Below are positions 1-64,000 of a DNA stretch of 64,000 nt, one piece after another; positions within the stretch are counted from its first letter, which is position 1, and every line of letters begins with the position of its first letter. The stretch comes from Affinirhizobium lemnae (GTDB lineage: Bacteria; Pseudomonadota; Alphaproteobacteria; Rhizobiales; Rhizobiaceae), in the NCBI RefSeq assembly GCF_022968395.1, contig NZ_JALJQZ010000021.1:1-64000 (forward strand), in the 5' to 3' direction. The translations under genes were made by a program, and so were the position numbers. The notes below the pieces were generated by a model, which was given only the letters and a program-made list of their open reading frames with translations, was not told the DNA's origin and searched no databases.

Positions 1-1
1 G

Positions 2-61
2 GCGTTCAGCCCCCAGGAGTGCTCCAACTACTTCAGACATGCAGGTTATGGTTCAATTTAA
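2..61 (+). mobile_element. IS630-family transposase, 3' end only
   Basis: Reading from base 2, the frame gives 19 codons ending in TAA at 59-61. The peptide contains ECSNYFRHAGY, which resembles the usual carboxy terminus of IS630-type transposases (an EC-x-NYF-x-x-AGY pattern just before the stop). The rest of the gene lies outside the window, so neither integrity nor the 5' end can be judged. The bases just after the stop would include the terminal inverted repeat of the element, but its exact end cannot be fixed from one side. The family call rests on a short motif remembered from IS630 proteins. Confidence 0.6.
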
Positions 62-444
62 AACTGACAGACTCTAGTATGACGAATACACAGCCGAGCA
101 TTGCGGTACGGGGACGCTATTCGATCCGCTGGTAGGATACCTCCAGGATTGGATGCATCACCCTTCCTGATTGCGTATATTGGCTGCCGCTATGAACGCT
201 TTATCCGCGCTCGGCCCGAAGCAGGCCACAAGCGCTCCAGCGCCTCACTCGGTGTAGCTTTCCAGAACTCAAATGGCCGCGCCCTGGGTCACGTGCGCGG
301 CCTTACGTCTTTTCACTTGATAAAGAGGTATCTTCGATGCCTCCGTCCCCTTGGGGACATTTCGAATGAGATCTGGATCACCCGAAATGCTATCGGTTCA
401 CGTCACTCGATGCAAAACTACTCACGCGGTTCTGCTGTAATGCA
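62..444. other. non-coding stretch between IS end and aapP
   Basis: No convincing gene is seen. A 115-codon open frame runs through it but has low-complexity Arg/Ser-rich composition and no recognisable motif. A 7-bp stem (275-281 with 296-302, GGCCGCG/CGCGGCC, 14-nt loop) could act as a weak terminator for the minus-strand aap operon, but no clear U-tract follows on either strand. Confidence 0.4.
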
Positions 445-1224
445 CTAGTGAAGGATCTGGCTCAGGAAGAGCTTGGTACGCTCGTGTTGCGGATTATCGA
501 AGAACTCGGCTGGGGAGTTCTGCTCGACAATCTGGCCCTGGTCCATGAAGATAACCCGGTTTGCCACCTGACGGGCGAAGCCCATCTCGTGAGTGACGCA
601 GAGCATGGTCATACCCTCTTCAGCGAGGCTGACCATGGTATCCAGGACTTCCTTGACCATTTCCGGGTCGAGTGCCGATGTCGGCTCGTCGAACAGCATG
701 ATCTTTGGCTTCATGCAGAGCGAACGAGCAATAGCGACACGCTGTTGCTGGCCGCCGGAAAGCTGTCCTGGATATTTGTGAGCCTGTTCCGGAATCTTGA
801 CTCGCTTGAGGTAGTGCATCGCAATTTCTTCCGCTTCCTTCTTGGGCATCTTGCGAACCCAAATTGGAGCAAGCGTGCAATTCTCGAGGATTGTCAGATG
901 CGGAAAGAGATTGAAGTGCTGGAAGACCATTCCAACTTCGCGACGAACTTCATCGATCTTCTTGAGATCATTCGTTAACTCGATGCCGTCAACGACGATT
1001 TGACCGGATTGATGCTCTTCCAGACGATTGATGCATCGGATCATTGTGGACTTACCAGAACCGGACGGGCCAGCGATGACGATACGTTCGCCACGCATAA
1101 CCTTCAGGTTCACATCACGCAGGACATGGAAATCCCCGTACCATTTGTTCATGTTGCTGATCTGGATTGCGACGTCGGTATCGGAGACCGCCATGGTCGC
1201 GTTCTTTGTGTTTTGTGCGGACAT
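445..1224 (-). CDS. aapP: general L-amino acid ABC transporter, ATP-binding subunit
   Basis: This is the cytoplasmic ATPase that powers the Aap broad-range L-amino acid importer. The 259-residue protein has a Walker A motif GPSGSGKS (about residues 52-59), a Q-loop Q near 102, the ABC signature LSGGQQQR (about 155-162) and Walker B IMLFDEP (D179/E180), followed by a conserved switch His in THEMG. Length and motifs match polar amino acid ATPases of the GlnQ type. GGAG lies just upstream of the chosen ATG. It is the last gene of aapJQMP, 12 bp after aapM, and is presumably transcribed from the aapJ promoter. The aap assignment rather than another polar amino acid system rests on the large AapQ/AapM permeases beside it. 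Confidence 0.93.
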
Positions 1225-1236
1225 GAAATTCTCCTA

Positions 1237-2391
1237 TTAGTGCTTGTGACCGGTATCGAGATGACGCTCCATGAAGAGCGAGTAGCGTGACATCCCGAAG
1301 CAGAAAATCCAGAACACGAAGCCAGCGAACAGATAGCCGGTGACCGGGGTTACGGGCGTAGCCCAGTTTGCATCAGACTGGTTGAGGGTCACAATACCGA
1401 GCAAATCAAACATACCAATGATCGATACGAGGGAGGTATCCTTGAAAAGACCGATAAAGGTGTTGACGATACCTGGAATGACAAGCTTTAGGGCCTGCGG
1501 CAGAATTACAAGACGTGTCTTCTGCCAGTAACTCAACCCGAGCGAGTCAGCACCCTCGTATTGTCCTCGTGGCATAGCCTGAAGACCACCGCGTATCACT
1601 TCAGCCATGTAAGCCGAGGCGAAGATTGAAACACCGATCAATGCGCGTAGCAGTTTGTCGAATGTCCAACCATCCGGCAGGAACAATGGCAGCATAACGC
1701 TGGCAAAGAAGAGAACCGTAATCAACGGTATACCGCGAACGACCTCAATGAACAGAATGCAAAGCATTTTGATGGCCGGGAGGTTTGACCGTCTTCCCAG
1801 AGCCAGAAGAATGCCGAAGGGCAGGGATACCGTGATGCCGAAGAACGACAGAACCAAGGTGACCATGAGGCCGCCCCACAACTGCGTTTCCACATAGGGC
1901 AGACCAAATCCGCCAGTCAAAAGGAAGAACGATACCGTTGGCAGAAGGATAAATAGCGCCAACGCATTCCAACCCTTGAAAGGTGCTTTCGGGATAAGCA
2001 TGGGGATAAGGAGAAGCGTGAAGGCAATCATGACAGTCATTGGACGCCAGCGTTCCGCAAGTGGATAGCGACCAAAGATAAATTGCTCGAACTTCGCCGT
2101 TACGAAAGCCCAGCAGGCACCATATTGACCATCTGGCAAGGCACCGCCCTGCGATACTGTCGTGCAGGCAGTACGGTTTTCGCCGGTCCATACCGCATCA
2201 ATGAAGACGAAGCGGAAAATGGAAGGAAGAATGTAGGCAAGGAACGCAATTGCAAGAATGGAGAAGATGATATCGCGGGGGGTCGCGAACAGATTGACCT
2301 TTAGCCAATGGCCAATGCCCTTTGCATTCGATGGCGCTTCGCGCGCGGCGACCATCTCCTTACGAACGTAGGTAAAATCGACATTCGCCAT
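1237..2391 (-). CDS. aapM: general L-amino acid ABC transporter, permease
   Basis: A 384-residue inner-membrane permease. It is longer than typical His/Gln permeases because of an amino-terminal extension and extra hydrophobic segments, as is usual for AapM. The carboxy-terminal half carries the EAA-loop region ([24 protein letters not shown]) that contacts the AapP ATPase. Several clear transmembrane stretches are visible, for example around residues 38-65, 120-160 and 175-200. A GGAGAG ribosome site lies inside the end of aapQ, and only one base separates the two genes, which suggests translational coupling. It pairs with AapQ to form the membrane channel. Confidence 0.92.
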
Positions 2392-2392
2392 G

Positions 2393-3586
2393 TTATCTCT
2401 CCACCAATGCCATCTTGGCGTTGAACCAATTCATGAACAGCGCTGTCGTCAGCGAGAGTGACAGATAGATAACCAGCCAGATCGCAACGATTTCGACCGC
2501 CTGACCTGTCTGGTTCAACATGGTCCCACCAACTGCAACGATGTCAGCGAAACCAACTGCAACAGCCAGCGACGAGTTTTTGGTGAGGTTCAGGAATTGG
2601 CTTGTCAGCGGCGGAATGATGATCCGCATTGCCTGCGGAACCACGACAAGGCGGGTGATGATGTTGGCACGCAGACCAAGCGCGTTGGCAGCTTCTGTCT
2701 GACCCTTCGGTACCGCCTTTATGCCGCCGCGAACGATTTCTGCGATGAACGAGGCTGTGTAGAAAGACAAAGCCAGATAGAGCGAGATGAATTCAGGTCC
2801 GATACTAGTGCCACCGGACAAATTGAAGCGGCCAGCAACGGGGTAGTCGAAAGTCAAAGGCGCTCCAAGGGCAAGGAATGTAGCGGCCGGGAGCAGGATG
2901 ATTAGGCCAAGAGATGTCCATCCTGATTTGAACTGCTGGCCGGTTCTTGCCTGTCGCGCACGTGCCCATTTGAAAATGACAATCGAAGCGGCAATAGCGA
3001 CGCCGAGGGCCGCAACGATCATCCATGAGCCTTCACCCCAGATGGCTTTCGGGAAGAATAGGCCACGATTATTGAGGAAGCCGCCAAGGGGCAATACAAC
3101 AGAATCACGCGCCTGCGGCAGGATCGCGATGACCCCCTTGTACCAGAAGAAGATGACCAGAAGGGGCGGAATATTGCGGAAGATCTCTACGTAGGCCTGC
3201 GCCAGCTTCGCCAAAAGCCAGTTGTGGGACAAACGTGCGATACCAACCAGGAAGCCGAGAATGGTCGCCGTGATAATACCGAAGAACGCCACCTGCAGCG
3301 TATTCAGCAAACCGACCAGAAGAGCACGACCATACGTAGAGTCGCTGGTGTATTCAATAGCCTGTTGTCCGATGTCGAACCCTGCGCGCCCTTGCAGAAA
3401 GCCGAAACCGGATGCGATGTTGGCCTTTTCGAGATTGTGGATTGTGTTCTGGGTTATAATCCAAACGAACAGGGCAACAGATGCCACTGTTACGACCTGA
3501 TAAAATATTCCGCGCGCTTGCGGGTCATAAATCAGCGAAGAAAAACTCTTTCGAGGTTTCCCTGAGCTGAGCGCGTCGCCTGCCAT
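2393..3586 (-). CDS. aapQ: general L-amino acid ABC transporter, permease
   Basis: The second channel subunit, 397 residues. It starts with a cytoplasmic tail, then a membrane segment near residues 28-46. The carboxy-terminal permease core includes the EAA-loop ([26 protein letters not shown]), with an acidic-glycine pattern typical of the HisM/GlnP family. The length agrees with AapQ of rhizobia rather than with the roughly 220-residue simple permeases. The start ATG has AGAGGGA upstream. It lies downstream of aapJ and is separated from it by a strong hairpin, so expression is probably lower than that of the binding protein. Confidence 0.92.
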
Positions 3587-3645
3587 GGGTATTTTCCCTC
3601 TTACATGCTCTTTTGAGCTTTTTGCCCTTTACGGGAATTGTTTAA

Positions 3646-3675
3646 GCCGAAGGCGGAGATTGCTCCGCCTTCGGT
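3646..3675 (-). terminator. strong hairpin between aapJ and aapQ
   Basis: A perfect 12-bp stem (3647-3658 with 3663-3674, CCGAAGGCGGAG/CTCCGCCTTCGG) with a 4-nt loop. No proper U-tract follows in the minus direction. Position and shape fit an mRNA-stabilising or partial-termination hairpin that keeps binding-protein mRNA in excess over the permease mRNA, as in many binding-protein operons. Confidence 0.7.
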
Positions 3676-3697
3676 ATTAATCAAATCTGTCGCCCGA

Positions 3698-4720
3698 TCA
3701 GCGGATCGGCGGGCCGTACTGCAGGCCACCCTTCGTCCACAGCGCGTTGATGCCACGCTTGATCTTCAGCGGGCTGCTTGGGCCGACATTACGCTCGAAC
3801 ACTTCGCCGTAATTTCCGACCTGCTTGATGATGTTATATGCCCAATCGTTGGTAAGACCAAGATCGGTACCGATCTTCGTGCCTTCCTCTGCGCCGAGCA
3901 TACGCTTGATATCCGGGCCGCCGGACTTCTTCATCTCGTCAACATTCTTGGAGGTGATGCCGAACTCTTCAGCATTGACCATCGCGTAGTGAACCCAGGA
4001 AACAATGTCGAACCACTGGTCATCGCCCTGGCGAACAGCCGGTCCAAGTGGCTCCTTTGAAATGACTTCCGGCAGAACCTCGTTTTCATCCGGGTTCTTC
4101 AGCTTCAAGCGGATTGCATAGAGGCCGGACTGGTCAGTTGTATAGACGTCGCAACGACCGGAGTCATAGGCGCTTGTCGCGTCAGCTTCCTTTTCGAAAA
4201 CAACCGGGTTGTACTTCAGGTTGTTTGCCTTGAAGTAGTCGGCTAGGTTGAGTTCGGTCGTGGTGCCCTGCTGCACGCAAACAGCAGCGCCGGATAGTTC
4301 GAGTGCCGACTTCACGTTAAGGCTCTTTTTAACGAGGAAGCCCTGGCCATCGTAATAGTTGACCGTGCGGAAGTTGAACCCAAGCGACGAGTCGCGGCTG
4401 ATCGTCCAAGTCGTGTTGCGCGTCAAGACATCAACTTCGCCGGACTGCAGTGCAGGGAAACGGTCCTTGCTTGAAAGTGCGACGATCTTGAACTTCGATG
4501 CATCACCGAAAACAGCTGCAGCGATGCCCCGGCAGTAGTCGATGTCGATACCAGACCACTCGCCCTTATCGTTCGGGTTAGAGAAGCCCGGAATACCGTT
4601 GCTACCACCGCAAGTAACGAAGCCCTTAGCCTTCACATCGGCAAGCGTGGCAGCGGATGCAGCCGAGGCTAAGCCCAGGACTGCCGCGCCAATCGCGGCT
4701 GACAGGATTGTCTTTTTCAT
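3698..4720 (-). CDS. aapJ: general L-amino acid-binding periplasmic protein
   Basis: The solute receptor of the Aap system. The chosen start (MKKTILSAA) gives 340 residues with a signal peptide: two lysines, a hydrophobic core, and an AxA-type cleavage site near SAASAA. An upstream in-frame ATG at 4753 would add 11 polar residues before the signal and is less likely; GGGA precedes the chosen ATG. The mature protein has the SBP3 features GIDIDYCRGIAAAVFGD and DVLTRNTTWTISRD. It is the first gene of the operon, divergent from metC, and is followed by a stable hairpin. Confidence 0.92.
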   Translation of the reverse strand: MKKTILSAAIGAAVLGLASAASAATLADVKAKGFVTCGGSNGIPGFSNPNDKGEWSGIDIDYCRGIAAAVFGDASKFKIVALSSKDRFPALQSGEVDVLTRNTTWTISRDSSLGFNFRTVNYYDGQGFLVKKSLNVKSALELSGAAVCVQQGTTTELNLADYFKANNLKYNPVVFEKEADATSAYDSGRCDVYTTDQSGLYAIRLKLKNPDENEVLPEVISKEPLGPAVRQGDDQWFDIVSWVHYAMVNAEEFGITSKNVDEMKKSGGPDIKRMLGAEEGTKIGTDLGLTNDWAYNIIKQVGNYGEVFERNVGPSSPLKIKRGINALWTKGGLQYGPPIR

Positions 4721-5058
4721 TTTCCCAACCTTTGTCTGTTTGTTTTTTAGCATATTTTATCCCGCACTATGGCACAGGATCGGCTCGTAAGGCCTCCCGA
4801 AGCGAGCCGCGCCTATCACAGTCGGAAATCTTCGCAAGGGTCAAGTCTCACACTTTATATTAGCGCCTAAAATTCGACAAATTTCGCTGAGCTGCTGATA
4901 TATTAGGCTGGTTGTGCGTTTTTGCACAGACGATGCCTCTTATTCTGCCAGTATCTATCGCAATTTTGCATGACTTCGGTGAGCGTATTCTCATGTTGAC
5001 GAGGTACCTGTGGATAGCCACAATGACTAGGCTATCATATTAGAAAGCTTCAGGTTTC
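4721..5058. promoter_or_regulatory. divergent intergenic region aapJ / metC
   Basis: A 338-bp AT-rich region that must hold the promoters of the aap operon (minus) and of metC (plus). No SAM-type riboswitch fold, tRNA or small gene was recognised. A short dyad ATAGCC-to-GGCTAT lies around 5015-5036, just before metC. Exact promoter boxes cannot be assigned with confidence. Confidence 0.5.
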
Positions 5059-6249
5059 ATGAGTAGAAATAAAGTAGAAACTGACACACTGGGCGCGAGC
5101 ACCCGGCTTGTTCATCTCGGAAATGACCCACACAGTTTTCACGGCTTCGTCAACCCGCCGATTTTTCGCGGATCGACAGTCCTGTTTCCAGACTGCTCCA
5201 CAATGGAGAGCCGCAACCAGAAGTACACATACGGAACCCGCGGGACGCCGACGACAGACGCTCTGTGTGAGGCTTTGAACGCGTTGGAAGGGGCTGTCGG
5301 CACTGTTCTCGTTCCCTCTGGCCTCGCTGCGATCACCGTTCCGTTTCTTGCATTTCTTTCTTCGGGAGATCATGCGCTCATTGTCGATTCCGTCTATGGA
5401 CCGTGCCGTTACTTCTGCGACACGATGCTGAAGCGTCTGGGTATCGAAGTGGAATATTACGATCCTGAAATCGGCGCCGGCATCGAAGCGCTTATTCGGC
5501 CCAACACGCGCCTGGTGCACACGGAGGCTCCAGCCTCGAACACATTCGAGATGCAAGATATTCGAGCGATTTCGGATGCTGCTCATCGACATGAATGTAT
5601 CGTGACGATGGATAATACCTGGGCAACGCCGCTCTATTTCCGCCCGCTGGATTTCGGGGTCGATGTCTCAATTCATGCGACGACCAAATATCCGTCTGGT
5701 CATTCCGATATCGTCATGGGTTCTGTATCTGCCAACGCTGCTGCCTGGCCTCAACTGCTGGAGGCACAGACCACACTCGGCATCTGCGGTGCGCCTGAAG
5801 ATTCCTATCTGATTCTACGGGGCTTGCGTTCCATGGCGGTGAGGCTCGACCACCATCAAAACAGCGCGCTTGCGGTTGCCCGTTGGCTGGAAGGCATTGA
5901 TGCAGTCGAATGCGTTCTGCATCCTGGACTCGAGAGTTTTCCGGGCCATGAGATCTGGAAGCGTGACTTCAAGGGGTCTACCGGTGTCTTTTCCTTTGTG
6001 CTGAAGGCGGCCACGCCCGATCAGTTCAAGCCAAAAGCCCACGCTTTCCTCAATGCTTTGTCCCTTTTCGGTCTTGGCTATTCCTGGGGAGGCTACGAGA
6101 GCCTGGCGCTGCATGTAAATCTCAATGACCGCACAATTCGAAAAGCGCCTTCGGCCGGACCGGTGATTCGTCTTCAGATAGGCCTCGAAAACATCGAAGA
6201 TCTGAAGAGGGACTTGGAAGTGGGGTTCAGAGCCGCTGCGGCGGTTTGA
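5059..6249 (+). CDS. metC: cystathionine beta-lyase (PLP enzyme)
   Basis: A cytoplasmic PLP enzyme of the Cys/Met metabolism family that cleaves cystathionine to homocysteine, pyruvate and ammonia. The 396 residues contain the PLP-binding lysine in HATTKYPSGHSD (K210), the cofactor-contacting aspartate in TMDNTWATP (D185), and the PSGLAA phosphate-binding loop near residues 86-91. This length and the VNPPIFRGSTVLF start are typical of MetC rather than of MetB/MetZ. It is transcribed alone, divergent from aapJ, and its stop abuts the end of the convergent monooxygenase gene with no gap. MetC and related gamma-lyases are hard to separate by sequence alone. Confidence 0.88.
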   Translation: MSRNKVETDTLGASTRLVHLGNDPHSFHGFVNPPIFRGSTVLFPDCSTMESRNQKYTYGTRGTPTTDALCEALNALEGAVGTVLVPSGLAAITVPFLAFLSSGDHALIVDSVYGPCRYFCDTMLKRLGIEVEYYDPEIGAGIEALIRPNTRLVHTEAPASNTFEMQDIRAISDAAHRHECIVTMDNTWATPLYFRPLDFGVDVSIHATTKYPSGHSDIVMGSVSANAAAWPQLLEAQTTLGICGAPEDSYLILRGLRSMAVRLDHHQNSALAVARWLEGIDAVECVLHPGLESFPGHEIWKRDFKGSTGVFSFVLKAATPDQFKPKAHAFLNALSLFGLGYSWGGYESLALHVNLNDRTIRKAPSAGPVIRLQIGLENIEDLKRDLEVGFRAAAAV

Positions 6250-7407
6250 TCAGGCGCCGTAGCCGTAAAGCCAATCAAGGTCTGCCGCGAGTGATTGCGG
6301 CGGACGCAACGACAAGACCAGGTCCCGTCCAAGCCGGATCGGCCCGCCGGCATGGTAGACGAAACGGTTGAAGTTACCCCGTGCCTTAACTTTCGCAGCG
6401 CGTCGCTGGCGGGAGGTCTCGAATTGGCCCAGGGCCGATGCAAGCGGCAGCGTGGTGACCGCCTGCGCCAGTTCCCAGGCATCTTCGATGGCCATGGCAG
6501 CGCCTTGTGCTGCAAATGGCATCATTGCGTGAGCCGCATCACCAATCAGAACTTTCGAGACGTGATCGGTCCAAGCGCCGTCGCCCAGTTGGTAGAGGGG
6601 CCAGAATCGAGGATCTTCTGCCGTTGTCAAAAGCTGTCGGAAAGCCGGATGCCACCCCTTGAATTCTGCCAAAAGAAGCTTCTTCTGATCCGGCGTCGAG
6701 TGAGCGTTCCAGGTGTGACCGGGTGAAACGCCAGCGGCAATGGCAACAATGTTGAACTGTCGAACCTCCTGAAGCGGATAGCACACGGCATGAGCCGAAC
6801 GTCCAAGGAAAGCCTGCACGCTTCTCTTGTCGAGAAAATCTGGTGCCTCAGAGAAGGGAATAGTGAAACGCCACGCTATATTGCCGGAAAAGTCTGGCTC
6901 CGGCGACTTGTCAATCGTTTCGCGTACAGCAGACCATACGCCATCAGCGCCGATGATGAGATCGGCATTCACTCCAATCACATCACTTATCTGTTTGGCA
7001 GTGGCACCATCAATGCGTTTGCCGAGGTAGATCGTGCAGTTCTCCTGGGCATTGCAAGCATCGCGAAGAGCATTCTGCAAGGTGGATCGATGCAGCACGC
7101 CATAAGGCGCCTTCCATCTCTGACGAGCGGATTGGCCGACGGGGACCTGACCCAGCAATTTCAGTGTTGTTCCGGAGTTCAGCGACACGCGTTCCGGCTC
7201 AGTCCAAACTTTTTCAAGTGCTGACAGGACACCCAGCCGATCCAGTATGCGCGATGCGTTCGGCGATATCTGAAGCCCGGCTCCAACTTCTGCCAGATAG
7301 GGTGCCTGTTCAAGAACATGCACCTGAACGCCGCGCCGAGCAAGCGCGAGCGCCGCAGTCAAGCCAGCCATACCGGCACCAATGATTGCGGCGGTCTTTA
7401 TTGTCAT
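6250..7407 (-). CDS. FAD-dependent monooxygenase (salicylate hydroxylase-like)
   Basis: A group A flavoprotein aromatic hydroxylase of 385 residues. Visible motifs are the Rossmann GxGxxG (IIGAGMAGLTAAL, residues 8-20), the DG motif (IIGADGVWSAVR) that touches FAD and NADPH, and the GD motif (VLIGDAAHAMMPFAAQGAAMA) in the second FAD site. The family oxidises aromatic or quinone-like substrates; the actual substrate cannot be read from the sequence. Nearby genes (a zinc-finger protein and a hydrolase) do not suggest a catabolic operon. It is convergent with metC. Confidence 0.82.
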   Translation of the reverse strand: MTIKTAAIIGAGMAGLTAALALARRGVQVHVLEQAPYLAEVGAGLQISPNASRILDRLGVLSALEKVWTEPERVSLNSGTTLKLLGQVPVGQSARQRWKAPYGVLHRSTLQNALRDACNAQENCTIYLGKRIDGATAKQISDVIGVNADLIIGADGVWSAVRETIDKSPEPDFSGNIAWRFTIPFSEAPDFLDKRSVQAFLGRSAHAVCYPLQEVRQFNIVAIAAGVSPGHTWNAHSTPDQKKLLLAEFKGWHPAFRQLLTTAEDPRFWPLYQLGDGAWTDHVSKVLIGDAAHAMMPFAAQGAAMAIEDAWELAQAVTTLPLASALGQFETSRQRRAAKVKARGNFNRFVYHAGGPIRLGRDLVLSLRPPQSLAADLDWLYGYGA

Positions 7408-7421
7408 CGGTTCTGCTAACG

Positions 7422-7667
7422 TCAGGCTGCCTTGACGTGGAATACGCAGCCAGCGGGGATCGTTTCGCCGGATTTCAGGGATGCATTATAGCGATAAAGC
7501 GTCGAACAATAGGAACATACCTTTTCGTTCTCATCGCCCATGTCGATGTAGATATGCGGATGATCGAACGGCACATTAGCGCCCGTGCACATGAATTCCT
7601 TCACGCCCACTTCAATGATCCGATGTCCGCCGTCGTTCTGGAAATGAGGGATACCGTGACCGGCCAT
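7422..7667 (-). CDS. small zinc-finger protein (NDUFS6-like)
   Basis: An 81-residue protein from the ATG giving MAGHG. The reading frame could begin four codons earlier (7679), but this start leaves the conserved GHGIPHF beginning intact. Ligand pattern: Cys in FMCTGA, His in DHPHIYI, then CSYC near the centre, which matches the zinc-binding domain of the mitochondrial complex I subunit NDUFS6 and its bacterial homologues. A role in complex I assembly is plausible from the family but is not shown here. It lies 14 bp upstream of the monooxygenase on the same strand. Confidence 0.8.
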   Translation of the reverse strand: MAGHGIPHFQNDGGHRIIEVGVKEFMCTGANVPFDHPHIYIDMGDENEKVCSYCSTLYRYNASLKSGETIPAGCVFHVKAA

Positions 7668-7820
7668 GATAGTCTCCAACGTCTTTCTGTTGCCGGGACA
7701 TTATCCATGCCGCAGCAGATTGTGTAGAGGGAAAGCCCTACTGAGCTTAAATTCCTGTGTTCTCTCTTGGAATTGACAGGTATTTGCACCTATGTCCCGG
7801 CCGCAATAGGAAATTTCTTG

Positions 7821-8600
7821 ATGAACCTCAATACGCCCAGCTTTACCCGCTTTTCACATGACTGCCTTTCGATAGCCTATTTCGATGAGGGGCCGCATGA
7901 TGCCGAGGCCGTGATTCTCATTCATGGCTTTGCTTCGAGTGCGAATGTGAACTGGGTCTATCCTGGATGGTTGAAGACGCTCGGGGAGGCGGGCTACCGA
8001 GTGATCGCGCTGGATAATCGCGGCCATGGCGCCAGCGACAAGCCGCTCGATCCGGAGGCCTATCGCCCCTGGATCATGGCGGATGATGCGGTTGCTCTTC
8101 TGGATCACCTCGACATCGAAGCGGCTCATTTCATGGGCTATTCGATGGGTGCGAGGATCTCGACCTTCGCCGCGCTCAATCATCAGCAGAGACTGAAATC
8201 CCTGGTGCTGGGCGGCCTCGGGATCGGATTGACGGATGGCGTCGGAGATTGGGACCCTATTGCCGATGCCTTGCTGGCGCCCGAACCGGACGCGATCACG
8301 CATGAGCGTGGCAAGATGTTTCGTGCCTTTGCCGATCAGACAAAGAGTGACCGAACAGCGCTTGCTTCCTGTATCAGAGGATCGCGGGATCTGGTCGATC
8401 GGGCCGCTGTGGCGTCCATCAAGGTGCCAACGCTGATCGGGGTGGGGACCAAGGATGATATCGCCGGTTCGCCGCACGAGTTAGCCGATCTGATGCCGAA
8501 TGCGCGGGCATTGGATATTCCCAACCGCGATCACATGCTTGCCGTCGGGGACCGCATTTTCAAAGCTGCGGTGCTCGATTTCTATAAAGAGATCGGGTGA
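7821..8600 (+). CDS. alpha/beta hydrolase
   Basis: A cytoplasmic alpha/beta-hydrolase of 259 residues from the ATG at 7821; AGGA precedes it. Visible are the oxyanion stretch HGFASSANVNW, the nucleophile elbow GYSMG, a probable acid Asp in GTKDD, and the catalytic His in NRDHML near the end. The frame is open upstream to a TTG at 7767, but the extra residues look non-coding. Substrate unknown; esterases, enol-lactonases and haloperoxidase-like enzymes share this pattern. It stands alone between the zinc-finger gene and cysE. Confidence 0.82.
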   Translation: MNLNTPSFTRFSHDCLSIAYFDEGPHDAEAVILIHGFASSANVNWVYPGWLKTLGEAGYRVIALDNRGHGASDKPLDPEAYRPWIMADDAVALLDHLDIEAAHFMGYSMGARISTFAALNHQQRLKSLVLGGLGIGLTDGVGDWDPIADALLAPEPDAITHERGKMFRAFADQTKSDRTALASCIRGSRDLVDRAAVASIKVPTLIGVGTKDDIAGSPHELADLMPNARALDIPNRDHMLAVGDRIFKAAVLDFYKEIG

Positions 8601-8675
8601 AGGTCGATCAGGGCCTCGGGTGGTTTTTTTACCCGACGTTCTATATAGTAGATCCATCGATAGGGGTTGGCTCAC

Positions 8676-9500
8676 ATGGTTGCTCGCACTGAAATTCGCT
8701 CAAACGACCAGGTCGCCTCGGTAGATCCCATCTGGGATACCCTGAAGTCTGAAGCAGCCATCGCGGCGGAGCGTGACCCTCTCCTGGCGGCCTTTATTTA
8801 TTCGACCGTGCTAAACCACCGGACGCTGGAGGATTGTGTCATCCACCGCATCTGCGAGCGGCTGGATCATGCCGACGTCAAGGCCGTTCTTCTGCGCCAG
8901 ACCTTTGAAGAAATGATGTTTGACTGGCCAGAATGGGGCTCCATCGTGCGCGTCGATATTCAGGCCTATTATGATCGAGATCCTGCATGCACGCGGTTTC
9001 TAGAGCCGGTTCTCTATTTCAAGGGCTTTCATGCGATCCAGACCCACAGATTGGCCCACTGGTTGCTGAAGCGAGATCGTCGCGACGTCGCACTTTATCT
9101 GCAGAGCCGTGCTTCCAGTATCTTCCAGACCGACATCAACCCGGCTGCGCGCATCGGCAAGGGTATTTTCCTTGATCATGCCACGGGGCTTGTGGTCGGC
9201 GAGACGGCTGTCATAGGAGACAATGTCTCGATCCTTCACGGGGTGACGCTGGGTGGAACGGGCAAGGAAGGTGCAGACCGCCACCCGAAGATCCGGCACG
9301 GCGTTCTGATTGGCGCGGGCGCAAAAATCCTAGGCAATATCGAGGTCGGGAATTGCTCTCGAGTTGCTGCGGGATCAGTTGTTCTGAAATCGGTTCCGGC
9401 CAATTCTACCGTCGCTGGCGTGCCCGCCAAGGTGGTGGGGGAGGCGGGCTGCTCTGAGCCATCCCGGGTCATGAACCAGATGCTTGCTGCCGAGGATTAA
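8676..9500 (+). CDS. cysE: serine O-acetyltransferase
   Basis: This enzyme acetylates L-serine with acetyl-CoA, the committed step of cysteine synthesis. The start at the ATG giving MVARTEIR is preferred over the TTG three codons upstream; AGGGG precedes it. The protein has 274 residues. The amino-terminal helical SATase domain (WDTLKSEAAIAAERDPLLAAFIYSTVLNH) is followed by a left-handed beta helix of hexapeptide repeats (DINPAARIGKGIFLDHATGLVVGETAVIGD) with the catalytic His in LDHATG. Feedback control by cysteine is normal for the family. No sulfur genes are adjacent. Confidence 0.93.
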   Translation: MVARTEIRSNDQVASVDPIWDTLKSEAAIAAERDPLLAAFIYSTVLNHRTLEDCVIHRICERLDHADVKAVLLRQTFEEMMFDWPEWGSIVRVDIQAYYDRDPACTRFLEPVLYFKGFHAIQTHRLAHWLLKRDRRDVALYLQSRASSIFQTDINPAARIGKGIFLDHATGLVVGETAVIGDNVSILHGVTLGGTGKEGADRHPKIRHGVLIGAGAKILGNIEVGNCSRVAAGSVVLKSVPANSTVAGVPAKVVGEAGCSEPSRVMNQMLAAED

Positions 9501-9591
9501 GACCCCCGCTGGTGGACGGAACTGTCTTTACTTTCGTCTGTTTCCCGTGCCAAAAGCCCGCAGCCTTAATGAACACGACGGAGAATGACCG

Positions 9592-9795
9592 GTGAAAGCT
9601 GACGAAATCAAGAAACTCGACGCCTACTTCAAGCGCGTCTTCAATCCCTCGATGTCGGTCAAGGCTCGTCCGCGCAAGGATGACTCCGCAGAAGTTTACG
9701 CTGGCGACGAGTTCCTCGGCGTGGTTTACGTGGATGACGAGGATGACGATCGTTCGTATAACTTCTCGATGGCAATCCTCGACGTGGATTTGTGA
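9592..9795 (+). CDS. DUF3126 family protein
   Basis: A 67-residue acidic protein starting at GTG. It begins MKADEIKKLDAYFKRVFNP and ends with an acidic turn DDEDDDRSYNFSMAILDVDL, which matches the small DUF3126 family found across Rhizobiales. Function unknown; predicted cytoplasmic. It is followed by a clear rho-independent terminator, so it is a single-gene unit or the end of a cysE transcript. Confidence 0.8.
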   Translation: MKADEIKKLDAYFKRVFNPSMSVKARPRKDDSAEVYAGDEFLGVVYVDDEDDDRSYNFSMAILDVDL

Positions 9796-9888
9796 TCCGG
9801 TCCGATTCGGATCCGTGACGATTGGATGGCATCGTTCCCTTCGGTTGAGTGATGTTTCTCGTAATACTTATCTCTGGTGGAGTTGTGG

Positions 9889-9913
9889 GCGGGCAGTTTT
9901 GCCCGCTTTTTTT
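9889..9913 (+). terminator. rho-independent terminator after DUF3126 gene
   Basis: GCGGGCA (9889-9895) pairs with TGCCCGC (9900-9906) over a 4-nt loop, followed at once by seven T residues (9907-9913). Confidence 0.85.
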
Positions 9914-10012
9914 GTTTGATCTCCTCGCATTTCGCAGGTGCGAAAGAATTTCACTTGACTTTCGCAGTGCAGAATCATTGATTTCTATCTCAATTTGTCC
10001 AGGAGGTGGGAA

Positions 10013-10363
10013 ATGTTGAATATCGAAGATGCCAACCGCAAGAGCAAGGAAGCTGTCGATGGCGTTCTGAAGAGCTATTCCGAAGTTGCGAAGAGCTGGC
10101 AGGCTATTGCGACGGAAACGGGCGAGTTTTCGCGCAAATACCTGCAGGACGCGACATCCTATTTCGAGCAGTTGATGGGTGTTCGCACCATCGAGGCAGC
10201 TCTAGAGTTGCAGACCAACTTCGCGAAGTCTTCCTTTGAGACTGCTGTGGCGCAGACCGGCAAGTTGACAGAGCTCTATTCCGAACTGGGCAAGACTCTC
10301 GTCAAGCCATTGGAAGCGGCGGCAAGCCAGTCAACATCCGTCTTCACGAAGACGACCCTGTAA
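10013..10363 (+). CDS. phasin family protein
   Basis: A 116-residue helical protein of the phasin_2 type. Phasins coat polyhydroxyalkanoate granules or act as granule-associated stress proteins. The start is fixed by a perfect AGGAGG at 10001-10006, six bases before the ATG; the open frame continues upstream only to a TTG that spans this ribosome site. Sequence hallmarks are KSYSEVAKSWQAIATETGEFSRKYLQDATSYFEQL and VRTIEAALELQTNFAKSSFE. It is monocistronic with its own terminator. Confidence 0.85.
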   Translation: MLNIEDANRKSKEAVDGVLKSYSEVAKSWQAIATETGEFSRKYLQDATSYFEQLMGVRTIEAALELQTNFAKSSFETAVAQTGKLTELYSELGKTLVKPLEAAASQSTSVFTKTTL

Positions 10364-10391
10364 TCGAATCGAGTGAATCTTACGTATCATG

Positions 10392-10421
10392 GCCGTCGCG
10401 ACACGTCGCGGCGGCTTTTTT
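10392..10421 (+). terminator. rho-independent terminator after phasin gene
   Basis: A 9-bp GC-rich stem (10392-10400 with 10407-10415, one G-T pair) with a 6-nt loop, followed by six T residues (10416-10421). Confidence 0.85.
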
Positions 10422-10605
10422 CGTTTGCGCTCAGGTCTGGGCAAGCCAGTTTTGGTAGAGTGGACAGATAGGGTCGAGGAATAGTGATTGCGTGGGATTT
10501 CAGGGGGCTTAAAATCCCGATACGGTGAACTAAATATGGATGACTGATGTCTGGTTGCGATGAACGACACACCTGAATTGGCCAGACAATGGGGAAGAAT
10601 GAAAG

Positions 10606-10959
10606 ATGATCGCAAAGCCGATCTTGATGCAGGACGATGGAAACGAAGACGGTAATCGGGCCAATCGCGGCACGTCTGTTATCACGCGTACCCAACCCAA
10701 AACGAAGCGTCCCAATCTGTACCGCGTTCTATTGCTGAATGACGATTACACGCCAATGGATTTCGTCATCCACATTCTGGAGCGATTTTTCCAGAAGGAC
10801 CGTGAAGCGGCCACTCGCATCATGCTGCACGTTCACAATCACGGTGTGGGCGAATGTGGTGTCTTTACATATGAGGTTGCTGAGACGAAGGTAAGCCAAG
10901 TCATGGATTTTGCCCGCCAGCACCAGCACCCGCTGCAATGTGTCATGGAAAAGAAATGA
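10606..10959 (+). CDS. clpS: ATP-dependent Clp protease adaptor ClpS
   Basis: ClpS binds N-degron substrates and hands them to ClpAP. The 117-residue protein has a flexible amino-terminal tail, then the ClpS core [20 protein letters not shown] with the substrate-pocket residues (ND, D, M) and the later [21 protein letters not shown]. It sits 9 bp before clpA, the usual arrangement. Many alphaproteobacteria have two clpS genes; the one beside clpA is the canonical ClpS1. Confidence 0.95.
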
Positions 10960-10968
10960 GGAACCCAC

Positions 10969-13485
10969 GTGCCAACTTTTTCGCCTAGTCTTGAAAAGGC
11001 GCTGCATCAGGCACTGACTTTCGCCAATGAGCGGCACCACGAATATGCAACGCTGGAGCATCTGCTGCTGGCGTTGATCGATGATGCCGATGCGGCGGCC
11101 GTTATGGGTGCTTGCAACGTCAACCTCGACGTTCTGCGCAAAACCGTCTCCGATTACATCGATAACGATCTCGCAAACCTTGTAACGGGCTATGATGAGG
11201 ACTCCAAGCCGACCTCCGGCTTCCAGCGGGTCATTCAGCGTGCGGTCATTCACGTGCAATCTTCCGGCCGTGAAGAAGTAACAGGCGCCAATGTGCTGGT
11301 CGCGATTTTTGCTGAACGGGAAAGCCATGCCGCATACTTCCTGCAGGAGCAGGAAATGACGCGCTATGATGCTGTCAACTACATTTCTCACGGGATTGGA
11401 AAGCGTCCGGGATCATCCCAAGTTCGCACGCCTCGCGGCGCCGAAGAGGGGGAAGCGGAAGCTAAGCCCGGTCGTGAACAGGACGAGGGAAGTGCGAAGA
11501 AGGCTCAGGATGCTCTGACCGCCTACTGCGTCAACTTGAACGAAAAGGCCAAGAATGGCCGGATCGATCCGTTGATCGGGCGTCATTCGGAGGTGAACCG
11601 TACGATCCAGGTTCTTTGCCGCCGCTCCAAGAATAACCCGCTTTATGTGGGTGATCCAGGTGTGGGAAAGACCGCCATTGCCGAAGGTCTGGCGAAGCGC
11701 ATCGTTGAAGGCAAGGTGCCTGAAGCGCTTGCGGATGCCACAATCTTCTCGCTTGACATGGGCACCCTTTTAGCCGGTACGCGTTATCGTGGTGATTTTG
11801 AAGAAAGATTGAAGCAGGTCGTCAAGGAGCTGGAAGAGTATCCGGGCGCCGTGCTCTTCATCGACGAAATCCACACGGTGATCGGAGCCGGTGCGACCTC
11901 CGGCGGGGCGATGGATGCTTCCAACCTCCTGAAGCCAGCCCTGTCTTCGGGTGCGATCCGCTGCATCGGCTCGACAACCTACAAGGAATATCGGCAGTTC
12001 TTCGAAAAGGATCGCGCGCTTGTACGCCGCTTCCAGAAGATCGACGTAAATGAGCCTTCGATCGAGGATGCGATCGAGATCATGAAGGGTTTGAAGCCCT
12101 ATTTCGAGGAGTATCACAAGCTCCGCTATTCCAACGATGCGATCAAATCCGCAGTTGAGCTTTCGGCTCGCTACATCTCGGACCGGAAGCTTCCGGACAA
12201 GGCGATTGACGTGATTGATGAAACCGGGGCAGCTCAAATGCTGCTTCCGGCATCGAAGCGCCGCAAGCTGATTACGGAAAAGGAGATCGAGGCCACCGTT
12301 GCTACAATGGCTCGTATTCCGCCCAAGACCGTATCCAAGGATGACGAGGCGGTTCTTGCCAACCTTGAGAAGGAATTGCGGTCGGTCGTCTATGGTCAGG
12401 ACAATGCGATCGAGGCGCTTGCAACCGCAATCAAACTTGCGCGGGCGGGCTTGCGCGAGCCGAACAAGCCGATTGGCTCCTATGTCTTTTCCGGTCCGAC
12501 AGGCGTCGGCAAGACGGAGGTAGCCAAGCAACTGGCGGCGTCTCTGGGCGTGGAACTGCTCCGTTTCGACATGTCGGAATATATGGAGCGCCACACGGTG
12601 TCGCGCTTGCTCGGAGCGCCTCCCGGCTATGTCGGATTCGATCAGGGTGGTCTGTTAACGGACCAGGTCGATCAGCATCCGCATTCGGTCGTGCTGCTGG
12701 ATGAGATCGAAAAAGCACATCCGGACATCTACAACATCCTGTTGCAGGTGATGGATCACGGCTCGCTGACGGATCACAACGGCAAGAAGATCGACTTCCG
12801 CAATGTGATCCTCATCATGACGACGAATGCTGGCGCGTCGGAGATGGCGAAAGCGGCGATCGGCTTCGGTTCTTCGAAGCGGACCGGTGAAGACGAGGAG
12901 GCTCTCAACCGACTGTTCACGCCGGAATTCCGCAACCGTCTCGATGCGACCATACCGTTTGCGCCGCTGCCGACGGAAGTCATCCATCAGGTCGTCCAGA
13001 AGTTCGTCATGCAATTGGAAAGCCAGCTTTCCGAGCGCAATGTCACCTTCGATCTGTATCAGGATGCCATCGCTTGGCTGGCGGAAAAGGGCTACGACGA
13101 GCGCATGGGTGCACGGCCACTCTCTCGTGTCATTCAAGAGCATATCAAGAAGCCGCTTGCGAATGAGATCCTGTTCGGTGCACTGCGCAAGGGTGGTGTC
13201 GTTGAGGTCACTGTCGGCAAGAAGGAAGACGGCAAGGATGGTCTGGTTCTCAAGTCCATTCCCGAAGCCGTTCCGGTGAAGCCTAAGCCTGAAGCCGAGG
13301 TCGAGGAGGCTGCCGAAGACAGCGGCGCTTCGAAGCAGAAGGCTTTAAAAGCCAAGGCATCCACGAAGGCCGACTCCAAGGAAAAGACGCTGAAGCCGAA
13401 GCTTCAGGATGGTGACGTCATCACTGACGAACCGGCCAAGCCGCGCAAGGGAAGTACGGTGCCACGGGTTCCGAAAAAGAAGTAA
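10969..13485 (+). CDS. clpA: ATP-dependent Clp protease ATP-binding subunit ClpA
   Basis: A hexameric AAA+ unfoldase that feeds ClpP. The start codon is GTG at 10969. The 838 residues show the Clp_N repeat domain, then a first AAA module (Walker A GDPGVGKT, Walker B LFIDEIH), a second AAA module (Walker A GPTGVGKTE, Walker B VVLLDEIEKAH), and a D2-small domain (GARPLSRVIQEHIKKPLANEIL). The protein is about 80 residues longer than E. coli ClpA because of a Lys/Glu/Ala-rich tail after about residue 760. It is co-transcribed with clpS. Confidence 0.96.
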   Translation: MPTFSPSLEKALHQALTFANERHHEYATLEHLLLALIDDADAAAVMGACNVNLDVLRKTVSDYIDNDLANLVTGYDEDSKPTSGFQRVIQRAVIHVQSSGREEVTGANVLVAIFAERESHAAYFLQEQEMTRYDAVNYISHGIGKRPGSSQVRTPRGAEEGEAEAKPGREQDEGSAKKAQDALTAYCVNLNEKAKNGRIDPLIGRHSEVNRTIQVLCRRSKNNPLYVGDPGVGKTAIAEGLAKRIVEGKVPEALADATIFSLDMGTLLAGTRYRGDFEERLKQVVKELEEYPGAVLFIDEIHTVIGAGATSGGAMDASNLLKPALSSGAIRCIGSTTYKEYRQFFEKDRALVRRFQKIDVNEPSIEDAIEIMKGLKPYFEEYHKLRYSNDAIKSAVELSARYISDRKLPDKAIDVIDETGAAQMLLPASKRRKLITEKEIEATVATMARIPPKTVSKDDEAVLANLEKELRSVVYGQDNAIEALATAIKLARAGLREPNKPIGSYVFSGPTGVGKTEVAKQLAASLGVELLRFDMSEYMERHTVSRLLGAPPGYVGFDQGGLLTDQVDQHPHSVVLLDEIEKAHPDIYNILLQVMDHGSLTDHNGKKIDFRNVILIMTTNAGASEMAKAAIGFGSSKRTGEDEEALNRLFTPEFRNRLDATIPFAPLPTEVIHQVVQKFVMQLESQLSERNVTFDLYQDAIAWLAEKGYDERMGARPLSRVIQEHIKKPLANEILFGALRKGGVVEVTVGKKEDGKDGLVLKSIPEAVPVKPKPEAEVEEAAEDSGASKQKALKAKASTKADSKEKTLKPKLQDGDVITDEPAKPRKGSTVPRVPKKK

Positions 13486-13501
13486 CTCGACAGGGTTACC
13501 G

Positions 13502-13527
13502 ATGCCGGGGATTTTCCCCGGCATTTT
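13502..13527 (+). terminator. terminator after clpA
   Basis: A perfect 10-bp stem (13502-13511 with 13515-13524) and a 3-nt loop, followed by TTTCAATTT. Confidence 0.8.
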
Positions 13528-13634
13528 CAATTTCAGCATCACCTAATCGTACGGGCTGTGCTAGACCCACCGCGCCGACACAATTTCTACGCCAGCACTC
13601 TGTGGTTTTGCTGGGGTAGCGCTGGAAACGATCG

Positions 13635-14405
13635 ATGCAAGCTTCCCCGACTGAGTACCGCTCCAATACCGCCTGGTTTGTGACTGGCATGCGCGGAATA
13701 ATTTCCATACCAGCCATAATTCTGATGACGTCTTTCGTCGGATTCAGTGCCTTCGCCCTTGAATCGGGGATTACGCGAGCCGAGGCTGTCTTCATGACAC
13801 TCTCTGTCTGGGCGTTGCCGGCCAAGATGATCCTGATCGGGACTATGGCAAGCGGTGCACCCGTTGCCGCGAGCTTTCTGGCTGTGACGCTCTCTTCCAT
13901 CCGTATGATGCCCATGGTTGCCTCCATCATGCCGGAAATGCGCAATGAGCGAAGTCCAACCTGGCTATTGCTGTTTCTGTCGCATTTTGTTGCGATAACC
14001 TCGTGGGTCTTTGCCATGCAGCACATGCAAGCTGTTCCGCGAGACCGCAGGCTCGCTTATTTTGGAGGTTTCGCGATAACGCTGACGCTGCTGAACGGCG
14101 TTATCGTCGGTGTCTGCTATGGAATTGTTGCGCAATTCCCTCCCATTGTGGCCGGCGCGTTGTTCATGCTGACGCCGATCTATTTCTTCGCGTCGATCTG
14201 GGCGAGCGCTCGTCATTCTGTCGTGAAGCTCGCCTTTATTGTCGGCGTCATTGGTGGACCGCTGATGGCGACTATCGAGCCTCGCTTTGATATCTTGTAC
14301 GTGGGTATTGGCGGAGGAACGGCAGCTTACCTGATCGATCGATATCTTATCCGCAATCGAACGTCCAAATCTCCGCGGGCTGAACCGCGGGAGGAGCTGC
14401 CATGA
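13635..14405 (+). CDS. AzlC family branched-chain amino acid exporter subunit
   Basis: A 256-residue integral membrane protein of the AzlC/YgaZ family, the large subunit of a two-component exporter usually tied to branched-chain amino acids or related compounds. At least six hydrophobic spans are visible, with the family region GFSAFALESGITRAEAVFMTLSVWALPAKMI near the amino terminus. Its stop overlaps the start of the AzlD-like gene in ATGA, so the two are translationally coupled. Substrate is inferred from the family only. Confidence 0.87.
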   Translation: MQASPTEYRSNTAWFVTGMRGIISIPAIILMTSFVGFSAFALESGITRAEAVFMTLSVWALPAKMILIGTMASGAPVAASFLAVTLSSIRMMPMVASIMPEMRNERSPTWLLLFLSHFVAITSWVFAMQHMQAVPRDRRLAYFGGFAITLTLLNGVIVGVCYGIVAQFPPIVAGALFMLTPIYFFASIWASARHSVVKLAFIVGVIGGPLMATIEPRFDILYVGIGGGTAAYLIDRYLIRNRTSKSPRAEPREELP

Positions 14406-14737
14406 CTGAGAGTTGGTGGTGGGTGTTTCTCGTCATTGCCGTTGCTGGATGGCTGGCCACGGACATTTGGCGCTGGCTCGGCGTTATCGTCGGAAACCGG
14501 CTCGATGAGGATTCTGAGGGCCTGCAATGGGTACGCGCAGTCGCAACCGCGCTGGTGATGGCGGTGACCGCAAAACTGGTTGTCTTCCCCACCGGCACAA
14601 TTGCCGATGCCCCGCTTTGGCTCCGGGCAGGGGCGGTGGGAATTGGCTTTGTTGCCTTTTTGATAGCAGGCCAGCGGGTTATCGTCTGTGTGGTCGTATC
14701 GCTGGTGTGCCTTGTCAGTGGATTGTTGATCGTCTGA
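14402..14737 (+). CDS. AzlD family membrane protein
   Basis: A 111-residue protein with about four membrane spans, the small partner of the AzlC-type exporter. The sequence WWWVFLVIAVAGWLATDIWRWLGVIVG fits AzlD proteins. Its start overlaps the azlC-like stop by four bases. It ends before a convergent minus-strand operon. Confidence 0.85.
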   Translation: MTESWWWVFLVIAVAGWLATDIWRWLGVIVGNRLDEDSEGLQWVRAVATALVMAVTAKLVVFPTGTIADAPLWLRAGAVGIGFVAFLIAGQRVIVCVVVSLVCLVSGLLIV

Positions 14738-14845
14738 CTGGGCGGGCAGTTCGGCCGATAAGATCAGCTTCGACGAAACTTTAGAGTCCGTCGATTGTGA
14801 TGCGGTATGCTCGGGCAATGCCTTGCACGACCCGAGCATGAGCTA

Positions 14846-15268
14846 TCAGTTGGTCAGTTCAGCGCGGATCCGGGCAGCGTGGTCTGCCAGAATTGCCTGG
14901 TCTTCCATCTTGCCCGAATGTGGCTTCAAAGGTTGACCTTCATGCCGGGGAATAACGTGAAAGTGCAGGTGGAAGACCGTTTGTCCTGCGGCTGGCTCAT
15001 TGAATTGCGCGATAAACACACCGTCCGCATCAAACGCGTCTTTCGCAGCAACGGCAAGCTTCTGAACAACCGGCATCAGTTTGGAAAGCGTTGTCGGGTC
15101 TGCGTCCAGCAGGTTGCGGGACCCCGATTTGGGTATCACTAACAGATGTCCGGGAGCCTGCGGCATGACGTCCATGAAAGCCAGCGTGTCCTCGTCCTCA
15201 TAAACCTTGTGAGAGGGGATCGTTCCGGCAATGATCTTGCTGAATATGTTGTCTGGATCATACGTCAT
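14846..15268 (-). CDS. HIT family hydrolase
   Basis: A 140-residue histidine-triad nucleotide-binding protein. The HxHxH motif is in VFHLHFHVIPRH (about residues 98-109); the amino-terminal IFSKIIAGTIPSHKVYEDEDTLAFMDVMPQAPGHLLVIPK is typical of Hint/Fhit-like proteins that cleave nucleoside phosphoramidates or dinucleotide polyphosphates. It is the last gene of a minus-strand operon and overlaps the end of the upstream GNAT gene by 11 bp. Confidence 0.9.
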   Translation of the reverse strand: MTYDPDNIFSKIIAGTIPSHKVYEDEDTLAFMDVMPQAPGHLLVIPKSGSRNLLDADPTTLSKLMPVVQKLAVAAKDAFDADGVFIAQFNEPAAGQTVFHLHFHVIPRHEGQPLKPHSGKMEDQAILADHAARIRAELTN

Positions 15269-16481
15269 CTATGTCTGTCTTCCCGATGTTTATGCGGTTG
15301 GTTTCAGATAGATCGCCCTTTCGGAACGGGCTGTGTTCACTGAGATATTCGCCAGCGTACTGTACTTCGCGCCGCTCCCTTTCAAGATAATCGTCGATTG
15401 CGCGTCTAAGACCCGCATGGGCGATGAAGTGGCAGGAATGTGTGGTCACCGGCAGGTAACCGCGGGCGAGCTTGTGTTCTCCTTGTGCACCGGCCTCGAC
15501 TCGCTGCAAACCCTTGGCAAGGGCGAAATCGATTGCTTGGTGATAGCAGACTTCGAAATGCAGAAACGGTTGATCCTCGATGCAGCCCCAGTGACGACCG
15601 TACAGCGCGTCTTCGCCAATAAAGTTGATGGCACCTGCGATATAGCGGCCATTTCGTTTTGCCATGACGAGCAGGATGTCGTCCGGCATCCGCTCGCCGA
15701 TCAGCGAATAGAACTGCCGCGTGAGGTAAGGCCGACCCCATTTTCGGCTGCCGGTATCCATATAAAAGGCGAAGAACTGATCCCAGATATCTTCGGTCAG
15801 ATCCGTGCCCGTCAACCATTCGATGGTGATGCCATTTTCCACGGCAGCGCGGCGTTCCTTGCGCAGGTTCTTCCGCTTCGATGACGAGAGCTCATTCAGG
15901 AATTCATCGTGATTTGAATAGCCCCGGTTGATGAAGTGGAACTGTTGATCGGTCCGGTGCAGAAAACGAGCCTGCTCCAGGAACGGCAACTCTCGCTCAC
16001 TGAGAAACGTGACATGGGCGGAGGAAAGCCCCGTTTGCAGGGCGGCCGCGGCGACACCCTGAGCCAGTGCGGATCGCACATCATCTGCTGACGATCCGTC
16101 GCGAGCCAACAGGCGAGGTCCGGTGGCCGGGGTGAAGGGTATGGAACACTGGAGCTTGGGATAGTAGCGACCACCGGCGCGCTCGAACACGTCTGCCCAA
16201 CTATGGTCGAACACATATTCGCCCTGACTGTGGCTTTTCAGATAGGCCGGAACGGCGCCTATCAGCATTCCCGCCTCGTCTTCAAGAAGAAGATGGTGGC
16301 CCTGCCAGCCAGTCTTTGCGGTGGCCGAACCAGACTCTTCGAGAGAAGAGAGATAAGCGTGAGACAGGAACGGATTGTAAGGTGAACCACCTCCGCGTCG
16401 AGCGCCCGTCAAATGCGACCACTGCTCACTCGCGATGTTCTTGAAAGATCGTTCGACGCGGATGGTGATTTCGTCAGTCAT
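15258..16481 (-). CDS. GNAT/FemAB-like acyltransferase (DUF482)
   Basis: A 407-residue protein of the DUF482 group, often labelled peptidoglycan biosynthesis protein. It has a double GNAT fold: LSSSKRKNLRKERRAAVENGITIEWLTG and FYMDTGSRKWGRPYLTRQFY are recognisable stretches, followed by GAINFIGEDALYGRHWGCIED and an HSCHFIAH motif near the end. Function is unproven; an aminoacyl- or acyl-transfer role is inferred from FemAB resemblance. It lies between GDPD and HIT genes in one operon. Confidence 0.82.
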   Translation of the reverse strand: MTDEITIRVERSFKNIASEQWSHLTGARRGGGSPYNPFLSHAYLSSLEESGSATAKTGWQGHHLLLEDEAGMLIGAVPAYLKSHSQGEYVFDHSWADVFERAGGRYYPKLQCSIPFTPATGPRLLARDGSSADDVRSALAQGVAAAALQTGLSSAHVTFLSERELPFLEQARFLHRTDQQFHFINRGYSNHDEFLNELSSSKRKNLRKERRAAVENGITIEWLTGTDLTEDIWDQFFAFYMDTGSRKWGRPYLTRQFYSLIGERMPDDILLVMAKRNGRYIAGAINFIGEDALYGRHWGCIEDQPFLHFEVCYHQAIDFALAKGLQRVEAGAQGEHKLARGYLPVTTHSCHFIAHAGLRRAIDDYLERERREVQYAGEYLSEHSPFRKGDLSETNRINIGKTDIDDV

Positions 16482-16493
16482 TTACGCAGCGTT

Positions 16494-17216
16494 TCAGCTT
16501 TCTCGTGGGTCGAAACCCTCGAATGTCATCTGGTCTGCATGAGTATAGGTATGAGTCCGCGCATTTTCATCCCTGACAGTCCAGGTGATAACGGGAATTC
16601 CACGGCTTCGTTGAGCCTCAACGAAGCCGTTCGGCAGGTGCGCCCAGCGATAGGAAATAAAGTCCAGACCAGCCTGCATGGCTTCATCGTGCTCGAAGAA
16701 CTTGTCCGGATCATTCCCTTCCGCGGTCAGGCCGACGGGGAAGGGTGAGCCTGCCTTTTTCAGTGCGAAAAGCAGATGATGATCGAAGCTCATCAAAGCC
16801 ACTTTGCCCTGATAGCCTTCCAGAACCTCCAGAACGGCTTCCGCAAATCCATCGTCATCTTCTTCCGTGCGACCCTTCAGCTCGATAACCAGGGGGACCT
16901 TGCCCTTCACGAGATCCAGCATCTGGCGCAGTCTGGGCACCTTGTCGCCGGTTCCGCCGACGGACAACAGGCCGAGTTCAGCCGCGGATTTTTCGCGCAC
17001 GTCTCCGGCAATACCACAGAGGCGTTCCAGCGTGTGGTCATGAAAGACCATAGGCACGCTGTCAGAAGACAGCTGGATATCGCACTCAATGGCGAAACCG
17101 GCTTCTACCGCCCGTGAGAACGCGGACAGCGTGTTTTCCCAGACCTTCTTGTTTTGATCGTGATAGCCGCGATGGGCGACCGGGACGTCCTTGATCCAAT
17201 CAGCGTTCATGCTCAT
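16494..17216 (-). CDS. glycerophosphodiester phosphodiesterase
   Basis: A 240-residue enzyme that hydrolyses glycerophosphodiesters to glycerol-3-phosphate and an alcohol. The catalytic pattern is complete: AHRGYHDQNKKVWENT (HRG...EN), ECDIQLSSDSVPMVFHDHTLER (E-D...H-D), and a later VIELK metal-site stretch. No signal peptide, so it is likely cytoplasmic. Its ATG overlaps the ridA stop in ATGA. A second start two codons downstream (17210) is possible. Confidence 0.88.
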   Translation of the reverse strand: MSMNADWIKDVPVAHRGYHDQNKKVWENTLSAFSRAVEAGFAIECDIQLSSDSVPMVFHDHTLERLCGIAGDVREKSAAELGLLSVGGTGDKVPRLRQMLDLVKGKVPLVIELKGRTEEDDDGFAEAVLEVLEGYQGKVALMSFDHHLLFALKKAGSPFPVGLTAEGNDPDKFFEHDEAMQAGLDFISYRWAHLPNGFVEAQRSRGIPVITWTVRDENARTHTYTHADQMTFEGFDPRES

Positions 17217-17683
17217 GCTTCAATTTCCAGGATGGCGTCGATTTCTACAGCGGCGTTGAAGGGCAGGGCGGCCATACCCACTGCGGCCCGAGCATGTTTG
17301 CCCGGAGCACCGAGCACGTTTGCGATGAGATTCGAGGCTCCGTTCATCACGATATGTTGTTCAGCGAAGCCAGGCGCGGAGGCGATGAAGCCGTTCAGCT
17401 TGAGCACTTGCCGGATACGGCTCAAATCTCCACCCAATGCGGCCTTGGCTTGAGCGAGAATGTTGATGGCGCAGAGTTCAGCCGCGCGCTGGGCTGTCGG
17501 CACGTCGACTTCAGCGCCAACAAGCCCGGTTATCGCAATTTTTCCGCCCTCCATGGGCAATTGACCCGAGATGTAGAGAGTGTTGCCGCTGATCGTGAAG
17601 GGCACGTAGTTCGCAGCTGGCGCGGCTGCTACGGGTAATTCGAACCCCAAATCCTTGAGCCGTGTTTCGATGGCTGCGGACAT
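17213..17683 (-). CDS. RidA family protein (enamine/imine deaminase-like)
   Basis: A 156-residue YjgF/RidA protein of the longer subgroup. Members hydrolyse reactive enamines or imines formed by PLP enzymes. Features: YISGQLPMEGGKIAITGLVGAEVDVPTAQRAAELCAINILAQAKAALG and a PGKHARAAVGMAALPFNAAVEIDAI end; the usual active-site Arg is plausibly the R in KHARAAVG. It is the first gene of the minus-strand operon ridA-GDPD-GNAT-HIT and is divergent from the EipB-like gene. Confidence 0.87.
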   Translation of the reverse strand: MSAAIETRLKDLGFELPVAAAPAANYVPFTISGNTLYISGQLPMEGGKIAITGLVGAEVDVPTAQRAAELCAINILAQAKAALGGDLSRIRQVLKLNGFIASAPGFAEQHIVMNGASNLIANVLGAPGKHARAAVGMAALPFNAAVEIDAILEIEA

Positions 17684-17795
17684 TTCATTCTCCTGTTTGA
17701 TTGTAAAATTGACGCGATTCCGTCACACATGGAAGACGCACTGCTATTGTGGCGTACATATAACATCGTGGGCTGAGTCCCATAGGAGATTGTGG

Positions 17796-18632
17796 ATGAA
17801 CCGTTACGGCCTCGCTGGTGTTTTTTACGCCTCGACCCTGCTCTTTGCTTCCGGGGCAGCTCACGCTGGCGTCGAAACCGCACTTTCACTCGTCCCCCAT
17901 CGTGCAGTTTATGATTTGAAGCTGAAGGATCTGTCCGATCGATCTGGCATCGAAGGCATGTTCGGGCGTATGGTCTACGAGTTCACGGGGTCTGCCTGCA
18001 GCGGGTTCACGACCAATTTCCGCTTCGTCACCAAGATCGATACGGGCGAGGAACAGCGCGTCACCGACCAGCAGACGACAACCTTCGAGAATATCAAGGC
18101 ACGTCAATTCCGCTTCGACACCAAGTCCTTCACGGATGAAAAGCTCGACAAGCAGGTGACCGGGGAGGCGACGGACGCAAAAACCAATCTTGCGATCTCA
18201 CTTGCCAAGCCGGACAAGCGGGATGTGACGCTGACGCCTTCGCAGTTTCCGACAGAGCATATGCTGGAGGTCATTGATCACGCCAAGCAGGGCAAGCGCT
18301 TCTTCGAGGCGCGTGTGTTTGACGGCTCAGAAGACGGAGACAAGACTCTGCTGACGTCCACGGTTGTCGGCGCGCAGCAGCAGCCGAAGGCCGATGATGA
18401 GGAGGCGCAGCTTGCTGGTGAATTCGCCAAAACACCGTACTGGCCAGTCACGATTGCCTATTACAACGAGGACGCCCAATCCGATTCGACGCCCGTCTAC
18501 CGCATGTCGTTCAAGCTTTACGACAACGGCATAACGCGCGACCTGACCATGGACTATGGCGACTTCGTCCTGTCCGGGACGCTGTCAAAACTTGAGGTTC
18601 TGGGGAAGCCGGCGCAGGAAAAATGTAACTAA
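17796..18632 (+). CDS. EipB-like periplasmic cell-envelope integrity protein (DUF1849)
   Basis: A 278-residue secreted protein. The ATG at 17796 is preceded by AGGAG and gives a clear signal peptide (LLFASGAAHA). An upstream open frame to 17655 is rejected because it would bury this signal. Mature-domain features are HRAVYDLKLKD, an ACSGF cysteine and a terminal KCN cysteine, which fits the conserved disulfide of EipB, a spiral beta-barrel envelope protein known from Brucella. DUF1849 assignment is by recognition, not by search. Confidence 0.82.
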   Translation: MNRYGLAGVFYASTLLFASGAAHAGVETALSLVPHRAVYDLKLKDLSDRSGIEGMFGRMVYEFTGSACSGFTTNFRFVTKIDTGEEQRVTDQQTTTFENIKARQFRFDTKSFTDEKLDKQVTGEATDAKTNLAISLAKPDKRDVTLTPSQFPTEHMLEVIDHAKQGKRFFEARVFDGSEDGDKTLLTSTVVGAQQQPKADDEEAQLAGEFAKTPYWPVTIAYYNEDAQSDSTPVYRMSFKLYDNGITRDLTMDYGDFVLSGTLSKLEVLGKPAQEKCN

Positions 18633-18657
18633 TCTTAAGTAAGCGCGCTGCCATTTC

Positions 18658-19011
18658 TTACTTGCAGGTGAAGGTGCCGCCCATCTTCGTGTCGAGCTGT
18701 TGGGTGCAGGTCGATACCTTCTGCTTGATTTCGATCATCAGAGGTTTTTCTGATGATCGATATCGGCACGCTAAGTTGAGCGTTCGCCCTTCCTTATAGA
18801 CGGAACTCACTTGCCAGACCGCCTTCCCCTTGGTCGCATTTCCTGATGACTGGTCTGGCGCGAGCACAACGTTATCTGCCACCGGACCATCGAACAGTTC
18901 TATGGAAAGCAGTGGGTCCGATGCACGAGCAGGACAGGCTGCATCCGACGCATGGGCAAGCGAGGCTGCAAACACACATAGGCAACTCAGAAAAATTGCA
19001 GGTTTGTTCAT
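18658..19011 (-). CDS. small secreted protein, STY0301-like
   Basis: A 117-residue exported protein starting at the ATG that gives MNKPAIFLSCLCVFAASLAHA, a textbook signal peptide. The open frame extends 94 codons further upstream into the rpsB leader, but those residues are Arg-rich and lie before the signal, so they are rejected. The mature part has cysteines at DAACPA, LACRYR, VSTCTQQ and a final FTCK, suggesting two disulfides. It resembles the little-studied STY0301 family; function unknown. It is transcribed away from rpsB. Confidence 0.65.
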   Translation of the reverse strand: MNKPAIFLSCLCVFAASLAHASDAACPARASDPLLSIELFDGPVADNVVLAPDQSSGNATKGKAVWQVSSVYKEGRTLNLACRYRSSEKPLMIEIKQKVSTCTQQLDTKMGGTFTCK

Positions 19012-19270
19012 TCCAATAGTCCCCAGCAAGTTTCTTAAGCAGACTGCAAAATTCCAGACTTGATGTCTATGGAGGCGAAGCAATCTCCGGAGCAGGGTAG
19101 TTAAAAAATCGGTGCGGGTCTTGCAATTGGATGACAAGGCGGTTATGCGCACCTTCATTCCACACGCGAAGCTTGGGATTGGCCGGGAGAAATCCGGTCT
19201 GTTCCGCCGGTGGCTGTTTATGCAGCTGTTCGTTTCGCGGGGGTTAAACCGGAAACTAGGAGTAAAAGGC
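19012..19270 (+). promoter_or_regulatory. rpsB leader and promoter region
   Basis: A 259-bp non-coding leader between the divergent secreted-protein gene and rpsB. It must hold the promoter of the long translation and envelope cluster. No ribosomal-protein autoregulatory fold could be assigned by eye. Confidence 0.45.
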
Positions 19271-20038
19271 ATGGCATTGCCTGATTTCAGCATGCGTCAG
19301 CTTTTGGAAGCTGGCGTTCACTTCGGTCACCAGACACATCGCTGGAACCCGAAGATGAAGCCGTACATTTTCGGCGATCGTAACAACATCCACATCATCG
19401 ACCTGGCGCAGACTGTTCCCATGCTGTCGCGCGCTCTGCAGGTTATTTCCGACACGGTTGCTCGTGGCGGCCGCGTTCTTTTTGTTGGCACCAAGCGTCA
19501 GGCGTCTGAACTGATCGCTGATTCCGCCAAGCGTTCTGCCCAGTACTACGTCAACTCCCGTTGGCTCGGCGGCATGATGACGAACTGGAAGACCATTTCC
19601 AACTCGATCCAGCGCCTGCGCAAGCTCGACGAAATCCTGAACTCCGAAGCCCAGGGCTTCACGAAGAAGGAGCGTCTGAACCTTGAGCGCGAGCGCGAGA
19701 AGCTGGAAAAGGCTCTCGGCGGTATCCGCGACATGGGCGGCACGCCGGACCTGATGTTCATCATCGACACCAACAAGGAAAAGATCGCTATCGACGAAGC
19801 CAAGCGCCTGGGTATCCCGGTCGTGGCCATCATCGACTCGAACTGCGATCCAGACCTCATCGACTACCCGATCCCGGGTAACGACGACGCTTCGCGTGCG
19901 ATTTCGCTTTACTGCGACCTCGTTGCCCGCGCTGCAATCGACGGTCTGGCTCGCCAGCAGGGCGCTTCCGGTCGCGATATCGGCGCTTCTGCCGATGCTC
20001 CGATCGAGCCGGCTCTGGCTGAAGACGCTCAGGCGTAA
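19271..20038 (+). CDS. rpsB: 30S ribosomal protein S2
   Basis: Ribosomal protein S2, 255 residues. The start [21 protein letters not shown] is set by AGGAG at 19258-19262 and by the conserved beginning. Further conserved blocks are [39 protein letters not shown] and [39 protein letters not shown]. It is the first gene of the rpsB-tsf-pyrH-frr group and is followed by an inverted repeat before tsf. Confidence 0.97.
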
Positions 20039-20074
20039 TTTGCTGGGGAGCTTCGGCTCTTCGGTTCATGATTT

Positions 20075-20099
20075 GAAGGTCGCCCTCGTGGCGGCCTTC
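20075..20099 (+). terminator. hairpin between rpsB and tsf
   Basis: GAAGGTCGCC (20075-20084) pairs with GGCGGCCTTC (20090-20099), one G-T pair, with a 5-nt loop and no strong U-tract. It is likely a partial terminator or mRNA-processing hairpin that sets the rpsB:tsf ratio. Confidence 0.5.
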
Positions 20100-20261
20100 A
20101 TTCGAATGTAGACGCTCCGTGGCCGAATGCACGCTGTTGATAGCTTGATGCGCCGGAGTGCCATTCATAACGCTGTTATAGTCCCGAGTACATTCGTGCT
20201 CCAAATTGGCGCCGGTTCCTGATTCCAGCAGGCGCATCCGACAAATCGATAAGAGGCGAAA

Positions 20262-21188
20262 ATGAGCGAAATCACAGCCGCAATGGTCAAGGAACTGCGC
20301 GAGAAGAGCGGCGCAGGCATGATGGACTGCAAGAAGGCGCTCGCCGAAACCAATGGCGATATGGAAGCCGCGATCGACTGGCTGCGCGCCAAGGGTATCG
20401 CCAAGGCTGACAAGAAGTCTGGCCGTACTGCTGCAGAAGGTCTCATCGGTATTGCCAGCGCTGGCACCAGCGCCGTGGTTGTCGAAGTCAACTCCGAAAC
20501 CGACTTCGTTGCCCGTAACGATGCGTTCCAGGATCTCGTCCGTGGCGTTGCATCTGTTGCACTGACGACTGATGGTTCTGTTGAGGCTGTTTCGGCTGCA
20601 ACCTACCCGGCGACCGGCAAGTCCGTCACCGATACGATCAAGGATGCAATCGCCACCATCGGCGAGAACATGACGCTTCGCCGTTCTGCAAAGCTTTCGG
20701 TCGAAGACGGTGTGGTTGCGACCTACATCCACAACGCTGCTGCTGATTCGCTTGGCAAGCTGGGCGTTCTGGTTGCTCTCAAGTCGACCGGTAACAAGGA
20801 TGTTCTGACTGCTATCGGCCGCCAGGTTGCCATGCACGTTGCTGCCACCAACCCGCTGGCGGTTCGCGCCGAGGAAGTCGACGCTGCTGTTGCCGAGCGT
20901 GAGCGTAACGTCTTCATCGAGCAGTCCCGCGCCTCCGGCAAGCCGGACGCGATCATCGAGAAGATGGTTGAAGGCCGCATGCGCAAGTTCTTTGAAGAAG
21001 TCGCGCTTCTCTCGCAGGCATTTGTCATCAATCCCGATCTGACGGTTGCCGCTGCTCTCAAGGAAGCGGAAAAGGATGCCGGTGCGCCGATCGAAGTCAC
21101 GGGCATCGTTCGTCTCCTGCTCGGCGAAGGCGTCGAAAAGGAAGAGACGGATTTCGCTGCAGAAGTTGCTGCGGCCGTTAAGCACTAA
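20262..21188 (+). CDS. tsf: translation elongation factor Ts
   Basis: EF-Ts, 308 residues, the nucleotide exchange factor for EF-Tu. The amino-terminal UBA-like region [43 protein letters not shown] and the TDFVARN signature ([11 protein letters not shown]) are intact. The carboxy-terminal dimerisation region ends normally. It is in the conserved place between rpsB and pyrH. Confidence 0.97.
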
Positions 21189-21285
21189 GCTTTCTTCCTA
21201 AAACCTGTAAAAGCCTGGGGCATCGCGTGACAATGCGATGCCCTTCGTGTATCCGGCATTCGGTGCGATCCTCGAAGGAGTTTCC

Positions 21286-22011
21286 ATGTCTTCCACCCAA
21301 CCCGTCTATAAACGTGTACTGCTGAAGGTCTCTGGTGAGGCGCTGATGGGCAGTCAGGGCTTTGGTATCGACGTGACTGTCGCCGATCGTATTGCCGCCG
21401 ACATTGCCGAGGCCGTCTCCATGGGAGTGGAAGTCGGCGTGGTCGTCGGCGGAGGCAACATTTTCCGCGGTGTGGCTGTTGCATCCAAGGGCGGAGATCG
21501 CGTCACTGGCGATCACATGGGCATGTTGGCAACGGTGATCAATGCGCTGGCGCTGGCGACTTCCCTGCGCAAGCTCAATATAGAAACGGTGGTTCTCTCG
21601 GCGATCGCGATGCCGGAAATCTGTGAAAGTTTCTCCCAGCGGCGTACGCTTCATCATCTGGAGCAGGGCCGCGTGGTGATCTTTGCCGGTGGAACAGGCA
21701 ACCCCTTTTTTACGACCGATTCGGCTGGCGCGCTCAGGGCCGCCGAAATCGGTGCCCAGGCTATTTTCAAGGGAACGCAGGTAGATGGTATCTATTCTGC
21801 CGATCCGAAAAAGGACCCGAACGCTTCTCGTTTCGATAGGCTTACGCATAGCGAAGTACTGGAGAAGGGGCTGGCCGTCATGGACGTTGCTGCCGTGGCT
21901 CTGGCGCGTGAGAACAGTATTCCAATCATCGTGTTCTCGATCCACGAGAAGGGCGGTTTCGGCCAAATCTTGACGGGTGGTGGCCTGAAGACCATCGTAA
22001 CCGATAACTGA
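21286..22011 (+). CDS. pyrH: uridylate kinase
   Basis: UMP kinase, 241 residues from the ATG at 21286 (GAAGGAG just upstream). It phosphorylates UMP to UDP. Motifs are [16 protein letters not shown], the glycine-rich [12 protein letters not shown] and the ATP-site [16 protein letters not shown]. An in-frame upstream ATG at 21238 precedes the ribosome site and is rejected. It is part of the rpsB-tsf-pyrH-frr operon. Confidence 0.96.
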
Positions 22012-22060
22012 CATCAGGCGCGGTCAGGATGCCTCGACAGCAAGAAGAATGGAGTGTATG

Positions 22061-22618
22061 ATGAGCGGAACGGATCTCAACGATCTCAAGCGTCGTATGG
22101 ACGGCGCCATTGCAGCATTCAAGAGCGATATTGCTTCCTTGAGAACAGGCCGTGCTTCGGCAAACATTCTGGATCCGGTCACCGTGGAGGCCTATGGCTC
22201 GCGTGTTCCGCTGAATCAGGTCGCCAACATCAGCGTTCCAGAGCCGCGTATGCTTTCGGTTTCCATCTGGGACAAGACGATGGTCGGGGCTGTCGACCGT
22301 GCGATCCGTGAATCACATCTCGGTCTGAACCCGATCGTCGACGGCCAGACACTGCGCATTCCGCTGCCGGAACTCAATGAAGAGCGGCGTAAATCACTCG
22401 TCAAGGTGGCTCATGATTATGCCGAAAAGGCAAAGGTTGCCGCACGCCACGTCCGCCGCGACGGGATGGAAGCCCTGAAGAAGGCTGAAAAGGATGGCGT
22501 CATTGGTCAGGATGATAGCCGCGCACAGTCTGAAAAAGTGCAGAAGATGACGGATGATACGATTTCCGAGGTTGATCGCTTGCTTGCTGACAAGGAAAAG
22601 GAAATCATGCAGGTTTAA
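22061..22618 (+). CDS. frr: ribosome recycling factor
   Basis: RRF, about 185 residues, splits post-termination ribosomes together with EF-G. Conserved blocks are [46 protein letters not shown] and [31 protein letters not shown]. Three ATGs (22049, 22058, 22061) compete; GGAG at 22051-22054 favours 22058 or 22061. Confidence 0.95.
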
Positions 22619-22668
22619 ACGGCGTGTGCGCTCCCCGGTTGAATCGGTATGAGATGAACGGATATTCC

Positions 22669-23412
22669 ATGATTAGTGGTTCAACGCCGAATGTGCCGAA
22701 GCACGTTGCTATCATAATGGATGGCAATGGGCGCTGGGCCAAGGAAAGGGGCCTGCCACGGACTGTTGGACATACCAAAGGCGTGGAGGCCGTTCGTCGT
22801 GCGGTTGAATTGGCCGGTGATTACGGCATACGTTATCTGACCTTGTTCGCATTCTCCTCAGAAAACTGGAGTCGTCCGGAAGCCGAGGTTGCTGACCTTC
22901 TTGGGCTTCTGAGACGCTTCATCCGACGCGATCTCGCTGAGCTGCATAAGGCAAATGTTCGCATCAAGGTCATAGGGGATCGCGAGAACTTGAAGGGAGA
23001 CATCCTACCGCTTCTGCTTGAGGCTGAGGATACCACCCGACGCAATTCAGGCCTCACGTTGATCATTGCCTTTAATTATGGCGCGCGCGATGAACTCACG
23101 CGTGCGACGCGCCGCCTGGCGGCCATGATTGAGGCGGGAGAACTGGCGTCGCGGGATATCACGGAGCATCAGCTGGCATCACAGTTGGACACATTTGGGA
23201 TTCCTGATCCCGACTTGATCATTCGAACCAGCGGCGAGGAGCGCCTCTCGAATTTCTTGCTCTGGCAGGCTGCCTATGCCGAATTCGTCTTTCTCTCAGG
23301 CTACTGGCCTGACTTCGGTCGAGAGATGTTTGATGAGGCTCTTCGCATTTTTGCTGGGCGGAATCGTCGCTTTGGTGGTCTTTCTGAAAGCACAGCGGCG
23401 GTGGTAGGTTGA
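22669..23412 (+). CDS. uppS: undecaprenyl diphosphate synthase
   Basis: A cis-prenyltransferase that makes the C55 lipid carrier for peptidoglycan and O-antigen. The protein is 247 residues from the ATG at 22669. It has the catalytic Asp in [15 protein letters not shown], the [13 protein letters not shown] loop, and [21 protein letters not shown] near the end. An alternative ATG at 22654 adds five residues; neither has a strong ribosome site. Its stop overlaps the cdsA start by one base (TGATG). Confidence 0.95.
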
Positions 23413-24245
23413 TGTCGGCTGAGTTGAAAAAGCGAATTGTTTCGGCAATCGTTTTGGCAGTCGGTTCGCTGTGGGCGACATGGATGGGTGGCTTGGCCTT
23501 CGACATCCTGTCGGCCTTGATCATGATCTCGATCTATTACGAATGGTCAATGATGACCGGCCTGTCGGCACGGCACTATCCCTCCTACGCCTTCGGTTGG
23601 CTGGCGATTGCACTCCTGTCGCTGAATTTGATCGCGGGCGATCCCGCTCTTGGCATTCCTCTGCTTGCTGGTCTAACCGTCACCGGATTGATATTGCTAT
23701 ATGTGAGAGATTGTAGTGGTTGGTTTCCGGGCGGTATCTTCTACGCGGGCCTTAGTGGCGTTTCCCTAGCGGCAATAAGGGGAAATGATGCAACAGGCTT
23801 TATTGCCATGATCTACGTCTTCTCGATCGTGTGGGCGACCGATATTTTTGCGTTTTTTGTGGGGCGCGCCGTTGGCGGGAGGAAATTGGCACCACGCATA
23901 TCGCCGGGGAAAACCTGGTCGGGAGCTATTGGGGGTACCGTATCCGGGGTGATTGCCGGAGGTGCTGTGTCATTATCCTTCTTTCCGCAGTTGACATTTC
24001 GGACGCTTGGTCTCGCGTTTCTGCTCTCCATTGCAAGTCAAATCGGCGATCTGTTCGAATCGTTTATCAAGCGCCGGTTCGGCGTGAAGGATTCCAGTCA
24101 TCTTATTCCTGGTCACGGGGGAGTGATGGACCGGGTAGACGGCCTCGTTTTTGCCAGTTTCACGGCTTTTCTTCTTGCGGTGATATCTGCCGCGTGGTCT
24201 GAAGCAGGTGGTACATCAGTTGCAGCATTCGTATTTGGCTTGTAA
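23412..24245 (+). CDS. cdsA: phosphatidate cytidylyltransferase
   Basis: An inner-membrane enzyme that makes CDP-diacylglycerol for all phospholipids. The 277 residues form about eight membrane spans with the family signature near the end: SQIGDLFESFIKRRFGVKDSSHLIPGHGGVMDRVDGL, which holds the metal-binding Asp residues. SPGKTWSGAIGG is also typical. The ATG overlaps the uppS stop, so the genes are translationally coupled. Confidence 0.95.
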   Translation: MSAELKKRIVSAIVLAVGSLWATWMGGLAFDILSALIMISIYYEWSMMTGLSARHYPSYAFGWLAIALLSLNLIAGDPALGIPLLAGLTVTGLILLYVRDCSGWFPGGIFYAGLSGVSLAAIRGNDATGFIAMIYVFSIVWATDIFAFFVGRAVGGRKLAPRISPGKTWSGAIGGTVSGVIAGGAVSLSFFPQLTFRTLGLAFLLSIASQIGDLFESFIKRRFGVKDSSHLIPGHGGVMDRVDGLVFASFTAFLLAVISAAWSEAGGTSVAAFVFGL

Positions 24246-24274
24246 ATTGAGCCGGATTTTGCGCGGAGGAAGAA

Positions 24275-25396
24275 ATGGCCGTTTTCGGCTTCATCACTGG
24301 CTATTTGATTCCGTTTATTCTTGTCCTCTCATTGCTCGTCTTCGTTCATGAGATGGGGCACTATCTTGTCGGTCGCTGGAGCGGAATTCGAGTTACCGCA
24401 TTTTCCATTGGATTCGGGCCAGAACTCGTTGGCTTCAACGACAAGCACGGCACTCGCTGGAAGATCTCCGCGATTCCACTTGGCGGTTATGTCAAGTTCT
24501 GGGGCGATGAGGTTGCTTCGAGCAGACCTGATTTCGAAGGGCTTGGACGCCTGACTGAGGCAGAGCGTTCACAAACTCTTGGGGGCGCCAAGCTCTGGAA
24601 GCGTGCTGCAACAGTTGCTGCCGGTCCGATTGCGAATTTTCTCCTAGCAATCGTCATTTTTGCAATCCTTTTCGGAGTGTATGGACGATCCGTTTCCGAT
24701 CCGGTTGTTTCAGAAGTGCGCGCAGACAGTGCCGCCGCCGCCGCTGGCATAATGGCCGGGGATCGTCTCGTCGCACTGGATGGATCTGCAATCGAGACAT
24801 TCGATGATGTTCGCCGCTATGTCAGCATTCGTCCGGAAACACTCGTTACTGTCACCATTGAGCGGAATGGCCAGCGCCAAGACCTTCCACTGGTTCCCAA
24901 GCGGACGGAACTGACCGACCAGTTTGGCAACAAAGTGGAAATGGGTTTGATTGGCGTCGTTACGAACGAGCAAAGCGGTAATTTCCGCCGCATTCAGTAT
25001 ACGCCGCTGGCGGCGGTTAGAGAAGGCGTGATCGAAACTGGACAGATCATATCTGGTACGTTTCGCTATATTGGAAACCTCATTACCGGTCGAATGAAGG
25101 CAGATCAGCTGGGAGGTCCAGTTCGGGTGGCGCAGGCATCCGGGCAGATGGCGACACTTGGACTCGCCGCCGTGATGCAGCTCGCCGCCATCCTGTCCGT
25201 TTCGATAGGGTTGCTCAATCTGATGCCGGTTCCAGTACTTGATGGTGGCCATCTTGTGTTCTATGCCATTGAGGCCATTCGTGGAAAACCACTTGGGGCG
25301 GGCGCACAAGAGATTGCGTTTCGTATTGGACTGGCTATGGTTCTTAGCCTTATGGTATTTGCAACGTGGAACGACATCAGCAATCTCATAGGCTGA
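24275..25396 (+). CDS. rseP: site-2 intramembrane zinc metalloprotease RseP
   Basis: A 373-residue membrane protease that cuts transmembrane anti-sigma factors and signal-peptide remnants. The zinc site is HEMGH (H25-E26-H29), the second metal motif is NLMPVPVLDGGHLVFY, and a periplasmic PDZ domain is visible (AAGIMAGDRLVALDGSAIETFDDV). Only one PDZ is obvious, as in shorter alphaproteobacterial forms. It lies between cdsA and bamA as in most proteobacteria. Confidence 0.94.
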   Translation: MAVFGFITGYLIPFILVLSLLVFVHEMGHYLVGRWSGIRVTAFSIGFGPELVGFNDKHGTRWKISAIPLGGYVKFWGDEVASSRPDFEGLGRLTEAERSQTLGGAKLWKRAATVAAGPIANFLLAIVIFAILFGVYGRSVSDPVVSEVRADSAAAAAGIMAGDRLVALDGSAIETFDDVRRYVSIRPETLVTVTIERNGQRQDLPLVPKRTELTDQFGNKVEMGLIGVVTNEQSGNFRRIQYTPLAAVREGVIETGQIISGTFRYIGNLITGRMKADQLGGPVRVAQASGQMATLGLAAVMQLAAILSVSIGLLNLMPVPVLDGGHLVFYAIEAIRGKPLGAGAQEIAFRIGLAMVLSLMVFATWNDISNLIG

Positions 25397-25585
25397 AGGC
25401 GTTCTGGGAAGGAATCTGTTTACCTTATTTGCAGGTGGCCGTGTCGATTGCGACACGGCTCGCAAGGAAGTAAATAGAAATTAACGGGAAACCTTGCTTG
25501 TAGGGTAAAAGCAGGTAAAACGACACACGTGGCCGGAGTCGGGTTACCGCCCGCCGAGGGACAACGGGAAAAGGTAAGAATTGAA

Positions 25586-27913
25586 ATGAAAGCTGGTTCA
25601 AAGTTTTTGAACGCAGTGTCGGCGTTTGCGCTGTCTGCTGGTGTTGTCGTGTCGGGCGCAAGCGTCGTGGTGCTTGCATCTCCTCTTGCGGCTGAAGCCG
25701 CTGTAATTCAGCGAATTGATGTGCGTGGCGCCCAGCGGACTGGCCAGGAGGCTGTGCGTTCAAATCTTACCATTCGCCCGGGTGTCGCGTTCTCCAATTC
25801 GGACGTTGATGAGTCGGTTAAGCGTCTTTACGCGACGGGCTATTTTTCAGACGTGAAGATTTCCGTTTCGGGTGGGACGCTGGTGGTTTCGGTCAATGAG
25901 AGCCGCCTGGTCAATCAGGTTGTTTTCAACGGCAACCGGAAGATCAAGGATGACAAGCTCCAGTCCGTTGTGCAGACACAGCCGCTCGGACCATACTCTG
26001 ATGCAATCATTCAGGCGGATATTCAGCGCCTCAAGGAAGCCTATACGTCGATTGGTCGTAGCGATGTCCAGATCACGACCCAGACCGCTCCAGTCGGACA
26101 GGGTCGAGTGAACCTGGCTTTCGTGATCAACGAGGGTGAGCGCACAAAGATCTCCTCCATCAATTTCGTCGGCAATCAGGCTTATGGTGACCGTCGTCTG
26201 CATGACGTGCTGGTCACGAAGGAAAGTGGCCCGCTTTCGTTCATCACGCGTAAGGACGTCTATTCCGATGATAAGCTGCGCGCTGACGAAGAGGCGCTGC
26301 GCCAGTTCTATTACAATCACGGTTATCCGGATTTTCGCGTCGTCTCTTCAAGCGCAGTTCTGGATGAATCGAAGAACGAGTATACAATTACGTTCACGGT
26401 TGAAGAAGGCGCGCGCTACAATTTTGGCAATATAGCGGTCGAATCAACTGTCAGCGGTATTAGTGGCGAAGAGTTGCAGGGTCTGGTGCAGACCAAGAGC
26501 GGCAACACATACAACGCCAAGGAAATCCAGAAGACGATGGAGTCGATCTCCAAAAAGGTCGCTAGTGCCGGTTATCCGTTCGCGCGTGTTACGCCGCGCG
26601 GCGATCGTAACTTCCAGACGAACACTGTTGGCGTCACCTATCTGGTTGATCAGGGCGAGCGCGCTTACGTGGAGCGTATCGATATTCGCGGCAACACGCG
26701 TACACGTGACTATGTCATTCGTCGCGAATTCGACCTGAGTGAAGGCGATGCCTTCAACCAGACGATGATCACGCGTGCCAAGCGCCGCCTGGAAGCTCTG
26801 GGTTACTTTGGCAAGGTCAATATTTCCACGCAGCAGGGCTCGTCCCCTGACCGCGTCGTGATCGTTGTAGATGTTGAGGATCAGGCAACGGGTTCATTTG
26901 GTATTGGTGCAGGTTATGCGGCCAACGACGGTGTCGTTCTGGAGGCCTCAGTCGAGGAAAAGAACTTCCTGGGTCGCGGTCAGTACATCCGTATCGCCGC
27001 CGGTGGTGGTCAGGATAGCTCGCGCACCTACTCCTTGAACTTCACTGAACCTTACTTCCTTGGCTATCGCCTTGCTGCTGGCTTTGACGTTTTCAAGAGC
27101 CAGACCTCTTCAAACGACTATTACACCTACGAAGAGCAGGGCTTTACGCTGCGTGTGACGGCTCCGATCACGGAAGAACTGGCAACGACATTCCGGTATA
27201 ACTACAAGGAAATCCAGTATAGCGGTGATGGCGACTGGAAGACCAGCCTGTCGCGTCCGTATCTGGATCTCGTGAATGGCGGTACCTATGTCCAGTCGTC
27301 TGTTTCCCAGACGCTGACCTACAACACGCTCGACAGCATGACGCTCCCGCGTCAGGGCATCTATGCAACGGTCACGCATGAATATGCTGGTCTCGGTGGC
27401 GATTCCGAGTTCTACAAGATCTATGGTCGCGCTCGTTACTTCCACACGCTTTCGGATGAAATGGACCTCATTGGTCAGTTGTCTGTTGGTGCGGGCCATG
27501 TTGTTGCAACAGGCGACAAGCTGAATGTGTTTGACCAGTTTACGCTGGGCGGCCGTCAGGTTCGCGGTTTCGAGAACGATGGTATCGGTCCTCGTATGCG
27601 TAATGGTGACACGATCGGTGGTACGACGTACTTCACTGCGTCTGCGGAAGTGACGGCTCCGCTGCCGGTTGTTCCGGAAGACTTTGGTCTGCGCGCAGCA
27701 TTTTTCGCAGATGCGGGTACGCTTTACGGCAACGAAGTTGCCAATACAGCCGGTATCCAGGGTACGAGCTCGGCATGGCGCGCATCTGTGGGCGCAGGCA
27801 TCACCTGGGCCTCTCCGTTCGGAGCTCTGCGCTTCGACTATGCGGTTCCGGTCATGAAGGAAGACTACGATCAGGAACAGCGCTTCCGCTTCAGCATGGC
27901 GAACCAGTTCTGA
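25586..27913 (+). CDS. bamA: outer membrane protein assembly factor BamA
   Basis: The central component of the beta-barrel assembly machine. The 775 residues from the ATG at 25586 begin with a signal peptide (ending near PLAAEAA), then five POTRA domains (the first is [23 protein letters not shown]), then the Omp85 barrel with a VRGF motif ([11 protein letters not shown]) and a final Phe after FRFSMANQF. The upstream in-frame ATG at 25529 sits before the signal and is rejected. Confidence 0.96.
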
Positions 27914-27918
27914 TCTTC

Positions 27919-27940
27919 TCGGCCCTCGAAAGAGGGCCGA
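27919..27940 (+). other. GNRA-tetraloop hairpin between bamA and lpxD
   Basis: A perfect 9-bp stem TCGGCCCTC (27919-27927) / GAGGGCCGA (27932-27940) closed by a GAAA tetraloop, with no U-tract. It is probably an mRNA-stability or attenuation element separating the highly expressed bamA from lpxD. Confidence 0.6.
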
Positions 27941-27963
27941 TTGCTCTTCGGGAGCTTGACTTC

Positions 27964-29022
27964 ATGGATAGACATTCTTTCTTTCCGCCTTCTCAGGCGT
28001 TCAGTTTGCGTGAACTCGCAGACCGGTGTCAGGCTGAACTCGTGGATGAAGGTGCTGGTAGCTCGATGATCAGGGGAGTCTCGCCTGTTTATCGTGCCAA
28101 GGAAGGCGATGTTTGCTTCATTGCATCCAGGAAGTACCGGGCCGAACTGGAAACCTGTGCTGCCACCGCCATCATCTGCGGCTCAGGACTTGAGGGTTAT
28201 GTGCCGGCCGGAATTTCCGTTCTGCGTGCCAAATCGCCCCAAACCTCATTTGCATTGATGGCCTCGCTTTTGTATCCAGCGGCATTGCGGCCGACGCAGG
28301 TTCAAACATCCGGCATTTCGCCATCTGCCCATGTCGATCCGACCGCGCGTCTTGAGGCGGATGTTACTATTGAGCCATTCGCCGTCATTGGCGCCGGCGT
28401 CGAGATTGGAGCTGGCACTCACATTGGTTCTAGCGTCACCATCGGACCCGGCGTCAAGATTGGTCGGGGCTGTTCTATTGCGTCCAATGTTACGCTTGCC
28501 TGCACCTTTATCGGCAACAACGTGATCATTCACTCCGGCGCTCGCATCGGACAGGATGGATTCGGCTTTGCGCCCAGTGCTACCGGTATGGTGAAAATCG
28601 TCCAGATCGGGCGCGTGATCATTCAGGACAATGTCGAAATTGGCGCCAACACAACGATTGATCGTGGTGCCATGGATGATACAGTCATTGGCGAGGGCAC
28701 CAAGATCGATAATCTCGTTCAAATCGGCCATAACGTGCGGGTCGGCCGGCATACCGCCATGGCAAGTGGTGTGGGTGTCGCAGGATCGACGGTGATTGGC
28801 AGTGGAGTCCAAATTGGCGGCGCTGCCGGGGTCAACGGACATATTTCCATTGGTGATGGCGCTCAGATCGCGGGAATGAGCGGCGTGATTACACCCGTTC
28901 CTGCTGGCGCAAAATATGGTGGCATGCCTGCGCGTCCCTTGGGCGATTTTTTGCGAGAATCGGCCGAAATCATGGTGCGTGCCGAAGGTCGCTTGAAGAA
29001 GAAGGGTGAAAATAATGGCTGA
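27964..29022 (+). CDS. lpxD: UDP-3-O-acylglucosamine N-acyltransferase
   Basis: The third step of lipid A synthesis, adding a hydroxyacyl chain to the 2-amine. The 352 residues from ATG 27964 (GGGAG upstream) have an amino-terminal uridine-binding domain ([17 protein letters not shown]...[17 protein letters not shown]), then a long hexapeptide beta helix with the catalytic His region [13 protein letters not shown] and [22 protein letters not shown]. The stop overlaps the fabZ start by 8 bp. Confidence 0.95.
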
Positions 29023-29482
29023 TGAGTCGCAGCACGTGCTGGATTCAGTCGATATCATGGAGCTGATGGAGCTCTTGCCTCATCGCTATCCGTTTCTCCT
29101 TGTTGACAAGATCGTTGATATCAATGGGGACGAGAGCGCGGTTGGCATTAAGAATGTTACGGTCAACGAGCCACATTTTCAGGGGCACTTTCCGACTCGA
29201 CCCATCATGCCCGGCGTCTTGATTGTGGAAGCTATGGCGCAAACGGCTGGCGCCATCTGTGCGCGGAAGCAGGGTGCTGGCGGCAACCTCGTCTACTTCA
29301 TGACAATTGACAATGCTCGCTTCCGCAAGCCGGTTGTTCCTGGCGACCGAGTTGAAATTCGGGTTCAGAAGCAGAAACAGCGTGGTAACATCTGGAAGTT
29401 CCACTGCGATGCTCTGGTTGACGATGTACTGGTCGCAGAAGCAGATATCGGCGCCATGATGCGCCCGAAGGAAGCTGAATGA
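29015..29482 (+). CDS. fabZ: 3-hydroxyacyl-[acyl-carrier-protein] dehydratase FabZ
   Basis: A cytosolic hot-dog dehydratase of fatty acid elongation, 155 residues. The catalytic His is in [11 protein letters not shown] and the Glu in [14 protein letters not shown]. The ATG overlaps the end of lpxD and the stop overlaps the ATG of lpxA (ATGA), so lpxD-fabZ-lpxA are coupled, balancing hydroxyacyl-ACP use between phospholipids and lipid A. Confidence 0.96.
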
Positions 29483-30294
29483 GTTCGATAGCTGCAAGTG
29501 CACGTATTCACCCGCTCGCTGTTGTCGAAGATGGCGCAGTCATCGGTGAAAACGTTGTTATCGGCCCCTTTTCAAGAGTGGGCTCCCGCGTTGTCCTGAA
29601 AGATGGCGTTCACATTATTTCGAATGCTGTGGTCGACGGATTTACGGAAGTCGGCGCCCAGTGCCAGATTCATCCGATGGCCGTCATCGGGGGTGTTTCA
29701 CAGAGCCTGCATGAAGCCGGTGACGACTCGAAGCTTATCATCGGAGCGCGTTGCACAATACGTGAAGGTGTGACGATGAATTCTGGAACCGTAGGCGGTG
29801 GTGGCATAACGAGCGTCGGAGATGACTGCCTGTTTCTCGCCAATTCGCATGTTGCCCACGATTGCCGTCTCGGCAACAATATTATCCTGTCCAACAATGT
29901 CATGCTTGCAGGGCATGTCATTGTGGGAGATCGCGCTATCCTGAGCGGTGGATGTGCTGTGCACCAATTCACGAGAATTGGCAGGCAGGCCTTTATTGGT
30001 GGGCTCTCTGCTGTCAACTACGACGTCATTCCCTATGGAATGTTGAACGGTAATCCCGGTATTCTGGGTGGTCTCAACGTTGTGGGGATGACGCGTGCAG
30101 GCATAGAGCGGGCTGTCATCCACAAGGTTCGGCGAGCCTACAAGGATATTTTCGAGGCTGAGGGCTCCGTTCGCAGCAATGCCGCCACATTGCGGAACGA
30201 CTACCTGGACTGCCCTGAGGCGCTCGAGGTGATTGACTTCATTTGTGCCGAGAGTGATCGAGCCATATCGTCTCCGTATCGCGGGAAGGCTTAA
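29479..30294 (+). CDS. lpxA: UDP-N-acetylglucosamine O-acyltransferase
   Basis: The first step of lipid A synthesis. The 271 residues are mostly left-handed beta helix; the catalytic His is in [12 protein letters not shown], and the carboxy-terminal helical part starts near [20 protein letters not shown]. The start overlaps the fabZ stop by 4 bases. Confidence 0.96.
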
Positions 30295-30298
30295 GCCG

Positions 30299-31186
30299 GT
30301 GTCTCTGGTCGGTGGTGGAGGCCACACTACTGGTAGGCTCGCCATCATTGCAGGGCGTGGTTTCCTCCCTCTGTATGTGGCCCAGGCAGCGCGGCGAGCG
30401 CAGGATGATCCCTATATCATCGCGCTCAGAAACGAAGCGGATGCTGACTTTTCGGGCTTCTCCACTCAGGTTGCGGACATAGGCGATGCGCGCTTGATTG
30501 AGCAGATCGTCCGGCGGGAAGGGATCGGCCGCGTTGTCATGTCTGGCGGTGTTCACAAGAGGCCGGATTGGGGTAGTATTCACCCGACGTTGCGGGTGGT
30601 GTTTCGCTTGCCTTCGATCGTGCGGACGCTGATCAACGGTGGAGATGACGCTGTCCTGCGAATGGTCATCGGCATTTTTGAGGGTATGGGTTGCCGTGTT
30701 TGCGGGGTCCATGAAATTGCTCCTGACCTTGTCGCGCAAACCGGATTGCTATACGGCCCAGCTTTGACGGATCAGGATCGGATAGACATCAAGGCCGGAG
30801 TTGAGGCGGCAACCGTTCTCGGTCGCCTGGATATCGGGCAGGGCGCCGTTTGCGTCGGTGGCCGTATCATCGCCCTGGAGGGTGCCGAGGGCACAGATTC
30901 CATGCTTTCCCGTGTCGCTGACCTGCGTCGATCAGGACGGATATCCCAACGGAAAAAGGGTGTGCTTGTCAAACTGTGTAAGCCTCAGCAGGATCTGCGT
31001 GCAGATCTGCCAACGATCGGTCCGTCGACAATTGCAGCACTCTCGGCCGCGGGTCTGTCAGGTGTGGCTGTTGAGGCAGGCCGCTCACTGATTGTGGAAC
31101 GGGATGCGGCTGGGGAACTTGCTGACCAACATGGTCTTTTCATCGCTGGCTTAGATCTGGGACTGGATGGGTTGGGGCTGCCGTGA
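30299..31186 (+). CDS. lpxI: UDP-2,3-diacylglucosamine pyrophosphatase LpxI
   Basis: LpxI replaces LpxH in alphaproteobacteria and makes 2,3-diacyl-GlcN-1-P from the UDP form. The chosen GTG start at 30299 is 4 bases after the lpxA stop and gives 295 residues beginning with SLVGGGGHTTGRLAIIAGRGFLPLYVAQAA. An open frame back to a TTG at 30233 lies within lpxA and is rejected. The GTDSMLSRVADLR and GVLVKLCKPQQDLRADLPTIGPSTI blocks are typical of DUF1009/LpxI. The stop overlaps the lpxB GTG. Confidence 0.92.
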   Translation: MSLVGGGGHTTGRLAIIAGRGFLPLYVAQAARRAQDDPYIIALRNEADADFSGFSTQVADIGDARLIEQIVRREGIGRVVMSGGVHKRPDWGSIHPTLRVVFRLPSIVRTLINGGDDAVLRMVIGIFEGMGCRVCGVHEIAPDLVAQTGLLYGPALTDQDRIDIKAGVEAATVLGRLDIGQGAVCVGGRIIALEGAEGTDSMLSRVADLRRSGRISQRKKGVLVKLCKPQQDLRADLPTIGPSTIAALSAAGLSGVAVEAGRSLIVERDAAGELADQHGLFIAGLDLGLDGLGLP

Positions 31187-32373
31187 ACGGAAGAGAACTC
31201 AAGGTCGCGGTGGTTGTGGGAGAAGTGTCCGGGGATCTCCTCGCTGCCAATCTCGTGCATTATCTGCGAGCTGAATTCGGCGGCACGATCAAACTCGTCG
31301 GGGTTGGTGGGGATGCGCTGGAGGCACAAGGACTCAGGTCCTTCTTTGACTATTCCGAACTTTCCATCATGGGAATAACGCAGGTTCTGAAGCGGTTGCC
31401 GCAGCTTATGCGCCGCATACGCCAGACTGCCGACAGAATTGTTGAAGCCAGGCCTGACTTGCTTGTCATTGTCGACAGTCCAGACTTCACCCATCGTGTC
31501 GCGAAACATGTCCGCGCGAAACTCCCCGGCTTGCCCATCGTGAATTATGTCTGTCCGAGCGTGTGGGCCTGGAAAGAGTACCGCGCTCAGGCGATGTTGG
31601 GATATGTCGATCATGTGCTGGCTGTCCTGCCCTTTGAACCACAAGAGATGGTTCGGCTGGGTGGACCGAAAACAACGTTTATCGGCCATCGATTAACGGC
31701 GGATCCGAACGTGAAGCGCGTGCGTGAGCAGCGCCAGATTTTGGCAGAAAGCCAAGTCACTGGTCGTGGCTCCGGTCCCTGTGTTCTGCTTTTGCCGGGA
31801 TCGCGGTCAACCGAGATCAAGGGCTTGATGCCAATTCTCAAGGACACTGCGGACCTCATTCGCAGTCGAAATCCGTCGGCAACCTTTCTCCTTCCAACGG
31901 TTTCGCGTCAACATGCTCTCGTTGAATCGCTGCTTGCGGACTGGAGCGTAAAGCCAATGGTCACGAGGACGCCGCAGGAGAAATGGGATGCTTTTGCCAA
32001 GGCGGATATGGCGCTTGCCGCTTCTGGGACAGTGACGCTGGAGCTTGCACTGTGCGGTGTCCCAACCGTTTCCATGTACAAGACCGATCTGTTGATGCAG
32101 CTGTTTCTGTCACGGATCAAGGTGTGGTCAGCGGCCTTGCCCAATCTCATCGCGGACAAACCTGTCATTCCGGAACACCTGAACGATCTTTTGCGCCCTG
32201 GCTATTTTGCGCGCTGGGCGGAGGTGCTGTCGCGCGATACGCCTCAATTGCGTGTAATGCAGAGCGGGTTCGACGAAGTCCGGGCAAAGCTTGCGACCGA
32301 CACTCCTCCAGGTCTCGCTGGGGCCAGGGTTGTACTCAACCTGCTCGCGGAGCGGAGCAAACTTCCTCGTTGA
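31183..32373 (+). CDS. lpxB: lipid-A-disaccharide synthase
   Basis: A peripheral inner-membrane glycosyltransferase (GT19) that joins two acylated glucosamines. It has 396 residues from a GTG start that overlaps the lpxI stop. Motifs are VVVGEVSGDLLAANL at the amino terminus, NYVCPSVWAWKEYRAQ, and LLPGSRSTEIKGLMPIL. It is the last gene of the envelope run; a shared terminator separates it from convergent gltA. Confidence 0.95.
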   Translation: MNGRELKVAVVVGEVSGDLLAANLVHYLRAEFGGTIKLVGVGGDALEAQGLRSFFDYSELSIMGITQVLKRLPQLMRRIRQTADRIVEARPDLLVIVDSPDFTHRVAKHVRAKLPGLPIVNYVCPSVWAWKEYRAQAMLGYVDHVLAVLPFEPQEMVRLGGPKTTFIGHRLTADPNVKRVREQRQILAESQVTGRGSGPCVLLLPGSRSTEIKGLMPILKDTADLIRSRNPSATFLLPTVSRQHALVESLLADWSVKPMVTRTPQEKWDAFAKADMALAASGTVTLELALCGVPTVSMYKTDLLMQLFLSRIKVWSAALPNLIADKPVIPEHLNDLLRPGYFARWAEVLSRDTPQLRVMQSGFDEVRAKLATDTPPGLAGARVVLNLLAERSKLPR

Positions 32374-32427
32374 GCTGCGCCGAGCCTAAGTCCGGTGCGA
32401 ATTCCAGATCTTTAGCTCTATCCATAC

Positions 32428-32463
32428 AAAAGCCCGCCATCCGATAGAATGTCGGGCTTTTTC
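32428..32463. terminator. bidirectional terminator between lpxB and gltA
   Basis: AAAGCCCG (32429-32436) pairs with CGGGCTTT (32453-32460), with A residues before and T residues after, so it can stop both the plus-strand lpxB and the minus-strand gltA transcripts. Confidence 0.8.
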
Positions 32464-32481
32464 TCATGGCAGATACGAGGT

Positions 32482-33771
32482 TCAGCGCTTGGACAGCGGC
32501 AGGTAATCGCGCTTCGGCGCGCCGGTGTAGAGCTGGCGCGGACGACCAATACGCTGCTGCGGATCTTCGATCATTTCCGCCCACTGTGCGATCCAACCGA
32601 CGGTACGGGCCAGTGCGAAGAGTACCGTAAACATGGTGGTGGGGAAGCCCATGGCCTTCAGCGTGATGCCGGAATAGAAGTCGATGTTCGGGTAGAGCTT
32701 CTTCTCGATGAAGTACTCGTCCGTCAGTGCGATCTTTTCCAGTTCCATTGCGACCTGCAGCAGCGGATCGTCCGAATGGCCAAGTTCTGCCAGCACTTCA
32801 TGCGTGGTCTTCTGCATGATCTTGGCGCGCGGATCGTAATTCTTGTAGACGCGGTGGCCAAAGCCCATCAGGCGGAACGGATCGTTCTTGTCCTTCGCGC
32901 GAGCGATGAATTCGGGAATACGGTCCGGAGTGCCGATTTCCTGCAGCATGTTGAGCGCTGCCTCGTTTGCGCCACCGTGCGCAGGACCCCAGAGGCAGGC
33001 AATGCCAGCTGCGATACAGGCGAACGGATTGGCGCCAGACGAACCTGCGAGGCGAACCGTAGAGGTCGAAGCGTTCTGCTCGTGATCGGCATGAAGGATG
33101 AAAATCCGGTCCATGGCGCGGGCGAGAACAGGGTTAACCTTGTATTCTTCGCACGGTACGGCAAAGCACATCCGCAGGAAGTTCGAGGCGTAATCGAGAT
33201 TGTTCTGCGGATATACGAAGGGCTGGCCGATGTGGTACTTGTAGGCCATTGCAGCGATCGTCGGCATCTTCGCAATCATGCGAAGTGATGCAACCATGCG
33301 CTGATGCGGGTCCGTGATATCCGTCGAGTCGTGATAGAAGGCGGAAAGGGCGCCAACAGTGCCGACCATGACGGCCATTGGGTGAGCGTCACGGCGGAAG
33401 CCGGTGAAGAAACGGCTCATCTGCTCATGCACCATCGTGTGATGGGTTACACGATGGTCGAAATCCTTCTTCTGAGCAGCTGTCGGCAGTTCGCCGTAGA
33501 GCAGCAGGTAGCAGGTTTCCAGGAAGTCGCCATGCTCTGCGAGCTGTTCGATCGGGTAGCCACGATGCAGAAGTACGCCTTCATCGCCATCGATGAAGGT
33601 GATCTTGGATTCGCAGGATGCAGTCGACGTAAAGCCGGGATCGTAGGTGAAGGTGCCGGTGTTCTTGTAGAGCGCGCCAATGTCCAGAACGTCCGGCCCG
33701 ATCGTGCCCTTGCGCACCGGAAGGTCAACCTTCTTATCGCCTAGTCCAAGATGTGCATTTGTGTCCGTCAT
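32482..33771 (-). CDS. gltA: citrate synthase (type II)
   Basis: The first enzyme of the TCA cycle. The 429 residues have the active-site motifs [27 protein letters not shown] and [16 protein letters not shown]. Length and the amino-terminal beta domain fit the hexameric, NADH-sensitive type. A GGAGG ribosome site lies six bases before the ATG. It is transcribed alone. Confidence 0.97.
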
Positions 33772-34074
33772 ACTGATCCTCCGATGGGCGGAACGGCGCA
33801 GGACGCGCCAGGAAAACTGAAGCTGTGCAATTAGCTATATGATCTCGCAGCCCCTGCCAAGCGCTCGACATGATGTTTTGTGCACCGCGAAAGTAGGGCT
33901 TAACGACCTCATGTCGAGACAGTAAAGAGGGTGTCCCGCGAATATGTTGAATTAAATCGATCCAATACAGATTTAGCCAACAAGTTTGGTTTGACGCCGA
34001 TTGACGCGCTCGTTCACCACATGCAGTCTGCCCTTCATATTTAACTTAGCAAGCGATTTTCAAGGCAGCATATA
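33772..34074. promoter_or_regulatory. divergent intergenic region gltA / comEC
   Basis: A 303-bp region with the gltA promoter (minus) and the leader of comEC (plus). No gene or RNA was recognised. In remembered rhizobial gene order gltX lies here, but no trace of it is seen. Confidence 0.5.
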
Positions 34075-36573
34075 GTGGATCGGGCACTCGTTGGGCGTGC
34101 ATTCTTGCGTTTTCTCCGCCCTAAAGACGCGACTCAAATCTGGGTGCACTTGGCCGATGCATCTCGGGGGAATAGCTCCTCGTTACAACCCCCAACGCGT
34201 CCGCCATCGAATGACCACTCCGAGCCGCTGGCTGCTGTTGAAAGCAAGGAACTGTGGTACCAGCGCATATGGGCCGAAGAGGTGTCTTTTGGACATGCTT
34301 TCCTGTTTCTGCCCGTCGCTCTGGGCACCGGTGCGGCAATCTGGTTTGCACTTCCGTTTGCACCTCCCCTGGCCCATCTCTGGTTAGCCAGCCTTTTTCT
34401 TGCTGCGGCATGTCTGTTGGGGCGAGCGGGCTATCAAAAGCTGTCACTTGCTGCTGCCATTCCCGGTCTCCTGGCAGGGGGGATGCTGCTTGCCAGATTT
34501 GAATCCGACAGGCTTGCGACAATCATTCTCGATAGCCCAGTCACGACGACTGTGACCGGAGTCGTCGAGCGTCGCGAAGCTGTCGGCGACCAGCGTTGGC
34601 GTTACGTCCTTAACATCCTTGAGACCTCTGGACCGAAACTGAAGCGCGCGCCTGAACGTGTGACGCTCATCGTGCGCGGCAAGACAGACCCTTTGCAGAC
34701 GGGCTCTGTCGTGCGTGGACGCGCGCGATTGACGCCGCCGTCAGGGCCGGCGCTTCCCGGTTTGAGCGATTTCAGCTTTCCGGCCTATTTCGACGGCATT
34801 GGTGCAACGGGCTTTTTCTACGGCAGCCCCGAGATACTGGGTGCTCAGGAAGCAAAAGGGATTTGGCAACAGGCCGTGCAGTTTGCCTTCGCATTGCGCA
34901 GCTATGTCGGTGATCGTATTCGGCAACTCAATCCCGGCGATGAGGGCGCATTTGCGGCTGCCATCGTAACGGATGAACGACGGGCGATTTCGCCACAGGT
35001 CGTGGAGGCTCTGAGGTCATCTGGCCTAGCCCACATCGTTGCCATATCCGGCCTGAACATGGCGCTTGCTGCTGGAATCTTTTTTGTCGGCCTACGAACT
35101 GTGCTCGTTATGCTAACCGGCGTTTCAGCGCGCGTACCTGTCAAGAAGGTCAGCGCATTCGGTGCGCTTCTGATGGTGACGGCCTATTATTGTATATCCG
35201 GCTTCGGCGTATCAGCTGAGCGGGCATACATCATGATGGCGATTTTGCTGTTGGCCATTCTCTTCAACCGCCCTTCGTTGAGTATGCACAACATCGCCCT
35301 GGCGGCGTTGGTGATCATTGTTCTTCACCCATCCAGCGTCATGGGCGCCAGCTTCCAGATGTCGTTTGCTGCGACTGCTGCTCTGCTTGCCTGCTATCGC
35401 ATCTGGGCTGATCGCGCGCATGAGTCTGATCAGGCGCTCGTTTCCGGCTTTTCCGTTCGTAGCCTTATGTCCGGCGTCTCTCGGGTTCTGGCTGGGACTT
35501 TGATGACATCCCTGATCGGAGGATTGGCAACTGCGGCCTTTTCCATTGCGCATTTCAATCAGCTGACTGCCTATGGCCTCGCTGCCAATCTTGCGACCAT
35601 GCCCATCATCTCCCTCATTGTCATGCCTTCGGGACTCATTGGCATGCTTCTGATGCCCTTCGGGCTCGATCAACCGTTCTTCATGATCATGTCTCTTGGC
35701 TTGAAGCTGGTAATCGCGGTCGCGCTGGAGGTGGCCTCTTGGGGTGGAAATATAGAAACGGGGCGTGCCGCAAGCTGGCTATTGCCTGTTGCCACCGCCG
35801 GTCTCGTCCTCTTCTCGCTCTTGCGGACACGACTGCGATGGTTGGGTCTCCTCATTCTTGTGGCTTCAGTTTGTGTCAACGGACTAATGGATCCGTCCAG
35901 ACCCGATCTCATAGTTGCAGAGGATGGAAGAATGGCGGCGCTCTTGAGTGGGACGTCGGCATCCGTCACGACGGAAAGACCATCCGAGTTCGTATTCAAA
36001 CAATGGAAGAACGCGCTAGGCCTTGAGGAGGTCGTGATGCCGATCGTGACGAGGGTAGATATGGGGAAGCGCGAGGCGGCACCAGAGTCAAATCGGACAG
36101 TATCAGGAACGGTTTTAGGCAAGACGCCGCGTCATGCATTAACGAGCAAAGAGATCGCGCTCATCGACCAAGCATTGGCAATAGACCAGTTACCGCCGCT
36201 TCAAAGGCCGCGTTTCTCTTGCGTCAAAAATCTGATTTGCATGGGGCGTAGCCCATCAGGTGCCAGAATCGCGATCGTGGGTGATACACGGCTTACAGGA
36301 TACGCGTGCGACAGGTCAGACCTCGTCATCGTATCCGGCTCGCCGTTTACTCTATGTCGCTCCGGTGCGCTTTTCCTGACGGTGGCAAAGCTGAAGCAGA
36401 CAGGCTCGATCGAAGTATGGTTTAACGGTCAGCCTCATCCTTCTTCCTGGACACTGAAGTCCGCACTTCAGAGCAACGAAAGACCTTGGCAGTTGCACCG
36501 TCTTTACGACTGGCGAACCAACACATTCCAGCCGTTAGACGACGAGACTATCCGTCGACTTCGGGTTCAGTGA
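34075..36573 (+). CDS. comEC: ComEC/Rec2 family DNA-internalisation channel protein
   Basis: An 832-residue polytopic membrane protein. Visible in order are an amino-terminal DUF4131 region with membrane spans (about 75-140), the soluble OB-like part, and the Competence domain (about 295-560, for example [25 protein letters not shown] and [19 protein letters not shown]). The carboxy-terminal metallo-beta-lactamase-like part lacks a recognisable HxHxDH motif, so no nuclease activity is implied. GTG start; the exact start is uncertain. The end overlaps the convergent lexA by 7 bp. Confidence 0.87.
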
Positions 36574-37292
36574 TAGCGCCGAATGAGGCCTACCAGCTTG
36601 CCCTGTACCTTGACGCGGTCTGGCGGGAAGATGCGCGTTTCGTAAGCGGGGTTCGCAGCTTCGAGCGCAATCGATGCGCCTTTGCGGCGGAAACGTTTCA
36701 ACGTCGCCTCCTCGTCGTCCACAAGTGCTACGACAATATCGCCGGGGCTGGCTGTATTGCCGTTCCGAATGATCACCGTGTCCCCATCCAGAATACCGGC
36801 CTCGATCATCGAATCACCTTTGACCTCAAGCGCGTAGTGTTCTCCGGGCCCAAGCATTTCCAAAGGAACGCTGATGGAATGGGTATTGTTCTGAATAGCA
36901 GAAATAGGGACACCGGCTGCAATACGCCCCATAACAGGAACCGATGCGGACTGGCTATCTTCGTCCGAGGCCTTCGACTGCACTGGAGCAGGCGGAGGCG
37001 GCTGAACTTTGCCGAGCGATCCTTCGATGACACTTGGCGAAAAGCCACGTTTCGGTATTGCAGGTGTCACACCGAAGGGCTCCGGCAACTTGATAACCTC
37101 TAGCGCCCGCGCACGATTTGGTAGCCGACGGATGAAGCCTCTCTCTTCAAGTGCAGTAATCAAGCGGTGAATCCCAGACTTGGATGCCAGATCCAGCGCA
37201 TCCTTCATCTCGTCAAACGACGGAGGCACGCCCGCCTCCTTCATCCGTGCATGAATGAAAAGAAGCAATTCGTGCTGTTTGCGTGTTAACAT
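36567..37292 (-). CDS. lexA: SOS repressor LexA
   Basis: A 241-residue repressor and self-cleaving serine protease. The amino-terminal winged HTH ([44 protein letters not shown]) is followed by the latent protease: cleavage site Ala126-Gly127 in RIAAGVPI, nucleophile Ser161 in [10 protein letters not shown], and general base Lys199 in EEATLKRF. All catalytic residues are present. The promoter carries a LexA box (37337-37351), indicating autoregulation. A Mu-like element begins about 50 bp beyond that box. Confidence 0.97.
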
Positions 37293-37336
37293 ACATCGTC
37301 ATCCTTTTGGAAACAAATCCAGAACAGACACTATCT

Positions 37337-37351
37337 GTTCCATATGTGTTC
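37337..37351 (-). promoter_or_regulatory. LexA operator (SOS box) of lexA
   Basis: The sequence is exactly GTTC, seven bases, GTTC, the direct-repeat box of alphaproteobacterial LexA. On the minus strand it lies between a -35-like TTGCGG (37352-37357) and a -10-like TAGTGT 17 bp further on, ideal for autorepression. Confidence 0.9.
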
Positions 37352-37397
37352 CGCAAGTAGCATCGGGCTTCGGTCTTGGATATGGAGGCGCGAGAAA

Positions 37398-37431
37398 TAA
37401 TCTGGAATAGCGCCGGTCTTTATTCTGGAAT
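37398..37431 (+). repeat. left terminal inverted repeat of Mu-like element
   Basis: Two TCTGGAAT boxes (37401-37408 and 37424-37431) with CCGGTCTTT between them. The reverse complement of 46493-46523 aligns to it with 27 matches over 31 positions and one 3-nt gap: TAATCTGGAAT, then CCGG-x-CTTT, then CTGGAAT. The box spacing of about 22 bp fits adjacent MuA-type binding sites. A third box in opposite orientation (ATTCCAG) is at 37521-37527. The exact terminal base is not fixed. Confidence 0.75.
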
Positions 37432-37611
37432 GAAAACTGCTCTGTTTCGTTGATTTTTCAGCGTTTTTTAGGAGGAAAACGGGGTTCCCAATGCGCCAAT
37501 TGGCCAACTCGTTTTACGATATTCCAGCGGAAACATTAAATAACTGATTTCTATGGATTTATTGAGGACATCAAGTCGTTGTCAGTGAGATACTGTGAGA
37601 GATTGAGGACC

Positions 37612-38187
37612 CTATTGCGGACCTTCCTTCTTACGTCGCTCGGCGCGGTTCTCTATTGCGTTGACAAAGTGGGGCAGATCAGTGCGGAAGGCCTTGCGCG
37701 CGTAGTCATTGAAGGACGCTTCGTCCATCTTTCCGCTATCCAGTAGGGCGCGTCTTTCGTGCCTTATTAGGGCCAGCGTGCGCAAGATTGACGCGCCTAA
37801 GCTCTTCCCGTGCTCGGAAAGTTCCTTTTCATCCATAAAGGCAAGTTCTTGGTCCGCAAACTGCCCTAAAACGGAAACGATTATACTCTCGCCCGCAATC
37901 TCAAAGTCTTTAATGCGAAGATCATCGAACTGAAACATCTCAACAAACTCATCCCCACTCAACGAAGGACGATCTTCGCCAAACAGAAAATAGTCAATTC
38001 GACGATTCGTTTCTTCAGATATTTGAAGAATTGCTTCTATCGGGATTGAGTTCCGCGAACGCCAAGACGAAACCGTTTTATTGGATACTCCAAGATGCGT
38101 AGCTAAGTGCGCGTCGGTGCCAATACCGGATGCTGATTTCATCCTCTCCAGAATTTCAGGCACTTTCAGGGACGCTGGCTCACTCAT
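37612..38187 (-). CDS. phage CI-type repressor
   Basis: A 191-residue DNA-binding protein, with start chosen at the third in-frame ATG (38187); 38199 and 38193 are alternatives. The amino-terminal domain VPEILERMKSASGIGTDAHLATHLGVSNKTVSSWRSRNSIPIEAILQISEETNRRIDYFLFGE fits the bacteriophage CI repressor HTH family. No Ser/Lys self-cleavage motif is visible in the carboxy part, so it is not clearly a LexA-like protease; induction may differ from lambda. It is divergent from the early genes, with operator-like repeats between. Confidence 0.8.
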   Translation of the reverse strand: MSEPASLKVPEILERMKSASGIGTDAHLATHLGVSNKTVSSWRSRNSIPIEAILQISEETNRRIDYFLFGEDRPSLSGDEFVEMFQFDDLRIKDFEIAGESIIVSVLGQFADQELAFMDEKELSEHGKSLGASILRTLALIRHERRALLDSGKMDEASFNDYARKAFRTDLPHFVNAIENRAERRKKEGPQ

Positions 38188-38206
38188 GAACATATCCATC
38201 TACGAA

Positions 38207-38264
38207 ATGCGGACATAGCCGCTTGACATCTGCATTATGCGGACATACGGTCTGCATAATGCAG
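38207..38264 (+). promoter_or_regulatory. operator/early promoter region of Mu-like element
   Basis: Direct repeats ATGCGGACATA at 38207-38217 and 38237-38247, and a perfect 11-bp inverted repeat (38230-38240 with 38254-38264, CTGCATTATGC/GCATAATGCAG). A TTGACA -35 box lies at 38223-38228, with a weak TACGGT -10 (38246-38251) 17 bp later, driving the early plus-strand genes. The repeats also abut the repressor start, so both promoters can be controlled. Confidence 0.7.
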
Positions 38265-38286
38265 TTTTATCAGGGTGGACTTCGAA

Positions 38287-38499
38287 ATGAAAGCCGAATC
38301 CAAGTCGCCATCTAAAGAGCTACTCGTACGTGTAAGGGCAGAATTTGTTCTTCAGAGCTCGTCTTTTAATGCTTGGTGCAGAGCGAACGGAATAGTTCGT
38401 CGCACTGCCGAACAGTCGCTTAGCGGGGAAATTCAAAGCGACAATGCCAAGCGGCTCGTCCAGATGATATTGAACGCAGTCGAGCGACAGGCGGCTTAA
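38287..38499 (+). CDS. small phage DNA-binding regulator (Ner-like position)
   Basis: A 70-residue protein from ATG 38287 (a GTG at 38275 is the alternative). The core RAEFVLQSSSFNAWCRANGIVRRTAEQSLSGEI looks like a short HTH with a conserved WCR-x-NG turn seen in small regulators next to Mu-type transposases. It occupies the place of Mu Ner, directly after the early promoter, and its stop touches the next ATG. Function by position and motif only. Confidence 0.6.
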   Translation: MKAESKSPSKELLVRVRAEFVLQSSSFNAWCRANGIVRRTAEQSLSGEIQSDNAKRLVQMILNAVERQAA

Positions 38500-38775
38500 A
38501 TGGCTGAGTGGCTGACGGCGGATGTGTTTGCTGATGTGGTGGGGATATCGTCTCGCAAGGCTCGTCGCGCTCTTTCGTTGTCCTACTCTGGACAAGTGTG
38601 GAGAGGCCACGCTCTTGAAGTCCGTACCTTCCACGGTCGCGGCGGTCGGTCTGGTATTCAGTATCAGGTCAAGGTTTCCAGCCTTCCGCCGCACCTTCAA
38701 GAGCGTTTGAAGGCCCTTCAAATGACCGATGAAGCCGTTTCAAGGCTTCGTCTTGGCGATGACGGCTCGGTTTGA
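38500..38775 (+). CDS. Mu transposase amino-terminal DNA-binding domain, separate ORF
   Basis: A 91-residue protein resembling the MuA domain I-alpha winged helix that binds the internal enhancer: EWLTADVFADVVGISSRKARRALSLS, then WRGHALEVRTFHGRGGRSGIQYQVKVSSLPPHLQERL, the phrase that usually leads on into the rest of MuA. It stops at 38773-38775, 17 bp inside the catalytic ORF, which lies in the +1 frame. It could be a real subunit, a programmed-frameshift product or a frameshift mutation. Confidence 0.75.
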   Translation: MAEWLTADVFADVVGISSRKARRALSLSYSGQVWRGHALEVRTFHGRGGRSGIQYQVKVSSLPPHLQERLKALQMTDEAVSRLRLGDDGSV

Positions 38776-40504
38776 AAGGGCATGGAAGTACGACATTATC
38801 AAAGTCGCTCTGGACCATCCGAAGGGCAGCGGTGAACGCAAGGCTGAAATCGACAGGCTTCACGGTACGCAGCGTCTCGACTGGACCGGACATTACCGGA
38901 CGTTGACCCGCTCCACCCTTTATAGCTGGATCGAGACATACGAACTGGAGGGCATCCACGGCCTTGCGCAGAAGGTGCGCCGGGACAAGGGAAACCGCAG
39001 AGTTTACATCAGCCTTGCGTGGATGAGTGCGGTTCCGTTCGATGATGCGACGATGGCGACGATCCACCGAGATATCAAGCAGCATGTTCGGGGTCTGATC
39101 AAGGGTGGCGGTCAATTCAAGCAGACCCGCGTTCTGACAGCGGAGAAGCTCAAAGAAATCAGCGCCGCCTACGGCTTCACCTGCCAAGACGAGCGCGTGT
39201 TCGCGATCCCGCAGGCATTCGTCCAGGAAGAGCACCATTTTAAGGCGGTGTATCGCCATAAGGCAGATCGGAAGGCCAGCGAAGACAACAAGCCGCGCAT
39301 CCGGCGAACCTCCGCCGACCGCATGCCCATGGAGATTGTCGTCATGGACGTTCACCATCTGAACATTCATGTCCGCCGCGATGACGGGACCTATTCCACA
39401 CCAAAACTGATCGCTTTCCATGACATAGCGACGAACCGGGTATTCTGCGAGCTGATCCAGTTCGACAACCGAGGCGGCGTCCGCAATGCAGATATCATCA
39501 CTGCCTTCGTCAATATGTGCCAGCATCCGGCCTTTGGCGTCCCGCAGTTCCTCTATGTCGACAACGGTTCGGAATACCGCTTCGCTGACGATCTCGAAGA
39601 CGCCTTGCGCCTTGGGGCAACTATTGGAACGTTTGATGGCAGGGAAGAGCGTAATCGCATCATCCGTGCGAAGGCCTACAATGCGGCGGCGAAACATGTC
39701 GAAGGCTGGTTTCGCCAGTTCAACCAGCAGCATGCACGGCATATCAAGGGCTGGCGTGATGACGATCCAATGAACCCGAAACGCCCTCAGCTTGGCAGGC
39801 TCCACGATCCATATCCGCATGGCTTCGATGCGTTTTGCGCAGAATTTTTCAGTCATCTGACGGCATATGAGCACATGCCGCAAAAAGGGCAGCTAAAAAC
39901 CTCACCTGCGCTCGCATTCATGGCGCATGTAAACAATGGTTGGAAGGCGACAGTTTTGAACTCCGATCAGCTTCTGACAGTATTCACGAAGCCGGAACCA
40001 CGCCTTGTCGAGAAACATGGCATCAGCATTCGCAATGTTCCTTGGACATGCGATGGTTTGCTTGAATTCTTCGGGCGCAAGGTGATCGCTCACGTACCGA
40101 AATATCACGGCTTTGCCGAACTGCTCATCACAGATGAGCACGGCAACGAAATAGGTATCGCCGTCGCTGATCAGGTCTTCGACGTACTGGATGAACGTGG
40201 CGCGAAGGAGAGCGCTCGCAGGAACGTGGTTCGCAACAAGGCTATTGCCAAGCTCGGCAAGTCGGTTCCGGACATTGATGTAGGCGCGGAACTGATCGCC
40301 TTCGGCCAAAAGCACTTGCCTGTCATTCCGAATGAGCCGGATGGGACAATTTCTGTCACCCGACCCGGATCTCAGCGGCGGGCAATTCCGCCCGTCGCCG
40401 TTGAGATTAATGCTCGCCAGAAGCGGGATGAAGAGCTTCGGCAACAGAACAGCGAAATGTCCGCAATTCTCGCACAAATGCGTCTAACTGGAAGAGGCAT
40501 ATAA
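38759..40504 (+). CDS. Mu-like transposase, catalytic part (DDE)
   Basis: A 581-residue DDE transposase from the ATG at 38759. The RNase-H-fold acid triad is complete: D197 in VVMDVHH, D268 in LYVDNGSEY and E315 in KHVEGWFRQFN (spacing 71 and 47; Mu has 67 and 56). Upstream of it, residues 1-170 correspond to the end-binding domains; the tail (about 520-581) would be the MuB/ClpX-contacting domain and ends in a charged coil (INARQKRDEELRQQNSEMSAIL). The enhancer-binding domain is in the preceding ORF. Its stop overlaps the MuB start by one base. Confidence 0.9.
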   Translation: MTARFERAWKYDIIKVALDHPKGSGERKAEIDRLHGTQRLDWTGHYRTLTRSTLYSWIETYELEGIHGLAQKVRRDKGNRRVYISLAWMSAVPFDDATMATIHRDIKQHVRGLIKGGGQFKQTRVLTAEKLKEISAAYGFTCQDERVFAIPQAFVQEEHHFKAVYRHKADRKASEDNKPRIRRTSADRMPMEIVVMDVHHLNIHVRRDDGTYSTPKLIAFHDIATNRVFCELIQFDNRGGVRNADIITAFVNMCQHPAFGVPQFLYVDNGSEYRFADDLEDALRLGATIGTFDGREERNRIIRAKAYNAAAKHVEGWFRQFNQQHARHIKGWRDDDPMNPKRPQLGRLHDPYPHGFDAFCAEFFSHLTAYEHMPQKGQLKTSPALAFMAHVNNGWKATVLNSDQLLTVFTKPEPRLVEKHGISIRNVPWTCDGLLEFFGRKVIAHVPKYHGFAELLITDEHGNEIGIAVADQVFDVLDERGAKESARRNVVRNKAIAKLGKSVPDIDVGAELIAFGQKHLPVIPNEPDGTISVTRPGSQRRAIPPVAVEINARQKRDEELRQQNSEMSAILAQMRLTGRGI

Positions 40505-41268
40505 TGATCCGCCCTGACCACTTTCCAAAGTCCATCGTAGAGACGGAAACCATACGCATGGTCCGCGAAGCCGCCCTGTTAAGTCTTGAGTTGCATCGGC
40601 CCGTTCGCCTAATCGGTCCGCCAGGTACGGGTAAAAGCTGTGCTCTGTGGCAGGTAGCTAACGAAATGGGAGGTAGCTATTGCGAAATCACCGCCGGAAC
40701 TAAAAAGACAAAATCGATGCTTGAATTGCTCCTATTCAGCATCGGTGTAAAGAGCGGAAAGAATTACGCCAGCGATATTGAAGAACTTGTCTATTATCAT
40801 TTTCGAGGAAATGATGAGTTTATTGACGGAGAATGGCGAACTCTCCCGCGTCTACTTGTGGTCGATGAGGTGCAAACTCTGGAGGTGACCGCGTTCCGAG
40901 AACTGCTTCGGGTTCAGGAGCGGTGTTCAATTGGACTGGTTTTGGCTGGTAACAAAGAACGGCTCGCTGGCGGCAAGAACGATGCGGATACGCTTGAGCA
41001 GATCAATAGCCGAATATTGCCGCCTTGGCATTTGCCCGGGCCGACCAAGCGTGATTGTGAACTGATCGGCTCAACTTTCAATGTCGAGGGAACGGATGCT
41101 TACTCTGTTCTTACCGCCTACGGAACGGCGACCAATTTTCGCGCACTCGTTCATCTTCTCGAATTTGCACAACGTCTTACTGCTGGAGCAGTAGGCATCC
41201 GGCGTGAGCATTTGGAGAAAGGTTTGAAGTTTTTCAAACCCAAATCCGAAATCCTAAAATTGCTTTAG
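40504..41268 (+). CDS. MuB-like transposition ATPase
   Basis: A 254-residue AAA+ ATPase that captures target DNA and activates the transposase. Walker A GPPGTGKS (about residues 38-45), Walker B LLVVDEVQ (about 117-124), a sensor-like GLVLAGNKE, and an arginine-finger candidate in INSRI are present. It is shorter than Mu B (312), lacking most of an amino-terminal HTH region, as in many alphaproteobacterial Mu-like elements. ATG overlaps the transposase stop. Confidence 0.88.
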   Translation: MIRPDHFPKSIVETETIRMVREAALLSLELHRPVRLIGPPGTGKSCALWQVANEMGGSYCEITAGTKKTKSMLELLLFSIGVKSGKNYASDIEELVYYHFRGNDEFIDGEWRTLPRLLVVDEVQTLEVTAFRELLRVQERCSIGLVLAGNKERLAGGKNDADTLEQINSRILPPWHLPGPTKRDCELIGSTFNVEGTDAYSVLTAYGTATNFRALVHLLEFAQRLTAGAVGIRREHLEKGLKFFKPKSEILKLL

Positions 41269-41319
41269 CCCGAAGCGGCCTGATCACCGCTTTCTAAAAG
41301 TTCACATCATCTGAAACCT

Positions 41320-41355
41320 GAAGCTTCGCACCTTTGTGCGGCGTAGGCGAAGCTT
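41320..41355 (+). repeat. hairpin with GAAGCTTCGCA / GGCGAAGCT motif, copy 1
   Basis: A perfect 9-bp inverted repeat AAGCTTCGC (41321-41329) / GCGAAGCTT (41347-41355), just before the next gene. The 11-mer GAAGCTTCGCA (41320-41330) recurs at 45984-45994, and GGCGAAGCT recurs at 46049-46057. Confidence 0.7.
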
Positions 41356-41377
41356 TGCCAAAACGGAGAAGACTGAA

Positions 41378-41749
41378 ATGACGATAACCCGCACTCAAAC
41401 TTACAATGGAAAAGGTGATCTTTTTGACGGTCTGGAGAACTCGATTAGCGCGATCAAAGCAGCAGCAGCGTTGATTGAAATTGCGCTCCGGCGAGAAGAA
41501 TCGCTGAAGCAGGAGGCGCATGGCGTCTGGTGCTTGATTAAATCCCAGTGCGATGATGCCGAATTCTTCACCAGCGCGCTCACAGATGAGATGAGGAATA
41601 TCGAGCGGAGTAAGCTTTCAATCCGTGATCCAAAGGAGATCGCAGCTATGACGGCGCTGCCAACTCATATCGTATGTTCGGTTGTCCACGCGGCAACCGG
41701 CGTGTTGTTGGGTTCCTGCGCACCGGAGTGGAGAAAGCAAGATGCCTGA
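41378..41749 (+). CDS. hypothetical protein of Mu-like element
   Basis: A 123-residue protein from the ATG at 41378 (GGAG at 41365-41368). No known domain recognised. It has an amphipathic helical centre (LENSISAIKAAAALIEIALRREESLKQEAHGVWCLIKSQCDDAEFF). Its end overlaps gemA by 8 bp, so it belongs to the early operon. Confidence 0.7.
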   Translation: MTITRTQTYNGKGDLFDGLENSISAIKAAAALIEIALRREESLKQEAHGVWCLIKSQCDDAEFFTSALTDEMRNIERSKLSIRDPKEIAAMTALPTHIVCSVVHAATGVLLGSCAPEWRKQDA

Positions 41750-42182
41750 TATCGCCTTGTCTGCCACCATCACCAAAAAGCAGATCGCACTTCTTCACGT
41801 TGCCAAGCGCGATCTCAATCTTGATGACGATACGTACCGGGCGATTCTTGCCCGGTACGGAAAGGTGGAAACAGCCGCCGAACTAGACTTGGTCGGCTTC
41901 AACCATGTCATGCGGTACATGACGGCATGTGGCTTCCGTTCAACCTGGACGAAGCGAACCTATGGCTATCGGCCCACTATGGCAACGCCGCCTCAGATTG
42001 ATCTCATTCGCTCACTCTGGGTTAAATGGCGCGGCGCCGATGACCCCGATGATGCAGAACTTAACAAGTGGCTTGGGCGCTTCCACAAGGTCGGGGCATT
42101 GCGGTTCGTTGACAACAAAAAGGCGGCGAAAGTGATTTCGGCACTCAAGGCGATGCTCGCTCGCCAGCAGGATCGAATTTGA
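41742..42182 (+). CDS. GemA-like regulatory protein (DUF1018)
   Basis: A 146-residue protein matching Mu gp16/GemA: KKQIALLHVAKRDLNLDDDTYRAILARYGKVETAAEL, then TPPQIDLIRSLWVKWRGADDPDDAELNKWLGRFHKVGALRFVDNKKAAKVISALKAML. GemA in Mu modulates host gene expression and DNA topology in early lysogeny. The start is the ATG at 41742; the longer frame upstream is out of context. Confidence 0.88.
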   Translation: MPDIALSATITKKQIALLHVAKRDLNLDDDTYRAILARYGKVETAAELDLVGFNHVMRYMTACGFRSTWTKRTYGYRPTMATPPQIDLIRSLWVKWRGADDPDDAELNKWLGRFHKVGALRFVDNKKAAKVISALKAMLARQQDRI

Positions 42183-42190
42183 AGGCGTTT

Positions 42191-42268
42191 TGAAGGCCGT
42201 GGAAGGCGGATGGCGGGATTTCCGCACACAGTAACATCCTGTGTATTCGTCGCGTTCCACGGCCTTCA
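42191..42268 (+). repeat. nested inverted repeats between gemA and membrane-protein gene
   Basis: A perfect 14-bp outer stem (42191-42204 with 42255-42268, TGAAGGCCGTGGAA/TTCCACGGCCTTCA) encloses an inner stem ACACAG (42226-42231) / CTGTGT (42239-42244). There is no U-tract, so it is not a standard terminator. Candidate RNA structure or protein-binding site. Confidence 0.7.
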
Positions 42269-42318
42269 GGTGGATGTTTCGACTCCACAAAGATTTTCAC
42301 TTCTGCGAACTTGCTAGG

Positions 42319-43122
42319 ATGCGCTATCTGAAACTCATCCTTGAATTCGCTTTTCGGCGCTCGCTGATGCGCATCGACATTTATGCCGCCGTTTTAACGG
42401 CTATTGGGCCTGCATTGTTTTTCGCGGCTGGCCTTACTATCCCTCCCGATTTGACAGTCTATATCTCGCTTGTGGTCGCGGCCATGGTTGTGGCGACCTT
42501 GATCCTGCGAGTTATTTCTGCGCCCTATTTTATCTGGAAGGCGGATCAAGCGGAGATTTTGCGCCTGAACGAAGAACTGGCATCTCCGCAACGGCATGCG
42601 CGAAAGGCGTTAATGGAGCAATTCGCGACAGAGAAATTTCAGCTTCTTCGACAACTCATGCGCATAAAAGGCGATATGCGCGCATACAATGATGCGGCGC
42701 AGATTGGCGAGCAGACTGCAAAAAGCCTCTATCCCTTCGCACAGCCATTCCTTTTAGACACCAAATTCAAACGTTACTGGTTTACGTTCGAGAAAAACAT
42801 GAAGGCTCTCTCAGCGCTTCATGCTTGGCGCAAGGCGAATAGCCCTCTCGAACGCGAAAATGAGGCTCGCCTCCTCAAACGCTTCGGTTTTCACCACATG
42901 CTCGCAATCGGAGCGGTAGACGCGATGATGCTCCATCTCGCTTCTGAGAAGGAAGGGGCAAAAGCAGCTCACGACAAGGCACTAGTCGACGCTGAAGAGT
43001 GGTGTTCGCCTGTAGATTTCACATTCGCGCTCCCGGCTGCCGCGAATTGGGATGAAATCAATTTTTATCATAGCGATGAAGAGCCGATAGCCCATCCCAG
43101 CATGGGCCACACAAAGATATAG
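42319..43122 (+). CDS. two-helix membrane protein of Mu-like element, unknown
   Basis: A 267-residue protein if started at ATG 42319; ATG 42274 or GTG 42241 would add up to 26 residues and overlap the upstream stem. Two hydrophobic helices lie at about residues 20-40 and 47-66, followed by a long charged soluble part (DQAEILRLNEELASPQRHARKALMEQF) rich in helix. No family recognised. It occupies the place where Mu has lysis or accessory genes, but no holin or endolysin feature is clear. Confidence 0.65.
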   Translation: MRYLKLILEFAFRRSLMRIDIYAAVLTAIGPALFFAAGLTIPPDLTVYISLVVAAMVVATLILRVISAPYFIWKADQAEILRLNEELASPQRHARKALMEQFATEKFQLLRQLMRIKGDMRAYNDAAQIGEQTAKSLYPFAQPFLLDTKFKRYWFTFEKNMKALSALHAWRKANSPLERENEARLLKRFGFHHMLAIGAVDAMMLHLASEKEGAKAAHDKALVDAEEWCSPVDFTFALPAAANWDEINFYHSDEEPIAHPSMGHTKI

Positions 43123-43480
43123 GGTAGGGTAAAGGTTGCTTTACCTGGCCTAAAAGTCGCGTTACTTTGGGTTGCGTGGCAGCGAAGTCCGTTGTCCTAG
43201 ATGACCATTGGTGGGAGCCGGGTAAAGGCCCGGATGCGGTCCCGCCCTGCCACGCGCTCACTGTCAAAACTTGCCAAGGCTGACACCTGTCAGGGACTGC
43301 CATTTGTCAGCCCACTGCTATTCGTTTTGTTGCGGCAAACACGGTGTGCTCGGCACTGCTTGCCTGAATGCAGTGTGGTGAGCATATGGTCAAAGATCAA
43401 TTTTTCGAAGTCTGCTTATCCTTGCTGTTGGTTATTCCACCAACCGCACGAGCATCCGCTCGCAAGATCGGTAGCTTTTG
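43123..43480 (+). other. hairpin-dense non-coding region before Mor-like gene
   Basis: A 358-nt gap without a credible gene. Stems read by eye: 43128-43134/43139-43145; 43174-43182/43247-43255 (9 bp) enclosing 43210-43216/43240-43246 and 43218-43222/43229-43233; 43278-43285/43305-43312 (8 bp) with a competing 43280-43285/43288-43293; 43427-43432/43439-43444; 43449-43453/43458-43462. It may be the leader of the mor-T-I operon or an independent RNA. Confidence 0.55.
43174..43255 (+). ncRNA. candidate structured RNA in Mu-like element
   Basis: An 82-nt unit closed by a perfect 9-bp stem (GCGTGGCAG/CTGCCACGC). Inside, a 7-bp stem (GGTGGGA/TCCCGCC, one G-T pair) is topped by a 5-bp CCGGG/CCCGG hairpin. 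Overall size and a terminal stem recall a tRNA, but no T-arm or anticodon arm can be drawn. Transcription is not known. Confidence 0.4.
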
Positions 43481-44092
43481 ATGTCGATCGTTTCGCGGAA
43501 GACCGCTGATAAGAAGCGACCTCTTGTATCGTTTGTTGGCGATAAAGACGATGATCGTCGGTTCACGGTTTTCAACCAAATCAGAGAGACACTTGGCGAC
43601 GATGAAGCCTTGGAGTTGGCAAGTATATGCGGTGGCGAACGTCTGCGATTGCCATCCCTCAGTAGCTTGAAACCTCATCACCCCTTGGCCGTGAGGATCG
43701 GTTTCGATCTTGCGCATAGAATTTGCGAGGCGGTCGCACCATTCAAGGGAACCACAGGATACTTTTATGTCCCCAGATTGGACCGCTTACGAATACGGCG
43801 GCTTCTTGAAGAGGACGGAGTTTCTGTACGCGAAATTTCGCAACGGACTGGTGTCTGTATGCGTACCGTTCATCGTGAAAAGGCTCGGATGCTCAATTCT
43901 GGCTTCGCGGTAGGCCACCCTAAACAACCACGGAAACTGGATCAACTGCCAGAGTGGACCAAAGGCGAGAGGATAGTTCGCCGCTTGCTCCTGCAAGGTC
44001 ATAGTCCTTCGCAAATTCGCGACATTCTCAAAGTGCCCGGAACGGTCGTGCTGACAATCCGGGCGGAACTCCTCAAACAAGGTAAAATCTGA
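43481..44092 (+). CDS. Mor-like transcription activator with two HTH segments
   Basis: A 203-residue protein. The middle part resembles the Mor/C activator family of Mu: CGGERLRLPSL, then RIRRLLEEDGVSVREISQRTGVCMRTVHREKARML as HTH. An additional carboxy-terminal segment (ERIVRRLLLQGHSPSQIRDILKVPGTVVLTIRAEL) looks like a second HTH, making it longer than Mor (129 aa). In Mu, Mor turns on the middle promoter. Its stop overlaps the capsid gene start (TGATG), so activator and capsid are made from one coupled message. The family call is moderate. Confidence 0.65.
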   Translation: MSIVSRKTADKKRPLVSFVGDKDDDRRFTVFNQIRETLGDDEALELASICGGERLRLPSLSSLKPHHPLAVRIGFDLAHRICEAVAPFKGTTGYFYVPRLDRLRIRRLLEEDGVSVREISQRTGVCMRTVHREKARMLNSGFAVGHPKQPRKLDQLPEWTKGERIVRRLLLQGHSPSQIRDILKVPGTVVLTIRAELLKQGKI

Positions 44093-44982
44093 TGCTGATC
44101 AGCAAGGAAAATCTCGATCTCGTCTTTAAAGGCTTCAAAACGATCTATACAGAGAGCTTTGACGCCACTCAGAGCTACAAAGACACTCTGGCGATGACGG
44201 TAAACAGCAACACCAGCGAAGAGCAATATGGCTGGCTCGGGCAGTTCCCTGACCTTCGCGAATGGGTTGGCGACCGTCAAATCAAGGAACTGGCAGCCCA
44301 CGGCTTCAGCATCAAGAACAAGAAGTTCGAAAGCACCGTGAAGGTGAAGCGCGACGATATCTCTGATGACAAGGTCGGCATTTATAAGCCGATGGTGCAG
44401 GAGATGGGCCGTGTTACGAAAATCCACCCGGATAAGCAGCTATTCTCCCTTCTGTCTTCCGGCTTCTCGACTTTGTGTTTCGATGGTCAGAACTTCTTCG
44501 ACACAGACCATCCTTATGCCCGAACCGAAATGGTGACCGAGTCGGTTTCCAACATGCAGGCCGGGACGGAACCGGCTTGGTTCCTGCTTGATCTGTCCAA
44601 GGCAATGAAGCCGATGATCTGGCAAGAGCGTGAAAAGTACGAGTTCCAATCGCTCACAGACCCGCATGATTCTCGCGTGTTCATGACCGATGACTACGTC
44701 TACGGCATCCGCGCCCGCGTGAACTGTGGCTTTGGCCTGTGGCAGCTCGCGTTTGGTTCAAAGGGCGAATTGTCGGCGGCAAACTATGCTGTTGCACGTC
44801 AGGCAATGGCAGCATTTGCCGGGGATCGCGGCCAGAAGCTCGGGATCACGCCTACGCACCTGGTCGTACCTGCAACGCTGGAAGCGAGGGCGCGAACTCT
44901 GCTGCTTTCCGATCAGATCGAAGGTTCTTCCAATATCTGGAAGGGAACCGCTGACCTGATCGTTACGCCCTGGCTGAGTTAA
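44092..44982 (+). CDS. Mu-like major capsid protein gpT
   Basis: The 296-residue protein aligns end to end with Mu gpT (305 aa) by eye: TVNSNTSEEQYGWLGQFPDLREWVGDRQIKELAAHGFSIKNKKFE, DGQNFFDTDHP, YGIRARVNCGFGLWQLAFGSKGEL, THLVVPATLEARA, and the terminal DLIVTPWL. It has an HK97-type fold by family. No truncation is visible. It is coupled to the activator gene upstream and followed 11 bp later by the protease gene with AAGGAG. Confidence 0.92.
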   Translation: MLISKENLDLVFKGFKTIYTESFDATQSYKDTLAMTVNSNTSEEQYGWLGQFPDLREWVGDRQIKELAAHGFSIKNKKFESTVKVKRDDISDDKVGIYKPMVQEMGRVTKIHPDKQLFSLLSSGFSTLCFDGQNFFDTDHPYARTEMVTESVSNMQAGTEPAWFLLDLSKAMKPMIWQEREKYEFQSLTDPHDSRVFMTDDYVYGIRARVNCGFGLWQLAFGSKGELSAANYAVARQAMAAFAGDRGQKLGITPTHLVVPATLEARARTLLLSDQIEGSSNIWKGTADLIVTPWLS

Positions 44983-44993
44983 GGAGCACGTCC

Positions 44994-45917
44994 ATGCAGG
45001 TTTTCAGTGGAGTTGCCACCCTGTCTATTCAACCCACCAGCGGCACCGCGCCATTGTGGATTAAGCTTGTTCCACGAGGCAAGTTTGATGGCAGGGACGG
45101 TCGAGCATTTGACGCCTCCCCCGAAACTCTTGTCGAGCGGTTCAAGTCTGACGGTATCCCTATTCCAGTGGACGTGGACCATGCCACGGTGAAGAAGGCG
45201 GCGGTCGGTGATCCGGCTCCTGCCGTTGGCTGGATCGAAGAGCTTGAGGCTCGCGATGATGGTCTTTGGGGGCGTGTTAGCTGGCTACCTGAAGGTGAAA
45301 GGATATTGGCGGAAAAGACGCACCGCTTCATCTCGCCCGCTCTTTCTCTGGACAAGGTCACCGGCAAAGCCATCTGGCTACACTCTGCATCCTTGGTGGC
45401 CGCACCTGCCGTCGCGATGGCCGTATTGGCGTCGGCTGATACCAGCCATAAGGAGCCGCTCACAGTGTTCGAGAGCAAGATAGCCGCCGCTCTGGGATTG
45501 AACCTTGACGCGACTACGGAGGAGATTGCTTCCAAGGTCGCCACGCTTACCGCGAAAGCGGATGGCACTGAGGCCATCATAACCGGCCTTCAAGGCGTCA
45601 TGAAAACCCTTTCAACAGAGGTTATAACGGCGCGAAACAGCCGCGTAGAGGCCAAGGTTGAACAGGCGATCAAGCTCGGCACGGTAACGCCAGCATTGAA
45701 AGACTTTTGTATCACCATCGCAAATTCCAGCGCGTCGCTCTTCGACGAGTTTTGCACAAAGATGGGAACGCCATTCGCCTACCTTTCGCAGCCTGCAATC
45801 ACTCGCGAGATGGAAGCTGCTGCAAAAGGCTTCACGGCTGCGAAGCCAGAAACATTAAACACTGATGCGCATCGACTAGCGGCACAGCTTGGACTCGATC
45901 CGAAAGCCCTGCTTTAG
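44994..45917 (+). CDS. Mu-like phage protease/scaffold gpI
   Basis: A 307-residue protein of the Mu gpI family, the prohead protease whose carboxy part acts as scaffold. Seen: LWIKLVPRGKFDGRDGRAFDASPETLVERFKS, IPVDVDHATVKKAA, PAVGWIEELEARDDGLWGRVSWLPEGERILAEKTHRFISPAL, and a helical carboxy half (about 150-300). Mu gpI is 361 aa, so this is somewhat short. In Mu the protease gene comes before gpT; here it comes after it. Confidence 0.88.
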   Translation: MQVFSGVATLSIQPTSGTAPLWIKLVPRGKFDGRDGRAFDASPETLVERFKSDGIPIPVDVDHATVKKAAVGDPAPAVGWIEELEARDDGLWGRVSWLPEGERILAEKTHRFISPALSLDKVTGKAIWLHSASLVAAPAVAMAVLASADTSHKEPLTVFESKIAAALGLNLDATTEEIASKVATLTAKADGTEAIITGLQGVMKTLSTEVITARNSRVEAKVEQAIKLGTVTPALKDFCITIANSSASLFDEFCTKMGTPFAYLSQPAITREMEAAAKGFTAAKPETLNTDAHRLAAQLGLDPKALL

Positions 45918-46107
45918 CTATCAAGCACAAAGGATGCTCGCCCATTTTCTACCCACCACGGATGTACTGGGGGTAGGATTCTCGAAGCTTCGCAAATCCC
46001 CGTTGACGAGGCTTCGAAACCGGCTTGAACGTGAGCCAACATATTCCCGGCGAAGCTCGCCGCCGCTGCTTCGTCGGGGATATATCACTTAGGGAAGGAT
46101 TACTGGT
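45918..46107 (+). other. structured intergenic region with GAAGC motifs, copy 2
   Basis: Stems TCGAAGC/GCTTCGA (45982-45988 with 46011-46017) and an 11-bp stem (46046-46056 with 46068-46078, one G-T) with an 11-nt loop. The 11-mer GAAGCTTCGCA (45984-45994) and GGCGAAGCT (46049-46057) repeat the pair found at 41320-41354. No gene recognised. Confidence 0.6.
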
Positions 46108-46422
46108 ATGGCACACGATCTGGAAAAATGCGAACAGTGTGGCAAACTCGCTGTATCTGGTGAAACAGTCACGATTTCTGTTAGCGAGTACGAGCGCCTG
46201 ACAAGAGCCGCCGCGGTGCAGCGCATTAGTTCGTATCGTGCAGTATCTCGCTCAGGAATCGGCCTTAATCCACCATTGGCAGAGTTCATTCTGGAGCGGG
46301 CGAAAACGATGACGATGGCGAAACTGCATGAGGCGTGCGTGGAGCGTTTCGGTGCCGATGCGCCATCAGCTTCATCCATTTTCCGTTTTGTCCAAAAAAT
46401 GAGAGGACCGTTACATCCGTGA
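46108..46422 (+). CDS. small Cys/HTH protein of Mu-like element
   Basis: A 104-residue protein. A CEQCGK pair near the start could bind metal. The carboxy half, LAEFILERAKTMTMAKLHEACVERFGADAPSASSIFRFVQKM, looks like an HTH of the kind used by small phage or transposon DNA-binding proteins. It is the last gene before the right inverted repeat. Function unknown; a role in end binding or packaging is possible but unproven. Confidence 0.6.
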   Translation: MAHDLEKCEQCGKLAVSGETVTISVSEYERLTRAAAVQRISSYRAVSRSGIGLNPPLAEFILERAKTMTMAKLHEACVERFGADAPSASSIFRFVQKMRGPLHP

Positions 46423-46492
46423 TTTCGGCTGCCTTCGTGGGATATTGAAATGAAGCGGATAAGCTTGAACAATCCTGCAAAATATCGGTCTA

Positions 46493-46523
46493 ATTCCAGC
46501 AGAAAGCCCGGAATTCCAGATTA
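46493..46523 (-). repeat. right terminal inverted repeat of Mu-like element
   Basis: ATTCCAG boxes at 46493-46499 and 46513-46519 on the plus strand, with AAAGCCCGG between them. Its reverse complement matches the left repeat at 27 of 31 aligned positions with one 3-nt gap. The distal terminus is within about 20 bp beyond 46523; a CA at 46537-46538 is one candidate. Confidence 0.75.
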
Positions 46524-46593
46524 GTGGTTACATACACATCATACAAATAATGTTCCTTTGACGGAAAATTCTGTCTCTGAGCCAGGAAAATCA

Positions 46594-47433
46594 ATGTTTG
46601 CTGAAATCGATCATCTCGTCTTGCCTGTCGAATCGCTTCGAGTGGCACGTGCGCGACTGCTTCAACTGGGATTCCAGGTCGAGGCTGAAGCAAAACATCC
46701 TTTTGGAACCTCGAATGCCTGCGTTTTCTTTTCTGACGGAACGTATCTGGAGCCTCTTGCCGTTTCGGATGAAGCGGAGGCTGCTGCAGCAATAGCTGCG
46801 CAAAACACGTTTGTCGCCAGGGACCGGCGCTTTCGCCTTAGCAGCGGAGGCGAGGGACTTTCTGCCATCGTTCTCAAATCGAAGGATGCCGAACGTGACC
46901 ATGCTTACTTTCTAGAACATGGAATCGGCGGCGGTCCACGACTTGATTTCTCACGCGAAGTTATTGGGGGAGATGGTTTAGTAAGGACGGCGGCTTTTCG
47001 TCTCGCATTTGCAGATTTGGGTTCAGAGCATTTCTTCGGTTTCGTTTGTGAACGATTGAACGCGTCGGCCTTGCCTTCGGGACTTGGGACGGCGCATCCA
47101 AATGGGGTTCAGGGGGTGTCGCGTCTGCTGACGTCGGGCTGCACCAATCAACAATCAATGTATGTTCTTGGTCGTTTTTTCGGAACAGAACCCGTTGCAA
47201 CCGGCAGTGTATTCTCATTTGTGTTGAAAAACGCGAGCATAATCTTGCGGCCCGCCGAACCGGAGTCTGGCATCACGGCAGACGCAATCATATTCCATGT
47301 TGCAGATCTTGAATTAACTGCCAGTCTTTTTGATCGTGCTGCGGCAGCCTATCAGCGTGATGGCCGGAGACTGATTGTGTTGCCAGCCGTCGGCCAGGGC
47401 GCCACATTAGTATTTGAAGAGAAGGAGAAATAA
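46594..47433 (+). CDS. VOC family protein (glyoxalase-like domain)
   Basis: A 279-residue protein from the ATG at 46594 (AGGA upstream), preferred to a TTG at 46558. It begins MFAEIDHLVLPVESLRVARARLLQLGFQVEAEAKHPFGTSN, the first beta-alpha-beta module of a VOC fold of the Glyoxalase_3 type, and has a second module near FHVADLELTASLFDRAAAAYQRDGRR. Substrate unknown. It lies just outside the Mu-like element, whose insertion may have changed its promoter. Its stop overlaps the next ATG. Confidence 0.8.
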   Translation: MFAEIDHLVLPVESLRVARARLLQLGFQVEAEAKHPFGTSNACVFFSDGTYLEPLAVSDEAEAAAAIAAQNTFVARDRRFRLSSGGEGLSAIVLKSKDAERDHAYFLEHGIGGGPRLDFSREVIGGDGLVRTAAFRLAFADLGSEHFFGFVCERLNASALPSGLGTAHPNGVQGVSRLLTSGCTNQQSMYVLGRFFGTEPVATGSVFSFVLKNASIILRPAEPESGITADAIIFHVADLELTASLFDRAAAAYQRDGRRLIVLPAVGQGATLVFEEKEK

Positions 47434-48134
47434 TGAATTCGAGGGGCTGCTTGACGCGACTGGAAGTAATGACCGTTTTGTTTTGTATCATCTTCGGCAG
47501 CCAGGCTCATGCCGATGCCACCCCAAAATGGCCTGACACGCCTGTAATGCGGCTTCAGGCGCTGGCCGTCTTGCAAACGTTGAACTCGGAACTCCTCAGT
47601 AACGATAGCGCCACCTTGACCCTTGACCGCTGGTGCGAAAAACACGGGCTTGCGCAGGGGCAGAAGGTGCGTGCCGAACGCGATAAATCGACAGAAAAGC
47701 CTGTTACTGCGGAGATACGCTCAATTCTTAAGGTAAATAAGAGCGAGCCGGTCGCCTATCGCCGCGTTCGTCTCGTCTGTGGCGAACGCATCCTTTCGGA
47801 AGCAGATAACTGGTATGTTCCATCACGGCTTACCGAAGATATGAACAAAGCCCTGAACGGTTCCGACGCGCCCTTTGGCCGGGTTGTACAGCCGCTGAAA
47901 TTTCAGCGGCACACAGTTGCAGCCGAGCTTCTTTGGCAGCCGCTTCCTGAGAGGTGGGAAATGGGCATTGCGATCCCAACGTCAGGGGGCGCCTCGCTTG
48001 AAATACCTTCCCACGTTCTCCGTCACAAAGCCTTCCTGACAACTGCCGACGGGATTCCGTTCAGCACAGTCGTAGAGAATTACACAGCCGAGGTGCTTGC
48101 ATTTAAACCGCAGCCATTTAGTCCTGCACCGTGA
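47433..48134 (+). CDS. exported protein with chorismate lyase-like (UbiC) pattern
   Basis: A 233-residue protein with a signal peptide (about residues 9-28, ending SQAHA). The segment VAYRRVRLVCGERILSEADNWYVPSRLTEDMNKALNGSDAPFGRVVQPLKFQRHTVAAELL follows the layout of UbiC/chorismate lyase-like proteins (strand, long Arg-rich turn, helix, PxGR-x2). It is periplasmic if exported, so a standard UbiC reaction is unlikely. AAGGAG precedes the ATG. In an apparent operon with the VOC gene and kdsA. Confidence 0.6.
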   Translation: MNSRGCLTRLEVMTVLFCIIFGSQAHADATPKWPDTPVMRLQALAVLQTLNSELLSNDSATLTLDRWCEKHGLAQGQKVRAERDKSTEKPVTAEIRSILKVNKSEPVAYRRVRLVCGERILSEADNWYVPSRLTEDMNKALNGSDAPFGRVVQPLKFQRHTVAAELLWQPLPERWEMGIAIPTSGGASLEIPSHVLRHKAFLTTADGIPFSTVVENYTAEVLAFKPQPFSPAP

Positions 48135-48208
48135 TGACAGTCAACGCGGCGGCTGCTATTGCCGCCGCAGTTGCCCATGCGGCTTGATTTGACAGGTTAG
48201 GAAGAAAC

Positions 48209-49060
48209 ATGAGCGTGGTTGCCAATTCCATTGTTTCCGTTGGTGAGGGGGCAGCGGCTGTCAGTTTTTCAAATTCTGGCCAGCTTTCTTTGATCTGCGG
48301 TCCGTGTCAGATGGAGAGTCGCGACCACGCCTTCATGATGGCAGGTTTGATCAAGGAGATCGCTGACAAGCTGGGTATCGGGCTCGTCTACAAGAGCTCC
48401 TTCGACAAGGCTAATCGTACGTCACTTTCCGGCAAGCGAGGTATCGGATTGGAGAAAGCGTTGGAGGTCTTCAGCGACCTCAAGAAAGAATTCGGTTTTC
48501 CGGTCCTGACCGATATCCATACCGAAGAGCAGTGTGCAGAGGTCGCGCCGGTCGTTGATGTTCTGCAGATTCCTGCTTTTCTGTGCAGGCAGACTGATCT
48601 TCTCGTTGCTGCAGCCAAGACAGGTCGGGCGATCAATGTGAAGAAAGGGCAGTTCCTGGCCCCTTGGGACATGAAAAACGTGCAGGCCAAGTTCACGGAG
48701 AGCGGTAATCCGAACGTCATGCTGTGCGAACGCGGCGCATCGTTTGGCTATAACACGCTTGTATCCGACATGCGTTCATTGCCCATCATGGCCGCCATGG
48801 GCTCGCCGGTCATCTTCGATGCAACCCACTCCGTCCAGCAGCCGGGCGGGCAGGGCGGTTCTAGCGGCGGACAGCGCGAATTCGTCGAGACACTGGCGCG
48901 CGCCGCTGTGGCCGTCGGTGTTGCCGGCGTTTTCATCGAAAGCCATCAGGATCCCGACAATGCACCTTCTGACGGGCCGAACATGGTCAAGCTTCAGGAC
49001 CTTCCGCGTTTGCTGGAGACATTGATGGCCTTCGATGCCGTAGCCAAGCGTTCTGCCTAG
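48209..49060 (+). CDS. kdsA: 3-deoxy-8-phosphooctulonate synthase
   Basis: The 283-residue enzyme condenses PEP and arabinose-5-phosphate to KDO-8-phosphate for lipopolysaccharide. Seen: [57 protein letters not shown], and [21 protein letters not shown]. It is the metal-dependent or independent type, not resolved by eye. Upstream of eno as is usual in rhizobia. Confidence 0.96.
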
Positions 49061-49081
49061 TGGCGCCCCATGGCAGCTTGA

Positions 49082-50446
<1,365 letters not shown>

Positions 50447-50471
50447 TTCTTTCTTCCGCTCGCGATTTCGA

Positions 50472-50503
50472 GGCGGCAACCCATTGCGGTTGCCGCCTTT
50501 TTT
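50472..50503 (+). terminator. rho-independent terminator after eno
   Basis: GGCGGCAACC (50472-50481) pairs with GGTTGCCGCC (50488-50497) over a 6-nt loop, followed by six T residues. Confidence 0.92.
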
Positions 50504-50593
50504 GTTGTCCGCGTCCAACCGACATTCATGGTCAACGATTGATTAAGTAAACTCTGGCAGTCTGCAAACCGTAATGCGTGTCAGGAAATCGAT

Positions 50594-50911
50594 ATGTGGA
50601 CCAAGCATCATAAAGAACGAAAACTGGGGCGTTTGGTCCTTCCCGCTATTACCATCGCCTTCGTCTCCTATTTCAGTTATCATTCCATTCATGGTGATCT
50701 CGGACTGATCGCCACGGAGAAATTCGAGCGCACTCGGGTGGAGAGAGCCGTTGCGCTTGAAAAGCTGGTAGCAAAGCGGGAGGCTTTGGAACGGCAGGTT
50801 CGCCTGTTGAGCGACGGTTCGCTGGAAAAGGACATGCTGGACGAAATTGCGCGATACCAGCTCAATGTTTCTCGCAAAGACGAGATCACCGTTTTTCGCA
50901 GCTATTTCTGA
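50594..50911 (+). CDS. ftsB: septum formation initiator FtsB/DivIC family
   Basis: A 105-residue single-pass membrane protein of the divisome. A short basic cytoplasmic tail, one TM helix (about 15-33: LVLPAITIAFVSYFSYHSIHG) and then a coiled coil (VERAVALEKLVAKREALERQVRLLS) match the family; the usual closing YQLNV follows. It lies between eno and pdhA as in other Rhizobiales. Confidence 0.88.
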   Translation: MWTKHHKERKLGRLVLPAITIAFVSYFSYHSIHGDLGLIATEKFERTRVERAVALEKLVAKREALERQVRLLSDGSLEKDMLDEIARYQLNVSRKDEITVFRSYF

Positions 50912-50912
50912 A

Positions 50913-50946
50913 TTAACCTAAAATTGGTTAAATCAACTTTTTCTTA
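50913..50946 (+). terminator. possible terminator after ftsB
   Basis: TTAACC (50913-50918) and GGTTAA (50926-50931) form a weak AT-rich stem followed a few bases later by a short T-run. Confidence 0.35.
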
Positions 50947-51056
50947 GTGATTTCAGATAGTTGATTATCATGTGAGCCATGCATTTATGGCATTGCTGAG
51001 GCGTGAATTCTTCCCTATGGTACGCGCAACCAAACAAACGCGCAGGGAGGTTATGA

Positions 51057-52103
51057 ATGGCGCCGAAGCAATCCGCGTCCGCACCCGTCCGTAAGGCGGC
51101 TGCGAAGCCTGCAAAGAAAGACTTCAACGGCGGCACGATCGCCGAATTCAACAAGAACGACGAGCTGAGCGCCTATCGCGAGATGCTGCTCATCCGCCGC
51201 TTTGAGGAAAAGGCCGGCCAGCTTTATGGCATGGGCTTCATCGGCGGGTTCTGTCACCTCTATATTGGCCAGGAAGCAGTCGTCATCGGCATGCAGATGG
51301 CGATGAAGGAAGGGGACCAGGTCATCACCGGTTACCGCGACCATGGTCACATGCTGGCAACCGGCATGACGGCACGCGGTGTCATGGCAGAGTTGACGGG
51401 GCGTCGGGGCGGCTATTCCAAGGGGAAGGGCGGCTCCATGCACATGTTCTCCAAGGAAAAGCATTTCTATGGCGGCCACGGCATCGTCGGTGCGCAGGTC
51501 TCTCTCGGTACAGGTCTTGGCTTTGCCAACAAGTATCGCGGCAATGACAACGTTTCGATCGCCTACTTCGGTGATGGCGCTGCCAACCAGGGTCAGGTCT
51601 ATGAAAGCTTCAACATGGCCAACCTGTGGAAGCTGCCGGTCATCTACGTGATCGAGAACAACCGCTACGCCATGGGCACCTCGGTCGCGCGCGCTTCCGC
51701 GCAGACGGACTTCTCCCAGCGTGGAGCGTCCTTCGGTATTCCTGGTTATCAGGTCGATGGCATGGATGTTCGCGCCGTCAAGGCTGCGGCCGACGAGGCG
51801 ATGGAGCATTGCCGCTCTGGCAAGGGCCCAATCATCCTTGAAATGCTGACATACCGCTACCGCGGCCACTCGATGTCGGACCCGGCGAAGTATCGTTCGA
51901 AGGACGAAGTCCAGAAGATGCGCTCCGAGCACGATCCGATCGAGCAGGTTCGTGCGCGCCTTCTCGAAAAGGGCTGGGCGACCGAAGATGAGCTGAAAGC
52001 GATCGACAAGGACGTCCGTGATATCGTCGCAGACAGCGCCGATTTCGCACAGAGCGATCCGGAGCCGGATGTATCCGAGCTCTACACCGACATTCTGCTC
52101 TAA
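51057..52103 (+). CDS. pdhA: pyruvate dehydrogenase E1 component, alpha subunit
   Basis: ThDP-dependent decarboxylase alpha chain, 348 residues. The ThDP/Mg motif is GDGAANQGQVYESFNMANLWKLPVIYVIENN. RGGYSKGKGGSMHMF and YRYRGHSMSDPAKYRSKDE (phosphorylation-loop region) are typical of the alpha2-beta2 type. AGGGAGG lies just before the ATG. First gene of the pdhABC operon. Confidence 0.96.
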   Translation: MAPKQSASAPVRKAAAKPAKKDFNGGTIAEFNKNDELSAYREMLLIRRFEEKAGQLYGMGFIGGFCHLYIGQEAVVIGMQMAMKEGDQVITGYRDHGHMLATGMTARGVMAELTGRRGGYSKGKGGSMHMFSKEKHFYGGHGIVGAQVSLGTGLGFANKYRGNDNVSIAYFGDGAANQGQVYESFNMANLWKLPVIYVIENNRYAMGTSVARASAQTDFSQRGASFGIPGYQVDGMDVRAVKAAADEAMEHCRSGKGPIILEMLTYRYRGHSMSDPAKYRSKDEVQKMRSEHDPIEQVRARLLEKGWATEDELKAIDKDVRDIVADSADFAQSDPEPDVSELYTDILL

Positions 52104-52118
52104 TCGGGGAGGGAACCC

Positions 52119-53528
52119 ATGCCTATCAATATCCTTATGCCCGCCCTCTCTCCGACCATGGAAGAAGGCACTCTGTCGAAGTGGCTCAAGAACGAAGGTG
52201 ACAAGGTCACCTCGGGTGATGTGATTGCCGAGATCGAGACCGACAAGGCGACCATGGAAGTGGAAGCCGTGGACGAGGGCGTTATCGGCAAGTTGCTGAT
52301 TGCTGCCGGTACCGAGAACGTGAAAGTCAACACGCCAATCGCGATTCTGCTGCAAGACGGCGAAAGTGCCGATGCCGTGGCTGCTGCGCCGAAGGCTGAT
52401 GCCGACACGCCTGCTGCAACCTCTGATGCATCGGGTGGCAAAGCGCGCGAAAGTGCGGATGAGCCTACCGCTGCTGCTGACAGCAAGGTTCCTGCCCAGC
52501 CGAAGGTTGATGTTGCGGCTGATCCGGATATCCCGGCTGGAACCGAAATGGTGTCGACCACCGTTCGCGAAGCTCTCCGCGATGCCATGGCAGAAGAAAT
52601 GCGCCGGGATCCCGACGTATTCGTCATGGGCGAAGAGGTTGCCGAATATCAGGGTGCCTATAAGGTTACCCAGGGCCTGCTTCAGGAGTTCGGCGCAAAC
52701 CGCGTCATCGATACTCCGATCACCGAGCATGGCTTTGCCGGCGTCGGCGTCGGCGCCGCAATGGCTGGTCTGAAGCCGATCGTTGAGTTCATGACATTCA
52801 ACTTCGCCATGCAGGCGATTGACCAGATCATCAACTCCGCTGCGAAGACGCTCTATATGTCCGGTGGCCAGATGGGTGCGCCGATGGTGTTCCGCGGCCC
52901 TAACGGTGCTGCTGCCCGCGTCGCTGCCCAGCACAGCCAGGATTATGCCGCTTGGTATAGCCACATTCCGGGCCTTAAGGTCGTCGTTCCCTATACGGCT
53001 GCAGATGCGAAGGGTCTTTTGAAGGCCGCGATTCGTGACCCGAATCCAGTGATCTTCCTGGAAAACGAAATCCTGTACGGCCAGTCGTTCGACGTGCCGA
53101 AGCTCGATGATTTCGTCCTGCCGATCGGCAAGGCGCGCATTCATCGCAAGGGCAAGGATGTAACGCTGGTTTCCTGGGGCATCGGTATGACCTATGCGGT
53201 CAAGGCTGTTGCTGAACTGGAGAAGGCCGGTATCGATGTCGAATTGATCGATCTGCGGACCATTCGTCCAATGGATCTGCCGACCGTCATCGAATCCGTC
53301 AAGAAGACCGGTCGTCTCGTTACGATCGAGGAAGGCTTCCCGCAGTCGTCTGTCGGTGACTTCATTGCCAACTCGGTTCAGCGCGAAGCATTCGATTATC
53401 TCGATGCGCCGGTCCTGACGATTGCTGGCAAGGACGTGCCGATGCCTTACGCGGCCAACCTCGAAAAGCTCGCTCTGCCGAACGTCGGCGAAGTGGTTCA
53501 GGCCGTCAAAGCTGTTTGCTACAAGTAA
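52119..53528 (+). CDS. pdhB: pyruvate dehydrogenase E1 component, beta subunit with lipoyl domain
   Basis: A 469-residue beta chain fused at its amino terminus to a lipoyl domain (residues about 1-80, lipoyl Lys in [17 protein letters not shown]) and an Ala/Pro/Asp-rich linker (about 85-140). The transketolase-type beta core follows ([27 protein letters not shown] ... [16 protein letters not shown]). This fusion is known from several alphaproteobacteria. Confidence 0.95.
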
Positions 53529-53543
53529 GAGGAGGGTAGGCTC

Positions 53544-54866
53544 ATGCCGATCAATATCACGATGCCTGCCCTCTCTCCCACCATGGAAGAGGGCAACCTC
53601 GCCAAGTGGCTTGTGAAGGAAGGCGACAAGATCAAGTCCGGCGATGTCATCGCGGAGATCGAAACCGATAAGGCAACCATGGAAGTGGAAGCCGTCGACG
53701 AGGGCGTGGTCGCCAAGATCGTCGTACCTGCTGGCACGGAAGGCGTGAAGGTCAATGCCCTGATCGCAATCCTTGCTGAGGAAGGCGAGGATGTTTCCGC
53801 CGCTGCATCTGGTAGCGCTTCTGCTGCTCCAGCTGCCAAGGCGGAAGCCGCACCTGCTCCGAAGGCCGAGGCGGCACCTGCTGCCGCTCCAGCGCCAAAG
53901 GCAGAGGCGGCATCAGCTCCTGCGTCTTCCGGCGATCGCGTATTCTCTTCCCCGCTAGCGCGTCGTCTGGCCAAAGAGGCTGGTCTCGATCTTTCCAAGG
54001 TTTCCGGATCGGGTCCCAAGGGCCGTGTCGTGAAGTCGGATGTCGAAAAGGCTGCCGCGGGTGGTTCTGCCAAGGCTGCGCCGGCTGCTGCTCCGGCACC
54101 CGCCGCAGCGCCTGCGCCGTCCAAGGGCGCTTCCGACGAAGCCGTGCTCAAGCTGTTCGAACAGGGCTCTTACGAACTCGTGCCGCATGACGGCATGCGC
54201 AAGACGATTGCCAAGCGCCTTCAGGAGTCGAAGCAGACGATCCCGCATTTCTACGTCTCAGTGGATTGCGAACTCGATTCTCTCCTCGCTCTGCGTGCAC
54301 AGCTCAATGCTGCCGCACCTGAGAAGGATGGCAAGCCGGTCTACAAGCTCTCAGTCAACGACATGGTGATCAAGGCGCTTGCTCTGGCTCTGCGTGATGT
54401 GCCGGATGCAAACGTTTCCTGGACGGATAGCGCCATGGTCAAGCACAAGCACTCGGATGTTGGCGTTGCCGTTTCCATTCCGGGTGGTTTGATCACGCCG
54501 ATCATTCGCAAGGCTGAAACCAAAAGCCTGTCAGCGATCTCGAACGAGATGAAGGACTATGGCAAGCGCGCCAAGGAGCGGAAGCTGAAGCCCGAGGAAT
54601 ATCAGGGTGGTACGACCGCGGTTTCCAATATGGGCATGATGGGCGTGAAGAACTTCGCCGCCGTCGTCAACCCACCGCATGCGACCATTCTGGCAGTTGG
54701 TGCCGGTGAAGAGCGTGTCGTCGTTAAAAAGGGCGAGATGAAGGTTGCAAACGTCATGACCGTGACGCTTTCAACCGACCACCGTGCGGTCGATGGAGCG
54801 CTGGGTGCCGAGTTACTCGGTGCGTTCAAGCGTTACATCGAGAACCCGATGGGCATGCTGGTATAA
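53544..54866 (+). CDS. pdhC: dihydrolipoamide acetyltransferase (E2) of pyruvate dehydrogenase
   Basis: A 440-residue E2 core. One lipoyl domain (lipoyl Lys in [16 protein letters not shown] near residue 43), an Ala/Pro-rich linker, the E3-binding domain ([38 protein letters not shown]), a second Ala/Pro linker and the catalytic domain ending in the [13 protein letters not shown] motif. 15 bp after pdhB; same operon. Confidence 0.96.
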
Positions 54867-54884
54867 GACCAGAAAGGCGGCGGT

Positions 54885-55523
54885 ATGAAATCCGTTCTCG
54901 CATTTGGCGATAGCCTGACATGGGGGTACGACCCGGTGAACCTGGGTCGTCACGCCTATGAGGATCGTTGGACGAGCGTATTGCAGAAATCGCTTGGACA
55001 TGGTGTCCGGGTCATCGCTGAAGGCTTGAATGGCCGGACCACCGCCTATGACGATCATCTGGCCGACTGCGAGAGAAACGGGGCGAAGCTGCTGCCGAGC
55101 CTTCTCGAAACGCATAAGCCGGTAGATCTCGTGGTGATCATGCTTGGCACGAACGACATGAAGCGAGGCATTGCGGGCTCTGCCAATCTGGCAGCCAGCG
55201 GCATGAAGCGTCTCGTTGATCTTGTTCGCCATCATGTCTGGGGCTTCGATTATGACGCCCCGGATATTCTCTTGGTTTCGCCGCCGAAGACCTGCGAGAC
55301 GGCGAATGCCCATTTTGCAGCCATGTTTCGTGGCTCACTCGATGAGTCGGCGATGCTGGCGACTTTGTATCGAGACCTGGCGGATGAGACGGGCTGCGGT
55401 TTTTTTGACGCAGGTTCGGTTGCTGTGACGACACCGCTGGATGGTATCCATCTGGATGCCGAGAATACGCGTGCTATCGGTCGGGCTATCGAGCCGGTCG
55501 TGCGTGTGATGCTTGGGCTGTGA
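54885..55523 (+). CDS. SGNH/GDSL-type arylesterase
   Basis: A 212-residue hydrolase. Block I FGDSLTWGYD with the nucleophile Ser, block III VVIMLGTNDMKRG, and the catalytic Asp/His in LDGIHLDAENTRAIG identify the SGNH family. No signal peptide, so cytoplasmic. Located 18 bp after pdhC, probably co-transcribed; the physiological ester is unknown. Confidence 0.88.
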   Translation: MKSVLAFGDSLTWGYDPVNLGRHAYEDRWTSVLQKSLGHGVRVIAEGLNGRTTAYDDHLADCERNGAKLLPSLLETHKPVDLVVIMLGTNDMKRGIAGSANLAASGMKRLVDLVRHHVWGFDYDAPDILLVSPPKTCETANAHFAAMFRGSLDESAMLATLYRDLADETGCGFFDAGSVAVTTPLDGIHLDAENTRAIGRAIEPVVRVMLGL

Positions 55524-55608
55524 GGTCCTTGAGAAGTTTGATCAGGGTCAAGGAGTAGGAATCCGCAGAAGGTAGCATGGGTATCGAAGTCACAAGACGG
55601 AGGTAATC

Positions 55609-55872
55609 ATGACACATACGCCACATCAGCTTGCAGAAGAATTTCCGGAGCATCTGGGCAAGATGCGCCACCTGCGAGAGACAGACGGCCATTTTCACCG
55701 GATTTCGAAGGAATACGAAGAGGTCAATCATCGAATTCATCTGGGCGAGACAAACATCGAACCCTGCGATGATTTCCATATGGCGGATCTGCGGAAGCGC
55801 CGGATGACCCTGAAGGATGAAATAAGCGGGATGTTGACGCGGGCGGAGCCGCTGGCCTCAGAAGAGGCCTGA
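55609..55872 (+). CDS. DUF465 / YdcH family protein
   Basis: An 87-residue helical protein: HQLAEEFPEHLGKMRHLRETDGHFHRISKEYEEVNHRIHLGE and a second helix LRKRRMTLKDEISGML. The length and charged two-helix pattern fit DUF465. Function unknown. Sits between the esterase and lpdA. Confidence 0.82.
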   Translation: MTHTPHQLAEEFPEHLGKMRHLRETDGHFHRISKEYEEVNHRIHLGETNIEPCDDFHMADLRKRRMTLKDEISGMLTRAEPLASEEA

Positions 55873-55959
55873 TCCGGCTCTAACGCTTCCACTCCCGAGA
55901 GAACAACAAGGCAAGCCAGAAGCTTGCAGGAATTAGGTTCTGAAGGAGTGGAAGCACCC

Positions 55960-57405
55960 ATGGCTCAATCCTATGACGTGATCATTATCGGCTCCGGCCC
56001 CGGCGGCTATGTAACGGCCATTCGATCTGCCCAACTCGGTTTGAAGACGGCGATCGTCGAGCGCGAACACCTGGGTGGTATCTGCCTGAACTGGGGCTGC
56101 ATTCCGACGAAGGCGTTGCTGAGATCTGCTGAAATCCTCGATCACGCCAATCATGCAAAGTCCTATGGTTTGACGCTCAACGGCACCATGACGGCTGATG
56201 TCAAGGATGTGGTTGCACGTTCGCGAGGCGTTTCCGCCCGTCTGAACGGCGGCGTTGCGTTCCTGATGAAGAAGAACAAGATTGATGTAATCTGGGGTGA
56301 AGCGAAACTCACCAAGCCGGGCGAGATTGTCGTCGGTGCGCCGTCCAAGCCCGCCGTTCAGCCGCAGAATCCGGTTCCCAAGGGTGTCTTGGGTGAAGGT
56401 ACGTACACCGCGAAGCATATTATTGTGGCGACCGGCGCCCGCCCGCGCGCACTGCCGGGTATCGAGCCGGATGGCAAGCTGATCTGGACCTATTTCGAAG
56501 CCATGAAGCCTGATTTCATGCCGAAGTCGATCGTTGTCATGGGGTCCGGCGCCATCGGTATCGAGTTTGCGTCTTTCTATCGTTCCATGGGCGTGGACGT
56601 CACCGTCGTCGAGCTGATGGCAAACATCATGCCGGTCGAGGATGTGGAAATTTCCACGTTTGCTCGCAAGCAGCTTGAGAAGCGCGGTCTGAAGATCATT
56701 ACGGAAGCCAAGGTTTCCAAGGTCGAAAAGGGTGCCAATTCCATTACCGCTCATGTCGAGACCAAGGATGGCAAGGTTCAACAGATCACTGCAGATCGCC
56801 TGATTTCTGCGGTCGGTGTGCAGGGCAATATCGAGAATCTCGGCCTCGAAGCACTGGGCGTTAAAACCGATCGCGGCTGCATCGTGATTGATGGCTACGG
56901 CAAGACGAACATTCCGGGTCTCTATGCAATCGGCGATGTGGCCGGTCCTCCGATGCTGGCTCACAAGGCCGAGCATGAAGGTGTCATCTGCATCGAAAAG
57001 ATCGCCGGTGTTCCGGGCGTTCATCCAATGGACAAGGCCAAGATTCCGGGCTGCACCTACTGTAACCCTCAAGTTGCTTCGGTTGGTCTCACAGAGGCCA
57101 AGGCGACGGAGCAGGGCCGCGATATTCGTGTTGGCCGTTATTCGTTTGCGGCAAACGGCAAGGCCATTGCTCTCGGCGAAGATCAGGGGATGATCAAGAC
57201 CATTTTCGACAAGAAGACGGGCGAGCTTCTGGGCGCACATATGGTGGGTGCAGAAGTCACCGAGCTTATCCAGGGCTTCGTTGTCGCCATGAACCTGGAG
57301 ACGACTGAAGAAGAGCTGATGCATACGATTTTCCCGCATCCGACACTCTCGGAAATGATGAAGGAAAGCGTTCTCGACGCCTATGGCAAAGTCCTGAATG
57401 CCTGA
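55960..57405 (+). CDS. lpdA: dihydrolipoyl dehydrogenase (E3)
   Basis: The FAD/NAD disulfide oxidoreductase of the pyruvate dehydrogenase complex. 481 residues from ATG 55960 (AAGGAG upstream). Motifs: IIGSGPGGYVTAIRSAQLG, the redox disulfide in GGICLNWGCIPTKALLRSAE, the NAD fold VMGSGAIGIEFASFY, and the terminal His-Glu pair in TIFPHPTLSEMMKE. An upstream in-frame ATG (55924) is less likely. Confidence 0.95.
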   Translation: MAQSYDVIIIGSGPGGYVTAIRSAQLGLKTAIVEREHLGGICLNWGCIPTKALLRSAEILDHANHAKSYGLTLNGTMTADVKDVVARSRGVSARLNGGVAFLMKKNKIDVIWGEAKLTKPGEIVVGAPSKPAVQPQNPVPKGVLGEGTYTAKHIIVATGARPRALPGIEPDGKLIWTYFEAMKPDFMPKSIVVMGSGAIGIEFASFYRSMGVDVTVVELMANIMPVEDVEISTFARKQLEKRGLKIITEAKVSKVEKGANSITAHVETKDGKVQQITADRLISAVGVQGNIENLGLEALGVKTDRGCIVIDGYGKTNIPGLYAIGDVAGPPMLAHKAEHEGVICIEKIAGVPGVHPMDKAKIPGCTYCNPQVASVGLTEAKATEQGRDIRVGRYSFAANGKAIALGEDQGMIKTIFDKKTGELLGAHMVGAEVTELIQGFVVAMNLETTEEELMHTIFPHPTLSEMMKESVLDAYGKVLNA

Positions 57406-57480
57406 TGCCAAATCGGCCTCGGGCGGCATTGTAACCGCGCGAGGCCAAGCCCATATCGTGTCCGCAAAGGAGGACGCTGC

Positions 57481-57729
57481 ATGGAAGGTCTCGGTTTCTT
57501 CGGAACCATTATCATTGGCGGTCTGGCCGGCTGGCTGGCAGGCATGCTGATGAATCTGCGCTTCGGCGTATTCATGAATATCGTGATAGGTGTAGTGGGG
57601 GCAGCTTTAGCCACTGCGATCCTGGAACGGGCAGGCATTTGGGTCGAGCCCGGCGCCTGGGGTGGCCTCGTAAGCGGTTTCCTTGGTGCCTGCGGTCTGC
57701 TATTCGTCGCAAAACTTGTGAGACGCTAG
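57481..57729 (+). CDS. GlsB/YeaQ/YmgE family membrane protein
   Basis: An 82-residue protein with three hydrophobic segments and Gly-rich loops ([38 protein letters not shown]), typical of transglycosylase-associated stress proteins. Function unclear; inner membrane. AGGAGG lies before the ATG. Between lpdA and lipA. Confidence 0.85.
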
Positions 57730-57748
57730 CCTAAGAAAGCAATTTACA

Positions 57749-58723
57749 ATGGTCACTATTCTTGATCGCATGTCCGGTGATGATGCCAAGCGTGTTCGCC
57801 ATCCGGAGAAGGCGCATCGCCCGGATACCGAGGTCATGCGCAAGCCCGAATGGATCCGCGTGAAGGCGCCCACGTCCAAGGGCTATCAGGAAACGCGGGA
57901 GCTTGTGCGTAGCCACAAGCTGGTGACTGTGTGCGAAGAGGCGGGTTGTCCCAATATCGGCGAGTGCTGGGATAAAAAGCATGCCACTTTCATGATCATG
58001 GGCGAGATTTGCACGCGCGCCTGTGCATTCTGCAACGTGGCAACCGGCAAGCCAAATGCGCTTGACCTCGAAGAGCCTGCCAATGTCGCCAAGGCCGTCA
58101 AGCAGATGGGGCTTAGCCACGTCGTGATCACCTCGGTGGATCGTGACGATCTGGATGATGGTGGTGCCGAACATTTCGAAAAGGTCATTTGGGCCATTCG
58201 TGAGGCTTCTCCTTCGACGACGATCGAAATCCTGACACCTGACTTCCTCAAGAAGCCGGGAGCTCTGGAGCGAGTAGTAGCCGCCAAGCCGGACGTATTC
58301 AACCATAACCTCGAGACGGTTCCGGGCAACTACTTGACGGTCCGCCCGGGCGCGCGCTACTTCCACTCCATTCGCTTGTTGCAGCGTGTGAAGGAGTTGG
58401 ATCCAACCATGTTCACGAAGTCCGGTATCATGGTTGGGCTGGGCGAGGAGCGCAACGAAGTTTTGCAGTTGATGGATGATCTGCGTACAGCAGACGTCGA
58501 TTTCCTCACGATCGGCCAGTATCTTCAGCCGACGCGTAAGCACCATAAGGTCGAGAAATTCATTACTCCTGAAGAGTTCAAATCTTATGAGACCGTGGCC
58601 TATTCGAAGGGCTTCCTGATGGTTTCATCCAGCCCCCTAACGCGCTCTTCGCATCATGCTGGTGATGACTTCGCGCGTCTGCGTGAGGCGCGTGCAAGAA
58701 AATTGCTTGCTGCTGCGGAGTAG
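57749..58723 (+). CDS. lipA: lipoyl synthase
   Basis: A radical-SAM enzyme that inserts sulfur into octanoyl groups on E2 proteins. The 324 residues have the auxiliary cluster [12 protein letters not shown], the radical-[11 protein letters not shown], and the terminal [15 protein letters not shown] with the third-cluster serine. It supplies lipoate for the pdhB/pdhC lipoyl domains upstream. Confidence 0.96.
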
Positions 58724-58730
58724 GACATGG

Positions 58731-58895
58731 CTACGTAGTGTCGTTCGATGCAGGCGGCGGCGATTGGTTGAACCTTATGGTCCTAGCCTCATCCAAAGCC
58801 ATCCTGATGAGGTATGACAACATAGGTTCCTCAATTTTTTCGGCGATGTCGTCTGCCTTTTTGAGGTGTCTTATCAGTTTAAGTGTATCATCCAT
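58731..58895 (-). CDS. 54-aa conserved-looking small protein
   Basis: Read directly on the minus strand: start ATG at 58893-58895, stop TAG at 58731-58733. The peptide starts MDDTLKLIRHLKKADDIAEK and continues IEEPMLSYLIRMALDEA, then a Pro/Ser tail. It has a clear amphipathic helical pattern and resembles many short rhizobial proteins with a conserved LSYLIRMAL-x-EA phrase that I recall. No family name can be given. It has no strong ribosome site. It is convergent with lipA. Confidence 0.6.
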   Translation of the reverse strand: MDDTLKLIRHLKKADDIAEKIEEPMLSYLIRMALDEARTIRFNQSPPPASNDTT

Positions 58896-59060
58896 ACTGC
58901 CATATGCCGATTTCGAAGAGTCTGGGGAGGGGCAGGTGTCAGCTCAGGCTTGAGCCTGATCCACCTTGATCATGGCTAATTAGAGGTATCGGCCGATGTT
59001 TCAACTGATCGCGGCGAACTGTCACTTGTCTTGAAGCCTATCCGATATTAGCTGAACAAC

Positions 59061-59525
59061 ATGCCAAAGTTTGAAAACCACCGTGCCGTTCGCCATTCCC
59101 CCAAAAATATGTTCGCGCTTGTCGCAGACGTTGAGAAGTATCCGCAGTTTCTTCCACTCTGCGAAGCCTTGTCGGTGCGTTCGAGCAAAGAGCGCGATGG
59201 TAAGACGTTACTGGTTGCTGACATGACCGTTGGCTATAAAGCGATCCGCGAAACCTTCACCACGCAGGTGCTACTCAATCCAGCCGAGTTGGTGATCGAT
59301 GTGAAATACATCGAAGGTCCGTTCAAGTATCTGGACAATCAATGGCGCTTCCGGGAATCGCCGGAGGGCTGCATTGTTGACTTCCTGATCGACTACGAGT
59401 TCAAAAGCAGGATTCTCGGCGCTGTCATGGGTTCCATGTTTGATCGCGCATTCCGCATGTTTGCTGAAGCGTTCGAAGCGCGTGCTGACAAGGTGTATCA
59501 GGCCGATAATTCCGCAAGCAGTTGA
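59061..59525 (+). CDS. type II toxin-like RatA / COQ10 family protein
   Basis: A 154-residue START-like protein: FENHRAVRHSPKNMFALVADVEKYPQFLPLCEALSVRSS followed by a beta-rich lipid-binding fold and VDFLIDYEFKSRILGAVMGSMFDRAFRMFAEAFEARA. In alphaproteobacteria this family acts as a ubiquinone-binding COQ10-like protein; the toxin annotation from E. coli RatA is less apt. The gene end overlaps the convergent cinA gene. Confidence 0.87.
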   Translation: MPKFENHRAVRHSPKNMFALVADVEKYPQFLPLCEALSVRSSKERDGKTLLVADMTVGYKAIRETFTTQVLLNPAELVIDVKYIEGPFKYLDNQWRFRESPEGCIVDFLIDYEFKSRILGAVMGSMFDRAFRMFAEAFEARADKVYQADNSASS

Positions 59526-59995
59526 AGTGCGGTCGTAACCGTCGCCAGTCTCACTTCTGTTCGTCCGATATCGCTGTACTGCATTTCCCTGTGGATCATG
59601 CGACCATCCCGATGAACGGCGCAGAGGTGGACCAAGCCAACTGGCTTTTCCGGCGTCGCCCCACCCGGTCCGGCGATTCCTGTTACGGCAACGGACAGAT
59701 GTGAATTGGAGCGGATGAGTGCGCCCTTGGCCATCTGCAAGGCGGTTTCGCGCGAAACGGCGCCGAATTGCTGCAAGGTCTCTGCTGTAACACCCAGCAT
59801 ATCCATTTTTGCATCGTTGCTGTAGGTGATGAAGCCCCGATCAACAACAGCGGAAGAACCGGCGATTTCCGTCAATGCGGCACCGATCAGACCGCCCGTG
59901 CAGCTCTCGGCGGTCGCAATTCTGGTCCGGCGGTAAGAATTCAGCTCGATCACTAACCTCGCAAGTTCGACAATTTCCTGGGGCATCTGGTTCAT
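59498..59995 (-). CDS. CinA carboxy-terminal domain protein (nicotinamide-nucleotide amidohydrolase)
   Basis: A 165-residue PncC-type enzyme that deamidates NMN. Motifs: [21 protein letters not shown] with the catalytic Ser, [21 protein letters not shown]. It lacks the amino-terminal MoCF domain of full CinA, a common stand-alone form. The ATG overlaps the stop of ispDF in ATGA. Confidence 0.9.
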
Positions 59996-61197
59996 TCCTC
60001 AATGACCCCGTAAACCACGGTCGCTGTCGCGATTGCCGCGATGCCTTCCTTGCGGCCAATGAAGCCAATTTTCTCGTTGGTGGTCGCCTTAACAGAGCAC
60101 CGATCGATCGAGATTGCCAATATTTCCGACAGGTTCTGGCGCATGGCGTCGCGATGGGGAGCGACTTTTGGTGCTTCTGCAATCAAGGAGATGTCGGCAT
60201 TGGTGATGATGCCGCCTTTTCCACGGACAATCTCCGCCGCGTGCGCCAGAAAAATCCGAGAGGCAGCGCCTTTCCATTGCGGATCTGACGGAGGGAAATG
60301 GTCGCCGATATCACCTGCGCCGCATGTTGCCAGAAGCGCGTCCGTCAAGGCATGCAATGCAACGTCCGCATCCGAATGACCGCTGAGCTTTTGGTCATGC
60401 GGAATGAACACACCGCAAAGCTTGACCCCGTCGCCCGGAACAAGCTGATGTACATCATAGCCGTTTCCGGTCCGGACATCGGGGAATCGTTCCTGAGTCT
60501 TGAGCTTGGCATCTGCCATTGCAATATCCTGTGCGGTGGTTAGCTTCACGTTGCTTGATGTGCCAGGGCAAAGCCTCACGGCTATTCCGGCCCATTCTGC
60601 GATGGAAGCATCGTCGGTAAAATCTGTCCTGCCGCTCGTCGCAGCAGCCTCATGAGCGGTAAGAATCGCTTCGAAGCGAAACCCTTGCGGCGTTTGCGCG
60701 CCATAGAGGTTTGCCCGGGGCAACGTCTCCTCAACGACGCCGGATGCATCTGCCCGCTTCAATGTGTCTGTCACCGCTATTGCGGGAAGAACGCCGGCTG
60801 CGCCCTCTGCAAGAATGTCTGCGATGGAATCGAGCAACTGATGCTCGACAAAGGGACGGGCCGCGTCGTGAATCATGACATGTGTGACGCCTGATCCCTT
60901 CAATGCATTCAAGCCGGCCAGGACGGACATCTGACGCGTCGCACCGCCTATGACCGAGTTTATGCGGTTAGCATTACTGAGGTCATCAATTGCTGTGGCG
61001 AACAAGTCGGTATCATCCGGATGAATGACAGCAATAATTGAGACGACCTGATGGCTTGGCTGCCACGTAAGAAATGCATTCAAGGTGTGATGAATGACGG
61101 GCAGCCCACCGATGGACCGGTATTGCTTGGGCCCTTGCTCAGGCGCGCCGGCACGCTCGCCACGGCCTGCTGCCACAATAACAACGCCGATCCTCAT
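59992..61197 (-). CDS. ispDF: bifunctional IspD/IspF (MEP pathway)
   Basis: A fusion of 2-C-methylerythritol 4-phosphate cytidylyltransferase (residues about 1-225; [13 protein letters not shown] near the start, IHDAARPFV) and MECDP synthase (about 245-401; [13 protein letters not shown] and [32 protein letters not shown]). Fusion is typical of alphaproteobacteria. Start chosen at 61197; 61215 would add six residues. Coupled to cinA; divergent from dusB. Confidence 0.93.
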
Positions 61198-61382
61198 GTT
61201 TGCCGCCCATCGCACATTGCTTTTCAGTTCATCCTCTGATTGACACCGCAGAACTACAGCTTCAAATCCCTATTTTCCAGCCTCGCGCCCATAAATGACG
61301 CATTCGCGAAAACGCTCTTGGCAAAACCTAAATCAATGAATAAAAATAGGGCAGAAATTTCCGATGCCCGAAAGATCATCAA

Positions 61383-62381
61383 TTGAGTCCATTCAATCCC
61401 GCAGCGCCATTCTCCATCGGACCGGTCGAGATCCGGAACCGGATCGTGCTTGCTCCGATGTCGGGCGTGACGGATCTCCCGTACAGGCAACTTGCCTGGC
61501 GCTATGGCGCAGGACTGGTCGTGACGGAAATGGTCGCGAGCCGGGAACTCGTCCATAACAAGGGTGAATCCTGGGAGAGGCTGAAAAGTACCGGCATTCG
61601 CCCACATATGGTGCAGCTGGCAGGCCGCGAGGCGCACTGGATGGCCGAAGCCGCCCGGATTGTCGAGGGCGAGGGAGCTGACATCATCGATATCAATATG
61701 GGCTGTCCCGCAAAGAAGGTGACCGGTGGATATTCCGGTTCTGCCCTCATGCGGGATCCAGACCATGCACTGAGCCTTGTGGAAGCTGTGGTTAGTGCTG
61801 TTCGCGTGCCCGTCACAGTCAAGATGCGGTTGGGCTGGGATGAAAATTCGCTCAACGCGCCCCTGATCGCAAAGCGAGCGCAGGACGCCGGGGTGGCAAT
61901 GATTACCGTGCACGGGCGGACACGGATGCAGTTTTACGAAGGTCGTGCGGACTGGTCCGCCATTCACGCGGTTCGGGACGTTCTTCACATTCCGCTTGTG
62001 GCCAATGGCGATGTCGAGACAGCAGACGACGTGCAGAACATCGTGGCAGCATCCGGTGCGGATGCTGTTATGACTGGGCGAGGCACGCAGGGTCGTCCTT
62101 GGCATGCAGGCGTTCTTGCTGGTGCCCGGGAGCCTGATGTCCGCGAAAAGGCGTCGGTTGCCTGCGAACACTACGAGATGATGCTTGCGTTCTATGGGCG
62201 GGAGGCTGGTCTGCGCCATGCCCGCAAACATGTCGGCTGGTATATCGATCGCAACACGATCGGCGTCCCGGGAGATGTAAAAGCGAACCTAATGACAGAG
62301 AGTGATCCTGCTCGTGTCGTAAGGGTGTTGGAAGACGTAATGATCAAAGGCGCGGTTCCTGCGCGTAGGGAGGCCGCATGA
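61383..62381 (+). CDS. dusB: tRNA-dihydrouridine synthase DusB (NifR3)
   Basis: A flavoenzyme, 332 residues if it begins at the TTG at 61383 (no ATG or GTG is available in frame before the conserved [26 protein letters not shown]). The active-site Cys is in [15 protein letters not shown]. Dus enzymes reduce uridines in tRNA D-loops. The nifR3-ntrB-ntrC operon is conserved in rhizobia. Its stop overlaps the ntrB start in ATGA. TTG start with a weak ribosome site suggests modest translation. Confidence 0.93.
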
Positions 62382-63478
62382 GCCCGCAAGCAACCGACAA
62401 ACTGGCCATGGCGGTTTTGAATTCAGTTCAGAACCCAGTGATCATGGTCGATCAGGAAGGGCGGATCGTTTTCGCAAACTGGGAGGCCGAAGCTTTTTTC
62501 GGCGCCAGCGCAACGCATCTCGCCAAGAACAAGATCTCAACCTTCATTCCTTTTGGCAGCCCGCTTCTGGCTTTGATCGATCAGGTGCGGGAGCGTCGTG
62601 CGCCGGTCAACGAATACCGTGTCGATCTCTCATCTCCGCGTCTTGGCCAGGAAAAGCTGGTGGACCTGTATGTCGCGCCTGTGGTGACGGATCCGGCCTG
62701 TGTCGTCATTGTGTTTCAGGAAAGAAGCATGGCGGACAAGATCGACCGTCAGCTGACCCACCGGGCAGCGGCACGGTCTGTAACAGGCCTAGCATCCATG
62801 CTTGCGCATGAGATCAAGAATCCGCTTTCTGGCATCCGCGGTGCGGCCCAGTTGCTCGAAACATCGGTCGCAGACGATGATCGTGCGCTGACCCGATTGA
62901 TCTGTGATGAAACCGATCGGATCGTTTCGCTAGTGGATCGGATGGAAGTGTTTTCGGATGAACGTCCTGTGGACCGGGTTCCGCTCAACATTCACTCCGT
63001 ACTCGATCACGTAAAGGCTGTGGCGAAGGCCGGTTTCGCGCGCGATATCAAGATCAGCGAAAACTATGATCCCTCGCTCCCGTCCGTTTATGCAAACCGT
63101 GATCAACTCGTGCAGGTGTTTCTCAATCTGATCAAAAACGCTGCCGAAGCGATTGGCGACCAGCAGGATGGCGAGATCATGCTGACCACTGCCTATCGGC
63201 CAGGTATTCGCCTCTCCGTCGCCGGTACGCGGGAAAAGATCTCTCTTCCACTGGAGTTCTGTGTCATCGACAACGGACCGGGCGTGCCGAGTGATCTTCT
63301 GCCCCATCTGTTCGATCCATTCATTACCACGAAAACCAACGGCTCGGGCCTCGGCCTTGCGCTTGTCGCAAAGATCATCGGTGGCCATGGCGGTATCGTC
63401 GAATGCGACAGCCAGGCGCGCCGGACGGTCTTTCGCGTACTCATGCCCATGCACAAGGGAGATGACCTTCAGGCTTGA
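62378..63478 (+). CDS. ntrB: nitrogen regulation sensor histidine kinase NtrB
   Basis: A cytoplasmic kinase of 366 residues. A PAS domain (about 12-90, [24 protein letters not shown]) is followed by the phospho-acceptor His in [20 protein letters not shown]-box [10 protein letters not shown], and G-boxes DNGPGVP and GSGLGLALV. No TM segment. It phosphorylates NtrC under nitrogen limitation, controlled by PII. Coupled to dusB. Confidence 0.95.
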
Positions 63479-63510
63479 AGGTCGCTGCTGAACACGACAG
63501 GAAGTTTGAA

Positions 63511-64000
63511 ATGACTGCTACCATCCTTGTCGCAGATGACGATGCGGCCATCCGGACCGTATTGAACCAGGCGCTGACACGTGCCGGTTACGACGTGCGC
63601 ATCACCTCGAACGCTGCCACGCTGTGGCGCTGGATTTCAGCAGGCGAGGGTGATCTAGTCGTGACCGACGTTGTCATGCCGGATGAGAACGCTTTCGATC
63701 TGCTTCCGCGCATCAAGAAGTCACGCCCCGATCTGCCGGTTCTGGTCATGAGCGCGCAGAACACATTCATGACCGCCATCAAGGCATCGGAGAAGGGCGC
63801 CTACGATTATCTTCCGAAGCCGTTCGACCTGACCGAATTGATTGCCATCATCGGGCGGGCGCTTTCCGAGCCGAAGCGCAAGCCAGCCAAGCTGGATGAC
63901 GACATGCAGGACGGCATGCCGCTGGTCGGCCGCTCGGCTGCGATGCAGGAAATCTACCGCGTTCTGGCCCGACTCATGCAGACGGACCTGACGTTGATGA
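63511..64000 (+). CDS. ntrC: nitrogen regulation response regulator NtrC, 5' part
   Basis: The frame starts at ATG 63511 and runs off the window end. The 163 visible residues hold the receiver domain: acidic pair ADDD (9-11), phospho-acceptor D53 in [11 protein letters not shown], conserved K103 in LPKPFDL. Next comes a linker and [18 protein letters not shown], the start of the sigma54-activator AAA+ domain. Located 32 bp after ntrB. Confidence 0.95.

Follow-up and report, generated by a model that had tools for sequence, protein, structure and literature searches.

What kind of mobile element carries the transposition genes of a Mu-like phage together with a capsid gene and its protease, and why does it lie beside lexA? 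The Mu-type element in the window (the whole 64,000-nucleotide stretch of DNA analysed here) raises this question, and our answer is that it is probably an operator-targeted transposon of Mu descent, satellite-like or phage-interfering. The element is 9,156 bp long (37383-46538) and has TG...CA ends with two iterons at each. The CTGGAAT iterons lie at +20 and +43 of the left end and at +20 and +40 of the right end, and 16 of the outermost 26 bases match between both ends, chiefly within TAATCTGGAAT. An earlier note on this DNA had seen repeats at both ends and concluded that this was no one-sided fragment, which the TG located at 37383 and the CA at 46538 bear out; the limits it gave, 37398..46523, contain the element's interior, but the true ends lie slightly farther out. 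No target-site duplication is visible at the window element (GGATA / TCATA), nor, by eye, at the ends of L079, L081 and L082. The main fact, invisible to that note, is that only 31 bp separate the left end from the LexA operator of lexA, and most relatives are placed likewise. This operator, GTTCCATATGTGTTC, is the sole GTTCN7GTTC in the 64-kb window when both strands are searched.

Table. Features of the element and its flanks (positions in the window)
Feature	Position	Strand	Basis or remark
lexA, host gene left of the element	36567..37292	-	PF00717 and PF01726
LexA operator GTTCCATATGTGTTC	37337..37351	+	31 bp from left end
Left end	37383..37442	+	TGGAGGCGCGA..., iterons CTGGAAT at 37402 and 37425; motif also in relatives
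CI-type repressor	37612..38199	-	PF07022
Small HTH protein	38275..38499	+	phrog_925, phrog_15281
MuA N-terminal part, separate ORF	38500..38775	+	phrog_310; aligns with N-part of the one-ORF MuA of G036, profile match
MuA catalytic part with DDE residues	38729..40504	+	phrog_310, alignments
MuB-like AAA ATPase	40504..41268	+	phrog_296, PF13401
orf133-type protein, common to some relatives	41336..41749	+	local profile
GemA (true start maybe further in)	41682..42182	+	PF06252
293-aa protein, function not assigned	42241..43122	+	no significant match in Pfam, PHROGs, PADLOC
Mor-like late activator	43478..44092	+	phrog_836
gpT major capsid protein	44092..44982	+	PF10124; model compared with JBD30 and Mu capsids
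gpI head maturation protease	44994..45917	+	PF10123, phrog_328
Last gene, kept in relatives	46108..46422	+	CxxC motif, helical C-terminal part; local profile, alignment, model
Right end	46479..46538	-	inward TGTGTATGTAACC..., two iterons
Glyoxalase-type host gene right of the element	46558..47433	+	PF13468

The transposition set that had been read from the sequence (MuA in two parts, MuB, GemA, repressor) is recognised throughout by Pfam or PHROGs, so that the element has the MuA/MuB genes and the TG...CA ends of a Mu-like phage, with MuA in two ORFs. To the genes listed earlier we add the orf133-type gene, that of the 293-aa protein and the last gene; as a candidate TniQ-like selector the last gene gave a predicted structure without a PDB match at E <= 0.001. 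The statement that no ORF is broken fails for MuA, which is a single ORF of 666-709 aa in seven aligned relatives and is split here, with all DDE residues in the second ORF. MuA is split or interrupted in several relatives as well (L086/G032, L117, L140, L156). The window copy may perhaps be unable to move by itself. One relative, G071, carries both the CI and the HTH genes.

gpT and gpI are, as had been noticed, the only morphogenesis genes recognised: both match their Pfam families (gpT at 413 bits over the full model), and no other was recognised. Likewise, Pfam and PHROGs recognised nothing of the terminase, portal, tail or lysis kinds among the 12 ORFs scanned, which sets the element apart from a complete Mu-like phage and leaves it, as is typical of phage satellites, short of virion genes that its own particles would require. 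A dN/dS comparison, which the earlier note had proposed as a test of intactness, gave 0.095 for gpT, indicating purifying selection, and 0.19 for gpI. The predicted gpT structure is of HK97 type, the fold of encapsulin shells, and matches the JBD30 and Mu capsids; in the model search Mu-type phage capsids were the best matches and encapsulins ranked lower. At two further T-I loci of the same genome no SOS site was recognised.

By its position in the MuA tree, the window element is a member of a clade of compact alphaproteobacterial elements, the membership of which was picked by hand from that tree with L086, L117 and G175 added. A search for relatives, also proposed earlier, recovered the compact build in other genera, with the orders I-T-Mor or Mor-I-T and with other head genes, which in L085, L084, L087 and L122 occupy the same position. 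The virion cargo of the clade comprises T with I, another capsid plus protease, T plus tape measure, or nothing recognised, and no Mu-type terminase or portal was found among it. L089 and L099 have a protease plus tape measure and no recognised capsid gene, and in L081 and L082 no virion gene was recognised. Among viral contigs, a two-row MuA alignment retrieved no relatives and an eight-row alignment 52, of which 23 were annotated (L193-L215); about half of these carry terminase genes, and L193 is a complete compact element. A tblastn search of 50,697 phage records with the MuA from Rhizobium sp. SL86, which like Phyllobacterium sp. 628 carries an intact relative of the element, returned only 3 weak partial matches, all to BalMu-1. 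Across the clade, the GemA/Mor regulators and the conserved last gene enclose a few exchangeable virion genes, in many cases those for a capsid and its protease, and some members carry defence-type genes as well (PDC-S31 in L080; SIR2/PDC-S25 and AlbA in L138).

Those defence-type genes are one reason to consider a different role, in which the element retains its virion genes to act as decoys or poisons on infecting phages and no satellite packaging takes place. An unusual combination like protease plus tape measure, which is hard to square with shell building, points the same way, as does the lack of a resident portal (PF06074, the Mu-type portal, is absent from the whole genome, while other genomes were positive in the same search). 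The retention of GemA and Mor, however, suits a phage-like induction programme, and we regard a purely defensive element as quite possible while leaning against it.

The strongest evidence for an operator-targeted transposon is where the relatives lie. The left flank is readable at 35 clade loci; of these, 24 have GTTCN7GTTC, 5 a dif-like site and 6 neither, and the six include four Mesorhizobium loci at which MuA and MuB alone were recognised. The tally scanned 1.1 kb left of MuA at loci found by MuA alone and omits L086, L094 and L132, the left flanks of which are too short, and G032, whose lexA and box are on another contig (L064); L108 was excluded, as it has an imuB-like gene on the left but no box, and a partial MuA only. 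The neighbouring gene is lexA in 17 loci and recA in 6, and L193, a metagenomic viral contig, lies beside recA with a box, an independent case of the same placement. L097 and L099 have the box without an SOS gene that could be identified beside it; searching their left flanks for RecA gave nothing. The left end is the side that faces the box, and at 18 of the 23 loci measured (G071 and G032 excluded) the box and the candidate left end are 24-49 bp apart; in the remaining five (L088, L093, L097, L100, L102) the left end is either ambiguous or much closer to the box, and the spacing is not constant. From box density, a 61-bp stretch is expected to hold a box at a frequency of about 0.0014, and random 1.1-kb stretches from the same loci hold one in 3.2% of cases. 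No box occurs within 400 bp right of the last gene (0/14) or in the 2.6 kb left of MuA at TerL-bearing loci (0/11, eight of them from Alphaproteobacteria; L146, with 107 bp of flank, is omitted). The targeting pattern is therefore well supported, and the nearly random insertion of a Mu-like phage does not describe this clade.

It could be argued that insertion is random, with survival only at safe intergenic sites such as those upstream of lexA and recA, or with selection retaining such copies, for instance through SOS-coupled expression. The sites fall between genes and do not disrupt the lexA promoter, target-site duplications are lacking and the spacing varies, all of which this account would accommodate. 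Every genome, however, offers many equally harmless intergenic sites, and survival alone would hardly yield LexA boxes at 24 and dif-like sites at 5 of 35 loci, a left end facing the box with bare right sides, or the empty flanks of the TerL-bearing loci; we consider it unlikely.

MuA is present in 3 of 57 genus genomes, and its phylogeny is unlike that of the host, as the mismatch with LexA shows. Because the lexA site is empty in two close relatives (G031 and G022) and the MuA tree rejects the grouping of two same-genus elements (AU p = 1.8e-9), insertion at lexA must have occurred repeatedly. On these four observations we reject vertical inheritance at lexA. Repeated insertion is, like the anatomy, the clade, the placement rule and the purifying selection on T, a reading of the sequences themselves.

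An ordinary Mu-like prophage remnant, in which T and I happened to survive one internal deletion of the packaging, tail and lysis genes, would explain why the structural genes are all of phage origin, why MuA is split in the window copy, why C69 carries a shortened T and why compact-element T sequences interleave with phage T sequences. It is nevertheless very improbable, since both ends are present, T and I are intact and under purifying selection, and the order is Mor-T-I where in Mu I precedes T. At lexA, several genera carry compact elements of this design, varied in gene order and head genes; among the loci examined, these and no full prophage of the lineage with a single deletion junction were found, so that the clean deletion once suggested fits neither them nor the empty sites in close relatives. 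A domesticated encapsulin-like shell-making unit inherited by the host suits the gene pair here (capsid plus protease without packaging genes, a T under purifying selection with an HK97-type model) but is scarcely credible given its patchy presence and un-host-like MuA phylogeny, and it does not fit the clade because L089 and L099 lack a recognised capsid and L081 and L082 any recognised virion gene. Of the three ideas first put forward for this locus, a Mu-type satellite fits best, as a candidate.

We thus hold, with moderate confidence, that these are operator-targeted transposons of Mu descent, satellite-like or phage-interfering, with MuB as selector and LexA as beacon. From the pattern we infer these parts for MuB and LexA, and the satellite or interference role. 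Members of the clade sit in a single orientation and for the most part some 25-50 bp away from where a host DNA-binding protein binds; as a rule this is the LexA operator of lexA or recA, and in some members a dif-like site. In our model, the target would most likely be chosen when the MuB-like ATPase meets LexA (or XerC/XerD), or their bound DNA, after which MuA would join the TG...CA ends. Four dif elements form one group in the MuB tree (SH-aLRT 100) and not in the MuA tree (p = 3e-7), an argument for MuB that consists of one swap, with groups named after the trees were seen. On induction of the cell by a helper phage or by DNA damage, Mor may turn on the capsid genes, and their products could remodel or poison helper virions. 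One may speculate further, and more tentatively, that the elements are phage satellites of a new class, which travel by Mu transposition with LexA (or XerC/D) as landing beacon and cargo re-tooling helper virions. In such a class the MuB-like protein would read the DNA-bound repressor, and the element would therefore park beside the cell's SOS switch, while capsid, protease or tape-measure genes would re-tool the virions of the induced helper.

Our results suggest a family of small mobile elements that find their own target and keep borrowed virus-shell genes. Mu is the textbook near-random inserter, and here a clade of Mu descent returns to LexA operators or dif-like sites, offering a natural system for the gain of specificity by a MuB-type ATPase beside Tn7 and CAST targeting. 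Small transposons that keep and exchange capsid-protease pairs across bacterial families also make a case for roles of virion genes without packaging machinery. Both lexA and recA are conserved genes that can be assayed with ease, which makes targeting open to direct test. In titles and the openings of abstracts we found no Mu-like element described as targeting lexA, SOS or dif sites, or as a satellite.

Mu-like transposable phages (Mu, RC1, JBD25/JBD30, vB_RhkS_P1) share with the element MuA/MuB, GemA, Mor, a CI-type repressor, TG...CA ends with subterminal repeats, and gpT and gpI homologues. They differ in size (36-40 kb against 9 kb) and in having the terminase, portal, tail and lysis genes not recognised in the element; Mu inserts nearly at random, whereas the element sits at SOS operators. 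Other phage satellites are known to use integrases. Those such as P4, PICI, cf-PICI and that of the helper-satellite pair AH14a/AH14b (PMC4936722) are similarly small, with phage-type regulators and few virion genes at most; the element differs in using a Mu-type transposase. IS1202-family insertion sequences target dif/pdif, and their transposase is suggested to meet XerC (PMC10132070, in part). They too insert near dif in one orientation by a DDE transposase and have TGT/ACA ends, but they are 1.5-kb one-gene elements with 5-bp target duplications, whereas the element is multigene and Mu-type, its clade lies mostly at LexA boxes and duplications are not visible. Tn7-like targeted transposons differ in that the element has Mu-type phage regulators, and no Pfam match to a TniQ/TnsD selector was found in the 12 window ORFs; the main text of PMC10293859 does not contain lexA, recA or dif as whole words. 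TnsB/TnsC are relatives of MuA/MuB, and the element resembles these transposons in pairing a transposase with an AAA regulator and inserting in a fixed orientation near a conserved gene; it works alike without being one of them.

The element beside lexA spans 9,156 bp, with the left end TGGAGGCGCGAGAAATAATCTGGAAT and the right end, read inward, TGTGTATGTAACCACTAATCTGGAAT; CTGGAAT iterons stand at +20 and +43 of the left end and at +20 and +40 of the right end. Its MuA is encoded by two ORFs, as opposed to a single ORF in seven relatives, and its 293-aa protein has no significant family match.

Features of the window element, its host neighbours and the two other T-I loci of the same genome
Feature	Position	Strand	Remarks
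Compact element	37383 (TG) to 46538 (CA)		
Gene order, first half			CI-type repressor (-), small HTH, MuA N-part, MuA catalytic part, MuB-like ATPase, orf133 type
Gene order, second half			GemA, 293-aa protein, Mor-like activator, gpT, gpI, conserved last gene
lexA		-	host gene outside the element
LexA operator of lexA	37337-37351		sole GTTCN7GTTC in 64 kb
Glyoxalase-type gene			host gene outside the element
Contig C31 (L004)	13312-18442 and further		between leuC and dapF (by eye)
Contig C69 (L006)	15114-17044		T ORF and I

A scan for MuA relatives that took a single genome from each species gave 91, and 79 loci were kept (below, loci carry L numbers and genomes G numbers). The compact alphaproteobacterial elements group together in the MuA tree, in a clade that contains no locus bearing the terminase large subunit (TerL), and members of this clade follow a placement rule backed by several controlled counts. 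PMC3323433 gives GTTC-N7-GTTC as the LexA motif of Alphaproteobacteria. Within 1.1 kb of left flank, readable in 35 of the 38 clade loci, this box was found in 24, a dif-like site in five (L092, L096, L103, L112, L138) and neither in six (L084, L105 and the Mesorhizobium loci L091, L095, L106, L117); stretches of 1.1 kb drawn at random from these loci had the box in 3.2% and the dif pattern in 0.67%. The candidate left end, assigned by motif and by eye with two candidates each in L083, L085 and L090, lies 24-49 bp from the box in 18 of 23 measured cases (the chance of a box in a 61-bp stretch being about 0.0014), and the distance is unclear or shorter in L088, L093, L097, L100 and L102. No box was found in 400 bp to the right of the last gene (0/14), nor at TerL-bearing loci (0/11, eight of them in Alphaproteobacteria).

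The left neighbour is lexA in 17 loci (the window's, L079-L083, L085, L087, L088, L093, L101, L119, L145, G396, G175, G071, G032) and recA in six (L089, L090, L098, L100, L102, L122). In L097 and L099 a box is present and no SOS gene was identified; a RecA search of the left flanks of these two, L084 and L105 found nothing. Outside the clade, betaproteobacterial L136 is also placed at lexA, where the box is of the E. coli type. MuA was the sole criterion by which the metagenomic viral contig L193 was found. This contig encodes CI, HTH, MuA, MuB, Mor, I, T, a decoration protein, a tape measure and the last gene, and in its left flank RecA (by eye from translation), a box lying between. To the left of L108, a partial relative of MuA from Tabrizicola, stands an imuB-like (IMS) gene, also a neighbour of SOS type; the search there for GTTCN7GTTC was negative. 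In Chelativorans (L088, the same as L073/L072; G373), MuA-MuB-GemA adjoins lexA and is followed by an apparent type I-C CRISPR-Cas locus and array (by eye), and the Rhodovulum tesquicola element (L105) has a gene for a reverse transcriptase to the left of CI.

Searches with the MuA pair matched 3/57 genus and 17/394 family genomes. Apart from the window's own, eight family matches reach E <= 1e-50: seven adjoin lexA, and the remaining one (G173, locus L097) adjoins a pair of overlapping LexA boxes, which have lipB as their neighbour. Insertion at lexA took place repeatedly. Among 30 genus loci inspected by eye, an element was seen only at those of the window, G032 and Rhizobium sp. SL86 (G036), and in G031 and G022 (LexA 95-96% identical) lexA and the glyoxalase-type gene are direct neighbours, the site being empty. 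The window and SL86 share 89% identity in LexA and 54% in MuA, versus 74% and 69% for SL86 and Phyllobacterium; holding the window and SL86 MuA together, a group named only after the tree had been seen, was rejected (p = 1.8e-9).

From dif-like sites the distance to the left end is roughly 20-40 bp (by eye). In the Methylobacterium group the left ends of L096, L103, L112 and L138 adjoin such sites, and L101 and L145 are at lexA; L124 and L147, outside the clade, are near dif-like sequence. The dif pattern occurs exactly once per genome in five genomes (L096, L103, L112, L138, L147) and, as used, had no match in those of L092, L124, G000 (the window's) and G036. From the form of the sites and this single copy, we infer that they are true dif sites. 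Within the Methylobacterium group the MuB tree unites the four dif elements (SH-aLRT 100); MuA rejects this grouping (p = 3e-7), and its own is rejected by MuB (p = 3e-10). As the conflict comes from one swap only, it is no more than a hint that the target is chosen by MuB, which in Mu captures the target (PMC7350765).

The genes between GemA/Mor and the right end vary (loci cut by contig ends or not resolved are left out). T and I are carried by the window's element, L079, L080, L083, G071 and L090 in the clade, and by L121 (outside it) and L193. L085 carries a phrog_1005 capsid with a phrog_976 protease (for this pair L084 was tested for the capsid alone and L097 for the protease alone), L087 the phrog_1005 capsid with Mu-type I, L122 a protease-capsid fusion, L092, L093, L119 and L132 T with a tape measure, L089 and L099 I with a tape measure, and G396 T, fibre J and gp31. 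No virion genes were recognised in L081 and L082, lexA-site elements that each have two last-gene paralogues and minus-strand accessory genes. Mu-type models found TerL or portal in 0/38 clade loci in the stretches examined. Compact-element T is interleaved with phage T, yet compact-only groups exist, which suggests that capsid genes were acquired on more than one occasion and swapped. Genes of defence type occur in L080 (PDC-S31) and L138 (SIR2/PDC-S25 and AlbA). The Mesorhizobium relatives L091, L094, L095, L106 and L117 showed no recognised gene other than MuA and MuB; defence-type genes lie near some of them (an ABC-3C domain in L106), and Mesorhizobium plasmids carry close MuA matches (H44-H47). 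The Sphingomonas-type relatives L120, L198 and L210, outside the clade, have portal, gp30-type and tape-measure genes, with no TerL label in the stretches examined.

T is present in 5/57 genus genomes. At the loci examined in G031, G043 and G037, and at the one examined of four T places in G036, it lies inside Mu-like prophages with portal genes, and a terminase was seen at those of the first three; G036 additionally has a compact element at the same site as the window's, with the order I-T-Mor and MuA as one ORF. The window's genome has two further T-I loci, with no SOS site recognised at either. C31 holds a tail-assembly-type ORF, tape measure, Mor, T (97% identical to the window's), I, a last-gene homologue and, as its only MuA-like sequence, one ORF of 194 aa. 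At C69 the N-terminal half of the T ORF is not T; this locus lies near a predicted-looking tRNA and repeats of type TGTCAAAATTCCGG (by eye). A genome search did not find the Mu portal (PF06074) in the window's genome; it was positive in six of eight others (G031, G036, G043, G037, G172 and, weakly, G105; no match in G071 or G320) and in 0/14 standard control genomes.

We read these elements as a clade of site-directed transposons that descend from Mu and whose virion genes are exchangeable; literature searches of titles and abstract beginnings found no publication describing such a clade. A targeting mechanism may underlie the placement rule, and the clade may act in a satellite or interference role. 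Between the window and C31, dN is 0.020 and dS 0.21 for T (ratio 0.095), and the dN/dS ratio for I is 0.19. The window's gpT is full length, and for its structure model, of mean pLDDT 76.5, matches were obtained to the procapsid of JBD30, at a TM (by length of the query) of 0.85, and to the capsid of Mu, at 0.74.
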